Source of the DNA: Malachius bipustulatus
Lineage: Eukaryota; Arthropoda; Insecta; Coleoptera; Melyridae
DNA: 64,000 bases
Reading direction: 5' to 3'
Assembly (NCBI GenBank): GCA_910589415.1
Contig: OU342638.1
Location: 11,014,014-11,078,013 of the forward strand
Positions 1 to 64,000 of this stretch are shown one piece after another. A program made the translations under genes and the position numbers. Every line of letters begins with the position of its first letter. The stretch's first letter is position 1. The notes beneath the pieces were generated by a model. The model was not told the origin of the DNA and did no database searches. It worked only from the letters and a program-made list of their open reading frames with translations.

Positions 1-540
1 ATGTCATCCATATATACTAAACAAATTTTGTTGATTAAATCCCTCAATACGTTATTCATCACTCGTTGAAACGTTGATGGGGCGTTTTTTAGACCGAAGG
101 GCATTCTTAGATACTCGTAGTATAGTGCCCGTTTTCAGTGGAAAAGGCTGTTTTTGGAATGCTCTCAGGGGACATTTCTATTTGATGAAACCCATTTGCT
201 AGGTCCAGCGTGGTGAAATAATTGGCTCTACCTAGTCTGTCAAGTATGTCGGTGATATTCGGGATGGGGTATCGATCGTCAATCGTGTTTTCGTTTAGCT
301 TACGGTAGTCGACTACTAGTCTCCATTTCCGTTTGTTAGAGGCGTCTAGTTTTTTTGGTACAATCCAAATAGGGGCAGAATATGGACTATCTGAAGGCCT
401 GATTATACCGTTTTCTAACATTTGATTAATTTGACGTTCAACTTCTTGTTTGTGGATATAGGGATAGCGATAAGTTTTGGAGTAAATGGGTAATTCGTCT
501 TTATCAGTTCTTATTTCTGGGCGTGAAGGGGTGAGATTTG
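1..540 (-). pseudogene. pol: Gypsy pol: reverse transcriptase fragment
   Basis: Minus-strand translation gives the fingers and palm of a Ty3/Gypsy RT. A proline-rich run-in is followed by the conserved block containing [19 protein letters not shown] and [12 protein letters not shown], then [16 protein letters not shown]. The catalytic YMDD box lies at about bases 3-14. A frameshift near base 120, just after the ENGHY motif, takes the reading out of frame. Another break near 540 separates it from the protease part. RNase H and integrase would lie off the left edge. Confidence 0.9.
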
Positions 541-542
541 GG

Positions 543-1190
543 TTATTGTAACTCGAAATTACAGAGAAGGTAAGCGTTTGACTGAAATGATTTACATTTC
601 ACACGAGGTTTTTTTAATTTTATCGATTCGTTTGTTGGATTAAATACTTTGATTTTCGTATTGTAGTTTGTGGTTTTGCTAATCGCCGGTAATGTGAAAC
701 AATGTTCTGATCTCATCTCAGGTATCTCTACTAAACCATTTTCTTGATTGCAAGTAACCGTGCAAATTTTACTTGATTGAGGTCCTATGTCTGTAAAATA
801 GTCTAGATCTCTGTCGTAATGCAGCTTGAATTCGACGCGATCGTTGGAGAGTGTATTTTTTGATAGATCTATTTTTAGCTTATTTTGTTGTAGGAATGGC
901 AAACCTAAAAGACCGTCAAAGTAATTATGAAAATCAAATAGGCAGACTTCGAAACTAGAATTTGTTTTGAATTCTGCGAAGGTAGGAATTTTGGCTTTAA
1001 ATCTACCTTTATTGTCGGTTCCACAAGAAGTAAGGTTGAATGGGTCGTGGAAAATTTTATCCGGGAAGAAATTTTCAACGATAGAGGGTCTAAGGAGGCA
1101 AGTTGTTACGCCTGTATCTATTAATAATCGGATGGGAGGATTTTGTATCTTGATGTAAGGAAGTTTGTTATTTTTTTCGACAATATTTAA
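543..1190 (-). pseudogene. pol: Gypsy aspartic protease region
   Basis: Minus-strand frame with the retropepsin signature DTGVTT near 1115 and a later FDGLLGLPFL block typical of the end of Gypsy proteases. The rest is a linker toward RT (543-902). It is separated from gag upstream and RT downstream by frame changes. The gag-side change could be a natural gag-pol shift. The one near 540 falls inside pol and looks like decay. Confidence 0.75.
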
Positions 1191-2124
1191 TTAAAATTCT
1201 CCGAGGCTGCTATAGGAAAATTTTCGTTATCAAATTCAAATTGTTCTGAGTCTGGGTTTTCATTGTCGTAATAGTTCTCTTGGCAATAGTTATGATCGTC
1301 TTCATTAAATTCATTTAAGGTGTTTTGTTGGGAATTTTTGGAAAGTGGGTCAGGTTGTGGCTCTACATTATAAAGCTCGTCTGCTTTATGTTTTTTATTA
1401 ACATGGTAATCAAAATTTTGATTGGGTCTATGATGTGGTACTTGTCTAGAAATACTCATGGGTGTTGGGTTGTTCGACATAGCGTTTTGTCTAGAGAGGG
1501 GTGTACCCTTGCCGAAAGCTGGTTGATGGAGTTTACCGAACACTTGTTTGTCTATTTGAGAAAAAACATTGTTGACCAAATGGACGGGGTTGGACATCGA
1601 TGGGCTGTGAAGGAAAATTATTTGCATTTGCAGGTGGATTATTATATTGCCTGAAGTTTGGCTGTTGGTAAGTTGGAGTGAATTGCTGAGTAAATGGCTG
1701 CCGATAATTATTCGGGTTGTGATTTTGGGGTCTATTTTTATTATTGTTGTGATTATTTGGTCTAGAAGCACCAATGTTATTTAATCTTTCAAAATTTTCT
1801 TCTTGGATCAGGAAGGTTTGGGCTTGTTCTAGAGTGTTGGGATTTCGAAATCGAATTGCCATTTGCAAATTAAATGGGTGCAGGTTGCGAATAAAGACAT
1901 TTAGGGTCATTGCTTCGTAGTGAGCGTATCTAATTTCTTTAGTGGCTAGAGGCATTTGTGCGATCGGTATTGCCTTTAGTTTTGTGGCAATTTTTCCGCG
2001 AAGGAGTTGCAGTCTGTTACTGAACTCTAAAAGGGTTTCCCTTGGACTAGGGCTTGCTAGATTTATATCATTGGCTAGGCAATCTATGTCTCTGTGATTA
2101 TCAAAACAATTGATTAAAGCATTT
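1187..2124 (-). pseudogene. gag: Gypsy gag, C-terminal part
   Basis: After the LINE insertion gag resumes with a segment containing NCFDNHRDIDCLA, then runs through a capsid-like helical region (ATKEIRYAHYEAMTLNVFIRNLHP) into an Asn/Gln/Pro-rich tail. It resembles the gag beginning at 12947, including the matching D-x-R-x-IDCL block. The tail changes frame around 1540-1770. No CCHC zinc knuckle is visible, as in many errantivirus-type gags. The N-terminal piece is at 6515-6778. Confidence 0.8.
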
Positions 2125-2262
2125 TTTATTTATTTTATTTATTTTATTTATTTTAGTTTACACTGTATAACGGGACAAGCCCAAACAAAATACAGGAAAA
2201 ATAACAGCATGAAATATAAAATATAACATAGTTAATATACCAAACGGAATGCATAGTGAGCA

Positions 2263-5076
2263 TCAATGGACAACGGAACGCTTTAGATGACCAAGGCTGC
2301 AGCCCAGTATATCAAGCGCATCTGAGGCTTCGTTACAAAGTTTACACATGGTGTAAAGTGGAGAAAAAGCTAGTATATTAGTATGCGGTGTAGGCAAGTA
2401 AAACATTTGATTAAGTCGCGAGGCCGGCCGAGGAACAACGAAGTTAAGCCGTTCAAGAAAGGACGGACAGTCTACGATATTGTTCAATAGTTTATACATA
2501 AATACAAGTAAAAAGTAATGCCTTCTGTCTAAAAGGGAAGATAGGGAAAATGCCCCCAGTAATATATGCTGCGGAAAGCCGATTGGAGGGTAGGTACCGT
2601 GAACTTTAAAATGTAAGAATTTTAAAAAACGTCGTTGGACGTTTTCCAATCTTTCAGCATGAGACTGATACCCGGGACACCAAATCACTGACGCATATTC
2701 CAACCTTGATCTTACGTATGCGCAGTAGATGACTTTAATCGCTTCTGCATCGTGAAAATCCCTACACATACGCGTGATCATGCCGTACGTCTTTAATGCC
2801 TCTTTCACCACGGTCTCGACGTGTGCCGAAAATGATAGTCTCTTATCAAAAATTACACCAAGGTCACGAATTGTATCAGATCGTTGTATAGTAGTGCCAT
2901 GAATGTTATAATTAAACAAAAACGGAGCACGAGAGTTACTGTACGACATGACACTGCATTTATTTACGTTTAGGTCTAAATTATTTTGCTGACACCAATC
3001 AAGCACTTTGAGCAGATTTTGCTGAAGAAGCCCACAGCTCTCAACACTGTCAACTACTGTAAATATTTTTAGGTCATCAGCGAACAGCAGACACCGGACA
3101 TTCAGGCGGGGAACTATATCATTTATAAAAATTAAAAATAACAGAGGACCCAAAATCGATCCCTGTGGGACTCCTGATGTTGATACATAATCTCTCGATG
3201 AGAACCCATTATACACTACGTAGTATTTACGTTCGCGGAGATAAGATTTTATAAAATTTGCAAAGTCAGGAGAAAATCCAAAAGCATCTAATTTATGGAT
3301 CAGTAAGGCATGGTCCATTCGGTCGAAAGCCTTTGATATGTCCATATAGATAACATCCACCTGAGATCCGGAGTCGAGCGTCTCAGCTATGAACTGTGTC
3401 TTACAGACCAAATTTGTAACCGTAGACCTCCCCGGAACAAAACCGCTCTGGAAAAAGGAAATATGACTGTGAACTCTATGGCTGACAGCATCATGGATTA
3501 GAATTTCAAAGGCTTTACTAAAGTTACAGATGATGCTGATCGGTCTGTAATTGCGGACAAGACATTTATCGCCACTTTTAAAAACTGGACAGATCTTAGA
3601 ACGCCTCCAAATGGATGGGAAAGTATGCGATTTCAGTGATAGGTTAAAGATCTTAGCAAGAGGTGCTGCGAAGATGTCAGAGCAATCACGCAGAAGAAAT
3701 GCCGGGATACCGTCCGGACCTGTTGTGAACTTGTTTTTTAACCTCTTCAATGCTATTGTTACGTCATGTTCAGTAAAGGATGGTAAAAATACAGAAGTAT
3801 CACTATTTAAGTTGTCGGGCGGCATTGTGGTAATGGGCGTGGAGAAAGACTCGCTAAAATAATTTGCAAATGCATTTAGTATGTCTGTGGGATTACTAAG
3901 GCAGGAATCATTAAGATGCATTGTGCTTGGCATGGAGGACGACGATTTATTGTTTTTTACATATGCCCAGAACCTAGATGGGTCGGTTTTAATTGTGTCC
4001 TCGGTACGAGTTATGTAGGCCTTGTAAGCTAGATCGATGTCAATCTTTATCTGACGACGTAGGTGTGAAAACTTAGAGTAAGCTAATAGGTCATTTTTTC
4101 GTTTGTATTGACGCCAGAAGAGAGTCTTTTGACGCAGGTCTCGGATTATCGTCGTTGTAAACCAGGGGGGATATCTAGAGTTGTGACGTTTAGTATACTT
4201 AGGCACACATCTATCTAAAACTTCGTAAAGGATATTGTAGAACATAGAGCAAGCCTCATCAACGTCATCGACAGCATCTATGGTACTCCATGCAGTATTC
4301 AGCAGTGTATCGTACAATAGTGGAAAGTTGGCTTTGCGGAAATTATAGTTGCACAGTGTTGCATTTGGGAACAGTTTTTCTTGTTTCCCGGAGTACAAGT
4401 TTACAGAAATTGTAATGGCAGGGTGGTGGGCATCCTCAGGGATTAGAACTTCATCAGCCTTATCGACAACACAATTTTCGTTACACAGAACAAGGTCGAG
4501 AATTCTATCACTACCATTACGGACAAAATTGTATTGAATATAATCCAGCGTGCATAAAGAATTCAAAAGACACGTCACTTGTCTATCGGTGACCGACAAA
4601 TCTAGGCAGGAGGCATAATTGCTAATGTTAAAATCGCCAACAATGACTGTGTAATTTGAGTAAACAAAATCTAGGTTTAAGATACCGTCGAACAGTACTT
4701 CAAGGTCATAAAGCGACACATTGGGCGAGATATAGACTACAATGATATAGACCGATTTATGCGATAAGGAGACTTTAGCACCTACTACATCAATTAGTGG
4801 CGATATGAGTCCAGTGAGATTATTCAAATCCAACGCCCCACACGAGAGATCATCTCTGACAGCTAAAAGAGTACCTCCGCCTCTAAACAGCCGATCACTA
4901 CATCTATCACGTCTAAATACGGTGAATTTACTAGGGAATATTTCACCGTCGTGAATTGAATCATTGAGCCAAGTTTCGCTGAGGCAAACTATCGCGTATT
5001 CGCACGACGACAGAGAATTATACATTTCCCTTGTTTTCGTTCGCAAACCACGGCAGTTTTGATAATAAATAAACAA
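2263..5076 (-). CDS. LINE ORF2: AP endonuclease and reverse transcriptase
   Basis: 937 codons, uninterrupted. Residues 1-220 are an APE-type endonuclease: YYQNCRGLRTK at the start, LSETWLND, the GDFN motif, and a late block with DAHHPA. Residues 430-720 are a LINE RT: FTTGPDGIPAFLL, NYRPISII, VDVIYMDISKAFDRMDH (motif A), SGVPQGSILGPLLF (motif B) and LLFADDLKIF (motif C). A Jockey/CR1-like C-terminus follows. It nicks target DNA and reverse-transcribes LINE RNA in place. It starts 96 nt after the ORF1 stop. All catalytic motifs are intact, so it may be active. Confidence 0.93.
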   Translation of the reverse strand: MFIYYQNCRGLRTKTREMYNSLSSCEYAIVCLSETWLNDSIHDGEIFPSKFTVFRRDRCSDRLFRGGGTLLAVRDDLSCGALDLNNLTGLISPLIDVVGAKVSLSHKSVYIIVVYISPNVSLYDLEVLFDGILNLDFVYSNYTVIVGDFNISNYASCLDLSVTDRQVTCLLNSLCTLDYIQYNFVRNGSDRILDLVLCNENCVVDKADEVLIPEDAHHPAITISVNLYSGKQEKLFPNATLCNYNFRKANFPLLYDTLLNTAWSTIDAVDDVDEACSMFYNILYEVLDRCVPKYTKRHNSRYPPWFTTTIIRDLRQKTLFWRQYKRKNDLLAYSKFSHLRRQIKIDIDLAYKAYITRTEDTIKTDPSRFWAYVKNNKSSSSMPSTMHLNDSCLSNPTDILNAFANYFSESFSTPITTMPPDNLNSDTSVFLPSFTEHDVTIALKRLKNKFTTGPDGIPAFLLRDCSDIFAAPLAKIFNLSLKSHTFPSIWRRSKICPVFKSGDKCLVRNYRPISIICNFSKAFEILIHDAVSHRVHSHISFFQSGFVPGRSTVTNLVCKTQFIAETLDSGSQVDVIYMDISKAFDRMDHALLIHKLDAFGFSPDFANFIKSYLRERKYYVVYNGFSSRDYVSTSGVPQGSILGPLLFLIFINDIVPRLNVRCLLFADDLKIFTVVDSVESCGLLQQNLLKVLDWCQQNNLDLNVNKCSVMSYSNSRAPFLFNYNIHGTTIQRSDTIRDLGVIFDKRLSFSAHVETVVKEALKTYGMITRMCRDFHDAEAIKVIYCAYVRSRLEYASVIWCPGYQSHAERLENVQRRFLKFLHFKVHGTYPPIGFPQHILLGAFSLSSLLDRRHYFLLVFMYKLLNNIVDCPSFLERLNFVVPRPASRLNQMFYLPTPHTNILAFSPLYTMCKLCNEASDALDILGCSLGHLKRSVVH

Positions 5077-5172
5077 ATTATTTGTGACGGAGGCGGTCGC
5101 GGACCCCTGCCGATCGAGATCAGCAGGTGGAGAAGGGACATGGGCATGACATCGAGACCGGCGCGTTGATTG

Positions 5173-6324
5173 CTATTGACCCGAGAGAATATCATTTCGC
5201 ATTTTATCTTTGGCTTGTAAATATGCAGTACAGTTACTGATATCCCAGGCAGCGTGATTAGTGGAAATATTACTACCCTTTAATTTAGAACAGTTAGAAC
5301 ATTTTAAATAGGATGACTTACATTCCTTAATAGCATGGCTTCCGCCGCATTTCGGACAGGTACATGTTTTCTGGCAGTGTTTGGACGAGTGGTGGAATTC
5401 ATTGCAGTTGAAACAGCGATAGATTTCAACGGCATCAAATACGCGACATATATCATAACCGATTAGTATACTGCCCGCCTTGATCATCCTTTCATATGTT
5501 GATTTATCGACCCGAAAAACAGCCTGGAACACACTATCATTTCGTTTAGTAGGACAAAATTTAATCAACTTAATTACAGAATCATTACGAATGTAAGGTG
5601 AATTATTCTTTCTCATAATTTTCAGCAGGTCGTCTTCATTGAATTTTTCCGTGATACCAGAAACTCTAATCCGGGGATCAATACCATGTGATTCCCTAAT
5701 TATATATGCATCTGACAGTTTTTCTTCCACTGCTCTCATGAATCTATTGCTATCTTCTACGCCTTTGCAGCCAATAAGGACACCACCATTACGAACATGT
5801 TTGACTTTAGTAAAACTAATGTCGGTGTCAACCGGATTAAGATTTTTCAGCAGGTCGCACTTTGTTTGCATATTCGACTGGCCCTGATTTTTAGGCTGGA
5901 CTATAACGGCAGGGTGGGTTCTGTTCTTTAACACATCTGAGTAACTCACCGGCACATTGGAAGATGACGGAGACAACGGAGCTCTCTCGGAGGTAATTTT
6001 CAGCAGGTCATTTTTCATCATTTCGAATGAGGCAGTAAGGGTTTCTAGGGCATTTTGAACCTTCTCTTCCACCAGTGACGACAATTCAAGTCTATTAACG
6101 ATGATGCAATTGTCGATGCAGGCATCACACTTCCAGGAAAGTCCCCTAGTCTCATTCACAAGTCCCACAAGATCCGCGGACGGTGTTATGCATGACGAAT
6201 GGGCAGGCCGCTGGCAGACATTGCAGATAATCGCTTTTCGAGTGTTCACCGCAGCGGCACAAAACACACAAAAAGTCATGCCGATAAGATAAAATAGCAC
6301 AGCCGGACCAATGCGTATAGCCAA
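5173..6324 (-). CDS. LINE ORF1: nucleic-acid-binding protein with PHD-like and CCHC fingers
   Basis: 383 codons. Residues about 34-72 hold a PHD-like Cys/His pattern (CNVCQRPAHSSC ... WKCDACID), known from ORF1 of some CR1-group LINEs. The C-terminal third has several cysteine clusters of the zinc-knuckle kind (CFNCNEFHHSSKHC, CPKCGGSHAIKEC, CSNC). The middle has an RRM-like or esterase-like region without a clear signature. It should coat LINE RNA in the RNP. The hydrophobic start may be an artefact if the true start is a later methionine. Confidence 0.82.
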   Translation of the reverse strand: MAIRIGPAVLFYLIGMTFCVFCAAAVNTRKAIICNVCQRPAHSSCITPSADLVGLVNETRGLSWKCDACIDNCIIVNRLELSSLVEEKVQNALETLTASFEMMKNDLLKITSERAPLSPSSSNVPVSYSDVLKNRTHPAVIVQPKNQGQSNMQTKCDLLKNLNPVDTDISFTKVKHVRNGGVLIGCKGVEDSNRFMRAVEEKLSDAYIIRESHGIDPRIRVSGITEKFNEDDLLKIMRKNNSPYIRNDSVIKLIKFCPTKRNDSVFQAVFRVDKSTYERMIKAGSILIGYDICRVFDAVEIYRCFNCNEFHHSSKHCQKTCTCPKCGGSHAIKECKSSYLKCSNCSKLKGSNISTNHAAWDISNCTAYLQAKDKMRNDILSGQ

Positions 6325-6514
6325 AACAGCTAATTACACAACACTAACGATGCGTATGATAACATCAATTACAACTACGGGTGTAAAGGGTTATAAACAA
6401 TGTCCGATGCAAAGTTAAACTAATAAAAATTAGTACAAAGCCCGTAAAAAGCGATTGTAAGCGATCCAGGTGAATTGCACTGTGCACCGTTCAACGTTCG
6501 CTCGTGAAAATGGG

Positions 6515-6778
6515 ATTATTTGATCCCAAGTGGTCAAATCACTTCTACTACCTACTAAAGCTAATGCTCTTCCTTTAAATTTGCTAGTGATCAAACCGAT
6601 TAGGTAAGATCTTAAAGCTTCGTCGTTTGCTCGATTGAATTGTACTAATAATCTAGTACTTTGCTCTATAAAAGGGTATAGTGCAAATTCATTTCCGTCA
6701 AACTGAGGAATAGCATCTGCGTATGCTCTAATTGCTGTGTAATTTAATATTTCTGGGTGCAGTTATGCCATTTTGCAA
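6515..6778 (-). pseudogene. gag: Gypsy gag, N-terminal part
   Basis: Minus-strand codons from about 6776 read M-A-stop-LHPEILNYTAIRAYADAIP and on through FDGNEFALYPFIEQ, SKFKGRALALVG and DLTTWDQI, where the LINE begins. The same blocks (YDGNPNTLNIFIQ, GKLSGRALTLLG, TTWTQVK) are in the gag at 12947. The stop at codon 3 shows decay or a mis-assigned start. Confidence 0.75.
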
Positions 6779-7280
6779 TAATAAAAATAAAATAATAATA
6801 GTAATAATAGTAGCTAATACCTTGTACTTATTAAATAATTAAGTATTACTAAAAAACATAAAATTAGCGATGATTTCTAATTGAATTAAAATGTTTTTTC
6901 TTTAAAATCTAAATATTTATGTTTACGAATTATCTCGATTTCTTTATTTACTTTAATTTATGATTAATAATTTTTCTTTATCAATAAACGAAAATAAAAT
7001 TTCAAATTCTCTTTGTAACTTAACTAAGGATGTGGAAGAAAGAGTAGACCTCAAGTTCTGCGAACTGCTGGGGCTCTTCCAGGTGGTACTGCCGACTTTG
7101 TTGCCTCAAACTCGATGAGTTGCTGGGTTTAGGTCTTGCAGATTGGTTTCTGATGCTCTTGAAGACCGGGTTCTTTGGAGACAGCTCTCTCAGTTGACAC
7201 TGACTCGACACTTTTTACACTTTCTTTGCTCTAAATTTTTGCAATATTCTGTGCAAATTCTAGTGCAAAGGGCTGAATCC
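6779..7280 (-). other. Gypsy 5' leader between primer site and gag
   Basis: Untranslated leader of the minus-strand Gypsy. The 6780-7010 part is very AT-rich and 7020-7210 is Ser/Gln-rich if translated. No convincing coding region is seen. Confidence 0.5.
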
Positions 7281-7296
7281 TACTACGACTGCGCCA
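7281..7296 (-). promoter_or_regulatory. Primer binding site, Ser-type
   Basis: Minus-strand TGGCGCAGTCGTAGTA directly beside the LTR edge. The closely similar TGGCGCAGTCAGTAGGAT follows the 5' LTR of the Gypsy at 12.2 kb. This type is known from errantiviruses such as 17.6 and 297, where it matches tRNA-Ser. Confidence 0.7.
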
Positions 7297-7655
7297 ATTT
7301 TGGTTTCAAGAACTTCAAAAGGGTTTTTAAAAATTAACTTTATTTTGAAAGTAGACTAATATACTAGACAGATTACAATCGGTATTATATCTAATACATT
7401 CGGTCGCGAAGACTGAATCTATTCTAACTTGTACAATAACTAAATACAGTATTTATACCTTTTAAGGAGGGCGGTGGCTTTGCCATGCGCCTGTTTATTA
7501 ATAATTCCAAAAGGATGTGTTTTAGGAACATTATCCTAATTTCAAATACAGATTATTAATATGATTAACAATAATATTCATTATACATATATCATTTAAT
7601 ATTTAGTTCATAATAACAATAATACAATAGGCCATTTGTTTCGAGGCTAAGGGTT
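7297..7655 (-). repeat. Gypsy 5' LTR (limits inferred)
   Basis: The inner edge is set by the primer site and ends AAAATT, like the LTRs at 12477 and 16717. The outer edge is inferred from an AGTTTTATAACC start near 7655, matching the AGTT start of those LTRs. It contains a minus-strand TATA-like TATAAATACTG near 7455. The partner LTR is beyond the left edge, so the outer limit is not proven. Confidence 0.55.
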
Positions 7656-7676
7656 ATAAAACTAATAAGGACTTAC

Positions 7677-7982
7677 TAGACTCGAATGATAATGAGTTAA
7701 AATGTGGTCATTCATGAAGGAATGCATAACTAGCGCCACTCTCATTCTAGTTTGAAAAGATTTTATGGAAATTTCCCATTCATCATTTTCCGATAGCTTG
7801 ACATACTCACAAAATAGTTCCAAATTAAATTTAATAGCAGAATGTTTATGTATGTGAATTAAAAGCTCAGGTTTAACCACTTTCTCTGCTTGCGCGAGAA
7901 CTGCGGGTGGATCTATGCAAGATAAATCCTTATTTTCAAATAATAATGTTTCAATGCGTGCATTGAAACTACTTTTAATCAC
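7677..7982 (-). CDS. Zinc-finger gene, downstream exon
   Basis: Follows the exon at 8041-8375 after a 58-bp intron (GTATTT...TTTTAG on the minus strand) with frame kept into VIKSSFNARIETLLF. It ends at a consensus donor GTAAGT (minus strand, 7671-7676) about 20 bp from the Gypsy LTR, so the Gypsy lies just inside the next intron. The protein part is helical, with an IKFNLELFCEYVKL segment. I associate this layout (C2H2 fingers, then such a region) with multi-copy arthropod genes but cannot name a function. Confidence 0.55.
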
Positions 7983-8040
7983 CTAAAAAAGAAATTATCT
8001 ATGAAAATAAAAAATAATAAATAAAATAAAAATAAAATAC

Positions 8041-8375
8041 CTTAAGAACATCTGATCGATGCTCCGCTTCCTTTAGTTTATGTGCGTTTGTTCGTATAAG
8101 ATAATGCCAGCTGTTTACAGAGACTTCAATAGCACACATTTCACATTTTTTTATTTCAGTGGCTCGTTTACTTGTTGTTGGTTTAATTGCTTGTTTTTTC
8201 GAAGCTTCGTGATTTTTCTTGTGTCGCTGTAAGATATTTTTTCAATAATCATACCGCAATCCATACATTTAATTTTCTCGCCATGATTTATTTTGAGATG
8301 ACGATTCAACTCACTTCTTCGACGATAAATTTTACCGCAAATATCACAGAGACCCATTTTTATCAGTACTAACAA
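8041..8375 (-). pseudogene. C2H2 zinc-finger exon with a frameshift
   Basis: Starts at 8375 (or Met at 8357). The first finger is perfect: CDICGKIYRRRSELNRHLKI-NH (C-x2-C-x12-H-x4-H). A second begins CMDCGMIIEK and loses frame in an A6 run at 8237-8242. One base out, the frame continues ILQRHKKNHEASKKQ, supplying the missing His pair, and runs to a splice donor at 8040. The indel lies in a homopolymer, so a sequencing error is possible. Otherwise the gene is dead. It probably binds nucleic acid. Confidence 0.6.
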
Positions 8376-8439
8376 ATAATAAAAAAAATTAGAAGATTAA
8401 ACTAGTCTGTCACGAATGAATTTGGAAATGATATTAATT

Positions 8440-9015
8440 CTGCTATTCGTTTAAGCACTATTAACATTTACGGAATATTTAGAAGTGATTATAATAATTA
8501 TGTAAAAATAAGATCACGGCGGGGGTCACGGGTTACAGTTTAATAACCTTGTTTTCGTTACAAATGTACGTTTATAATAGTATAATAGTAAAATATATAT
8601 AATAATGACTAGTTCTGTTTCCTTTGGTTATTATTATTATAATTTTTTGAGATAGAAATGATAATGATTCTGTTATTCGATTTAAGCGCTCTAATTATTC
8701 TAGAACTATTAAGAAGTAATTATATGTAAATAAGATCACGCACGAGACACGGGTTACAGTTTAATAACCTTATTTCAAATTATCGAATTCTCCTTATATA
8801 ACCGTCATAATGAATGCTATTTAGTAGATAATTACTGAGTTGGTTTACTCCTTATTATTTTTGAAAATATCAATAAGTAATGATAAAACGAGATCTTGCA
8901 TGCAGCATATTATGTGGGCCATAGTTTAATAACCTTACTATAAATTATCGAATTCTCCTTACATAACCGAATGCTATTTATTATTATTAGATCATTAACT
9001 GAGCTTGTTTACTCC
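8440..9015. repeat. Three diverged tandem repeats, AT-rich
   Basis: A unit with the words AAGATCACG, GGGTTACAGTTTAATAACCTT and AAATTATCGAATTCTCCTTA recurs around 8510, 8730 and 8890, with periods near 220 and 160 bp. Copies are diverged and contain small indels. No coding region is seen between 8380 and 9100. Confidence 0.6.
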
Positions 9016-9105
9016 TATTAACAAAAATAATTATACATCCGAGTAGAGTTTACTTATCTTGCTATAGAATAGATCTTTTTCTCCTTCCATCACCGCCCCT
9101 ATATA

Positions 9106-9847
9106 CAGTGCTTCCCAAAAGTAACGGATAAATTCGATAAAACGGAGAGGGCTGTTTTTTTGAAAAAATAAAAAAAACAGGTCGATTTTGTTTTTGAGTT
9201 GTTCAACTTTTGACATAATATTTGGGTATACAGGGTGATGCACGAAAAAGTGGTGACGTCATCGGCATTTTTTTAAATGGCAACCCTTATTTTTTATTAA
9301 ATTTTTTGATACTTCATCCAATTGACAATACGGTAATGTCATCATTTTGTAACGTTTATAAAGGAAATTTCGGAGAAAATAACTTAATTTCCACAGATTT
9401 AATAGATTTAATTTAATTTAATTTAACAGATTCAATTTGATAGACTTAATTTAATAGACAGATCTTATAAAATTACCATGGAAACAGTAATTTTTATTTG
9501 ATATTTTTTTATTTTTATCGCTAATGTTCCGATTTTCACATCAGTAAAAAGTGCACAATTTCGACTCACAAGCTGTTTCTCAGAAATTTCCTTATTTAAG
9601 GTTACAAATTGATTACATTACCATACTGGCAATTAAATTAAGTATCAAAAAATGGAATAAAAAATAAGGGTTGCCATTTAAAAAAATGCCGATGACGTCA
9701 CCACTTTTTCGCGCATCACCCTGTATACCCAAATATTATGTCAAAAGTTGAACAACTCAAAAACAAAATCGACCTGTTTTTTTATTTTTTCAAAAAAACA
9801 GCCCTCTCCGTTTTATCGAATTTATCCGTTACTTTTGGGAAGCACTG
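9106..9847. mobile_element. Foldback MITE with a second, concentric foldback inside
   Basis: A 742-bp palindrome flanked by TA (9104-9105 and 9848-9849), ends CAGTGCTTCCC...GGGAAGCACTG. Inside it a second TA-flanked palindrome runs 9231-9723 with ends CAGGGTGATGC...GCATCACCCTG and sits exactly at the centre of the outer one. TA target duplications suggest Tc1/mariner-type mobilisation. There is no transposase; translations across it are palindrome artefacts. Confidence 0.85.
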
Positions 9848-9966
9848 TATATTCAGAACATTAGCTAAGCAGCTTTATTCCGATTTTTGTCACAAGTCGC
9901 GACAATTAAAATCGCCAACCGAGTTTAAAAAAGTCTTCGTATCTGCTAAATAATTTTTTTTTTTAA

Positions 9967-10524
9967 ATGGAAGGCAAAGCAAGTACAAGCAAGAAAGTGG
10001 CTACGACCAGCACAGTGGCTACGACGGGAGGAGTGAGTAAGTTATTAAAGAAAAATAATAAACCTACGGCGCTCTCCAAGTTCAACTTCCTGAGCGCTTT
10101 TATTTGGATCAATTTAGAAACCATGGAGAAGAATCGGCCCTATTTAGTTCGAACATTAAAAAAAGGGTCGTCCAAGTATGGAGACAGGATAATCGCAGAT
10201 TTGGAAGAAAACACATAATTATACCTCCCCGAGAGGTTTAATGACTTCACGGACAAGCAGCTTCAAGAGCTAAGTGGTGGTCAATACGTCTTATTCAATT
10301 ATGGTAAGCAAGGAGGCAACAATTACAAACTGGAGCTCGTGAAAAAGGAAGAAGCAGAACTACATGTCATAGCAGACGAAGCGGATGGTTCGGTGGTTGA
10401 GGAGGAGCCTGCATTTGAAATACTGAGCCAATCGTCATTTACAGATGCCCAGTTATTAAATGGTACAAGTTTTTATAAATATTATTTTTTTTTAATTTTA
10501 CAAGTTTTTTTTAATAAATATTAA
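9967..10524 (+). pseudogene. Unrecognised small protein gene with one in-frame stop
   Basis: One frame from ATG 9967 runs through a Lys/Ser/Thr-rich start (about 40 residues), a compact domain (LSKFNFLSAFIWINLETMEK, RTLKKGSSKYGDRIIADLEE), a TAA at 10216-10218, and on in the same frame (LYLPERFNDFTDKQLQEL, GGQYVLFNYGKQ, NYKLELV) to an acidic tail. Only that stop interrupts it. A donor-like GTACAAG near 10463 could end an exon. I know similar short LPERF-type proteins as repeated insect genes but have no function to offer. Confidence 0.5.
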
Positions 10525-10805
10525 TTTTGTTTTGTATCTCACTTGTGACATGTAATTTTATTATATTTATTAAATAAGTTTAAATAAAACATTTATGTTT
10601 TATTTTCATACTTATGAACTGATAATTAAATTTTTTTTATGTTCTTCATTTTATTTAACAGATACGTTGACTTTTTTATATCTCACCTGGCATATTATTG
10701 TTATATTACTTATATTATAGGTACCTTGTATAGGAAATGAAAAAATAAAAAATAATAAACATTTTACTTTTTTTATTTTTATAAAATAAGTCTTACAATA
10801 CTTTT

Positions 10806-11078
10806 TTAACATCTATGATTTGCAATTCTCAAGTACATAGAAATTATTTTATTTATTTTTTTTCTCGCATATTCTTCTTTAAAACAATTGCAAGTGTCTG
10901 GACCGCAAGTAACACCATCTAATGCCCAAACACAATCTTCAAAATGGTAGCCATGTTGTGATAATAAAAGCTTTTGATTTTTATATCTATCCACAATAGC
11001 TTGAAGTTGTTTTAGCTCTTTTCTATGAGAGTTCACTAATAGATCATTGTACTTTGCAAAAAAGTCTTGTAGATCCAT
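10806..11078 (-). CDS. Unrecognised 90-residue protein with a cysteine cluster
   Basis: Starts MDLQDFFAKYNDLLV, has a helical Lys/Gln-rich middle, then CVWALDGVTCGPDTCNCFKEE and a basic C-terminus. The C-x8-C-x4-C-x-C spacing could bind a metal. Its composition looks coding against the AT-rich surroundings. It may belong with the converging gene at 9967 as part of one mobile unit; that is a guess from proximity. Confidence 0.4.
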   Translation of the reverse strand: MDLQDFFAKYNDLLVNSHRKELKQLQAIVDRYKNQKLLLSQHGYHFEDCVWALDGVTCGPDTCNCFKEEYARKKINKIISMYLRIANHRC

Positions 11079-11200
11079 CCTTGCTGTTAAACCAAGCTCT
11101 ACTAAATAAATTCTACCTTAAGTTAAAATTATATACGAAAAAAATTACATTAGTTTTTTTTTCTCTCTCCTTGTAATCATTAACTTCTTACGAATAAAAA

Positions 11201-11284
11201 AAAAGTTAGTCGGATCAACTGGGATTCGAAAACCTTACCTTTCTCCTGAATTTGCGTTCTAGCCACTTGATCCGACTAACTTTT
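11201..11284 (-). repeat. tRNA-like hairpin closed by an 18-bp perfect inverted repeat
   Basis: AAAAGTTAGTCGGATCAA (11201-11218) is the exact reverse complement of 11267-11284. On the minus strand the enclosed bases hold a B-box-like TTTTCGAATCCCA and an A-box-like CAAGTGGCTAGAACGC at the distances found in a tRNA. The anticodon stem is not clean and the outer stem is too long for a functional tRNA. It is best read as a tRNA-derived SINE head or tRNA pseudogene. Confidence 0.5.
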
Positions 11285-11437
11285 AACACATGCTTGTATG
11301 AAACGCGAATATAGCACGCTAATGACCCAATTCGGCGAACTTCGTTAAGCTCCGTTAAGCTCAGCCCTCGCCCCACTCTGGCCCCCGCTTAGCCCAGCCT
11401 CCGCCTCCGCTCATGCGCCGGAAGCGAAGTCGGTCAT

Positions 11438-11626
11438 GTTGGGCGGATGGCGGATGAGGCCGAGTCGAGAAAATACGCGATGGCCGAATGCGACCAATCA
11501 GATTCGAGAGATCCAAGCAGGACACGCCTGGTAGGCTGACGCGCATGCGCAAACAGGCTTGGTTCGACAGGGCGCATGCGTCGACAAGCCCAGGTTAGGT
11601 CTTGCCACGCCCACTTCGTGCCGTGC
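11438..11626. repeat. Dispersed GC-rich repeat, copy 1
   Basis: The stretch from GGCGGATGAGGCCGAGTCG to CACGCCCACTTCGTGCCGTG recurs almost base for base at 22629-22840, where a short extra segment is present near the end. It is non-coding and GC-rich in an AT-rich setting, with several GCGCATGCGC palindromes. No terminal repeats were identified. Confidence 0.75.
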
Positions 11627-11639
11627 AGACTAGAAACCC

Positions 11640-12112
11640 TCTATTTTAACTACTCACGTTTGTACCTTTACAATTTTTCAAGATATTTTGAAAACAAAAT
11701 TCTTAAGTCTCAACTTGGCCACCCTGTATCTTGTTTATTATCAAGATTTTGTTAGAGCAAGTAGTGTCAGATCGTAATATTTTTAAACCAAGAACCTCCC
11801 ATTTCACCACCGACCATTACTTACGGAACACCCTGTATAAATTCATCAATTTTATTATCAAAATAGCGCAGTTTTACAAAAACCATAGTATAATATTCGT
11901 CTTAAAAGTGATTTTATTTTTTTCGTGAAATTTGTTCAATTCGCTTCGCTCATTCCACAAACCTTTTCACTCACAAAATAAAACTTCACTTTCAACACTA
12001 ATATCATAAATAGCTATTTTGTGCCGAAAAATGTAATTCTCGATTTTATAGTTACCTTGAGACATTTTATTGATACCTTGACAGTTTTAGAGTATGCAAA
12101 ACATATTATGTA
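11640..12112. other. AT-rich stretch without genes
   Basis: Contains two CACCCTGTAT-type words like MITE ends, but no paired partners were found. No coding signal is seen. Confidence 0.5.
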
Positions 12113-12206
12113 CACTTAAAAAAAATATTATATAGGTACATTATATTTTCAATAAATTTTCGAAGTACTCAGTTATTAGTGAATTTCTGACAATATTATT
12201 TACACC
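12113..12206 (-). repeat. Extra copy of the Harbinger transposase 3' end
   Basis: The segment ending in TTTCGAAGTACTCAGTTATT and on to TTTACACC matches the C-terminal coding end at 16770-16833. On the minus strand it reads GVNNIV-NSLITEYFENLL with small changes. It lies directly against the 5' LTR of the Gypsy at 12207. So the same tail is present on both sides of that element, which a simple insertion does not explain. Confidence 0.75.
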
Positions 12207-12477
12207 AGTTACGAATCTATGATTCGATCACCCTGTATAATATTAAGATACTTTATACTTTATTATGTAAAGCTAGATTCCTTGGATTGTCTCAAGACTC
12301 GAGCAGCAGTTTCCATCGAATCAGCGTATTCTATATTTACCCATGAACTAACTCATCATGGAATGATGAGAAAATGTAAATGTTTCAGTTTAGAATTAAA
12401 CTCGCTTAAAGTAACTTGTGTCTTTAATTGTTTTTAATCGTTTTTAAAAACATTCCCAAAAACGTCCGAAATAAAAT
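12207..12477 (+). repeat. 5' LTR
   Basis: Begins AGTTACGAATCTATGATTCG and ends ATAAAATT, matching 16443-16717. It contains CTTTATACTTTATTATG as a possible TATA region. Confidence 0.88.
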
Positions 12478-12496
12478 TGGCGCAGTCAGTAGGATG
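12478..12496 (+). promoter_or_regulatory. Primer binding site, Ser-type
   Basis: TGGCGCAGTCAGTAGGAT starts right at the LTR end. The same type is found in the minus-strand Gypsy at 7281-7296. Confidence 0.75.
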
Positions 12497-12577
12497 AGTC
12501 ACTAACGGTTCGACAAAAATCGCGAGTTAACCCGGTCTGTGAAACAGTTTAATGTGACGAAGTTCTAACATCAAATT

Positions 12578-12811
12578 TTGGATAAATTTGGGAGAAGAGT
12601 TATTTTGAGCTCGTTGGAGGAAGACTACATCGCTAAATCCAACAACCCGGTGGCAGAGGGCAACATCGCCGAAACCATCAACCCCTTGATAGAGGACAAT
12701 ATCGCCGACGTCAAGACAACCCGGTGGCAGAGGACATCATCGCCAACACCATCAACCCCTGGTAGAGGACACACATCGCCAAAGCCAATTAGCATAAGTT
12801 TAAGGAAATGA
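12578..12811 (+). repeat. Leader with a short internal tandem repeat
   Basis: Words such as ATCGCCGA(A/C)(A/G)TCAA and AACCCGGTGGCAGAGG recur at 12640-12790 with a period near 40 bp. An open frame crosses it but shows only the repeat (NPVAEGNIAETINPL). It is taken as leader, not a gene. Confidence 0.45.
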
Positions 12812-12946
12812 AGATAATCATCATTTTAACGTGAGTCAAGTAGCAAAACTCTATTTCCATTTTTATTATTATTGATATCCCTGATTGATTAATAAAATAA
12901 ATTTCGTCTTATTAAATAATTTAATAATTTTTAAAATAATAATTTA

Positions 12947-13941
12947 ATGACTGATATTGATGAATTGATCGATAAATTAGCAAATAGTTGGAATATTACT
13001 CAAAATAATCAGAATCAATCTAGTATAAGTACTACTGTAAGTACAAATAATCAAAGTCAATCTAGCGAAACCGAAAATACAGATCAAACAATGGCAGCAA
13101 AACCAATTGAATATCAACTTCTACGTTTGTATTTAGATTCTGTTCCTCATTATGACGGAAATCCTAATACACTAAACATTTTCATCCAAGGTTGTGAAAG
13201 TTTAATAGCAAATTTTTCTGATGCAAATAATCCGGTAATTAATAATTTTTTGTACAGAGCGATACTTGGAAAATTATCAGGTAGAGCACTAACATTGCTT
13301 GGTCCCAGACCTGAACTTACCACTTGGACTCAAGTCAAAAATTTATTGACTCTATGTTTTGGTGATCAGAGAAATATTGATTGCTTGGAGCAAGATCTGA
13401 TTAATCTAAGACCCTCAAAAAATGAAACCCATTACAATTTTGGTATGCGCTGTCAAGATGCTAGAAGTTTAATAATGTCCAAATTAAATTCTCTTGAATT
13501 AACATGAGAAGAGAAAATTCTTAGAATAGATAATTATGATAAGTTAGCTTTAAGAACATTTATTAGAGGCATCCCCAATCCTATTCAGAGCATAATTCGC
13601 CTGAAAGATCCAGGTAGTCTTGAAAAAGCATGTCATTAGTCGTTGAAGAAGAAAATATCTTATACAGCCTAAATAAATCAAATAATATTAATCCTCAAAA
13701 TTCCCATAAACCAATTCAAAAATTATTTCCGGTTCATTACAAACAGCAACAAACGAACTATAATCAAAATTATCAAAGACCTCAATTTTCTAACCCTAAT
13801 TTACAAAGACCACAATTATTTTCTAATTTTAACACTCGATTTGGTCAAAATAACTACCAACCACAAAATAATTTCTTTAGACCCCCATTAGAACATAAAC
13901 AATTTTGGAAGCCAAATAATAATTTCCAGTTACAAAATTAA
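12947..13941 (+). pseudogene. gag: Gypsy gag, interrupted
   Basis: From ATG 12947: a Gln/Ser/Asn-rich start, then capsid blocks VPHYDGNPNTLNIFIQ, FLYRAILGKLSGRALTLLG, TTWTQVKNLL and QRNIDCLEQDL. A TGA at 13505-13507 interrupts it, after which the same frame continues (EEKILRIDNYDKLALRTFIRG). A shift near 13630 leads into an Asn/Gln-rich tail (QNYQRPQFSNPN) ending 13941. It assembles the particle in a live element. No zinc knuckle is seen. Confidence 0.82.
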
Positions 13942-14360
13942 AATCAGAATTAAAATCAATTTCAAAATAGTAATCCAAATCCCAGTAGAACTACTTTTAA
14001 ACCTGAACCAATGGATACTTCATCCACAGGACTTACAAGGAAAACTTTTTGTCCAAGACCCCAATTCCAACAATTATACGCACAAGACGTAAACCTAAGT
14101 AATCCTTCTTCATCGATGGAAGATCAATTATTCGAAAATAACGATCAACCTTATTATAATTATTTCGATTAAAATTACCCAAAAGATGAATTAGATTATA
14201 TTGCTGATGATCCCAACAGTTTCGAATATAATCAACAACAGGAGTCACAACAATTTATATCTGACAGTCAAAATAACCCAATGAACGAATGTTATGAGAA
14301 AAATGTAAATTTTTCCCAGGAAGAGTCTCAAACCAATCAGACATAATACAATTAAATTTA

Positions 14361-14957
14361 GTGAAAGCAAATTTGCCATACATTTACATCCCCCAATTAA
14401 ACGCAAATTTCCTTATAGATACAGGTAGTTCACGAAGTTTAATGAACCCAGATTTAGCGTATAAATTTGATAAAAAATTCATTTTTACTGAAGACTTCCA
14501 TATACAAACGGCTCATAGTATTAGCTATCACAACGAAGTCATGAATATTCCTATATTCAACATTTGTGAAGTTCCTGAAAATCATAAGTTCTATCTGTTC
14601 AAATTCAGTGAAAAATACGATGGACTTATAGGCATAGATTTATTGAAACAAATAAAAGCCTGCGTAAATATGCACGCTAAGCAAATTATTACACCCAGAG
14701 TTACTATTCCTATAATATACGAAACGGAGGAATTTACGAATTTAAAAAATAAATTAAAACTGAATAAACATATCCTGACTATTCCACCAAGAACTGAAAA
14801 AGTTGTAAAACTACCAGTTAACCAAGAAAAAGGCTTAGGATTATTAAATTATATTAAATTCGGAAATCAACTAGAATCCACGCAAGCGATAGTTAACATC
14901 AATAATTATTTTGCAATTACAACAATAATTAATTCAAGACTAATCCAGCTAAAATAG
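14361..14957 (+). pseudogene. pol: Gypsy aspartic protease and start of pol
   Basis: LIDTGSSRSLMNPDLA holds the retropepsin DTG site, and YDGLIGIDLLKQ is the second conserved block. After 14957 the frame shifts but pol-like coding runs to about 15170 (LKNFRLEHCNREEKEAI). That sequence then meets a short TATCAATATAGA repeat and the remainder of pol is gone. Confidence 0.78.
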
Positions 14958-15179
14958 AAATTAACGAACCTTTTAATGTAGAACATTTAAATATTGGAGA
15001 GTTAAATTTTGTAGAAAAAATAGAAACCGATTCTGTAGATTTTTCTCAAAATTACGATAATTCGTTAAAATCAAATTTAAAAAACTTTAGACTTGAACAT
15101 TGCAATCGCGAAGAAAAAGAAGCAATTAGAAATCTGTGTTATCAATATAGATATCAATATAGATATAGGTATCAATAAT

Positions 15180-16433
15180 TGAAACCTTTGAAAATAATAC
15201 CAAAATTCTGTCACACAATCAGTTAGCATTAGAATCTAGAATCGTGCAACTCGAACAAGTAATAAAATCGATCGAATTAGAAAAAACTGAACTCATCATT
15301 ACTTCTTAATACAAATGGTAACTTTCCAAATGATCACTGAATTCCAAATAATTTATGACATGCTGGAAAAATTAGAAGTTGCTATCACATTTGCTAAGTT
15401 GAACACATTTCACAATTCAATTCTTGATCCTCAAGATCTATTGAAAGAAATACAAATAATGATAGAAGGGCCATTTAACGAAGAATAGACTAGCTTTTAA
15501 ACCAACTCTAAGCAATTTGCTACTTATGGAAAAAACTCTAAATATAAAGAGTTACAGTAAACAAAACAAAATTATAATGATTTTAGAAATTCCGATTGTA
15601 GAAGACGAGGTTTATAATTATTATTATCATTTATATCCTTTACCGACACCAGTCCGGAATTCCTTTAAAACAATTTTACCAGAGTCCAAATACCTCATCC
15701 TAAATGAGCAAAGCTACATGTTTTCGAACGAAAAATGTCAAGAAGTCGTCAAGAACGAATACCTATGTCATGAAACAAACCCACAGAAAATTCGAGAAGA
15801 TGAAAAATGTCCCTGTGAAATCCAGATATTGAGATTCGCAAACAACATAACAAACTGTCGACAAGTGTCAACCGAGATTGAAGATATATCAAAGTACAGA
15901 AATTGGAAAATAATCAGTGGATTGTGATATCTCCAGAAAACTCAGTGGCTATTCAATTGTGTGGTACAAATTCGGAAAATATCCCGCTCAAAGGTACCTA
16001 TGTGTTAGAATTAAGCCCTTATTGTGAAGTGAAAATCAAAGACATGAAAATAAAAACTTATCAGAATATTCAAAATAGGAACAAATTAATTGAACTTCCG
16101 AAATTAGACCTTGAATTTAATCAAATGGAAAATTCCATTGTAAAATTTAAATCTTTAAAATTAGATTCTGTAAATCTTGATGAAATCAAAAGTATACAAG
16201 GAGCTTTGGAAATTCAAAACAACAAATTGGATAGTGTATCCAAAGTACCTATACATTTTAATAGAATAAGTTTTTGGACAATTATGCTTTATGTTATATT
16301 AATTTGCTTAATCATTTATGTTTTATATTATCTATATGTTAATAAGTTTAAGAAAATTCTAATGCCGGAAACTCGGGTTCAACCAGAATTAAAAATTACG
16401 AACCCAGTGGCTAACTCCAGGGTTCTTCTCTAG
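15180..16433 (+). pseudogene. env: Env-like region of an errantivirus-type Gypsy
   Basis: Two overlapping frames (15517-15927 and 15903-16433) together resemble the 3' gene of errantiviruses. There is a cysteine-bearing ectodomain (CPCEIQILRFANNITNC), then a long hydrophobic membrane anchor near the end (FWTIMLYVILICLIIYVLYY) and a short cytoplasmic tail. The stretch 15180-15510 has broken upstream coding with helical TQLEQVIKSIELEKT-like content. It is frameshifted and truncated, so not functional. Family assignment rests on position and architecture. Confidence 0.65.
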
Positions 16434-16442
16434 GGATGGAGG

Positions 16443-16717
16443 AGTTACGAATCTATGATTCGATCACCCTGTATAATATTAATATACTTTATACTTTCTT
16501 ATGTAAAGCTAGATTCCTTGGATTGTCTCAAGACTCGAGCAGCAGTTTCCATCGAATCAGCGTATTCTATATTTACCCATGAACTAACTCATCATGGAAT
16601 GATGAGAAAATGTATTGTTTTAGTTTCAGTTTAGAATTAAACTCGCTTAAAGTAACTTGTGTCTTTAATTGTTTTTAATCGTTTTTAAAAACATTCCCAA
16701 AAACGTCAAATAAAATT
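16443..16717 (+). repeat. 3' LTR
   Basis: Matches 12207-12477 with a few substitutions, a small insertion (ATGTATTGTTTTAGTTTCAG against ATGTAAATGTTTCAG) and a 3-bp indel near the end. CACC follows. Confidence 0.88.
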
Positions 16718-16773
16718 CACCTTATTATTATACTTATTATTACACAATATTATAATATACATACTTATTATAT

Positions 16774-17931
16774 TTACAATAAATTTTCGAAGTATTCAGT
16801 TATTAATGAATTTCTGACAATATTATTTACACCTCCACGATTATTATTTTCGTTGATAACTGGCACATGAGCAACAAAGTTAACAGCTTCTTCTGCTTCT
16901 TCATTTACAGGTGGTACCAGATCGTTCATATTACAAGCAATATTATGTAGCACTGCCGTTGCCACCACTATTGCCTCCACTTTGTGGAATTGTAAACGAA
17001 TTCCTAATGCTAAAATTGAGAATCGTCTTTTCCAAACTCCAAAACACCTCTCAATCGAATTTCGTGATCTAATCAAAGATTCATTGTACAGCTGCTCCGC
17101 AGGAGTATTTGGATTACCCAAAGGGGTCATCAAATATGGCTTAATCCCATAGCCATTATCTCCAATTAAGAGACTATTTCCATAAGTTCCCCTTTCAAAA
17201 TCAGTTCCCAATCTTGAATTTCGGAATATCTGGGAATCATGTGTTGATGTCGACATACAATATTTTGGATTTTCAATGTGCTATTGCACACACATTGCAC
17301 ATTAAATTAAAAAAAAAAACTTTTCTATTTCTAAATGTTTCTGCATTATCACCTCCTGGAGACTGTATTTTAATGTGGGTACAGTCTACTGCTCCTATAC
17401 ATCGCAGAAATATGGAAAAAACCTCGGCGTATCTCCCAGAGTTCTTCATTCGTTTCAGGCATTCTTATATATATTATGTAGGCCGAAGACTTGCAATTGC
17501 CCTGGAGACTTTATGAATAGCTCTACTTGCAGTAGATTCATCCACGTCACTAAAATCACCAGCTACTTGCAAAATCGATCCAGTAGCAAAGAATCTTAGC
17601 GTGAGAATTACCATCTCAGCTGCAGATAAGGCATATGGTTCCTACAAAAAATTATAATATTCACTTCATATGTTTAAAATTATATTTAGAAGAGCCTTAA
17701 TTACCTATCAGTTCTTGAAGAAATTTCTCCTGATATTTGTTCTGCAACAAATTGTACAACTTCCTTGGATAAACGGAACCTCTCCTTGAATTCCTTATCA
17801 TTCCACTTATTGAAATGATTGTCCCGGTTTTGATTTTGAGATCTTGCCCCTGGATGCTCCACAGCATCATATAATTGGAGAAAATCTTCGTCGTCCGTTA
17901 ACTCCAGTTCTAATAAATTATGGACATCCAT
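16774..17931 (-). pseudogene. PIF/Harbinger transposase, decayed
   Basis: The minus-strand N-terminal exon (17704-17931) starts MDVHNLLELELTDDEDF and ends at a GTAATT donor. After a roughly 59-bp intron (acceptor TTTTTTGTAG at about 17645), a frame with AAEMVILTLRFFATGSILQ and VDESTASRAIHKVSRAI follows, then GAVDCTHIKIQSPGGDN (first catalytic Asp). After a shift in an A-run near 17310, LIGDNGYGIKPYLMTPL gives the second Asp and RNSIERCFGVWKRRF the Glu of the DDE triad. At least three frame breaks disable it. The C-terminal end is also duplicated at 12113-12206. Confidence 0.85.
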
Positions 17932-19647
17932 TATTAATTACAGATTATTCTTATATTAATCACAATTATAATAACAACAAATATTATATGTTGTAATGAA
18001 GTCGTGTAATTTCGCCTTCATTTTACAACAATAAATTAACAAATAGAAATAGATTCAATTTTATAAAAAAATAATTATTTCCGATCCATTCACTAAAATC
18101 AAAGACTCATTAAATTTTATAGATAAGCCCGGTTGTTGTTGAAATTCACGAAGTTTTGAGATTTTTTATGCATTCGCAAATTTTAGTGGTACCTAATTCG
18201 GTGCATTTTAGAGTCAATTCATGACAGTAATCAACCCAGAGTCAACGTAAAAACGCCGATTACCATTTTTTCTTCGCGATAGCCACCGAAAAATAAGATA
18301 GGGAGAGTATAAATACGGGCAGATTTGAACGCTCAGTCTCTCTTTTTCTCCGGCGACGTTCCCGCTAGTTGCCGAACCGTTGAAGCCAGAATAAAGTCCC
18401 GCTACGAACCAAGTGATTTTTGAAGTGTTAAGAAAGCCCTAGTGCATCTCATAACCGTCAGTCAACCGAAACCGAGGTAGGTGCCCGATTTAATTCAATT
18501 AATTCGCCGTAGATATCCTAATCCTCTTCATACCCGCTCTCCGGTTATTCCCGACGCCCATCGCCACCCTCGAAGGTCATAGAAAGGTCCGCTAGTACTT
18601 CTAGACGTAAGATAGGCAGTAAAAGCGGTTCCCCCTGTGACTGGGAAGCTGAGACCGGCGATTAACCCCGCACCTAAGAGATTTCCATCATAACCAACTC
18701 TCCCAGATCTCTCACCGCACCCCCGCACCATAATCCATGTAGTTAGGCAACCGTATCTCGAATAGAGGCATCTAGTTCTAGGAAATCAATTCATATTTTT
18801 GTCAAGCCAGTCGTTGATCTCATTCGCTCTCACATAACTGTTTATCCCTGATAAAGTTTGAACTTTTTTACCGCAGCCCTTAAGAGCATTAAGTCACCCT
18901 GCATAATTATTTGGGTTATTAAAGTGTATATTTTAATTTCATTGTTTTTGCATTTCATTACCGTTAATCTATTATTCGAAGTGATCTTAATTTCTTTTTA
19001 TTGAATTTCATTACCGTTAATTTATTATTCGAATTGATATTATTTTATGTAAATAAAGCATTGTTATTAATTATAACTGGACGAGTTCATCATCATCCCC
19101 ATTATTTCATACCGATCCTAATAATTATATTTTATTTAATAAACCTGCCATATTCTGAGATCCCCGCACCACCGCATTAACATAAATAAGCCTCGTTCAT
19201 CTGTGCCTACCGTCGGCCCCAGCACCAACACCAGTACCGTGTATCCGACGCTCCAACCGCCCGTCGAGCCGAGCGTATCGGCACAGGCCGCCGGCAGGAA
19301 TACGTAGGTAGCACCAGCACCGATCTCGCATCAACTCGCTTACAGCTCCGCTCTTATGCCGGCTCCACACGTTGGCCCAACACCGGCAAATCAGTGCCAA
19401 CACGAACGTGTGGACGGTAAGTTCGTCTCGATTGCCCAAACATTCGGCCAACTGACCGAAGTTTGTCTGCGTTCGCCTCGCTGTCGGCAAATGCACGAAT
19501 TCAAAGAGATTCGGCTATCGTCACATTCGCTCTATTTGACGCTGCCCACACGTTGGCCCGTTCGATCTTGTCATTTACGCTCGACTATTCACTGCACAGT
19601 GCAGTGTATTTACGGTAATAACTGAAATTAAAATAAATACAACAACA

Positions 19648-19764
19648 ATGACAACCTGGAATGACGAAAGAGTTTTCCAGTTTCTCGAACTTTATCAAAG
19701 TGAACCAATGATATGGGACCCGAAAAATAAATTTCATAAAGATAAGAACAAGGTTCCTGAATAA
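19648..19764 (+). pseudogene. MADF-domain protein fragment
   Basis: ATG 19648 gives MTTWNDERVFQFLELYQSEP-MIWDPKNKFHKDKNKVPE then stop. The W-x-D/E...FL-LY-x-EP-x-W-D/N-P pattern is the start of a MADF domain (Myb/SANT-like DNA-binding). Only the first helix or so is present. The same sequence is inverted at 58590-60980, split there by other insertions, so this is element-borne and not a host gene. Confidence 0.65.
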
Positions 19765-20122
19765 TAACATACGGCTACTTACTAAATTTATTTTTTATGA
19801 GTAGGATCAACACTAAAATTAGTAATTACCAAAAAAAGTTTTCATAACTCTTTTTTTATGAAATATAGGTAAGAAACAAATAGCCAAGTCCTCGGCCCAA
19901 TTTAATAATTACACATAAAAAAAGGCTATTCCTTGGAAAATGTAATTTTCATTATGATTTTTGAATATGTTGTTAGAACCAATGCTAGTTGTAAAATACC
20001 AATATGCACCAACGAAAGCCTTGTGCGTTTTACGTAATGAGCAAAAAGAAAAAAAAATACATTATTATGAAATTTCCAAATTGAAATGATTAGTTTGCCT
20101 TACAAAGTAAAACATACTTATA

Positions 20123-21007
20123 CAGGGTGGGGCGCGACGAACGCCTCGATCTGTGTAGCCTAAATCGTGCACGATTAAAAAAAAATTAAATTGGGTCTTA
20201 TACAGGGTCGTAGTGTCTACAACTTAAAATTATTTTGAAGTATACAGCATGTCCCATATGAGAGTGACATATCAAAGTTATGTTTTTTTAAATGGAATGC
20301 TCCTATGTTATTGCATTTTTAGATTGTCTGAGAAGAAAAAATAAGATTGGCTTTTACAGTTGGTGTTTAAATTCAGAAGTTTGTGAGTTATAAACAAGTG
20401 AAAATCGTCGTTTTTGAAGTTCAAGGCCCTGTACCACGAAAACGGGTCAAGATAGAGAAAAACGGCTTACATGTCCCTATTTTAACTTTTTGTGTACTAT
20501 CCTATGATGTAGATAAAATGTTTATACAGGGTGATAAAAAAATTGGAAAAAATCTGAGATTTCTCCACGCGTCGCCAAATAAGAAAAAACAAAGAACGTA
20601 CAAATGTTTCTGTACCATAGGACAGTAAATAAAAAGTTAAAACAGGGACATGTAAGCCGTTTTTCTCTATCTTGAGCCGTTTTCGTTGTACAGGGCCTTG
20701 AACTTCGAAAATTGCGATTTTCACTTGTTTATAACTCAGAAACTTTTCAATTTACATCAACACCAACTGTAAAAACCAATCTTATTCTTTCTTCTCAGAT
20801 AATCTAAAAATGCGATAACATAGTTAGGAGCATTCTGTTTAAAAAAACATAACTTTGATATGCCACTGTCATATGGGACATGCTGTATAGTAAAAAATAA
20901 TTTTAAGTTATAGGCACTACGACCCTGTATAAGACTCAATTTAATTATTTTTTAATTGTGCACGATTTAGGCTACACAGACCGAGGCGTTCGTCGCGCCC
21001 CACCCTG
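20123..21007. mobile_element. Concentric foldback MITE
   Basis: An 885-bp palindrome flanked by TA, with ends CAGGGTGGGGCGCG...CGCCCCACCCTG. Further TA-flanked pairs lie inside at the same centre: CAGGGTCGTAGTG...CACTACGACCCTG (20203-20927), CAGCATGTCCC...GGGACATGCTG (20245-20885), and inverted GGCCCTGTA...TACAGGGCC (20426-20697). The central 60 bp are not palindromic. Related arms recur at 57033-58308. Translations across it are artefacts. Confidence 0.82.
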
Positions 21008-21904
21008 TATATTTATCTACAATCATTAAATAAAGAGCACTTATCATCCCACCCATCTAAGTTACTTTGGATAAGAATCCATATTACCGCACTAGTACGC
21101 TAAGTCTATTACCGCACTAGTGAGATATAAAGAACAATTATTAATTATAAAAAGAAAAATTATCAGAGCTGAGCTTGCATAAATATGGCAAAACAATTTT
21201 ACATTTTCAATTCCCGTGGAAATTCAAGACACATAACGCCGCCACTGTCGTTATCTGTGATTATGAATTCGCTATGGTCGTTCGCCTGTAGTTCGACCAA
21301 GCCTGAAGCCAACTGCAATCGCCAACGTGTGGACGGCAAGTTTGTACACGAATGATTCGGTGAATGTTTCGCCAAATAGTTGGGCCAACGTGTGGATGCC
21401 CATTTATAAGGGAAGCCCGGCATTTCTTCGAGGAGACGTCTCTCCCGAACACCATTGCACCGGCGATAACTTCAAACGACCCCTGGCTTTCCTCTCTTCT
21501 TCACTGAGCTACCCTAAGGACCAAGATACGACAAACGTATCGTTTTATGTGACCTCAGGTAATTGGGAATACAAATTAGCGAGAAGAATTCTCCGGGGGA
21601 GCACACCTCCAGAAAAAAGCTGGCGCCCGAGCAACCCGTGGTAACACCGACGTGACCGTAACCGTGAAGTTCCCTAGAAACCGGAGTTCGTCACAATGTA
21701 TATCAAATAGAAATGAGTTCCTATCGTACGCAATACTACGCACAAGAGAAAGTAAAGTTTATTGTCATTAGAATGTCATTATTATTATATTAATATTACC
21801 ACACAAAGGCACTGTCGACTGTCGCCATATGTAATTTCTCTTGAACTCGGTTTAAACGCACTCCAATGGCCGTTTAACTAAACCGGCAGTTGAGTTCAGT
21901 ACTG

Positions 21905-22630
21905 AACTGACGTGGTACAACATAGATGTGGTTTGTCCATAGATCAGTCCTGTAGGTGTCACTTCAGGCGTCTCGGTCTCCTCACGTTGCCTGCTGTTTA
22001 TGTCTTCTCTCTTCTCAAACTGATTTACAAACATCAAGCCAAACTTGATCGTTTCCGATTCACACACCATTATCAGACCAGGCTTAATCTTTTCAAACTA
22101 CCAACTCACCATCTCACTTCCACCGAAAGGACATTCACGTACGCGGCCATAAAATTCCTTAATCACTTCAGGATAGACTCCGCAACCTTTGGATTCTCTC
22201 AGTTCAAGGCACATCTCCGAAGTTATCTCACAGACCTGGAACCCTATTCTACCATGGATATTCTGTCTTCCTCCCCCCCCCCCCCCCCCTTCACACCCTT
22301 ATTGATTCATTAACCTAGCACCTTGTCACTAGGATATGTATAATAATTGTAAACGACAATGTAGTGTATACAATGACTAGCATTAGATTCTAGAAATTTT
22401 TCTATATTTGTTCTTCTCAATTTTCTCTGATGCATTTGTGATTGTGATCAATGTGTTATAATGCCAATCGCTTGCGTATGACCTTTTGATTACGCAGGCG
22501 AATTTATGTGTACTACTGCGGTTTGTTCTTTGTGAGTTATTATCATCGCTTACAACGCTATTGTACTAATCAATGATTGTTGAATTTAATGGTACAATAA
22601 AGAGATTTATTATTATTATTATTATTATTG
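21905..22630 (+). mobile_element. LINE 3' fragment
   Basis: The frame around 21930-22250 encodes a LINE-type C-terminal tail (RRLGLLTLPAVYVFSLLKLI, HHYQTRLNLFKLPTH, FTYAAIKFLNHF), as in Jockey/CR1 ORF2 ends. A stop follows, then a 3' UTR with an 18-20 base C run near 22272, an AATAAAG signal and a terminal ATT repeat (22606-22628). It is 5'-truncated as usual for LINEs. The downstream neighbour is the dispersed GC-rich repeat. Confidence 0.7.
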
Positions 22631-22845
22631 GGCGGATGAGGCCGAGTCGAGAAAATACGCGATGGCCGAATGCGACCAATCAGATTCGAAAGATCCAAGC
22701 AGGACACGCCCGGTAGGCTGACGCGCATGCGCAAACAGGCTTGGTTCGACAGGGCGCATGCGTCGACAAGCCCAGGTTAGGTCTTGACACGCCCACTCCG
22801 CGCATGCGCTGCTGGCCACGCCCACTTCGTGCCGTGCATGCCGGA
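22629..22845. repeat. Dispersed GC-rich repeat, copy 2
   Basis: Nearly identical to 11438-11626 from GGCGGATGAGGCCGAGTCG onward. It has an extra CTCCGCGCATGCGCTGCTGG segment before CACGCCCACTTCGTGCCGTG. Confidence 0.75.
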
Positions 22846-22849
22846 GATT

Positions 22850-23530
22850 TCAGCCATGGGGTAGTCAATCAGTCGATAACTGGTATCACTCGAGTTGGGA
22901 GAATCAAGACCTGAGGCAACGAAAATTCTAACCTGAAATTCACCATGGGACCACGATCCAGGCCGAATTTGTTCCAGAGGCGGTTCCGGTTAATCGAGCC
23001 AACCCCATCAAATCCAAAATACCGAAGATAAGTAATTGATGCCTCAAACAACTTGTATTTTGCTTCACTCAATATTGTTGCCTCACACTCCTGGCTCTGA
23101 AATCGTTTTCGAGTTTTTTCTTAAATTTTATTAATTTCCCTGTCATCAGTGACAGTTTCATTAAAGTTACCAAATTAATTTTTCTTCCTGTCATCAGCGA
23201 CAGTTTCATTTGCTTCGGCTCCTTATTGCTCTGTTAGTTCAATTAATCAGTAAAAGTTTTGATAATTTTATTTGTATAATCTGTGATATAACTATTGCTC
23301 TAATTACCTACTGCTGAGATATAAACTCTGTGAAAATTAATCTATTAACTGTGATCTATTTCAACTACCTACTCGATATAAAATTATTTTTAAGTACTCA
23401 ATAAACCATTATTAATTGTATGTGACTTTCTCTGTTTCTGTTTGTTTCCCCGAAGTTGTGCTGTCGTCAATTTAGCTGGCCGGTTGCTAGGTGTCCTTGC
23501 ATTTCCAAAAAGACTCTGGGAAATGAGGTT
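22850..23530. other. Unassigned stretch
   Basis: No convincing gene. A short direct repeat, CTGTCATCAGYGACAGTTTCATT, occurs at about 23140 and 23195. The rest is unremarkable. Confidence 0.4.
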
Positions 23531-23535
23531 ATATA

Positions 23536-25024
23536 CTAATCATAATTATTGTCATCTTCATGATCATCATCATGATTTTCTTCTGGTGCTTCTTCATCTG
23601 GTTCCCCAAATATCTTTCTGTAGTACCACTGATCCGCAGCAGACACATACTTGGTTGCTAGGAGCTTAATATCATTGATCTTCAAATCTTTTATTGATAA
23701 AGGGTATGCTTGATTCATTTTCGAAGTAGGCAGTGATAAAATGGAGTTTGGTTTTTGGAGGCTGAACCTACTGAAAAGTGGAAGCTCAGTGGACATGCTA
23801 CATTCAATAAATTTGTCACCTTTCTGGTACTTAAACAGCCGGTATGTTGATATGGCAAATTTTTCCTTGTGATTACCAATAAAGTTTGTTTTAAAAATGT
23901 CCAACAAAGTCCATGATCATATCCTGGCTGACATCTAAAACACGAAAACTTTTAGAAGTTTTTCGCACTAAAGTCTTCCAGTCTTCCGGTAGGTGCACCC
24001 GTTCTTTTTTCCTTTTCTGTTTTTAGATTATACCAAAAGAACGGTCGCAAGGTAGAAAACTGTGACCAGGCTCCGGATACTGGTGGGTTACATTCTTGAC
24101 ATTTTTGAGATTGTTATTGACCATAGTGTATAGATATTTAACCATGCTTTGATTTTTGTTTTACGCAAAAGCATTGTCAGAAAATAAGTTTACTGTTGTC
24201 ACAGAATCAGGCAAAAAAGTATGAAGATAGTGATGCAAAAAGCTTATGACCTCATTACAACCTTTTTTTGAGGTAATCTCATCATACATATAAAATGTCG
24301 ATAAGCCTGTCTTCCCTGAATGGATACAAAAGTTATATTGCCATAATTGACGTTTATAGAATACATCTCCAGCAGGAACATGTGGTAGAGGTAGATTTTG
24401 CTGATAATCAAAACATAGCACTTCCACTGTAGAATCACTTTTTGAAAGTGTTGTTTTTTCCTTCAATGATGCGTAAAATGTTTCAGATTTTCGAATGTGC
24501 ACCTGTTTTTCAGTCAGCAAAGTTGTTTTTGGGTCGTGATTTTGCTCAGCTGCTATTGCATTTTCCAGTCGATCGCATGTCTGACAAGTGTCAGATCTAG
24601 GAGATCCAAAGCTGATATTGTAGTTCATGGTGAAGTGTCGATAATAATAGTCATACGAAACTATTGGTAGATATTCTTCTCCTCGTTCTGCTTTTTGAAA
24701 ATTATTTGGTTCATATTTCTCCAAGTACAATCTATACATTTTAGAAATATTAAGCTCCGGTGATAAATATGTTCGTCCTTCATTTTTTTCACGACTATAA
24801 TGAGATGATCTTTTCGGAAAGCTGTTTGTGTGACTATCAATAGTATTTCTGATATTGTCTGGTAATCTGTTTGGTCGATTATTGTGTTTTCCTCTCATGT
24901 CCGGGGCCGCCGCAATTTTAAACTTGATGACAGATGCAATACGGTCAATACGGTGTTTTGTTATTCCGTGGATACTATAGAATGCTTTTTTGCAAATAAA
25001 GTATTCCTTACCATCAACTCGAAT
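23536..25024 (-). pseudogene. DUF7869-like (RNase-H-fold, transposase-related) gene, last exon, broken
   Basis: Minus strand from 25024: IRVDGKEYFICKKAFYSIHG, a basic linker, FGSPRSDTCQTCDRL (a Cys pair), FDYQQNLPLPHVPAGDVFYK, then TTVNLFSDNAF. The D-Y-Q and SDN residues fit an RNase-H-like catalytic core. Immediately after DNAF a TAA (24161-24163) replaces the expected Gln of DNA-x-GQNKN-type motifs. The same frame goes on (NKNQSMVKYLYTMVNN, QYPEPGHSFLPCDRSFG) to another stop and a one-base shift near 23905, ending in an acidic tail at 23536. I recognise this as a repeated insect gene family; function unknown. Confidence 0.65.
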
Positions 25025-25086
25025 CTACAAAAAAAGTGTTGTAATATAATGTTTTTATCTTTGTAATAAATAAAATATATCCTTAC

Positions 25087-25300
25087 TTTGTATTGAAATG
25101 TAGCTTCTCTTTCTTTCCCTGTTCCAGTCCTGATTCTCCTTCTTGCAACAGTCTGGACACACATTAAGCCACCTAAATAAATATCTTGTTTTTCTTTATC
25201 AGCTAAAGCACAAAACTGCTCCAGTATTTGATTCATTTGCTCAGATGACATCTTCGTGAAACATTTCAGACGACATTCACAAGCTTTACCCACACTTCTT
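25087..25300 (-). pseudogene. DUF7869-like gene, middle exon
   Basis: Encodes VGKACECRLKCFTKMSSEQM, then ALADKEKQDIYLGGLM and an Arg-rich end reading TFQYK. It splices in frame, via a 62-bp intron (25025-25086; GTAAGG to TTTTTTTGTAG), to the exon at 25024. The C-x-C-x3-C pattern is the family's usual cysteine motif. The upstream acceptor near 25300 is weak (CCTAAAAG), so the exon edge is approximate. Confidence 0.6.
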
Positions 25301-25847
25301 TTAGGTACCACACAGAAAGAAATCATTGTCCTAATATTCATTCCTACGGCTGATTGACTGCAAAATAATTGCCACAATGTGTATTTTAATACAATCACCG
25401 AAAGTATGAATTTTGATGATTGGTTAATAACCTTCTTCATTAATAGAATGTTCCCATGTTGATAATAATATTGTAATAATCACATTACCTGGATGTGAGA
25501 AAATGATGCATATGATTAAAATTTCATTTACACAAGGAACAAAAACATGGAATTAATGATCACAAAATGTTCACCACTGACTCAGAAGATATCATAACAT
25601 TCCATTGTTATAATGTATAATAATAATGGACTAAAGCTTGACAGTAATTGTATCAATGCAAAATGGTATTAGGTAATGGGGAGATGTTTTATTAAAATAA
25701 TGCTGTTCATTGGGATAAGGCACTTGATGATTAGTCGATACTTTACTTCCTTTCGTCAACGTCCCTAACATTGAGCCAATAATGCGTTGATTCTCACTAT
25801 CATCCTTTTATTTGGAAATCGTACGTAGTTAGGCGTCCTTCGGCTAG

Positions 25848-25950
25848 TCAGTCAGTACGTTGATTCCCGTCGCCGCGTCGTATTGGTGCGAATATCGGTG
25901 CGAGTTACCCTAAGTGTAATAATTAACAAGTGTTCCATAAACAGTTTCAG
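25848..25950 (+). promoter_or_regulatory. Possible transcription start and first non-coding exon
   Basis: TCAGTCAGT at 25848-25856 fits the arthropod initiator. A GC-richer segment follows and ends CAG at a consensus donor GTAAGA (25951). It could be the 5' exon of the plus-strand gene at 26064-29384. Confidence 0.35.
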
Positions 25951-26063
25951 GTAAGATAATTATTATATTTTTATTAGTAATTTGCATGATGCCTGTTACA
26001 AGTTTGTAGTTCACTCGCCTTTTCCTTCTCCAAGATACTGGGAAATAAGAAATAGTTAGGTAC

Positions 26064-26557
26064 ATGTTTCTCATCATCTTTCCTCAACCAAGCCGTCAAA
26101 ACAAGAGAAAAAGGACACGCGAAAGAAAATTCATTTTGGTAAGAATAATTTTATGTTATATTATACTCGTAGTACTTAGTGGCTGAATATACCTACTGTT
26201 GTTTCATCTAGATACTATGTACAAGATAAACTACACTTACTGTTAATACTCTTTTATACTAATAAGATTTGTATTCTGTCATAATTCATATAACCGTTAC
26301 ATTAATATTTAAAGAACAAACAAGAAACGGAACCTATCTATGAATATCTGTATAATCTTCATTTTACTTTAGTTCCAGAAGAAGATGCGGAAGCGACCAT
26401 CTGCTCACTTAAATTCGACAACTTATCGACGGAGGAATTCGACCACTGTTGGAAAGCATGCAGCAAATATAGATTAAATGAAATGAACCTGCTCAACTCG
26501 ACTTGTGACATTTTTGAAAAATGGCCTTTCTACAAACAACCATCAGGGTTCAGGCTG
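26064..26557 (+). pseudogene. Unrecognised multi-copy insect gene, first coding exons
   Basis: A Lys-rich exon (about 26064-26138, donor GTAAGAAT) joins in frame to 26373-26557, reading VPEEDAEATICSLKFDNLST, then CWKACSKYRLNEMN and IFEKWPFYKQPSGFRL, ending at donor GTAATT. The WP-x-YK-x-PSG-x-x-L-I-x-x-DF pattern, completed by the next exon, is familiar to me from repeated genes of unknown function in aphids and other insects. Confidence 0.5.
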
Positions 26558-26643
26558 GTAATTTATCTTTTATAACCTAATGGAAATGCTTTTTATTATC
26601 AATTCCGTTAGAGGGAAACAGAGCTTATTAATCCACTAATATA

Positions 26644-28481
26644 CAGGGTTACTGGTAACTGGATACATTCCTTTGGTGATCTGATAAAACAAGAGGTAAT
26701 AAGTAAATTAACCCCAACATGCACTATACAAAACTCAATAGATTTTGAGATATTTCGATTTTCAACTTTTCTTAAAAAAATGGTTTCAAATGTCTTGAAA
26801 TGTAATTTTCAAAAAATCTACTTTAACTTTTTGATTTTTTTTTTGGTGGAATACTTGTTCAATACTATGCTTCCTTCTGGAATAAAAAATATCCTGAGGT
26901 ATTTCGATCGTGTGAAAATTTCAAAGAAAAACTTTCACAAACTATTTTTTTTAAATAAGATTTAAAAGTTTTTACAAGTTATTTTCGCAAAATTGTCAAG
27001 GCAACTTGCGTACAAATTGTTTTAAAAACTTCCCTAGTGTAGTAGCTATCTAACAAGGTACGAATCTTGTACAAGAATAACAGAATCTCCCCGCTATGTA
27101 CCGTTACCGAGGAACAAATTCTTAAGTCGGGACGTTTTAAAAAAAATACGGCCCTGAACGGGGGTCTTGAAATTCTCGGATCCGGCCCATCTTCAACAGG
27201 TCGTATTTGGGGGTCCCGAGCTTCGTCTCTACCAAGTTTCGTCCCGATCGGTAAAACTTTCAGACACTAAGAGTGTTTCCTAGGCTATTCCCGAAAAATC
27301 CCGAAATTCCCAAAAAAATGACACTTCCCGGGAACGGATCCCGCTCATTTTCAATGGGCATCGTGCCACGGTGCGCCTCTTCAATCGAGCCAAATTTCAA
27401 CTATCCCACATGAAAACTGGCGGCTCTAGAGTGTTTCCTAGCAAAGTCACAGAAGTTTCGTAAGTAGTATACGTATTCTTGTGCCCGAAAAATGTTTGTC
27501 TGTCGGTCTGTCTGTCTGTGACTTTGCCAGGAAACACTCTAGAGCCGCCAGTTTTCATGTGGGAAAGTTGAAATTTGGCTCGATTGAAGAGGCGCACCGT
27601 GGCACGATGCCTATTGAAAATGAGCGGGATCCGTTCCCGGGAAGTGTCATTTTTTCGAGAATTTCGGGATTTTTCGGGAATAGCCTAGTAATAGCCACTC
27701 TATTGCCCGTATTCACAAACAATAATTTCCTAAATAATTACGTAATTATTTAAATGAGTGAGATGGAGATATGCAGTTTTTTTGCAATAGAATGAGATGG
27801 GGATAATTGATTACGTAATTATTCAAGAAATTATCGTTTGTGAATACGGGCATAAGTGTCTGAAAGTTTTACCGATCGGGACGAAACTTGGTAGGGACGA
27901 AGCTCGTGACCCCCAAATACGACCTATTGAAAATTGACCGGATCCGATAATTTTAAGACCCCCGTTCAGGGCCGTATTTTTTTTAAAACGTCCCGACTTA
28001 AGGATTTGTTCCTCGGTAACGGTAACATAGCGGGGAGATTCTGTTATTCTTGTACAAGATTCGTACCTTGTTAGATAGCTACTACACTAGGGAAGTTTTT
28101 AAAACAATTTGTACGCAAGTTGCCTTGACAATTTTGCGAAAATAACTTGTAAAAACTTTTAAATCTTATTTAAAAAAAAATAGTTTGTGAAAGTTTTTCT
28201 TTGAAATTTTCACACGATCGAAATACCTCAGGATATTTTTTATTCGAGAAGGAAGCATAGTATTGGACAAGTATTCCAGCAAAAAAAAAATCAAAAAGTT
28301 AAAGTAGATTTTTTGAAAATTACATTTCAAGACATCTGAAACCATTTTTTTAAGAAAAGTTGAAAATCGAAATATCTCAAAATCTATTGAGTTTTGTATA
28401 GTGCATGTTGGGGTTAATTTACTCCTTACCTCTTGTTTTATCAGATCACCAAAGGAATGTATCCAGTTACCAGTAACCCTG
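26644..28481. mobile_element. 1.84-kb foldback element in an intron
   Basis: Flanked by TA (26642-26643, 28482-28483), ends CAGGGTTACTGG...CCAGTAACCCTG. Arms of about 800 bp run inward to a 100-bp centre near 27430-27530 with a TCTG repeat. The right arm is longer by a nested MITE at 27702-27855. It lies between the donor at 26558 and the acceptor at 28497 of the plus-strand gene; its right end is 14 bp from the acceptor AG. There is no transposase. Confidence 0.88.
27702..27855. mobile_element. Small palindromic MITE nested in the foldback arm
   Basis: GCCCGTATTCACAAAC...GTTTGTGAATACGGGC inverted ends. It also contains TAATTACGTAATTATT in both halves. It is absent from the matching place in the left arm (near 27270), so it inserted after the foldback formed. 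Confidence 0.8.
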
Positions 28482-28497
28482 TAGATTTCCTTTTTAG

Positions 28498-28660
28498 ATT
28501 AAAATGGACTTCGCCACAGGATACGAAAATTCCGATGGGCTTCTGAAAAATTGGATAGACGAAGCTCCAAAAATTCTCTAATTTTTAATGAACGGCAACG
28601 TTAAAGACAAGGGAATCAAATTTCTACTAGAAAGGCTCAAGAATGAAAACATTGAAAAAA
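28498..28660 (+). pseudogene. Same plus-strand gene, middle exon, with a stop
   Basis: The acceptor TTTTTAG (28491-28497) gives IKMDFATGYENSDGLLKNWI, in frame with the previous exon, then a TAA near 28580, then FLMNGNVKDKGIKFLLERLK in the same frame to donor GTGAGT (28661). Confidence 0.55.
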
Positions 28661-28905
28661 GTGAGTAAATATTATTATTATTATTATTATTACGTGCATA
28701 AATTTAGCACTTCTCAAATTGTTCCTATAACTTGTGCCTGTCGTAAATTTAATTCACAACTTGTGTGTGTGAGAATTGAAACTTGTGTGTATTTTTACAA
28801 TATCTGGCCCAAAAGAAGTGTGCTTTATTTTAATTCGACTTGATTAATTTCAAATTTAAAATTAATTTATACCACAATATTTATTTGTTTATTTTTATAT
28901 TTTAG

Positions 28906-29384
28906 ATGGACGAGACGCAATAATTTTATGGGCCCTTCACGGCTATTTTGTACCTACTAACAAAGTAGTGAAGAAAGACATAACTGGCAAAGCACAAACA
29001 ACTCAATTTACTATCCGAGTCCCAACAATCCTTCCTTTACATTGGAAAAAGTGCACAGGAAGTTGAAGAATGGATAAACTTTTTAAAATCGAAAAAAACG
29101 GCAATCCAGCCATTTATCATTGCCATCGGAGAAGACATTTCACAAATTCAAGAAATATATACCTATATTTTGACGGTATAAAGTATAGATTTTTTGATAT
29201 TATTAGAGTTGTAGATATTTGTTTGAAAATAATTTTTGTATTTAATTTAAATTACCCAGCAGAAAGCGCCATGTTTTGGTCTTTCATAGAAAGCCATTTT
29301 TACAAAATTCATACAGGAAATTCTACCTCTAAAACTCATATTTTATGTGATTACCTAAAAAAATTAAAAATAAATTATTCGTGA
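28906..29384 (+). pseudogene. Same plus-strand gene, last exon, frameshifted
   Basis: The acceptor TTTTAG gives GRDAIILWALHGYFVPTNK, in frame with the exon before. Later parts need two frame changes: AQEVEEWINFLKSKKTAIQ with FIIAIGEDISQIQE, then YFDGIKYRFFDIIRVVD with FNLNYPAESAMFWSFIE to a stop at 29384. So the gene is dead. Confidence 0.55.
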
Positions 29385-29429
29385 AACTAATGTTTTTTTA
29401 CTTCAGTAGATAAAACCTGACACATTATA

Positions 29430-29758
29430 AAGTGCGTCAATTTCAAAACTTTGGATTGGCTTTGATTTCAAAACTTTGAATATTACATTTTGATTTAAAA
29501 AAACACAAAGCCCGGTGCGGTGTAAAAGAGGGGGAAGCAGTTTGGTTTTGGTAGTGCTTCTCCCTCTTTTCAGTTTGGCAGCAATTTGAAATTTTTTAAT
29601 TGGGGTAGTTATACTTCCCTTAGGAAGGAATATAGAAAACTGCTGCCACTATCGAACTTCTTCCCCCGCTTTTACACCGCACCGTGCTTTGCGTTTTTTA
29701 AACCAAAATGTAATATTTAAAGCTATAGCCAAGCCAAAGTTTTGAATTTGACATACTG
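29430..29758. mobile_element. Foldback MITE
   Basis: Imperfect inverted arms from GTGCGTCAATTTCAAAACTT inward to CCCGGTGCGGTGTAAAAG. Mirrored as CTTTTACACCGCACCGTG and AAAGTTTTGAATTTGACATA. TA lies on both sides. The centre, about 130 bp, is unique. Confidence 0.75.
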
Positions 29759-29759
29759 T

Positions 29760-30656
29760 ATAGTTGCTAATAACAAAAAATAACATTTTAACAACAACAG
29801 TGATGATAACAATATTAGTGTAAATTTGGTCTTTCAAGGGGCACGTATCAGCCTAACACAAGAATGTGCTTTTTCACATATGTATCTAAGACTTGACAAA
29901 TAAGTAAGTATGTGTTCGAAGTTTAGATAAAATTTTAAAGTTTAAATTAAGTTGCAAATGTGAGAAGCGGTATATAGAAACTTTTTCTTTGGTTGTTATT
30001 TTATTGATAACTGCGAAATATTTTTTTTTTTGAGAATAATCGAAATATTCCTTTAGCTGTGCGAAAATATTTATTTTTTAAAGCGAAACTGGTTACCTCT
30101 CTCCCTTTCAAGTCTTCTAATTCGAGAAAGCGGGCATTTCAAGCTTGACAGCTGAACTCTTAGCTCTTATTGTAACTAATCAACAAGTTCATTGAAACAA
30201 TGTAAAGCTAGCATTAATTAATGTATCGTCATCATTTAATGCCTTTTGGACATTGAGCCAATGGATCTGGATTGGTTTAGTCAATGTTCAAAATATCATT
30301 ACGAGGATGTTCAAAAAATAATGCTTGGGTGATTAAACTAATGTTCTTGGCCATCATTATGATGAACGAATGCTAGATCAATTTTGGAAAGTTATGATGT
30401 CCAATTGGATTGTGTTGATAAACGTGATCATTGATTAATGACCGATGAACATTACGATAATACATTTCGCATGAATTGTCTACGATAATACATTTCGCCT
30501 GAATTGTCTCGTGACCTTTGTCAGTGTCGGTTGAGATTAACATAATGACCATAACATTAAACAATCAACAACGGCACATTGTATTGAACAAATTGGCATC
30601 GGCTGAAAATCCATGTCCAAATACATTGGCTTGATGTCTTTTTTAATAATTATTAC
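29760..30656. other. AT-rich stretch without genes; one tandem duplication
   Basis: No supported gene. At 30453-30509 TACGATAATACATTTCGC with TGAATTGTC is repeated head to tail (28-bp unit). Many ATTGAACA/TGTTCAAT-like words occur at 30200-30600 without a clear period. Confidence 0.45.
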
Positions 30657-31021
30657 GTCACTTTTTCGTTCTGTGCAGTTTCATTGCTTTGGTTATATTC
30701 TTCTCCCTTTGCTTTCTTCAATTTTTTTACATTTCGTTGCCAGTTTTACGGATGTTGTATTCTTTTTTTTCCTTTTTTCAGAACATCAGTACTGTTTACA
30801 CTTTGGTTTTTCACTGATTCAAGTTTTTTAGTCTTTATTTTATTTGCCATAAGAAGCTTTCTAGATACGCGGCTGGCACTAGGCTGATCATGTGTGCTTG
30901 GCACATATTCACTTCCTGAGGACTGATATGGCAGGGTATAGTACTGAACGAACTTGTCTGAACGTCCTGCAGCGTCGTAGTGGTGCGCCTCTCCACCGAT
31001 CTGGCAGTCAAGTCCCCCCAC
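30657..31021 (-). pseudogene. Likely N-terminal exon of the DUF7869-like gene
   Basis: Minus strand: SDKFVQYYTLPYQSSGSEYV, a basic Ser-rich region (RKLLMANKIKTKKLE), then, past a stop in HP-stop, NWQRNVKKLKKAKGEEYNQS and a GTAATA donor at 30656. A NW-x-RN-x-x-K-x-x-R/K-x-x-G-x-x-Y block is typical of the start of DUF7869-type proteins in my recollection. The middle and last exons lie at 25300-23536 on the same strand. The link is inferred. Confidence 0.45.
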
Positions 31022-31029
31022 TCACATTC

Positions 31030-31682
31030 CTATATTTCGATGTAAAAATCGGACAAGTCCAGGACTTGTCTGGATTTTCTTCCCAAGTGTGACCTCGGAC
31101 AAGTCCCTTAGCGTTATATATCCTATACCGTTCCCAGGACTTGGCTGATTCTTTCACCCAACGGTCGACGACTTAAGAAAGCATGCGTTTCTTAATAAAA
31201 GTGAATTTGGTTAGAAAATGGACTTACCCGTTTTTTGCACCAAACTCTTCAATTATTGATTTACTTAGGCTATTACTTTTAATTATTACCTGAATCGCAT
31301 TTATGACACCAATGTAAATAATTTTTGTAAATACAGCTTTTATTAAATTTCGAGATAATTATTCAATATAGAGAACCATCTCGACTATTGCAGTTATTGG
31401 AAGTAGTAACAATTAAAACCCTTAGTGAACTTTGATGCTTTTTATTGCCCAGGATATTTAGGATAATTAAATCTAAATTAAAGCATCTGGCATCCCATAA
31501 TCTCTTATCTTTAAAGCAATTTAACAATACCGCCCTTGCGTTACAAATGTTACTACAGTCCCACGTAATTTGAGTGAGATTTTGGTGGAATTAAATAATG
31601 CTCCGTCTTGCCGAAGGTAAGTTCGCCTAATTTTTCCGGAGCGTAACAACACTCTGCCTTGTGCTCCGTCTGGCATTCCTTA
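31030..31682. other. Unassigned stretch
   Basis: Contains a perfect small palindrome, GACAAGTCCAGGACTTGTC (about 31052-31070), and a second near GGACAAGTCC at 31093. No gene is seen. Confidence 0.4.
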
Positions 31683-31684
31683 TA

Positions 31685-32788
31685 CAGGGTGTCCCAATAT
31701 TCCATGGAAATGGAGCAACCACAGATTACTGAGGTGAAAAAAGTCGCTCGGACCAAACTTATCTCTATACCAAAATGCTTTGTTTGTCTGTTAGAGGGCT
31801 TCAAAGTCTTTTAAAAATTTTAGTTTTTTTGAAATAGCTCAAAGTCGGCTGATTCCAATTCGATGAAATTTAGTAGGTAAATTTCTTATTAAAAGTACTA
31901 ATTTCTAATGTACATGATAATTTGACGGAAACCCGGGAAGGGGTGAAACTACCCCTACCCTCCATTAAAATCGATCGTAATTGTTGATAGGGTAGCAGGA
32001 ACACTGTTCATGTTTTTTTGTTTGAAAGATACATCGTTTTAGCCCATTTTTGGTCTCCTACAAAAATCTGTATCTTTCCGTGGTGCTATGTGATAAGATA
32101 AATTAGTCGATGGTACCTAATCAAAATGTTCGTTTTTTTTTCAGGTGTTTGCAAACAGTTTTTTTTCAAACGCAGTAAACAGTTTGCAAAACGACGAGGT
32201 TCCAAGAAAAGATTCCAATCATTTTTTTGCGCAAGATGGAACTTTCTAGGGTCCAAACCGGCGCCCACATCGAGCATCTTTTATGAGATTAGATCAAATA
32301 ATCACCTGACAATTGAAAATTTGATTTCAAAGTTAATGAATGAAATAAAAATTTAGTTATCATCGACTAATTTATTTTATCACATAGCACCTCGGAAAGA
32401 TACAGATTTTTGTAGAAGACCAAAAATGGGATAAAACGAAGTATCTATCAAACAGAAAAACAAAAACAGCGTGCCTGCTACTCTATCAACAATTACGATC
32501 GATTTTAGTGGAGGGTAGGGGTTGTTTTACCCCTTCCCGGGTTTCCGTCAAATTATCATGTACATCAGAAATTAGTACTTTCAATAAGACATTTACCTAC
32601 CAAATTTCATCGAATTTGAATCAGCCGACTTTGAGCTATTTCAAAAAAACTAAAATTTTCAAAAGACTTTGAAGCCCTCTAACGGACAAACGAAGCATTT
32701 TGGTATAGAGATAAGTTTGGTCCGAGCGATTTTTTTTACCTCAGTAATCTGTGGTTGCTCCATGTCCATGGAATATTGGGACACCCTG
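31685..32788. mobile_element. 1.1-kb foldback MITE
   Basis: Flanked by TA, ends CAGGGTGTCCCAATATTCCA...TGGAATATTGGGACACCCTG. Arms of about 440 bp surround a 210-bp unique centre (32150-32350) with no transposase. The arms are slightly diverged. Confidence 0.87.
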
Positions 32789-32993
32789 TATAGCCGACTT
32801 CGACGGTGAGAAGACGTTTATCGCCGTCGCAAAAACTGTAATAGTTGAAATAAATTGTTTCTAATAAGTACCTAATCATGATCTTAAAAGAAAATCCTCG
32901 GATTTCGTTACATCCCCGGTCACCAGGGGATGTAAAAGAAGAAAAAATCAAAGAAAATTCCTGCAACAAAACTACTTACAAATAAATGAAACT

Positions 32994-33270
32994 TTACCGC
33001 CCAGCGGCCCATATGGTCCGCCTTGCTCGGTGGGCCATCGCCGGAGTTGGAAGACGCAACAATCGCCCGGTATTCAGCTGGATCCGGTACTGTCTGCCTG
33101 GTCCCTGCTGGATGTGCTGTGGGACGAGCGCGAATCCGTATAGCTCTGGTTTTGGGCCCCAGGCTCGTGGCTCTGGCCTCTGTGCCGGTCGGTGTCCGGG
33201 CCCTCCATTCCGGTGGTGTGGCTGGTCAGGCTGGCGTTCGCTCGATGTTCGTGGTTCATCAGATAAACAT
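32994..33270 (-). CDS. Possible GC-rich exon of an unknown gene
   Basis: A GC-rich island in AT-rich DNA. On the minus strand an acceptor TTTTTTGTAG ends at 33271. From there one frame stays open to a TAA at 32994: SDEPRTSSERQPDQPHHRNG, then ELYGFALVPQHIQQGPGRQY. It is Pro/Arg/Gln-rich with no domain I know. Other frames are also fairly open because of composition. Confidence 0.3.
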
Positions 33271-33482
33271 CTACAAAAAATAATATGTTAAAAAATTCGA
33301 ATTTTTATTTGAATACCAAGAACATAATAATATATTAAAACAAATAGTGACAACATAAAACAACACTCTAATCAAGCCACAGAAAAATTCCTCACTTCCT
33401 TTGATAACATCTACAAACAATAACTAAATTACATTTTCTATTTGAATATGAAAATAACAAAGACATTTTATAACTAAAACAA

Positions 33483-33990
33483 ATACTGATACAGGGTGAA
33501 TTATAAAAAACGCCCCAAGCGATAACTCCGTTAATTTTGAAGATATGACAAAACTTTTTTATAGTTTATCATCATCTATATGTTGAGATAAACGCTCGAT
33601 CAACACAACTTCCTGTTTAACCGGAAGTAACATCAACTTCGGGTTTTTGAATAGAACACCCTGTAAAACTTTATATTTTTTAAATGTCTGAAGAAATCTA
33701 ATACAGGTGGTTTTCACCACTGGAATTTAGATTGAGCGGTTTATGAGTTGTTATAAACAAGTGAAGATGAAAAATCTGATAATTTTCATCACCCTGTATT
33801 AAAATTTAAACCACATAATAGGATACTATATGAAAAGTTAAGATAGGGACATGTAAACCATTTTTAGATATCTTGAGCCGTTCTAGTTCTAGGCTGCTTT
33901 TAAGTTGAAAATTTTCGATCTTCACTTGTTTATAACTCATAAACCGCTCAATCTAAATTCCAATGGTGAAAACCACCTGTATTCGATTTA
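33483..33990. repeat. Foldback remnants
   Basis: An inverted pair, AATACAGGTGGTTTTCACCA (about 33700) and TGGTGAAAACCACCTGTATT (about 33964), encloses arms with CAAGTGAAGAT/ATCTTCACTTG. An outer TACAGGGTGAATTATAAAA at 33491 has ACACCCTGTAAAA at 33656 as a partial partner. It appears to be two overlapping MITE families. Confidence 0.65.
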
Positions 33991-34440
33991 ATAAGAGTTC
34001 TCAAAAGTTTTATAGCAAGAAGAAAGTTTTTCGCCATTTTAAGATGCAATCAGATGATGTCCATAACCCACACGTTAGTATTGCGTCGTTTCTTAGATTC
34101 GTTTATTAGGGTGTGCTGGGTATAAGGCGACAATGGGTACGTTCACCTGACGTCAACTGTTGAGGTAGCGCTTGCATTCAGCCATACCGCTCACTTACAA
34201 CCGTTGCTAAACTGTTGAGTTTTTTTTATGAGCGTAAATATACACGATCAGCACAGTCAACGTGTATGTTGCGGACATGCGCAAAGTGGGAAGTAAAAAG
34301 TTGCAAGTAAGAATGCTCCTGATACAATCAGCGACAAAGAAATGATAATAATTATTTCTATGAACTTGAATCGTATCCAGAAACATGTCACATATCTCTC
34401 AATCTCAACAATGCTTTCAGACTATTTCCAACATGTTGCA
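33991..34440. other. Unassigned stretch before the R2-like element
   Basis: No gene supported; the 5' end of the R2-like element is not defined and may start in here. Confidence 0.35.
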
Positions 34441-34585
34441 AAAAAGAACTCTACATACCAAATGGAAGTGAGCAAGTCGGAGCAGTGGGCCTCGTCCTGA
34501 GAGAAGAACTTGCCTTAATCGAGACGCAGGTCAAGGGAGAGGCAAAAAAGCAAAGGCAAGCAAGCATGCCATTCTAGCGGCTGGG

Positions 34586-35392
34586 TTGCTGCTCAGGAAA
34601 CTACAGACTGGGAGAGCTGGGAAGAAGAAGCACAAACCAGTTTTCAAAAAAGTCAAGGAAAAGATCCAAAAGCTCAAGGGACACCTGGAGGCCGCAAGGA
34701 GACTACAAAGATCAACGCCTGGATCGACCATTCCCCCAGACCAAAAACCAGAAGCCATCAACACGAAGACACTCCGCATGAAGCCTTCACAGTACATCAG
34801 GACCACGCAGGACCGAATAGAACACCTGGACGTGGAACTGACCAGACAGAAGGACAGCCATCAGAACACCAGGGACAGACCAATATTCCAGAGAGACCCA
34901 TCCAAAATGATAACAACAACCAAGCCAAGAAGCGAACTAGATCCCAAAAAAGCTGGCGATTATTACAGAAACCTGTTGTACGCCCCTGTACCCGAGGTCG
35001 AATCCCCATGGGTGGGGGAGTGGATCAAAAAGATTACAGAGTCCGTAAAGCCAGCTAAAGACTACGGCCGAGAAACGATCGAAGCCGAAATGGAAAGGGC
35101 GCTCAAAACAACGGGTCCATGGAAAGCTCCGGGATCAGACCGCATCCCCTCATATTTCTATAAACACATACCAGCAGCAAGAAAATACCTGCTTAACTTC
35201 ATCACCAGAGCAATAGGAGGACAATACCATCTAACAAAAGAAGACGTAGAGGTCAACCTAATTCCCATCCACAAGAGTGGAAACAAAGAAGACTCATCCA
35301 ATTATAGACCAATAGCTCCCCTAAACACCGAATACAAAATACTGACTAAGGTTTTGCACGAACTCATTGTCGAAGCTCTGCCACAGAAACTA
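34586..35392 (+). pseudogene. R2-like ORF: N-terminal region and RT fingers
   Basis: The frame is open further upstream, so the start is not fixed. A long Lys/Arg-rich N-terminal region is followed by TTGPWKAPGSDRIPSYFYKH, EVNLIPIHKSGN, SNYRPIAPLNTEYKILTKVL and VEALPQKL, which are RT motifs 0 to 2. It then enters the ADSAADS repeat at 35393. Confidence 0.7.
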
Positions 35393-36161
35393 GCCGACTC
35401 GGCCGCCGACTCAAGCAAACACACGAGTCGTCGCATAATCAACGCGCGAAACTCAGTCAGTCGTGTATTGCCAGATTACGAGTATTATTAAAACAGAAGA
35501 GTGTGAATTGATTGAAATAACGATCTATGAGTGCTCAGAGGGAAATTTTTGTAATATCATTAAAAGCGGACCGAGTACATTTACAAATAACTTCATTATA
35601 GTAAAATAGAGTTTATCTTTTTTAGTATAAATATGTCTAAAAATATGATTTCATTTATTCAAGTTTAAACAGTTTAATAATTATTATTATTAGGTACCTA
35701 TTTTGAATGCAAATATCTCAGTTTCGATTTTTATTTTGTGGGAATAATCATCACCCTTCATGTCCCAAATGGGTGGTCTTGCTTGGATTTTTTTATAAGT
35801 CTTCCCACATCTAAATTATTTACTAGAGTCATGTTTAGATTTAGTACCTAAAATACTAAAAATACACATTTTCGTCCGCCCACCCAAGCTCAGTAAAAAT
35901 AATAAGATATACCTAATAATTAAGTAAAATAATAAATTGCACAACCATGCATGGTGCTCGCATCCAAAAAACCGCTTCTCGTGTGTGCACTTTCATATAA
36001 AAACCAAAGCCCAGGGTACGCTTGAAACTATAAAAACGCGCGCGGCGCATCGTCTGGATGACTAGACGATCGGCACGCTTGTTGCGTAGCTTCGCGTGTT
36101 CACTCCGTATAGTTATGAAGAAACGATGTGCCGAGTCGGCTGCCGACTCGGCCGCCGACTC
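35393..36161. other. Foreign segment bounded by a 20-bp direct repeat
   Basis: GCCGACTCGGCCGCCGACTC is present at 35393-35412 and again at 36142-36161, reading ADSAADS in frame both times. Near-inverted words ACACACGAG (35422) and CTCGTGTGT (36173) lie close to the ends. The interior is non-coding and AT-rich, with CATATAAAAACC near 35995. It sits where RT motif A should be. A composite insertion or a recombination product is possible. Confidence 0.6.
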
Positions 36162-37530
36162 GGCGAAAACCGCCTCGTGTGTCTTTACTCTAAGTCACCA
36201 GAAGCTGAAACAATTGATAGGAGCCTTGCCCATCCCATCGACGTTCGTGAGAATGCTCAGAGGTGCAATAGGACATTGGAACCTCAACATCCTAGGGTCA
36301 AAAGAAAATGTCCAAGTAAGACGAGGAGTGTACCAGGGAGACTCGTTGAGCCCGTTCCTTTTAATTGTGGCCACAGCAGGGATGATAGACGCCATTAATA
36401 AAGATGCCAAATTAAACAAATTCTCCCAAGGCAGACATAATATAATAATTGCATACATGGACGACATCAAATGCCACGCTCCCAATAGGAAAACATTAGA
36501 GAGGATTTCGTTCATAATTCAAGAGTTCTCTAGACAATTGGGACAATTGGGATATTTTTATGAATTAATTGGGACTCCGGCTGAACGAGGAGAAATGTGG
36601 CTACTACAACACGGAGCAGGAAGAAGAAATCGGCGACGACTGGATACCCCCTGCAGTCTGAAGTGGCTACAAATATCTAAGCATCGTTCAGCTGGACAAA
36701 GATGTCAAGGAAAACTATGACATCCTTAGAGAAAAATTAATTGGGAGAACAAAGGCATATTAAAGTCCCGCCTCACCACAAACCAGAAGGCACAAGTTTT
36801 CAACTGGTCTGTCATCCCAGCAGCCACATACGTCCTTGGCTGCATTCAACCGGCCAAGCAAAAATTCCGGGGCACCCTCGTTAAAGTCCGAGAACTTGAC
36901 CTCGAAATAAGGAAAATCGTGATCGAAGAAAAGATCAAAACGAGGCCCATGTCCAATCAGCGCGTCTACTCCCACAAGAACTGCGAGGATTGGGGTTCCG
37001 TAGCATCGAGGTCGAAACAGAAGTCCAAATAGTGCGAAAATACACATATACGTTATGGCCCACCCTGAACTAGATTACGCGAGGGAATGCTACGAGAAAC
37101 TAACAAAAGCCGGAATCAGAAACTCCAATCACAGAATTTGAACAAGTCAGGTCCAGATACAACCTGCCAGACCTACCACCAACTGACCACAACACACCGA
37201 GGGACCTCATAAAAATTATCAAAACCAGAGACGTGGAGTGGAGAAAGAAAGAATGGGCGAAAGCCATGGCCTACCCCAAGCTAATCATCCAACATGAGGA
37301 CATCATCAGCTTCCCAGCAACAAGAAACATATTTATGAACCCTACGAAGTTCTCACTGATCAACGCAGCAGCCGAAGAACAACTTTACCAGTTGAGAGCC
37401 GATTTAACCCCAGCAGACAACACCTGCCGGAGAGGATGTGCAGCAGCAGAGACCGACTACCACGTAGCCACATCATACGGACCAACCAATTACAACAACA
37501 GACATGACCAGGTCGTATACTGACTGCTGC
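36162..37530 (+). pseudogene. R2-like ORF: RT palm (YMDD), thumb and C-terminal Cys/His motif
   Basis: SHQKLKQLIGALPIPSTFVR is followed by RRGVYQGDSLSPFLLIVATA (motif B) and IIIAYMDDIKCHAPNRKTLE (motif C, YMDD at 36454-36465). After 36560 the frame shifts. Scattered coding continues to CRRGCAAAETDYHVATSYGP and NRHDQVV, similar to the Cys/His segment before the restriction-like endonuclease of R2-group elements. The endonuclease itself is truncated. Confidence 0.68.
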
Positions 37531-37599
37531 GACTCCTCCTAGACATCACTGGAGCTCCAGAAGACATGCGACAACATCTGCAGTTCGGCAAGACGGTCC

Positions 37600-38363
37600 T
37601 GAATGTCCTGAATAATATTGAACGTCTCCCACTCTTTTTCTATTGTGCAAAATAGTAGCCACCAGTACCGTTTCCACACGAGAATTCTATATGAGCCAAT
37701 ATCTTTTTTATTTTTCAAAAGTATTTTATAGGCTTCTTCAGCTTTATCATCGGTTAATCTTGCTAACTTAATTATGTCTTCGGTTATTGGCAACAGCTTT
37801 GGTTTCATCGCCGACTTCTCATTCAAGTCCTTTAGTGCCAAACTTCCAATTTCAGTAGCCCACTGTGTATTTACTAAGATCTTAAATCTTTCAAGTTCAG
37901 TCAGTGTTTTATCAACATCTTGGTAAAAATACGGAATTTTTCTTCTTAGAATTGGCTTCATTGCCAAATCAGATAAGTTAATGAGAGTGGTTCTAAAATG
38001 TTAGGCCAATGATACTGCTCCAAAATTTCTCTTGGAAATATCATACCTAGAGAGGGACTTTACAGCCTCAATAGTATTGTCGAAATTTTCAGGTTTTAAA
38101 ACTGACAGAAGACTATCATAAGGCTCAATTTTTTTCATCTCAATAAAAAATTTGGCACATTCACGAAGTTTGTTAGAAATATGATAAAAAATTTTTTTTT
38201 TCTGCGACGGGCTAAAAGTGCGCCCTTTTTTCCCCGTTAACAGGTAGAAAAATGCCTCATTATTATGAGCTGCATCATATCGGGGAAATAAATGAATTAG
38301 CAGGGAAATAAATGAGTACTTATTTCCCCGAAATGGCGGCTTAGGTATAGCTACTATTAACAC
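37600..38363 (-). pseudogene. Unrecognised repeated gene with an RKRVGDVQY motif, truncated
   Basis: Minus strand from 38363: LLTGKKGRTFSPSQKKKIFY, LRECAKFFIEMKKIEPYDSL, a TAA at 38001-38003, then in the same frame KDLNEKSAMKPKLLPITEDI and KILLKNKKDIGSYRILV. One base out near 37650 is ILHNRKRVGDVQYYS. The R-K/R-R-V/I-GD-x-Q-Y block near the end is known to me from repeated genes of insects and cnidarians, resembling the core of tyrosine-recombinase-like proteins. It is cut off at 37600 by the R2-like fragment. Confidence 0.5.
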
Positions 38364-38699
38364 TCAGATATCATTAAATTTATATCAAATATACGTAAAG
38401 GAAAGTTACCTTATTATCCAAATGGCAATTATTAAGGGAATTTTCATAACACTATCCATATTAATAAATTCACTCATTGAGACCTTACAAGAATCTTTGC
38501 AGAACTATCTAAAATTTTATTTAAATTATGACGTTTATCGAATTAAATCGTTTCGTTACCAGGCAACGTCGATTACTACAAAAGTCTACCAGTTTGAAAA
38601 TTTAAATACAACATAAATCATTTTTCCGACATAATTTTCAGTTATCTAACTACGTTTTTCGACATTCTAACACTGATATTTCTTCTCGCAGAAAAAAAT
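38364..38699. other. Unassigned AT-rich stretch
   Basis: No gene supported. GGGAAATAAATGA is repeated nearby at 38280-38310. Confidence 0.4.
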
Positions 38700-38826
38700 T
38701 GTATATTACACACGAGAAAAAGTGCGATTTTAGCTCTCGATGTGTTTGTCCCCTCCGCTAAACGCGTCGGGGACGAAATCACATCTCGAGCTAAAATCTA
38801 TCACTTTTTTCTCTTGTATAATAAAT
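38700..38826. repeat. Short palindromic MITE
   Basis: Inverted halves: TTACACACGAGAAAAAGTG...TTTTAGCTCTCGATGTG against CACATCTCGAGCTAAAA...CACTTTTTTCTCTTGTA, with a GC-rich loop around 38755-38775. Confidence 0.7.
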
Positions 38827-38829
38827 AAC

Positions 38830-38901
38830 TATTTTTGAGTAAATCCTCCCCATAAAAAATTATTAATATATCAAAATGAATTAGTATTTTTGTAACATGG
38901 G
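38830..38901 (+). pseudogene. LINE fragment left of the BEL element
   Basis: Ends with codons reading YFCNMG, continued without loss at 55983 on the other side of the BEL element (KELANKI). Two stops just upstream show the LINE was already broken here. Confidence 0.5.
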
Positions 38902-39310
38902 TGTTGGGGACTGGATATCTTTTATTTTAAATTTAATTATTTTCGCGCAAAAACGCATATTGCTGTGTGCACAAACCCGCCCCACTCCCTGGTCAAGCAA
39001 TACAAGAAGATACGCGGGCGAGTGAAGAGAAACGACCAGAAACCGGTGATACGGCCCATTCAGGCTCCATTCTGAACAAGTTGTTTAATTAAAGTGCTTT
39101 TCTCGAAAATTTGTGAGATTAGTGATCCTGCTTCCCGAAAACAATCGAACAACCTTTGAGAGCTCTCAACGACGGGACCAACAACGGCAAAAGGTGAGTG
39201 CCTCTTCAATGTGCGTTCGTTTTTAGGTATACAGCATAATTTAACACAATTTTACAATTTTTCAAATTAAATCAAATACAGTCCACTATAACCAACGTTT
39301 GTAGACAACA
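38902..39310 (+). repeat. BEL 5' LTR
   Basis: TGTTGGGGACTGG...GTAGACAACA, the TG...CA type. It includes a strong donor AAAGGTGAGT near 39190. It matches 55569-55977. Confidence 0.95.
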
Positions 39311-39884
39311 TTTTTGGTCCATCGACCCGAGATTGGCACTAGCATTTTCATATTAAATCAATTTTTACAAATTAAAGAAAATTCAAAAGATTTGTGCCAT
39401 CTTTACTTTAGTCTTCATAATTTTATTTTATTTTATTGAGTTATTATCAATTAGTCTGTCTTCGACTTATCAGTCAGTCTTGTAGTGGAGAACGATCCAG
39501 TGCGCAATAATCTCCTACCACCACCCAACATAGACGTATGCCCGTGGGGGGGATCACCAGGACAGTGTAAAATCTGAAATTATTCAAAATCAACTGCTTG
39601 ACCGCTCGTCTGCTAGCGCATTCAATTATCACAGTTTATTAACTAAATAATATTTCTAAAATAATAAGAATCTTGTTTAGGTACATTTAGGTATACCTAC
39701 CTACCTACTACTTTACAGTGTTTATTTCTCGAATCTTTATCATTTTTAAAGCCTTGAACAGGTAGCTATACGAAACGATAAGCAAGTTATAGTAGGTACC
39801 TAATTAATTTATTTATTACAGTTATTATAACATTTTATTCCTTTAATTTTTATCTCTCTCAAAAATCATTTAGCAGGTACGAAT
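39311..39884 (+). other. BEL primer site and leader
   Basis: TTTTTGGTCCATCGACCCGA follows the LTR at once, in the position of the primer binding site. I do not assign the tRNA. The rest is an AT-rich leader to the gag ATG at 39885. Confidence 0.6.
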
Positions 39885-40716
39885 ATGCCTAATCCTAATG
39901 AGGAGACAATTGCCAAGCTTGCGCTTAAACGCAAGATACCATTAACTAGATTAAAAGAAATTTACGAATACAGTGTAAATCAAACAGCTGATGAATTTTA
40001 CAAACATAATTTTTTAGCTAGAGCTGGTTTTGTCGACGTAATTTATGATGAATTTCAAGCCCTTCATAACGAAATTATTTCTTTAGTCGAAAATGACCTT
40101 GAATTTACAAATCAAGACAAAGCTAGGGCCGCTGCCGATAAATATGTTTACGCTATAAAATCTAAAAAATATGAAATGTCATTGGATACAGTAGTATCGA
40201 CGGGAACTGTGAATGATCCTAATAGGTCGTCCGTTTCTGGAGTTAAACTTCCAAAAATTAACATACCAACATTCGACGGTAACATAAAACTATGGCCAGC
40301 ATTTTTCGACTTGTACAACAGCCTTATTCATGAGAACAAAAGCCTAGCAAATGTACAAAAATTTCATTACCTTATGACGTCCTTAAAAGACGATCCTTTT
40401 AATTTGATAAAAGCCATTCCTATGACGGAAGATAATTATAAAATTGCATATGACGCACTAGTGACTAGATATCAAAACAAGCGTTTTTTAGCCACTACTT
40501 ATTTTAACGAGATATACACTGCTCCACCTCTTCAAAGATCTTCATCGAAAGATCTTCGTCATTTATTGGACATATTTTCAGAAAATCTGGCCGCGCTAAA
40601 AGTCTTGAAATTCAATACAGAGTCGTGGGATTTTTTAGTTTTTAATATGTTATTGCAGAAGTTAGATCACAAAACTCGCACCGAGTTTGAAATTGAAAAT
40701 AGCACCACAGAGATGC
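39885..40716 (+). CDS. gag-pol: BEL/Pao gag-pol, N-terminal (gag) part
   Basis: From ATG 39885: a helical Pao-type gag with the hallmark LPKINIPTFDGNIKLWPAFF, then FHYLMTSLKDDPFNLIKAIP and YDALVTRYQNKRFLATTYF, and further on FNTESWDFLVFNMLLQKLD. Coding runs to 40716, where the Gypsy LTR begins inside the codon series ending STTEM. It resumes after the second ATGC copy at 50987. It forms the particle and carries the polyprotein's downstream enzymes. Confidence 0.92.
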
Positions 40717-42336
40717 TGTAACGAAGTCCGGAAATCCGGCCTCCGTTTTTGTCTTAGTATCAGGGGTTGTGCCAGAGATTCCCAGTTATTTACGTTTTTC
40801 ATTGTCTTTTGTTATTTTTAAATTAATTAAATCAATCAAATCATGAAGCAAAGTCGAGTCCCGGTTAGTTTCCCAATATTTAAATTTATTATTAATATAC
40901 CTACCTACTTGGTTTTTTATACATAAGCCGTAAAAATAACATTTTTAAATCGTCGAATTCATACACCGAAGCTGAAGACTCCAATCGCCGAGGAGATAAC
41001 GCTACGCGATAACGGCCGCAATCGCAGGTAAATTGATTAATCCAAGAGAAAAACAATGTTTATCGCTAGCGTGGCTTCGATTCTTTTAGAAATTTAATAA
41101 AAATTTTTAGATTACGACCGCGGTAGGGATACGGGCATATAAGGCCGTGACGGAAAATAATCTCTCTCTCTGCTCTTCTGAATTCCGTTCAACTTAGTAC
41201 TGTCCCCGAAGTGTTTTGAAAATTGTTGATTCCGACCCGTTCCGGGAATAGTGACCGGTGTTAGTAATTGTGAGTACCTACGCAACCGTTTTAGCAAAGC
41301 CGCGACCGTCAACAGAGTTTTCCCGCAAAATAATAAGGTAGGTACCATCAAATATTGAGTCGAATTTAATCGTGCCCGGTTGTCGTGATTCCATTTATTC
41401 CCGTCCCTCACCGAGATTAGCGACGTACCCGATAGATTAGGCTCATTAGGTGCCAGCAACCCTGTCGTAGCGTAGAGAATTATTTGGCCCTTACTAGGAG
41501 TGCACTAGGCGGTGTGTGTACCTACGGACGCGTGATACCTGACTTTCCATGCGGTGTATGGCCCGGCGAGTCAGGGGTTAACGCCGAAGTAGTTACGCGG
41601 CCATATAGGGATTCACCCCGAGGCGTAGGTGTCTTTCCATGCGGTGTTAAGCCCGGCCGGATGCCGCACCTCAGGAGTGTCTCCGTGCGAAACTGTGTAT
41701 CTCTACAAAATTATCGTCTTCAGCAACTATTAGCAGGGTTACACCGCACCATACCTCTCGTTACATTTTTATCCCCGCGCACGGCCGAAATACTCCGCCG
41801 TCCGTCGTATTGTTAAATTTTTTTTGCGAACAAGAACCGTTGCCCGTACATTTTATTTTATTTAACCCGTATTATATTATTTTACCGACCAGTCGACTCG
41901 CTCAGATCGACCGCCGAACTTGCAATAAAATTAGTTTAATAAGGGGTACAAATAAAGCTTGTTTTCATTTATCTGTGAGTTTTATTTTGTGTGTGTATTG
42001 TTACCAATTACAACCGCCTTCTCGCCCACATCTTCGCTCCGTGAATTGCCCAGCGCTCGTGGCTCCGTGCCTAAAGACCACGTGGCCACGCACGATTTTA
42101 TTTTATTGATTTTTGCGTCCAACCAACCGACCCCTGGGCTAATTCCGTCTCCAGTGAGCTACCTTAGGGACAAGGGCACCACAACGGTGTCAATTGTGTG
42201 AACAAGTTCGACAGGGAATTCAGCGAGAGATTCCCCGGGGGAGTAAACCCTTCCAAAAATCTGGCGCCCGAGACATCCGAAGGTGAGTACCGTCAAACCA
42301 CGAAACCGGATCCTCAGAACGCGAACAATCGTCACA
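40717..42336 (+). repeat. 5' LTR of the kinase-bearing Gypsy
   Basis: Unusually long at 1.62 kb. TGTAACGAAGTCC...AATCGTCACA. A TATA-like CATATAAGG lies at 41136-41144. Two copies of CTTTCCATGCGGTGT (about 41541 and 41632) are 91 bp apart. A poly(A)-signal-like AATAAAGC is near 41950. The U5 end holds TGGCGCCCGAG (42262) and a strong donor AAG|GTGAGT. A 110-codon frame at 41484-41816 covers the duplicated words (FPCGVWPG/FPCGVKPG) but is not clearly a gene. Confidence 0.95.
42283..42288 (+). promoter_or_regulatory. Splice donor in U5
   Basis: CCGAAG|GTGAGTACC is a near-perfect donor, upstream of the primer site and gag. It would serve to make spliced mRNAs for the genes after pol. The copy in the 3' LTR is at 50929. 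Confidence 0.5.
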
Positions 42337-42343
42337 TAATTTT

Positions 42344-42362
42344 TGGCGCCCGAGCAGGGACC
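42344..42362 (+). promoter_or_regulatory. Primer binding site, Lys-type
   Basis: TGGCGCCCGAGCAGGGACC, seven bases after the LTR. It differs at one base from the tRNA-Lys3 site used by lentiviruses, TGGCGCCCGAACAGGGAC, so lysine tRNA is the likely primer. Confidence 0.8.
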
Positions 42363-42457
42363 TGATAGACGCTTCGTCACCGAACCGAATTTTTTTTTGC
42401 CGCCTCTTTCATCACCGAGCGTAGTCGTCCACCCTCCGTCCGTTTTGTTCAGCCAAC

Positions 42458-43843
42458 ATGTCGAAGGTGGAAGGAACCGTTTCCGAAGAAGGATCAGGGG
42501 CGTGCGGACCCTCCGGGCAGTCGGCGGACAAACTCAACAACTTCTTTGATAACTTGGTCCATACGGAGGAAGCGCGTACATCCTGGATATATAGGTTGAA
42601 GAAGGATGAGCTGGACGCTGAGTTGAATAAACTGGGGGTACCATGTCCGGGAACCGTAGAGGAGAAACGTAAGGCATTAGCTGGCAAGATAAGATCCCTC
42701 TCTAGGTCACCGTCCAACGCGATGGTCCCGACCAATCAAACCGGGACCCAAGGGCCTTCGATCGGTGGTGAAGCCATCGCGACTACGCAGGCCGCACCCT
42801 CGGTGCAGAACACGATGACCGCGATGCCCCCAGCGACGCACACATCGAGCGGAGCTGCAGCAAACCCGACGCAGCCCCGCCTGACCGCACCCTCCTTCGC
42901 GAACCCACCGGCGTTCTCGACACCCGGCCCGACATATTATGCGCCCCCTCAATATGTCCTCACAACGGGCCTGCCGGCTTACCGACCGACCGAACCGATA
43001 GGCCCGCCCAACGTAGCCGCATGGAACCTGCGATACGACGGCCGAACCGACGCCACCGACTTCTTAGAGCGTCTGGAAGAGCTCCGGGAAATATACGGGG
43101 TGAGTGAGGAACGAATGCTCCGCACGATGCCATTACTGTTGGAGGGGGAATGCTTGGCGTGGTACCGGAACAACTCCTGTAATATGACAACGTGGCCGAG
43201 TTTCGTACTATCGTTTCGTAACTACTTCTTCAAGAATGACTACTCCTTCGAGCTAGAAGCCGAGATTAGCCGTCGTGTACAGGGTCCGAATGAGAATGTA
43301 TTACAGTACATCACGGCCATGCAGACCTTGTTCAGGCGTCATGGTCAAATAGCTCCGCACCGCCAGCTGGACTGGATAAATCGCAACCTGCGCCCCGAAA
43401 TCAAGCAAATGTTGTGGGGCCGGCGATACGAAGACGTAGAAACGCTGATGGAAGATGCGAAATCGGCGCAGGACGTGCTGAACGAGTTGAGGGGCGCTCA
43501 CAGACTTCCTCAAGCAGAAACCGGAACACACGCATTTCACACCCCCGCCTACGCCAAAGGCAGTGACACGCGCCGAGACAGATGGCAACCGCGCGCCTCA
43601 GTCCGACCGAACCCCCAGCCGCCCATACCGAATGCGGACGGCGATACAGCGCCCCGAAAATCGGTTCGGTTCTCGCCGCCGGAGAGCCCCCGAATCATGT
43701 GCTGGAGGTGTGGGGAGACCGGACACTTCCGTAACCAATGTACAGGTCGACCCAAAATCTTCTGTTCCCGGTGTAATAAAGCCGGCGTTATGTCGCGAGA
43801 CTGTGACTGCGGCCATTCGGGAAACGAGATGAGGGGCGGGTAG
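42458..43843 (+). CDS. gag: Gag with SAP-like motif, capsid and two zinc knuckles
   Basis: 461 residues from ATG 42458. Residues about 45-80 look like a SAP motif (LKKDELDAELNKLGVPCPGT). A Pro/Ala/Thr-rich linker (about 85-185) precedes a capsid domain (about 188-350: WNLRYDGRTDATDFLERLEE, ECLAWYRNN, FELEAEISRRVQG). Residues 415-450 hold CWRCGETGHFRNQC (C-x2-C-x4-H-x4-C) and the unusual FCSRCNKAGVMSRDCDC. It packages the genomic RNA. The last codons overlap the pol frame and contain the slippery site. Confidence 0.93.
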   Translation: MSKVEGTVSEEGSGACGPSGQSADKLNNFFDNLVHTEEARTSWIYRLKKDELDAELNKLGVPCPGTVEEKRKALAGKIRSLSRSPSNAMVPTNQTGTQGPSIGGEAIATTQAAPSVQNTMTAMPPATHTSSGAAANPTQPRLTAPSFANPPAFSTPGPTYYAPPQYVLTTGLPAYRPTEPIGPPNVAAWNLRYDGRTDATDFLERLEELREIYGVSEERMLRTMPLLLEGECLAWYRNNSCNMTTWPSFVLSFRNYFFKNDYSFELEAEISRRVQGPNENVLQYITAMQTLFRRHGQIAPHRQLDWINRNLRPEIKQMLWGRRYEDVETLMEDAKSAQDVLNELRGAHRLPQAETGTHAFHTPAYAKGSDTRRDRWQPRASVRPNPQPPIPNADGDTAPRKSVRFSPPESPRIMCWRCGETGHFRNQCTGRPKIFCSRCNKAGVMSRDCDCGHSGNEMRGG

Positions 43844-43865
43844 ACACGCCGGCCGTACCCGCCCC
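43807..43865 (+). promoter_or_regulatory. -1 programmed ribosomal frameshift signal, gag to pol
   Basis: In the gag frame the bases 43819-43825 read G GGA AAC, a canonical X-XXY-YYZ slippery heptamer. After a 7-nt spacer (43826-43832), GGGGCGGGTA (43833-43842) pairs perfectly with TACCCGCCCC (43856-43865) across a 13-nt loop. The pol frame is open from 43807, just after a TGA at 43804, so it overlaps gag by 37 nt. Gag is in frame 2 and pol in frame 1, which is the -1 direction. Confidence 0.88.
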
Positions 43866-46800
43866 CACCGAACATTCACCGTCCGCATCAACCCTCGATC
43901 TCGATACTCGTCCCTTCCTACGTGTGAACATCGCAGGGGAAACGTTCCACGCACTGGTGGACACAGGCGCGACACGCACATTCATCGGACCCAAAGCAGC
44001 AACTCTCTGCCGTCGAGAAGGCGTTCCAGTAATTCGGCTGCAAGGGACGACGGCTCGTGTAGCGAGCGGAGAGTACGTCCCGGTCCTAGAAACATATTTG
44101 GTCAACATCGACGTTGAACAAGACCAGCTGAGGGCCGCCTGCTTAGTTTTACCGTCCTTACCGGTGGACATAGTGTTGGGGATGGACTTTTTGGGTACCG
44201 ACGATTTTGCGATCGCCACGGGAACGCAAAGCATCCGGATTCGAGGTAAAACGTACCACCTGAGTGTCCCGTCCGAACACAAGGTCGAGGAAAGAGTGAT
44301 GATCGAGCCAGAGGGGAGGAAGCGCCTCCCGAACCCCGACCGCAGCTGCCGTCCGAAAAATGAACGGGGGTCGGGACGAGAATGTGAATGCGCAACAGTC
44401 ACGGGGCCGAGTACCGTCCCTTCCTCACCCGAGAACGAAACGAGCGCCAGCTTACCGACTGATGAGGCCACCGCCCCCGCGCCTCACGACCACTTGACAC
44501 CGGAACAGCGCGGGCGGTTGGACGCATTCTTGAAGCGCGAGCTATCAGCGTTCGCCGCTGTTAAAGGGACTACCGACGTCGCATGCCACCGAATTAAGTT
44601 GAAACCAGGGGGCCCGATCAAACAACGACACCGCCCAATGAATCCGAAGTTGTTGGAAGTGGTAAATTCGGAGGTAGATCGCATGCTGGAGGAAGGCGTG
44701 ATTGAACCATCGAGCAGTCCGTGGAGTTCACCGGTGGTCATAGTGCGGAAGAAAGACGGGACCCCAAGGTTCTGCATTGATTTTCGGAAGGTCAATGAGG
44801 TTTCTGAAAAGGACGCGTACCCCTTGCCGTTTATTTCCGCCATTCTCGACAAGCTGCGCGAAGCCCGATACATCTCCAGTCTGGACCTTCGGCAGGGGTA
44901 CTGGCAAATTCCCTTGGCACCTGACAGTAGGCCGGTCACCGCTTTCGCCGTTCCGGGGCGTGGGCTGTTCCAGTTCCGCGTCATGGCTTTCGGCTTGCAC
45001 TCGGCGGGGGCCACTTTTCAAAGATGCCTGGACCAGATTTTGGGCCCTGAGACCGAACCCTTTGCGTTCGCGTACCTGGACGATATAATTGTGTTGGGCC
45101 GCACGTTCGAGGAACACTTGGCCAACCTGGAGGAAGTTTTCCGCCGGCTCAAGAAGGCCAATCTCGTGCTAAATCCAGATAAGTGCGAATTTTGCGCGAG
45201 TTCGCTGAAATATTTGGGCCACGTTGTCACACCCGACGGCATCGCGACCGACCCGGATAAAATCAAGTGTATCCGAGAGGTGCCGCCCCCTCAGACCGTC
45301 CGACAGCTGCGCAGATTTTTGGGAATGGCGGGGTGGTACCGTCGTTTTATTCCTAACTACGCCCGGTTGACGTGTCCGCTCACGAGCTTACTTAAAAAAT
45401 CCCGGCGCTGGCATTGGGGAGCCGAACAACAATCCGCTTTCGAGACACTGAGGAATAGTCTTACCGAGACCCCCGTCCTGACGTGTCCCGATTTCAACCG
45501 ACCGTTCACGTTGCAGACCGACGCGTCTGACGTCGGGGTCGGTGCCGCGTTGACGCAGCAAGGCGACGATGGTGAGCGGGTGATTGCGTACGCCAGTCGC
45601 ACTTTGAGCAACGCCGAGAAGAATTATACCGTAGCCGAAAAGGAGTGTCTGGCAATTGTGTGGGGCATCCAGAAAATGCGACCGTACCTGGAGGGCTACC
45701 GTTTCACCGTTATCACAGACCACCAGGCGTTGGAATACCTACGCTCGGCGAAATCACCTGCCGGCCGTATCGCCAGATGGACCTTGCACTTGCAGTCCTT
45801 TGACTTCGAAGTGGTCTACCGCAAGGGGTCGTCCAACAAGGTGGCAGATTTCCTTTCCCGCTCGGCCACCGAAGCGCCGTCGGCCGATGACGAAATCTGC
45901 GCGGCCCGCACCGCCCGACAAGACCGGGGCGCCGACACATGGTACCGCAGAAAGTTCGAAGGGGTACAGAATACCCCGGAGGCTTTCCCCGACTATCGCA
46001 TCGTAGACGGCCGACTTCACCGACGGATTACTGATTTCAGCCGGCCCTTCGAAGCGGGAACAGACGCGGAGTGGAAGATATGCGTGCCGCCGGATATGAG
46101 ACACCGCATCTTCGAGGAAAACCACGATGCGCCTACGGCCGGACACCTCGGGGTGGCGAAAACGTGCGCGCGCCTGTCCGCCAAGTATTTTTGGCCGGCA
46201 ATGTTCAGGGAAGCCGCGAGGTATGTCAGAGGGTGTCAGCACTGCCAACAGTTCAAGCCGTTTCAACGTAAACCGCCGGGTCTGATGCGACCAACCGTCG
46301 CGAACGAACCCTGGGAAACCGTCTCCATAGATCTGGTAGGCCCGTTGCCCCGCACCGCTAAGGGCAATAATTACGCCGTAGTTCTCCAGGATAAGTTCAC
46401 GAGATGGATGGAATGCCGTCCCATCCGCTCAGCGACTTCCGCCCCGATAACGCGCATGATCCTGGAGTCCGTAATCACGAAGTTCGGGTGCCCGAAAACC
46501 CTCATCTCCGACAACGGCCGCCAGTTCACGAGCAAGAGTTTCGAGGAGTTCCTGGAAAGCTGGGGAATCGGTCACCGTCTGACACCCGTGTATTCCCCCC
46601 AATGTAACCCGGTGGAGCGTCAAAACCGTACCCTGAAGACCATGCTCGCACAGTTCTGCGGCGCGGACCATAAGAAGTGGGACCAGCGAATCGCCGAGTT
46701 GTCGATGGCTTATAACACGTCACGCAACGAGACAACCGGATTTACGCCGGCGTTCTTGAACATGGGGAGGGAACTCCACGTTCCCAGTTCAGCCTTCCCG

Positions 46801-47193
46801 GTCACGGGAGACGCGACCGAAGACCCTTCCGACACCGAAATCGAACCACGCACCCGCCGTTTACGCGAATTACGCGAGCTGTACGAGCTGGTGCGGGCCC
46901 GGGTCAACCAAGCGAGCAATCAGCAGAAACATTACTACGACCTACGGCGTCGTGACTGGAGGTGCCGGGTAGGAGACCAAGTAATGAGGGCGGAACACCA
47001 TCTGTCCTCGGGGTTGAAAGGATTTGCCGCGAAGTTGGCGCCAAAGTATTCAGGCCCGTACACCGTGACAAAAGTAATTTCCCCCGTCATGTACGACTTG
47101 AAAGGGGAGACGGGTCGACGTCTCCGACGGATCCACGTAAAAGATCTGAAACCGTATGTCGCTAATCCGCCTTTCCCCACCGTCCGACCTTGA
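43807..47193 (+). CDS. pol: Pol: protease, RT, RNase H, integrase
   Basis: Made as a Gag-Pol fusion by -1 frameshift; the first Met-like start (GTG 43924) is not needed. Domains: retropepsin VDTGATRTFIG (about 43957) with IVLGMDFL; RT with VVIVRKKDGTPRFCIDFRKV, YWQIPLAPDSR and YLDD (45073-45084); RNase H at TDASDVGVGAALTQQ with ITDHQALEYL; integrase with H-x-H...GCQHCQQF and DDE blocks SIDLVGPL, SDNGRQFTS and NPVERQNRT. The C-terminus has a GPY/F-type module (KYSGPYTVTKVISPVMYDLK). There are no stops. Pol ends at TGA 47191-47193. Confidence 0.95.
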   Translation: MRPFGKRDEGRVDTPAVPAPTEHSPSASTLDLDTRPFLRVNIAGETFHALVDTGATRTFIGPKAATLCRREGVPVIRLQGTTARVASGEYVPVLETYLVNIDVEQDQLRAACLVLPSLPVDIVLGMDFLGTDDFAIATGTQSIRIRGKTYHLSVPSEHKVEERVMIEPEGRKRLPNPDRSCRPKNERGSGRECECATVTGPSTVPSSPENETSASLPTDEATAPAPHDHLTPEQRGRLDAFLKRELSAFAAVKGTTDVACHRIKLKPGGPIKQRHRPMNPKLLEVVNSEVDRMLEEGVIEPSSSPWSSPVVIVRKKDGTPRFCIDFRKVNEVSEKDAYPLPFISAILDKLREARYISSLDLRQGYWQIPLAPDSRPVTAFAVPGRGLFQFRVMAFGLHSAGATFQRCLDQILGPETEPFAFAYLDDIIVLGRTFEEHLANLEEVFRRLKKANLVLNPDKCEFCASSLKYLGHVVTPDGIATDPDKIKCIREVPPPQTVRQLRRFLGMAGWYRRFIPNYARLTCPLTSLLKKSRRWHWGAEQQSAFETLRNSLTETPVLTCPDFNRPFTLQTDASDVGVGAALTQQGDDGERVIAYASRTLSNAEKNYTVAEKECLAIVWGIQKMRPYLEGYRFTVITDHQALEYLRSAKSPAGRIARWTLHLQSFDFEVVYRKGSSNKVADFLSRSATEAPSADDEICAARTARQDRGADTWYRRKFEGVQNTPEAFPDYRIVDGRLHRRITDFSRPFEAGTDAEWKICVPPDMRHRIFEENHDAPTAGHLGVAKTCARLSAKYFWPAMFREAARYVRGCQHCQQFKPFQRKPPGLMRPTVANEPWETVSIDLVGPLPRTAKGNNYAVVLQDKFTRWMECRPIRSATSAPITRMILESVITKFGCPKTLISDNGRQFTSKSFEEFLESWGIGHRLTPVYSPQCNPVERQNRTLKTMLAQFCGADHKKWDQRIAELSMAYNTSRNETTGFTPAFLNMGRELHVPSSAFPVTGDATEDPSDTEIEPRTRRLRELRELYELVRARVNQASNQQKHYYDLRRRDWRCRVGDQVMRAEHHLSSGLKGFAAKLAPKYSGPYTVTKVISPVMYDLKGETGRRLRRIHVKDLKPYVANPPFPTVRP

Positions 47194-47270
47194 TGCCTTC
47201 CCGTGTCCGTCCAGCCGACCGGCGTTCAGCACCGCCATATTAACCCGTATACTCTTAGGACCGCTGCGAG

Positions 47271-48377
47271 ATGTCAGGCCAGGGACCGGTGCCGGAGGGC
47301 CAGGAGTGGACAACCGACCAGCTCCTGGAGGAGTTCGTGGTGGGTCGTTTCCTCGGTGAAGGGGGCTTCGGCTGCGTGCGTCAGTGCCGCTTGATCGCGC
47401 AGGCCCGCGACTGCGCGGTCAAGATGATGCGGTTGGAGCCGGAGGCCCAGGAGATGGCCTATGTGGAGGCCCTCTGCGGGCTGCGATTACACAGCCCCAA
47501 CATCGTCGAGCTGCTGTGTGCCCGAAAGGTCGGGGACATTTACTACCTCGCATTCGAGCTGGCTGAAGGGGACCTGCAACATCGAGTGGAGGTCCACGGC
47601 GCGACTGATAACGCCACCCTCACGACTCTGGGGCTCCAACTGATGCGGGCCCTGGAGTACTGCCACAACTTGGGGTTCATCCATAGAGATGTGAAGCCGC
47701 CGAACGTCCTGCTGTGGGGGTGGGGTCCGCAGATGACCGTGAAGTTGGGGGATTTTGGGCTGGCCGTAGAATGCACCTTGGGCTCCAAGGGCCGGATGGG
47801 TCGGGCGGGCACCGAAGGGTTCATGGCGCCGGAGTTGGACCAGGATAGGGAATACGACCACCGGGTAGACGTGTGGTCGTGCGGCGCCACGGTTCTGTAC
47901 GTCGCTTCCGCCGGTGAGATCATCGCCGGTGACTCCTCTCCCCCATATTGGACCGGTTGGCCCGCCGACGCCGACGAACATGGCGGCGAAGCGGCACTGG
48001 CCGCTCACGTGGCGCGCTGGTTATCCGCAGACCTCGACGTCCGACCGTCCGCGCAGGCCGCAGCCGCAACATTAATGGCGTTAGCGGCGCCCGTCCCCTC
48101 GCCAATGCAATCGGGTTGCCAGGACGACGCCTCCCAATGCCCTCCTGCCAGTGAGAAGAACCGCCGGGCGCCGATACCAACGATAAGCCGCAGCGTCCAA
48201 GCCTTGTGGGACGCCGATGTACGCTCACCCGAGCTGACAGCCAGGCTCCGATTGCTTCGTCCCCAGGGGGCCCGCACGGACCGGCGGCTGAAAGTGCAGG
48301 TCCAGACCGACTCGGGTCGCCTTATCCGGGTCAGGATACCGGCCGACTCCACTCCGCGCCGTACCCACCGTCCGTAA
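47271..48377 (+). CDS. Serine/threonine protein kinase carried by the retrotransposon
   Basis: 368 residues, 77 nt after the pol stop and in another frame. The kinase domain (about 22-277) has every key element: Gly loop GEGGFGCV (29-36), ATP-binding Lys51 in CAVK, HRDVKPPN (138-145, catalytic Asp140), DFG at 161-163, T181 and MAPE to 188, and DVWSCG (200-205). HRD-x-K-x-x-N marks a Ser/Thr kinase. The tail (280-368) is Pro/Arg-rich without a known domain. The alpha-C Glu is probably Glu66. The start MSGQG resembles the MS starts of gag and the next gene. The substrate is unknown; Gag or host factors are candidates. Ty3/Gypsy elements do not normally encode a kinase. Confidence 0.93.
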   Translation: MSGQGPVPEGQEWTTDQLLEEFVVGRFLGEGGFGCVRQCRLIAQARDCAVKMMRLEPEAQEMAYVEALCGLRLHSPNIVELLCARKVGDIYYLAFELAEGDLQHRVEVHGATDNATLTTLGLQLMRALEYCHNLGFIHRDVKPPNVLLWGWGPQMTVKLGDFGLAVECTLGSKGRMGRAGTEGFMAPELDQDREYDHRVDVWSCGATVLYVASAGEIIAGDSSPPYWTGWPADADEHGGEAALAAHVARWLSADLDVRPSAQAAAATLMALAAPVPSPMQSGCQDDASQCPPASEKNRRAPIPTISRSVQALWDADVRSPELTARLRLLRPQGARTDRRLKVQVQTDSGRLIRVRIPADSTPRRTHRP

Positions 48378-48444
48378 AGGTCCGCAGTTTTGCCAGACGG
48401 GCGCCGGCACTCCCGTGATTAATATTGCTTTTATGTCGTTGCAG

Positions 48445-49038
48445 ATGTCGGACGACGAAATGGAACTCGATTACGAGTGGAGCGACGGCTCTTCGCAGGC
48501 CTACAGCTACAGGTGGACCGACACTCCGTCCCCAGAGCCGGGCCTGCCGTGCTTCCGGGTAGCCGAGGTCGCCAAGGACCAGTCCTGCTCCGCGTCACCG
48601 TTGGAGGATGCGGGTCCAACCAGCACCGATACCGCCGTCTCGACGGGATTTCCCCAGTTTCTACCGGTTAGCGGCAGCGCTCTCTGTTGGCGATGCGGGG
48701 AATCCGGACATCTCCGGGCGGGGTGCCATGGGCCGCGGAGGTTATTTTGTTCGCGGTGCGGACTAATGGGTACCCTGTCCCGTGATTGCCGTTGTAGGGG
48801 CACCGTCGGCGTCACGAAGAGGCACGCCGACGAGCCGCGAAGGCGCACCAGGAATGAACCAGCACCCCCGTCCGCCCCGCGCAGACCCTTTACGGCGGAC
48901 AAGGCTATACAATGCACGATCCTGCCGAGCGTCGCCGGAAGTGGTGGTAAAGCGATTCGATCGCGGATGAGGAGACAGCGCGTCCGTGCGACGTCGAACC
49001 CAAAACGACGTCATGTTGAGGGAAGTACACGCGAGTGA
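48445..49038 (+). CDS. Accessory protein with gag-like zinc knuckles
   Basis: 197 residues from ATG 48445, chosen because TTTTATGTCGTTGCAG directly before it is a good splice acceptor; the frame is open slightly further up (48415). There is an acidic start (MSDDEMELDYEWSDG), then CWRCGESGHLRAGC and FCSRCGLMGTLSRDCRC, then an Arg-rich C-terminus. Both knuckles match the gag pair CWRCGETGHFRNQC and FCSRCNKAGVMSRDCDC nearly residue for residue, so the gene arose by duplicating the gag nucleocapsid. RNA binding is expected. It could act on RNA export or packaging, but that is a guess. Confidence 0.85.
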   Translation: MSDDEMELDYEWSDGSSQAYSYRWTDTPSPEPGLPCFRVAEVAKDQSCSASPLEDAGPTSTDTAVSTGFPQFLPVSGSALCWRCGESGHLRAGCHGPRRLFCSRCGLMGTLSRDCRCRGTVGVTKRHADEPRRRTRNEPAPPSAPRRPFTADKAIQCTILPSVAGSGGKAIRSRMRRQRVRATSNPKRRHVEGSTRE

Positions 49039-49361
49039 GGTCCACAGAAGTTAATTTCTTTTTTTTTACAGGGTGAGTTCATTTTTCTTTTTATCCGAGT
49101 TTGTATTATATGAGATTATTTAATGTTCTTTTTGAAGTGATAGGGCGAACTAATTTTTTGTGTGTATATAAATTTATTAGGGGGATTATTTCGTGTACAT
49201 ATTCAATTCATTGGATTAGATTTTAAGGTAGGGTTTCTTTTATGTTCTTTTTGATTGATATTCTGTTTATTTTTGTAAGGTTTGAGCGAGCCGTCCGACC
49301 CGGTAGTCAGGTAAGTTAGAAAAAAAAACTTTTTGTTTTTTTTTATCCGACGAGGGGGGGA
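49039..49361 (+). other. 3' untranslated region with polypurine tract
   Basis: T-rich, non-coding. It has a perfect donor-like CAG|GTAAGT near 49309-49316 and a GGTGAGTTC at 49071, odd so close to the 3' end. GAGGGGGGGA (49352-49361) abuts the 3' LTR as polypurine tract. Confidence 0.75.
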
Positions 49362-50982
49362 TGTAACGAAGTCCGGAAATCCGGCCTCCGTTTTTGTCTT
49401 AGTATCAGGGGTTGTGCCAGAGATTCCCAGTTATTTACGTTTTTCATTGTCTTTTGTTATTTTTAAATTAATTAAATCAATCAAATCATGAAGCAAAGTC
49501 GAGTCCCGGTTAGTTTCCCAATATTTAAATTTATTATTAATATACCTACCTACTTGGTTTTTTATACATAAGCCGTAAAAATAACATTTTTAAATCGTCG
49601 AATTCATACACCGAAGCTGAAGACTCCAATCGCCGAGGAGATAACGCTACGCGATAACGGCCGCAATCGCAGGTAAATTGATTAATCCAAGAGAAAAACA
49701 ATGTTTATCGCTAGCGTGGCTTCGATTCTTTTAGAAATTTAATAAAAATTTTTAGATTACGACCGCGGTAGGGATACGGGCATATAAGGCCGTGACGGAA
49801 AATAATCTCTCTCTCTGCTCTTCTGAATTCCGTTCAACTTAGTACTGTCCCCGAAGTGTTTTGAAAATTGTTGATTCCGACCCGTTCCGGGAATAGTGAC
49901 CGGTGTTAGTAATTGTGAGTACCTACGCAACCGTTTTAGCAAAGCCGCGACCGTCAACAGAGTTTTCCCGCAAAATAATAAGGTAGGTACCATCAAATAT
50001 TGAGTCGAATTTAATCGTGCCCGGTTGTCGTGATTCCATTTATTCCCGTCCCTCACCGAGATTAGCGACGTACCCGATAGATTAGGCTCATTAGGTGCCA
50101 GCAACCCTGTCGTAGCGTAGAGAATTATTTGGCCCTTACTAGGAGTGCACTAGGCGGTGTGTGTACCTACGGACGCGTGATACCTGACTTTCCATGCGGT
50201 GTATGGCCCGGCGAGTCAGGGGTTAACGCCGAAGTAGTTACGCGGCCATATAGGGATTCACCCCGAGGCGTAGGTGTCTTTCCATGCGGTGTTAAGCCCG
50301 GCCGGATGCCGCACCTCAGGAGTGTCTCCGTGCGAAACTGTGTATCTCTACAAAATTATCGTCTTCAGCAACTATTAGCAGGGTTACACCGCACCATACC
50401 TCTCGTTACATTTTTATCCCCGCGCACGGCCGAAATACTCCGCCGTCCGTCGTATTGTTAAATTTTTTTTTGCGAACAAGAACCGTTGCCCGTACATTTT
50501 ATTTTATTTAACCCGTATTATATTATTTTACCGACCAGTCGACTCGCTCAGATCGACCGCCGAACTTGCAATAAAATTAGTTTAATAAGGGGTACAAATA
50601 AAGCTTGTTTTCATTTATCTGTGAGTTTTATTTTGTGTGTGTATTGTTACCAATTACAACCGCCTTCTCGCCCACATCTTCGCTCCGTGAATTGCCCAGC
50701 GCTCGTGGCTCCGTGCCTAAAGACCACGTGGCCACGCACGATTTTATTTTATTGATTTTTGCGTCCAACCAACCGACCCCTGGGCTAATTCCGTCTCCAG
50801 TGAGCTACCTTAGGGACAAGGGCACCACAACGGTGTCAATTGTGTGAACAAGTTCGACAGGGAATTCAGCGAGAGATTCCCCGGGGGAGTAAACCCTTCC
50901 AAAAATCTGGCGCCCGAGACATCCGAAGGTGAGTACCGTCAAACCACGAAACCGGATCCTCAGAACGCGAACAATCGTCACA
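49362..50982 (+). repeat. 3' LTR of the kinase-bearing Gypsy
   Basis: The same as 40717-42336 apart from one extra T in the run near 50463. The target duplication ATGC follows at 50983-50986. Confidence 0.95.
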
Positions 50983-50986
50983 ATGC

Positions 50987-53900
50987 CTACGTACAAAATA
51001 CTTACCACATTTTTGAGCAACAAGTGCAAGGCCTTAGAATCTGTCCAGTGCATGATGCCGAGCTCACCAATCAACAAAATTAAGCGTTCTGGTTTTTCAG
51101 AAAACTTAGAAAACCGGACGTTTTCGAATAATAAGCAACGATCCATGCCTTCAGCATTTCTAAACTCGGTTGACAATCAACAACCCTCAACGTCAAATAA
51201 CCGTCCTCAGAATTATAATTCAAAATGTTTACTTTGTCCGTCTTCACATGCACTTCATAGATGTCAAATATTTTTAGCAAAAACTCCACAAGACAGACTA
51301 GCTTTTGTAAGACAGCACTCTTTATGTGGCAATTGTTTGCGTTCGTCACATTCAGTGCGCCAGTGTCCATCTTCTACAACATGTAGAATTTGTCAATATT
51401 CGCATCACACTTTATTACATTTGAATTTAAATAAAAGGGAGTTCGCTCCACACGCTTCCAATTCCCTTCAGACAAATACGGCACTACAATTAAATACGGC
51501 AAGCAGCACGCCTCTACCAAATCCTCTACCTAATTCAAATGATGATCCAGCCTCATCTCTTCTTTCTACTTCTTTTAGCCCTACTTTCAGGAAACATTCG
51601 ACGGTTCTGCTATCAACAGCAGAAGTTGAAATTCGGGATGTATGGGGAAGGTTCCAAAAAGTACGTGTTCTTTTCGACACCGCCAGCATGGCGAATTTCA
51701 TTTCCGAACGCTGCGTGAATCGTTTAGGTTTGCCTCGTCGAAATTCTTCAATACCGATTGAAGGGATAAATAATTTGATCTCCACTTCTAACCGTGGCAG
51801 TACTCAATGTTTCATTAAACCGCGTGGTAAAACAGATCCTACTTTTACCTTTGAAGCAATCATTTTGCCTAGAATTTGTTCAGATCAGCCAAGAGTCTAC
51901 CTTAATTCACAAAATTGGTCTCACATTGAAAACTTACCCTTAGCTGATGACAAATTTCAGACTCCTGGTCCAGTAGATATTTTGCTCAGTGCGGAATTAG
52001 TTCCTTTCATGCTGGGTTCAGGACGCATTTTTGGTAAAGTTGGGGAACCGGCAGCCATAGAAACCGTTTTCGGTTGGATTCTTCAGGGCCGCACGGAATG
52101 CTCATCGCAAACTACCTCGCTTCTTAGTTGTGCCACTGTACTGGAGCCTCAAATATTAGATATTACTCTTCAAAAATTTTGGGAAATTGAACACCCGCCT
52201 ACAACGAAAGCGATCTTATCTCAAGATGATATTAAATGTGAAACATTATACAAAGACTCAGTCTCTCGGGATATCTCTGGAAGATTTGTGGTTCCACTTC
52301 CTTTCAGGCAAAATGAACTTGATTTCGGAGATTCGTACAACCAAGCCCTACGGCGATTACTATCCCTTGAAGCTCGTCTTTACAAAAATCCTGATCTGCA
52401 CATCGCTTATTCAGATTTCTTTAAAGAATATTTGCAAAAGAATTACATTTCCGAAGTTCCACGTTCCGAGTATAGAGCTTCATCGGCCTTTTATCTCCCT
52501 CACCACTGTGTCTTAAAGCCTGACAGCGTCTCCACCAAAATTCGAGTCGTTTTTAACGCCGGTGCAAGGGGATCGAAGGGCCTAAGCCTCAACGATACGC
52601 TCTTTTCAGGGCCCAAACTTCAACATGATTTGCCTACCATTCTATTACAATTCCGAACTTTTCCTATTGTATTTATATGCGACATAAGACAAATGTACTG
52701 TCAAATACTAATTAAACCTGAACACCGTAAATATCAGAGATTTCTTTGGCGTTTCTCTACCACGGAGGAAGTTAAAGAATATGAACTTAAGACTGTGACT
52801 TTTGGAGTCTCTTCCGCTCCTTATCTTGCCCTCAGAACTCTCAAAGAACTAGCAGTTGTCGAACAGGATAATCACCCTTTAGCTTCAGAGGTTTTACAAA
52901 ATTCAGTCTATATGGATGATTGTGTAACCGGGGCAGATTCTGTAGGGGCAGCACTTCATCTTCAGTCAGAACTAATCGCTCTCTTGAAAAAAGGCGGTTT
53001 CGAGTTACGGAAATGGGCGAGCAATCATCCCGCGATTCTCTCCGCAGTCCCTTCCGAATACTCTCAAATGCCTCTAAGTTTTGACACAGAACTCCCTAGT
53101 TTTATAAAAGTTCTTGGACTTCAATGGAATCCTAACTCGGATACTTTCTCGTATTCTGTCACTCCCATTGAATCGGACTGCACGAAACGTAGCGTGCTAT
53201 CTCAAATAGCACGGATCTTCGATCCCTTAGGCTTCTTAGCTCCCATGATTTTTCTTGCAAAGCACATGTTACAACAGCTTTGGCGTTCAAAGACTGGTTG
53301 GGATGACCCACCTCCAGATATTATTGTACAGGAATGGAATCGTTTTAGACTGGAACTTCCAGAAGTAGCCAAAGTTCAACTACCAAGGCTGATAGTTTCA
53401 GAGTTGATCTCGCGTTTAGAGATTCACGGGTTCTGTGACGCCAGTACCAAGGGTTATGGGGCCGTGATCTACTTCCGTGTGATTACGTCTAGCGGACAAA
53501 TCAAATTGATCCTGATCACGGGAAAATCTCGAGTCGCTCCTCTTAAGGTTATATCCTTACCTCGACTAGAACTTTGTGCTGCCTATCTTCTGTCGGACTT
53601 AATTACTTTTGTCAAAAAAGCCTATTCTCAAAAATTTACATTCGATACTGTCTATGCGTGGTCCGACTCACAAGTAACTTTAGCTTGGCTCTCAGCCTCT
53701 CCACACCGCTGGAAAACGTTCATAGCTAACCGAGTCGCTCATATTCAGGAAATAGTTCCTCCATTGTCATGGAAGTATGTTCCCACAAAAGACAACCCTG
53801 CTGACTGTGTTTCGAGAGGTCTCAGTCCTAGACCTTTGATAGAACACAAACTCTGGTGGCAAGGTCCAGATTTCCTTTATAAGCAACCTACAGACTGGCC

Positions 53901-55443
53901 GGAGCAGCCATCGATTCTATTGGAAAAATTCCCTGAAGCTTCGCAAGAAGAAAAACCTTTAGCTTTGCACGCTGCAGTGGAAATCTCTTCAGGAGTTATT
54001 CCGAATTTACTCGCCAAATTCTCATCCCTACGGAAAATTCAGCGAATTCTAGCTTATGTCTTACGTCTTTGCCCGCGCCTCCGCAGACGGAAGAAGCCCG
54101 ATACTCCTGCTCCGACCTACGCCGAAAATCATCGAGCTTTACAGCTAATTATAAGGCAGGTACAAGCAGAGTGCTTCTCAGATATTGTGGATTCCTGTCA
54201 GAAAAAGAGTTCGCTTCCTAAACCTTTCAGAAAATTAGCACCTTTCATTGACGAAGCAGGTATTCTCAGGGTGGGTGGAAGGTTAAGACACTCATCCCTT
54301 TCATTGGATGCTAAACATCCCGTTTTATTACCAAAAAAGCATAAATTCACGTTTCTTATCATAGAACAAGTCCACAAGGAAAACTTTCATCCTGGTCTTA
54401 AATCTCTACACAACTTGATCTTGCAAAACTTTTGGATAATTTCCCCACGTAGCTCGATTTACAGTTGTCTTTCTAAATGCCATAAGTGTTTTAAATGTCG
54501 ACCTCAATCGTATTTCCCCGTTATGGCTGACCTACCTAGATTCAGAATCAATCAAGTCAAGGCATTTTCACAAGTGTCCCTAGATTATGCTGGGCCATTC
54601 ACAATCACAATGGGAAAACATCGAGGTGCGAAGACGTCGAAATCCTATATTTGTCTTTTCGTATGCTGTGCTACGAAAGCCCTCCATCTAGAATTATCAT
54701 CGGATCTGACCTCCGACGCATTTCTCGCGAGTTTTCGTCGGTTCATCTCTCGTCGAGGCAGAGTTTCTGATATTTATTCTGATCAAGGCACTAACTTCAA
54801 AGGCGCTTACAATCAACTTCAAATTTTTTCTAATGCTGCAGCTGTTGATCTGGGAATCAATTGGCACTTCAACCCGCCAGGGGCGCCACATTTCAATGGT
54901 TTGAGCGAAGCTGGAGTGAAGTCTGTCAAGACCCATCTTTATCGCGTCGTCGGTCAACAACTCATGACCTATGAAGAATTTTATACTTTGCTTACGCAAA
55001 TTGAGTCTCTTTTAAACTCACGTCCTCTTTCTTCCATCAGTGAAGATCCTAACGATCTAAGTCCTTTAACACCAGGACATTTCCTTACCCTAGAACCACT
55101 TACCAGTTTCCCAGAACCTAATCTTGAACATTTAACCCTAAATAGGCTAAGCCGCTGGCAGCTTTTGCAGCGAATGCACGCCAGTTTTTGGAAGCGTTGG
55201 AGTCAAGAATACTTGCACACCCTGCAACAGCGGGTCAAGTGGACCACGCCCTATCCCAATATCAAACTTGATATGCTTGTCCTCATCAAAGATGAGCTAA
55301 AGCCTCCACTCGAGTGGGCTCTCGGACGTGTGGTCAAGTTGCATTCAGGAGAAGACGGGGTAGTGCGCGTCGTCTCATTAAAAACCCAAAAAGAGATTTT
55401 ACAACGTCCTGTGGTAAAAATTTGTCCACTGCCGGGACAATAA
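50987..55443 (+). CDS. gag-pol: BEL/Pao gag-pol, C-terminal part: zinc knuckle, protease, RT, RNase H, integrase
   Basis: In order: CLLCPSSHALHRCQIF and CGNCLRSSHSVRQC (zinc-binding), protease at LFDTASMANFISERC, RT with FICDIRQMYCQILIKP and YMDD (52909-52920), RNase H at GFCDASTKGYGAVIYF, and integrase with HPGLKSLHNLI...CHKCFKC and catalytic blocks SLDYAGPF, YSDQGTNFKG and GLSEAGVKSVK. The last block is a C-terminal DUF5641-like segment (LVLIKDELKPPLEWALGRVV). There are no stops. The open frame extends back into the Gypsy LTR, but that part is not BEL. Confidence 0.95.
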
Positions 55444-55568
55444 TTTCTTTTTTTTTGTAATTTTAATTTTAGGTAATTTTCGAATTTTTTTTGTTAATTT
55501 TTTCATGCTTCTCACGTGCATAATATGTGTATAGTTGGGAAAAACCAAGGCGTTTTTGGTGGGTGGAA
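55444..55568 (+). other. BEL 3' untranslated region and polypurine tract
   Basis: T-rich after the stop, then GGTGGGTGGAA right before the 3' LTR, fitting a plus-strand primer. Confidence 0.7.
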
Positions 55569-55977
55569 TGTTGGGGACTGGATATCTTTTATTTTAAATT
55601 TAATTATTTTCGCGCAAAAACGCATATTGCTGTGTGCACAAACCCGCCCCACTCCCTGGTCAAGCAATACAAGAAGATACGCGGGCGAGTGAAGAGAAAC
55701 GACCAGAAACCGGTGATACGGCCCATTCAGGCTCCATTCTGAACAAGTTGTTTAATTAAAGTGCTTTTCTCGAAAATTTGTGAGATTAGTGATCCTGCTT
55801 CCCGAAAACAATCGAACAACCTTTGAGAGCTCTCAACGACGGGACCAACAACGGCAAAAGGTGAGTGCCTCTTCAATGTGCGTTCGTTTTTAGGTATACA
55901 GCATAATTTAACACAATTTTACAATTTTTCAAATTAAATCAAATACAGTCCACTATAACCAACGTTTGTAGACAACA
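55569..55977 (+). repeat. BEL 3' LTR
   Basis: Matches 38902-39310 without a difference that I could find; the target duplication ATGGG follows. Confidence 0.95.
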
Positions 55978-55982
55978 ATGGG

Positions 55983-56910
55983 TAAAGAATTAGCAAATAA
56001 AATAAAACAACCACAGAATAAAAAAAGGAGCTTGCCTCCTATGAACTCCAAAACTATTTTTCTACATTTAACTAATAAAATTGAAGTATCAGAAATAATA
56101 GAAAAATTGAAAAATAAAAAAAGAGGAGTAGATGGGGTGAATGCCAAGGTAATAAAAACGTCATCAAGATATATAGCTGAGCCTCTATCCCACATGATAA
56201 ATTTATGTTTCATCAAAGGAGAATGGCCTGTTAAACTAAAATGTGCTGAAATTGTTCCCATACATAAATCTAAAGATAAACACCACTCAGAAAATTATAG
56301 GCCTATTTCTTTGATTTCTAATTTTGCAAAAATAGTGGAAAAGATTTTACATAATAGACTCCTGAAATTTTTTAATAGATGCAATATTATTTCAAACAAA
56401 CAATATGGGTTTTTAAAGAATAAAGGAACAAAAGATGCCTTGAATTTTATTGTAGATAAAATACTTACTGAATTAGATGAAAGCAGACCTATATCCATCA
56501 CATTCTTAGATTTAGCCAGAGCTTTTGATACAGTGGACCACGTAATACTTCTGCAAAAGTTATATAATTATGGGATTAGGGGTAACGCTTATGATTTGAT
56601 ATCAAGTTACCTAACAGGATGGTTGCAGAAAGTCAGAGTCAATGATACTACTAGCAATTTTGTTGAAGTGAATATGGGTGTTCCACAGGGAACTGTCCTG
56701 GGACCGCTCCTATTTGTCCTTTATATAAATGATTTACTTGTGGACTCGCCTGAAGGACAGATTGTGTCTTATGCAGATGACACTGCTTTATTAACAACTG
56801 GAAAAAATTGGGTAGATGTGGAAGAAAAAATGAACCTTCATTTAAATGAAATCTCTGACTGGCTAGCTTTAAATAAATTATCACTAAATATTGATAAAAC
56901 TGTATACAGG
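55983..56910 (+). pseudogene. LINE reverse transcriptase, the BEL target
   Basis: Continues the codons ending at 38901. RT motifs: GVDGVNAKVIKTSS, NYRPISLISNFAKIVEKIL, ISITFLDLARAFDTVDH (motif A), GVPQGTVLGPLLFVLYINDL (motif B), IVSYADDTALL (motif C) and LNKLSLNIDKT. It is a Jockey/CR1-type ORF2 core, open from 55978 until a foldback begins near 56907. The endonuclease and the C-terminus are missing here. Confidence 0.85.
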
Positions 56911-57032
56911 GTTATTCACGGTATACGCCACGGAAGATTATGGCCGTGTCTCTGGATTTTAGGATCTTTTTATTTTTGGAGTGGATAGAGACCCGGCAGA
57001 GGTACGTTTTAAAATTATATTCATAATGTACA
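56907..57032. other. Fragment starting like a foldback end
   Basis: TATACAGGGTTATTCACGG follows the LINE break directly and looks like the TA-CAGGG end of a MITE, but its inverted partner is not in the vicinity. Confidence 0.4.
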
Positions 57033-58308
57033 GGCTGTCCCAAAAGCATGAAACATATCAAAGTTATGTTTTTTTAAATGGAATGCTCCTATGTTATTGC
57101 ATTTTTAGATTGTCTGAGAAGAAAAAATAAGATTGGTTTTTACAGTTGGTGTTTAAATTCAGAAGTTTTTGAGTTATAAACAAGTGAAAATCGTCATTTT
57201 TCAAGTTCAAGGCCCTGTACAACAAAAACGACCAAATTTTTTATCACCCTGTGTGAACATTTCATCTACATCATTGGATAGTACATGAAAAGTTAAAATA
57301 GGGACATGTAAGCCGTTTTTCTCTATCTTAAGCCGTTTTCGTTGTACCGGGTATCCCAACACTAGTGTCCACCCCCTAAATAGAGCTTAATTTTAAAGAT
57401 AAAAAATTGAAACTTTAGAATTTGTGTACTTGATATAGGACTACGGAATGGCATAATTAGTTTCATTAAAAAAAATTAATAGCTTTTTAATAATCACCTT
57501 TTCATGACTCCATAATACGACACTGTCCAGTGCAGGTTCAGTGTACCGGCTAGTCCAGCAAGAACCGTTCTTATAATATTTATTTGGGCTCTATTTACTT
57601 TGTCATAAAACTTTATTGCACCTACCGTTTTCAGATTATATTGATCACCTTATTGCACAGCATAAATCAGTTTTCTACCTGTCATTGCTATACGTATAAT
57701 TATATTTTATTTAATTAAAGCCTTATAAGTAGTTTTTTCACATTTCTTTGTAGCGATTTTGATTTTATTAATCGATTTCTACGTATGTATCGAAAAAAAT
57801 CGATTTTATTTTCGACAATTTACCACCATAATACAGTTTTTTATCGCTGGCGAACTAATTTTTTTTTAATGAAACTGATTATGACATTCCGTGGTCCTAT
57901 ATCAAGTACACAAATCCTCAAAGTTTCAGTTTTTCATCTTTAAAATTAAGCTCTATTTAGGGGGTGGACACTAGTGTTGGGACACCCGGTACAGGGCCTT
58001 GAACTTGAAAAATGGCGATTTTCACTTGTTTCTCACAAACTTCTCAATTTAAACACAAACTGAAAGAGCCAATCTTATTTTTTCTTCGCGATCAATCTAA
58101 AAATACAATAACATAGGAGCATTCCATTAAAAAAAAAAAACATAATTTTAATATAACGATCTCATATGGGACATGCTGTATAGTCCAAAATAATTTTAAG
58201 TTGTAGACACTACACTACGATCCTGTATAAGACCCAATTTATTTTTTTTTTTTTAATCGTGCACGATTTACGCTACACAGATCGAGGCGTTCGTCGCGCC
58301 TTACCCTG
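57033..58308. mobile_element. Second concentric foldback, with another MITE at its centre
   Basis: Arms match 20245-20885: CATATCAAAGTTATG..., TTTTTACAGTTGGTG and CAAGTGAAAATCGTC, mirrored near 58010-58185. On the right, the outer shells with ACACTACGATCCTGTATAAG and TTCGTCGCGCCTTACCCTGTA (to 58308) are present. Their left partners are lost and replaced by LINE sequence. At the centre sits the MITE 57347-57989. Confidence 0.75.
57347..57989. mobile_element. 643-bp foldback MITE nested in the foldback
   Basis: TA-flanked (57345-57346, 57990-57991). Ends CCGGGTATCCCAACACTAGT...ACTAGTGTTGGGACACCCGG. Arms of about 140 bp are continued by AAATAGAGCTTAATTTTAAA. No coding region. Confidence 0.85.
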
Positions 58309-58310
58309 TA

Positions 58311-58723
58311 TAAGTACATTTTACTTTGTAAGGCAAACTAATCATTTTAATTTTGAAATTTCATAATAAAAATGTATCTTTTTTCTTTTTGCTCATTACG
58401 TAAAACGCACAAGGCTTTCGTTGGTGCATAATTGGTATTTTACAACTAGCATTGGTTCTAACAACATTTATTTAAAAATCATAATCAAAATTACATTTTC
58501 CAAGGAATGGCTTTTTTTCATGTGTAATTATTAGATTGGGCCGAGGACTTGGCTATTTGTTTCTTACCTATATTACATAAAAAAAGAGTTATGAAAACTT
58601 TTTTCGTTAATTACTAATTTTAGTGTTGATGCTCATAAAAAATAAATTTAGTAGTTTGAGCCGTGTGTTATTATTCAGGAACCTTATTCTTATCTTCATT
58701 AAATTTATTTTTCGGGTCCCATA
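58311..58723 (-). repeat. Inverted second copy of the Harbinger-like/MADF element, part 1
   Basis: Reverse complement of about 19700-20120, including GCGTTTTACGTAATGAGC and CCTTGTTCTTATCTTT-like words. It ends inside the MADF codons at CGGGTCCCATAT, where a foreign block begins. Confidence 0.8.
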
Positions 58724-58756
58724 TTGTCAAGAGGGCACTAGGGGAGAATTAGGAAT

Positions 58757-58761
58757 CAGGT

Positions 58762-58798
<37 letters not shown>

Positions 58799-59925
58799 TG
58801 ACAAGATCACCCAAAGAGATATGCCAAAGACATATCCTACGGGTGAATAATAAATACACCAAAATAGATTAAACATTGTGAAGAAGAGCATTGTTCTAGC
58901 TTTATAATTATTTCACTCTAAAAAAATAACCCTAAAAATAACTGAATACTAAGTACAATTTTGCAAACAAACTTATGTGATAGAAAGAATTTATATAGAA
59001 AATAGAAAAACTTATGTTATGACTGATAGAATGCAGAAACACACCGGTCAACGTCACAACCATGCAATAAGTTGTCCCAATTGACAGCCTCCAAGTAATC
59101 ATTTATATCCTGATAATTTTCTCTGTGATACAGTACCTTGGTATAAGTGTTCGAAGACAAGTATTTAACAGAAATAAAATTAATTTTAACATGTAGTGAG
59201 TAATGATGAATATCCTCTTTAACAAAAGGCGAATTAGATCTGTCTACATTTAATTCCATCTGGCCATTAGTAATGACTAAGTCTAAAATTCTATTATTTG
59301 CATTAGCGACATTATTACATTGGCGTAAATTCAAAAAAGAAAAATGATCGACAAACACTGTACTGCGGCCATCAGTAGCGCCAAAGGGTAGACGACCAAT
59401 TAACGAGTCAATCGTATTAATTTTCCACGAAATATTTGGCAAGTTATAGTCACCGACAATAATAGATTTATCATTGGGGTACTTACAAATGGTCTCCTCC
59501 ACTTTATCAAGATGTAAAAGTAAGTTATTAGCCGTAGAGTATGGAGGTACGTATACACAGCATATGTACAAGATTCCTCCACCCTCCAGCGCCACAGATA
59601 CCCACAAATCCTCCACGATTCCATTGGTCTGCAATTCAGGATGACAACGTGACAAGAAATGACTACGAACACCCACCAAAACAACACCGCCATCCCGCTT
59701 CTCAGTCACCACTGGGTCTCTGTCTCTTCGATAAACATTATATGAACTGGTAAATACTTCGTGTGAACTGAAGCAACTATTTAACCAGCTTTCTGTTATA
59801 CATATTACGTCATATTCCAATCGGCGAGAAGCCTTGAGAAAATCAACGCACTTCGATTTTATTCCTCTAGTGTTCTGATAATATAGATTTAGGTAATTGA
59901 ATTTGATAAATCACCACATGCAAGT
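58757..59925 (-). mobile_element. LINE fragment: endonuclease with 3' tail, RT deleted
   Basis: Minus strand from about 59925: NYLNLYYQNTRGIKSKCVDF and ICITESWLN, GDYN in IIVGDYNLPNISW, NRILDLVITN, and KEDIHHYSLHVKIN, an APE-type endonuclease of about 300 residues. It runs to a stop at 59017, with only about 200 bp and a TTTA-repeat tail (58763-58797) after it. The RT half is missing. The block interrupts the MADF repeat. Confidence 0.82.
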
Positions 59926-60907
59926 GACCGGTAAAGTTTTAAGAATATGGGTGAGAAAATTGTAGATAACAAATCAGACCCCAATTATCGCAAGGTCCTC
60001 GCAGCACTTGATGTGATGAGCTCGGTCCTGCTCAGATTTCTTAACGAAAATTTTAGAGTTCTTGACCCAGCAAAATTTATAGTTATTTTCTTGACAGAAC
60101 AGTTCTTGACAATTATATTATGTTATTAGGATCTAGTAAATATAACAACAACAAATTAAAAGTTATTCAGGTCAACACACGAACTACTTACCGCAAAGTT
60201 TATTTGTTATTGTCAATCAACGTGCAAGCTTGCAATTACTCAAGACACGAGCCATATTTTGGAAATATGTTATTATTACAAGCAAGTAATTGAAGGCAGT
60301 GTAACAAGGCCGTGCCAGAATTAAGAAATGCAGACTTGCACTTTTCGAGCTCGCACGTGGACTTTGATCTAGCAAAGACGAGAAACGATAAAGCGACAGA
60401 CGTAATGACGGGGGGGGGGGGAGTAATAAAAGGTTTGGTCGGTCGCGCCTCGGGAGTTCTGACCCGGGGGGACTCGCTCGCGAAAGGGGTGAGTTAAGTT
60501 GGTGGGTTGTGCCTTTGCCTTTTGGACCTACGTAAATCAGCTCGCCCAAAACTGAGAATTGGGTCATCTGGTCTCCACTCCGGACAAGCCGGCGAACGGG
60601 CTCAAGTTACCCTGAGAATAAGAATGTTGTTGTAAGTACCATTTTATTTATATTGTTGAAGTCATCTCAGCAGGAAACTAGGTGCTGACATTCCAGGACA
60701 CTCAGTGTTGTGTACTGCCCCTTTTAAAAATCATAACAATTGTCATAGTATTGTACAGAGTGATAATAAATTAGTAGGGACCCCCCGAGCGGGAGGTAAT
60801 TGTATTATTTTCAAGTTAAATAAATTGAATGTATTTTGTACTCTGTGTTCCCATTTACCCTCTATATACAAAATAAGCAGGTACGTCACGCGCCACGCGC
60901 GACAATA
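59926..60907. other. Unassigned block between LINE fragment and repeat
   Basis: No supported gene. There is a run of 13 or so G at 60410-60422 and other G-rich tracts to 60490 that could form quadruplexes. It may contain the LINE's 5' part, but I see no ORF1 signature. Confidence 0.35.
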
Positions 60908-61263
60908 TCATAGGTTCACTTTGTTATAGTTCGAGAAACTGGAAAACATTTTCATCATTCCAGGTTGTCATTTTTGTATTAATTTTATTTTCAGTAATTA
61001 CGTTAAATATGCACTGCACTGTACAGTAAATAATCAAGCGTGAAATGACGAGATCGTGCTCGCCAATGTGTGGGCAGCCTGTTCGAGAGCGAACTTAGCG
61101 AAGGCAAATCTCTTTGAATTCGTGCATTTGCCGACAGCGAGGCGAACGTAGACAAACTTCGCTCAGTTGGCCGAATGTTTGGGCAATCGAGACGAACTTA
61201 CCGTCCACACATCGTGTTGGCGCTGATTTGCCTGAGTTCGGCCAATGTGTGGAGCGGGCATAA
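60908..61263 (-). repeat. Inverted second copy of the Harbinger-like/MADF element, part 2 with terminal end
   Basis: Reverse complement of about 19357-19700: the MADF start (CCAGGTTGTCATT...), CTGCACTGTACAG, GAATTCGTGCATTTGCCGAC and the terminal GGCCAATGTGTGGAGCGGGCA. It defines the element's outer end. Confidence 0.8.
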
Positions 61264-62165
61264 TTCAAATATTCAACAATTTATGATCTCAAAATGTACC
61301 AATAATAAAAAGTATCGTAAAGTATTCGTGAATATCGGGTCTTAAAAACACTCGCTCTATTTCGAAGCCGACGTGCTCGAAATAGAAATGTTTTTAAAAG
61401 ACCTTAACATCCACTCATACTTTAATATACTATAATAAAATATAAGTTCAAATAATTAGCATTATGTAATTTTTATGCTCATGATTATAAATATTATGGC
61501 AGCCTGGATGGCGTTTAAAGAAATCATTGGACCTCCGTTTTCTTTTTCTGCAGTAAAATATTCCAGCAATTTCACCACAAGACCACGTCCTTGGGAGTGC
61601 AATCGTGTCCCAGGCATTTTGTATAGAATTTTGTACCTAGTTCTTTGCGAAAAAATATCTTGTCAGTTATTTCAAACGTTATAAAAACATGGCAATATAT
61701 TTTTAGGATATTCACGCAATAAATAAGTTATTCGTAGTTTATTTTACAAAACTAACACAAGTAATTATGCTAATTTCGTGTTTATTTTGCGCGTCACTGT
61801 CACTATCCGGTCAGCTGAACGTCAATCTTATCGTATCACATAATTTCTGAATTAAGCGTATCAAGACGCAAGTTGTACTTGCGTCTCACTCTCGCTCATC
61901 TTTTTAGAATCGCCGACGATTTGTACGTATTTCTAACAATACGTCCCAATTTAACTCGATTGACTATGCAATGCAATAGAAGGAGTAAGAAATATAATGA
62001 GATGATGTATCCTTAGTTATCACAACAGACAACACTTAGTGTACAGACTATATCGTAGACGATCAGAGGCCAATTTTCTAGTTTAAAATTTATTGAAAAT
62101 TAGTTCGAGTCATCCTAGTGATCGAGAGGCCTATTTCGTCGTTTATAAAAGGGAAGCCGATTAGA
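61264..62165. other. Unassigned stretch with small palindromes
   Basis: 61337-61403: GGTCTTAAAAACA...CTATTTCGA mirrored by TCGAAATAG...TGTTTTTAAAAGACC. 61865-61887: AGACGCAAG and CTTGCGTCT around TTGTA. No convincing gene. Confidence 0.5.
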
Positions 62166-63119
62166 TATTTATTTATTTTTATTTATTTTTATTTATTTAT
62201 ATAAAATGGAATACAAACGGGACAAACCCAAAATAGTATTCACTATTGCTAATTGATGTGAAATTACTTTCATAAACATAACAAAATTAATCAATATTAT
62301 TTAATAACTAATATAAACATAATTATAACAAATTAAACTGACATACAATAACAAGTATCGTTAATGTGCTACCCAAAAAAACCCATTTAAACGAAACAAA
62401 TTGACACAATAATAAATTATTACATCAATTATACCTACTCAAACATTATTTATGTAGTGCTTCAATGCACGATCGAGTTGAGAAGGTGAGAGGGCGAAAA
62501 CATTCGCCCCAGAGAGACCACATAATGTATTGCAAGTTCTCAGGCAGCGATTTAGAGGAGAGTTCTGATAATAATTTGTGGCAGATGCATTCAAATAAAA
62601 CACGTTCTTAATTCTAGTGTTATGCATGGGTACTGTATAGTGCAGAAATGCAGTAATGTCAGGAGAATCAACCAAATTATTAATAATTTTTGAAATAAAC
62701 TTGGCTTCCGAAAGCTTCCGGCGATTTTCAAGTGAATACAAAGCAAGTTTTTTCACTATCGAGTTTTGATCACCCATATTATTAAAACATCTTTTTTTGA
62801 CAATTTTGACAAACCGATTCTGTATAGAATTTAGTTTATCTATGTAGGTAGAATAGCATGGACTCCATATAATCGAGCAATAGCCCAATAAGCTATTAAC
62901 AAAAGCCATGTACAAAGAGCGTAAAGCAAAATGATCCCTGAAACCATAAGAGGCCCGTGTTATAAAACCCAGCATTCTGTTGGCTTTTTTTGAGACATAA
63001 TATATGTGCTGATCAAACATCATTTTGGAGTCAAAAATAATACCAAGGTCCTTTATACTATATGGATATAAATTTTGGGTAGGAGCTACTGATAAAGGAT
63101 ATACTGCATGATTTGAACC
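62166..63119 (-). mobile_element. 5'-truncated LINE, ORF2 C-terminus
   Basis: Minus strand from 63117: IKDLGIIFDSKMMFDQHIYY, FITRASYGFRDHFALRSLYM, SLLGYCSIIWSPCYSTYIDK, RFVKIVKKRC, and a LINE-type tail to a stop at 62439. Then a 3' UTR and ATTTATTTTT tail (62166-62205). The frame runs without a break to the truncation point. It abuts, and so is probably inserted in, the piggyBac gene. Confidence 0.85.
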
Positions 63120-63924
63120 GTATCAAGGTGCTAATAATAAGTGAAAACTATCGTCAATTCGGCTTTTATCTTTGGGATCATTTCCTTTCCATATTTTTTT
63201 TGACAATTTTTTTACAACTGTGCCTCTTCTCGATATACTTGCTGAAAAACGTATCCGAGATACTGGAACTATACGTGAGAATCGTATGTCAAAATGCCCT
63301 TTACAAAATAAGAAGCTAACCAAAAAAGAAAGAAGGGGATATTTTGAACACAAAGTTACGGAAGATAATCGTATCGTAAATGTCACATGGAATGACAACA
63401 ATATAGTCAACATGGCATCTAATGCAGAAAACGTTACCCCTTCTAAAAAAGTTCAGAGATATCGCAGAAAGAAAAAAAGAAGATCTCTATTGACCAGCCG
63501 GCTCTTTTTTCAGTTTACAATGCACACATGGGTGGTGTAGATCGCGGAGACCAAAACATAAGCCTCTACAGAGTTGGAATTAGAGAAAAAAAAGTGGTAT
63601 TTCCCACTTATATGCCATTGTCTTGATATGTGTGTGCAGAATGCTTGGCAGATTCATAGAAATGAAGGCGGTAAGCTTGATTACTTGACTTTTAGACGAA
63701 GAATTGTGTTGGTTCTCTTGCAAAGTGAAAATAAAATATGTGTAAAAAGGAGTCGCTTTTCATGCCTGAAAAACATTGACACCAGATATGACAGAATGGA
63801 CCATTTTATAACAAGTCAAGAAAAACAAAGATGTCGTGTCTGTCACAAGAAGGTTTCTACAAAATGCGAAAAGTGCGATGCTGCATTACATATAAATTGT
63901 TTTATTTGTTATCATACTCGTTAA
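63120..63924 (+). pseudogene. piggyBac transposase, C-terminal half
   Basis: Frame from about 63172: FDNFFTTVPLLDILAEKRIR, TGTIRENRMSKCPLQ, then a shift at about 63520 into YNAHMGGVDRGDQN, LYRVGIREKKWYFPLICHCL, DMCVQNAWQIHRNEGG, and a cysteine-rich end (CRVCHKKVSTKCEKCDAALH, CFICYH) ending TAA 63922-63924. The GVDRGDQ block carries the last catalytic Asp of the DDD triad, and the end is the family's zinc domain. The 5' half is gone where the LINE lies, and the shift disables it. Confidence 0.88.
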
Positions 63925-64000
63925 GATGTATTACATTTAATTTTTTTGATTTGAGTGACGTTTTTCACCTTCTAAAAAATATATTTATAAGCATCGTATG

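Follow-up and report, generated by a model that had tools for sequence, protein, structure and literature searches.

In Gypsy/errantivirus elements, env is the third gene and is located between pol and the 3' LTR. Acutely transforming retroviruses contain captured kinases, which are recent and host-like, and these viruses are usually replication-defective. To our knowledge, a stable signaling enzyme is not known from any lineage of LTR retrotransposons. An earlier note on the DNA studied here held that the extra genes at the site after pol are only env-like or antisense ORFs, which is too narrow, as the LTR retrotransposons of bdelloid rotifers possess an enzymatic ORF3 that encodes a DEDDy exonuclease or a GDSL esterase, according to the available part of PMC5408684. 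In addition, Ty3/Gypsy elements with DNA methyltransferase, exonuclease, and chromodomain accessory domains are described in the available part of PMC6338049. The word "kinase" is absent from the main text of PMC5408684 and has 0 occurrences in the available part of PMC6338049. No precedent for a kinase-bearing LTR retrotransposon was found in titles and abstracts of largely non-subscription literature or among the protein matches listed.

The window (the whole 64-kb stretch of DNA analyzed here) contains a young Ty3/Gypsy element, designated W, whose two LTRs align with a single 1-bp homopolymer indel and 0 mismatches (Table 1). Both gag and pol are open. The order of protease, reverse transcriptase (RT), RNase H, and integrase in pol, together with a CCHC gag, is that of Ty3/Gypsy elements (Metaviridae), and the LTR pair, primer-binding site (PBS), polypurine tract, and short target-site duplication are all present. 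pol is in the -1 frame relative to gag, and the GGGAAAC heptamer lies at an equal distance from the gag end in all six elements compared (W, L009, L015, L019, L023, and L026), of which L009 is a near copy of W. The PBS string, which we take to be of the tRNA-Lys type, is also present upstream of gag in L015, L019, L023, and L026; no tRNA gene was found within the 64-kb window. W is inserted in a BEL/Pao element, which it splits and whose LTRs (409 bp) are identical, so that the two form a nested pair of young insertions. ORF pieces resembling LINE (non-LTR) RT or endonuclease were also seen by eye at 2263 to 5076 (-), 34586 to 36720 (+), 55978 to 56988 (+), and 59017 to 59820 (-).

Table 1. 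Features of the kinase-bearing element W and of the element harboring it (window positions)
Feature	Position	Strand	Basis or details
BEL/Pao element harboring W	38902..55977	+	LTRs 38902-39310 and 55569-55977 identical; TSD ATGGG
Target-site duplication, left	40713..40716	.	ATGC
5' LTR, 1620 bp	40717..42336	+	LTR-LTR alignment
Candidate splice donor AAG/GTGAGT, near 3' end of 5' LTR	42283..42288	+	Sequence
Primer-binding site TGGCGCCCGAGCAGGGACC	42344..42362	+	Sequence
gag, 461 aa, Retrotrans_gag and zf-CCHC	42458..43843	+	ORF list, Pfam
pol open frame, PR-RT-RNase H-H2C2-rve	43807..47193	+	ORF list and Pfam; listed ORF start 43924
-1 frameshift heptamer GGGAAAC, gag frame, followed by GC-rich stem	43819..43825	+	Sequence
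Candidate splice acceptor AG, 12 nt 5' of kinase ATG	47257..47258	+	Inferred
Ser/Thr protein kinase, 368 aa, C-terminal tail	47271..48377	+	ORF list, Pfam, sequence and fold matches
Candidate splice acceptor ttgcttttatgtcgttgcag, immediately 5' of ORF4 ATG	48443..48444	+	Inferred
ORF4, gag-like CCHC/CxxC zinc knuckle	48445..49038	+	ORF list, alignment with gag
Polypurine tract 5' of 3' LTR	49353..49361	+	Sequence
3' LTR, 1621 bp	49362..50982	+	LTR-LTR alignment
Target-site duplication, right	50983..50986	.	ATGC

Between the end of pol and the start of the 3' LTR, W carries a kinase ORF that matches Pfam Pkinase at 2.8e-40. The earlier note had placed a catalytically competent-looking kinase at this site of an intact-looking Gypsy element, and the coordinates, the open gag and pol, the Pfam match, and the ATGC duplication flanking the LTRs all agree with it, as do the motifs that it named (Lys51, HRD at residues 138 to 140, DFG at 161 to 163, and APE at 186 to 188). 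The Gly loop, the VAIK Lys, the αC Glu, HRD, DFG, and APE are kept in all 14 kinases compared, a set that excludes L017, whose kinase has HRN instead of HRD; the alignment slips at Arg258. In L014 and L015, Ser replaces the first Gly of the Gly loop. Judged by these residues, the W protein is predicted to be an active eukaryotic-type protein kinase. The insertion site of the extra gene is that of Gypsy/errantivirus elements, whereas W has a kinase and a zinc-knuckle protein instead of env, and no envelope domain is among its Pfam hits. Like the acutely transforming retroviruses, W is an LTR element with a kinase; however, its kinase is diverged, selected, and accompanied by open gag and pol.

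The closest known kinases, by sequence as well as by predicted fold, are CaMKII-like. CaMKII and related CAMK proteins give the best sequence match (97.6 bits) and the best fold match (Foldseek E value of 2e-20), whereas their identity to the W kinase is low (~22 to 28%), the W kinase has its own C-terminal tail, and the CaMKII association domain (PF08332) is not among the Pfam hits of W. The fold predicted from a 30-row alignment has a core with pLDDT values mostly of 85 to 97, a weak loop at residues 221 to 240, and a tail of low confidence. Herpesvirus US3 kinases share the fold (best US3 row, E value of 5e-18) and are likewise element-borne, but their identity is ~22% and nothing indicates descent; two v-erbB proteins were included in the same comparison. 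When residues 205 to 368 were used as the query, none of the 3840 candidates scored reached an E value of 1, and no annotated relative sharing the tail was present among the matches listed (the best 120 of 212 and the best 120 of 795). Each protein search scored the 7995 candidates with the most shared words, and many generic kinases matched; with this scope, the absence of relatives among the matches listed is weak evidence. IMG/VR scans with pol and the kinase as queries gave no relatives, and 28 phage records gave generic matches only (<60% identity). A bacterial donor of the kinase is unsupported: in a tree of 36 rows (6 element kinases and 30 comparison sequences hand-picked from 217 proteins, several without an organism name, and with the bacterial labels assigned by us), the 21 bacterial-labeled rows are split from the 6 element rows at 100/99. 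The grouping of the six element kinases, with L029 included, is weak (79/83).

When all 544 Mb of the genome (52 contigs) were searched in six frames, 129 kinase rows were obtained, a good number of them fragments of single genes. Twenty-four rows span at least 320 residues, 20 of them stop-free and 4 with a stop, and consist of W, C16:4737307 (outside the read-out), 20 loci that were read out, and L029 and L030. At all 20 other high-scoring loci read out, pol lies upstream and ORF4 downstream in the same direction as the kinase, including the degraded L012, L013, L016, L027, and L028; the pol of L013 is a 51-aa piece in the kinase direction. L029 and L030 represent a deeper lineage (pol 57% and kinase 27% identical) with the same order, in which a short ORF displaying the zinc-knuckle pattern follows the kinase. 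A kinase is located within 1.5 kb downstream in 30 of the 42 listed pol copies, including the lineage with 57% identical pol; these copies are the main rows of 55 from the best candidates scored, whose remaining 13 rows are short fragments from the same loci, and the pairing used 43 of the 129 kinase rows. In L009, L010, L020, L023, and L026, the compared LTR stretches are 100% identical, which marks them as young, and the kinase and ORF4 are open, with the first kinase ATG of L026 being internal.

These copies bear out the proposal of the earlier note that the kinase moves with the element. The outcomes by which that note would be refuted, a kinase missing from every further copy or a chimeric W copy, do not hold, as kinases 99.7 to 100% identical to that of W are present on C16, C17, and C6. 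A host gene captured recently by this copy alone, or an assembly chimera, with the kinase carried along by chance, would accord with the youth of W, whose LTRs are one indel apart, and with the lack of an annotated relative of the kinase tail among the matches listed. However, this reading is extremely improbable in view of the pol-kinase-ORF4 arrangement shared by all 20 other loci read out, the divergence among element copies, which extends down to 25 to 27% identity for the kinase and 57% for pol, and the purifying selection described below. When the L029 kinase tail was tested for common descent with the others, the numbers of shuffles out of 2000 that score as high are 0 for W, 0 for L019, 6 for L028, 15 for L023, and 117 for L015, so that the L029/L030 tail resembles the W, L019, L023, and L028 tails beyond shuffles, and the L015 tail not clearly. 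Derivation of the tail by duplication of the integrase C terminus was rejected, because 565 to 1802 of 2000 shuffles score equally high in all five lineages. Longer open frames (436 to 532 aa), in which the kinase domain and tail are separate matches, occur at C6:1445734, C16:7234644, C1:6578199, and C14:38969088, and by these matches the four loci appear to be further kinase variants.

The kinase dN/dS ratio (Nei-Gojobori) is 0.11 to 0.22 in six pairs (L014/L015, L019/L021, L018/L023, L023/L024, L023/L025, and L019/L023), with dS values of 0.08 to 0.86 and P values of 2e-6 to 6e-29 each when site counts are rounded and a one-sided Fisher test is applied; the pairs are not independent, and L023 is in four of them. 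Ratios calculated from the dN and dS values are 0.25 for L029/L030, 0.21 for L018/L019, and 0.26 to 0.49 for four distant pairs in which dS is saturated (>1.3); W/L029 has no value because dS is saturated, and the W and L010 kinases are nearly identical. Left out of the pair set were L009 and L020, whose proteins are identical to those of W and L019, as well as L022, L017, the stop-bearing copies, and L026. A seventh pair, W/L011, has a ratio of 0.54 (P of 0.13) from 21 changes and is too close to be informative. In two pairs, the tail has a ratio of 0.38 to 0.43 versus 0.16 for the domain, and in a third pair, the ratios are 0.20 and 0.18. There is no sign of positive selection in the pairs compared. 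These comparisons show purifying selection on the kinase, and the constraint first supposed from the W copy alone is consistent with the six low ratios and with the catalytic residues kept in 14 of 14 rows.

Part of the DNA that separates the kinase from the 3' LTR is taken up by ORF4, which was overlooked when the DNA was first read. Its zinc-knuckle region is 47% identical to that of gag, and it has no Pfam match at an E value of 0.01; by this alignment, the zinc knuckle of ORF4 is a copy of the one in gag. Four pairs have ORF4 dN/dS ratios of 0.19, 0.20, 0.21, and 0.25, three close pairs have ratios of 0.42, 0.66, and 0.79, and two saturated pairs give no value. Like the rotifer elements with ORF3, the W lineage has an enzyme gene after pol, within the LTRs and under selection, in addition to gag and pol, and modules are shared between retroelements in both; the rotifer enzymes are different, however, and no paired zinc-knuckle gene is noted in the available part of PMC5408684. 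The Ty3/Gypsy elements in the available part of PMC6338049 resemble W in having an extra enzymatic function and differ in having no kinase.

The kinase and ORF4 differ from the rest of the element in their divergence between families. Between L019 and L023, dS is 0.23 in gag and pol, 0.86 in the kinase, and 1.13 in ORF4. In 250-bp windows, the identity of this pair is 86 to 97% in pol, with the minimum in the final 500 bp, 62 to 81% in the kinase and ORF4, 94 to 98% over the 500 bp past the cassette, and 56 to 81% further into the LTR; because of this second drop, exchange is not confined to the cassette. Among the 11 elements with a sufficiently long RT match, those of one kinase type (L017, L019, and L020) and the other (L018, L023, and L024) share 96 to 98% identity in RT versus 71 to 73% in the kinase. 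The simplest reading of these sequences is that the kinase and ORF4 have been swapped as a cassette by recombination, for which template switching between copackaged RNAs would be one route. As the gag dS is 0.23 and the kinase dS is 0.86 in L019/L023, a tight kinase-Gag match is not required. L010 is almost identical to W in pol, the kinase, and ORF4, but the match in gag starts no earlier than residue 80 and has 90% identity, which may mean that gag also recombines.

Twelve of the 42 listed pol copies have no kinase nearby, and the DNA downstream of all 12 was inspected. All nine kinase-less copies with a full-length open pol share one junction, which lies ~19 nt into the kinase gene, continues with ~25 unmatched bases, and resumes just short of the 3' end of the internal region, so that the kinase and ORF4 are both gone; downstream of the junction, these copies are 90 to 99% identical to L019 and L020. 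Each of the other three, which belong to three different lineages, has a deletion of its own, with the left end between 23 nt upstream and 20 nt downstream of the kinase ATG and the right end within ORF4. pol is open over the matched stretch in L041 and L042 and contains stops in L043 (C7:1483249). In total, there are at least four separate cassette deletions. The junctions and the unmatched bases (L019-type copies and L041) look more like template switching than splicing. Because L029-type elements retain the cassette, its presence is probably ancestral and its absence derived. L042 is 79% identical to L029 at its pol end (positions 1 to 110) and 96% in its 3' part (positions 116 to 1150), and it is possibly a recombinant.

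As the nine copies show, an element lacking the cassette is able to amplify, at least where complete copies are there to help, and since cassette-minus derivatives have multiplied, possibly with such help, the kinase is not needed for reverse transcription or integration as such. For the same reason, its benefit may be small, conditional, or exerted in trans. One could regard the kinase as a passenger, useful in some old lineage and now decaying, with recurrent deletion as the main trend; the four or more deletions, an apparent loss of kinase residues 97 to 273 in a near-identical copy at C1:69988805 (judged from match coordinates), stops in some copies, and the ratio of 0.54 in W/L011 point that way. 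Young copies of several subfamilies (L009, L010, L020, L023, and L026) nevertheless keep the kinase and ORF4 open, and dN/dS is 0.11 to 0.22 in six pairs over dS values of 0.08 to 0.86, so we regard decay as improbable. The kinase looks selected yet not essential for amplification. The sequences themselves show the gene order, frames that remain intact, purifying selection, and the exchange and loss of both genes at once. It is highly probable that the kinase has long been a selected accessory gene in a Ty3/Gypsy lineage and that it forms a two-gene cassette with the zinc-knuckle ORF4. This suggests a functional set of accessory genes, for which the literature searched gave no description in such elements.

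Joint retention, exchange, and loss suggest that the two genes have a task in common, in which the kinase would phosphorylate a nucleic-acid-binding partner. Given this apparent common task and a Gag that does not follow the cassette in L019/L023, an accessory function directed at ribonucleoproteins of the element or the host is favored over an obligatory step in reverse transcription or integration, and we infer it to be the most likely role. For the target itself, an ORF4 ribonucleoprotein with host factors, through which host control of the element would be modulated, has a nearly even chance, and a cell-cycle or nuclear-entry factor is rather doubtful. If, instead, the kinase phosphorylated the element's own Gag nucleocapsid or ORF4 and thereby switched packaging, translation, or uncoating with no host target, the zinc-knuckle copy in ORF4 and its loss and exchange with the kinase would be as expected of an enzyme-substrate pair. 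This alternative is less likely, as cassette-minus copies with open pol have amplified and Gag did not follow the cassette in L019/L023 (dS of 0.23 in gag and 0.86 in the kinase). Our tentative proposal, held at somewhat less than even chance, is a viral-style accessory system in which the kinase and a nucleocapsid-derived RNA-binding partner, expressed by splicing and exchanged as a cassette, would counter or rewire host control, with the cassette-minus copies as natural knockouts or dependants. Because the genome has complete, cassette-exchanged, and cassette-minus copies of one subfamily, it can be tested here why a retrotransposon keeps a kinase, in what way retroelements acquire regulatory genes, and whether these counteract silencing by the host.

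Like retroviral env, the kinase and ORF4 would each be expressed from a spliced subgenomic RNA. A CAG after a T-rich stretch abuts the ORF4 ATG in five of eight rows (W, L015, L017, L019, and L023) and lies 2 nt from it in two more (L029 and L030), with none in L028. An acceptor-like AG is located 6 to 14 nt 5' of the kinase ATG in seven of nine rows, with none so close in L029 and L030; the rows compared for acceptors include several close relatives. The donor pattern GT(A/G)AG is present within the ≤420 nt upstream of gag in W (best at 42283) and L026, and none was found in the same interval of L015, L019, and L023. Spliced RNAs for both genes are thus predicted from sequence, with acceptors better supported than the donor.

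Two minor observations concern the leader. In L018, positions 1 to 2037 are a tandem array of ~300-bp units in place of most of gag and the leader, adjoining the gag end and pol. In W, a second PBS-like string, TGGCGCCCGAGACATCC, lies at 42262 to 42278 within the LTR end and is followed by the donor-like AAG/GTGAGT; L015 has a similar doublet, which may reflect an LTR end that shifted outward past an older PBS.
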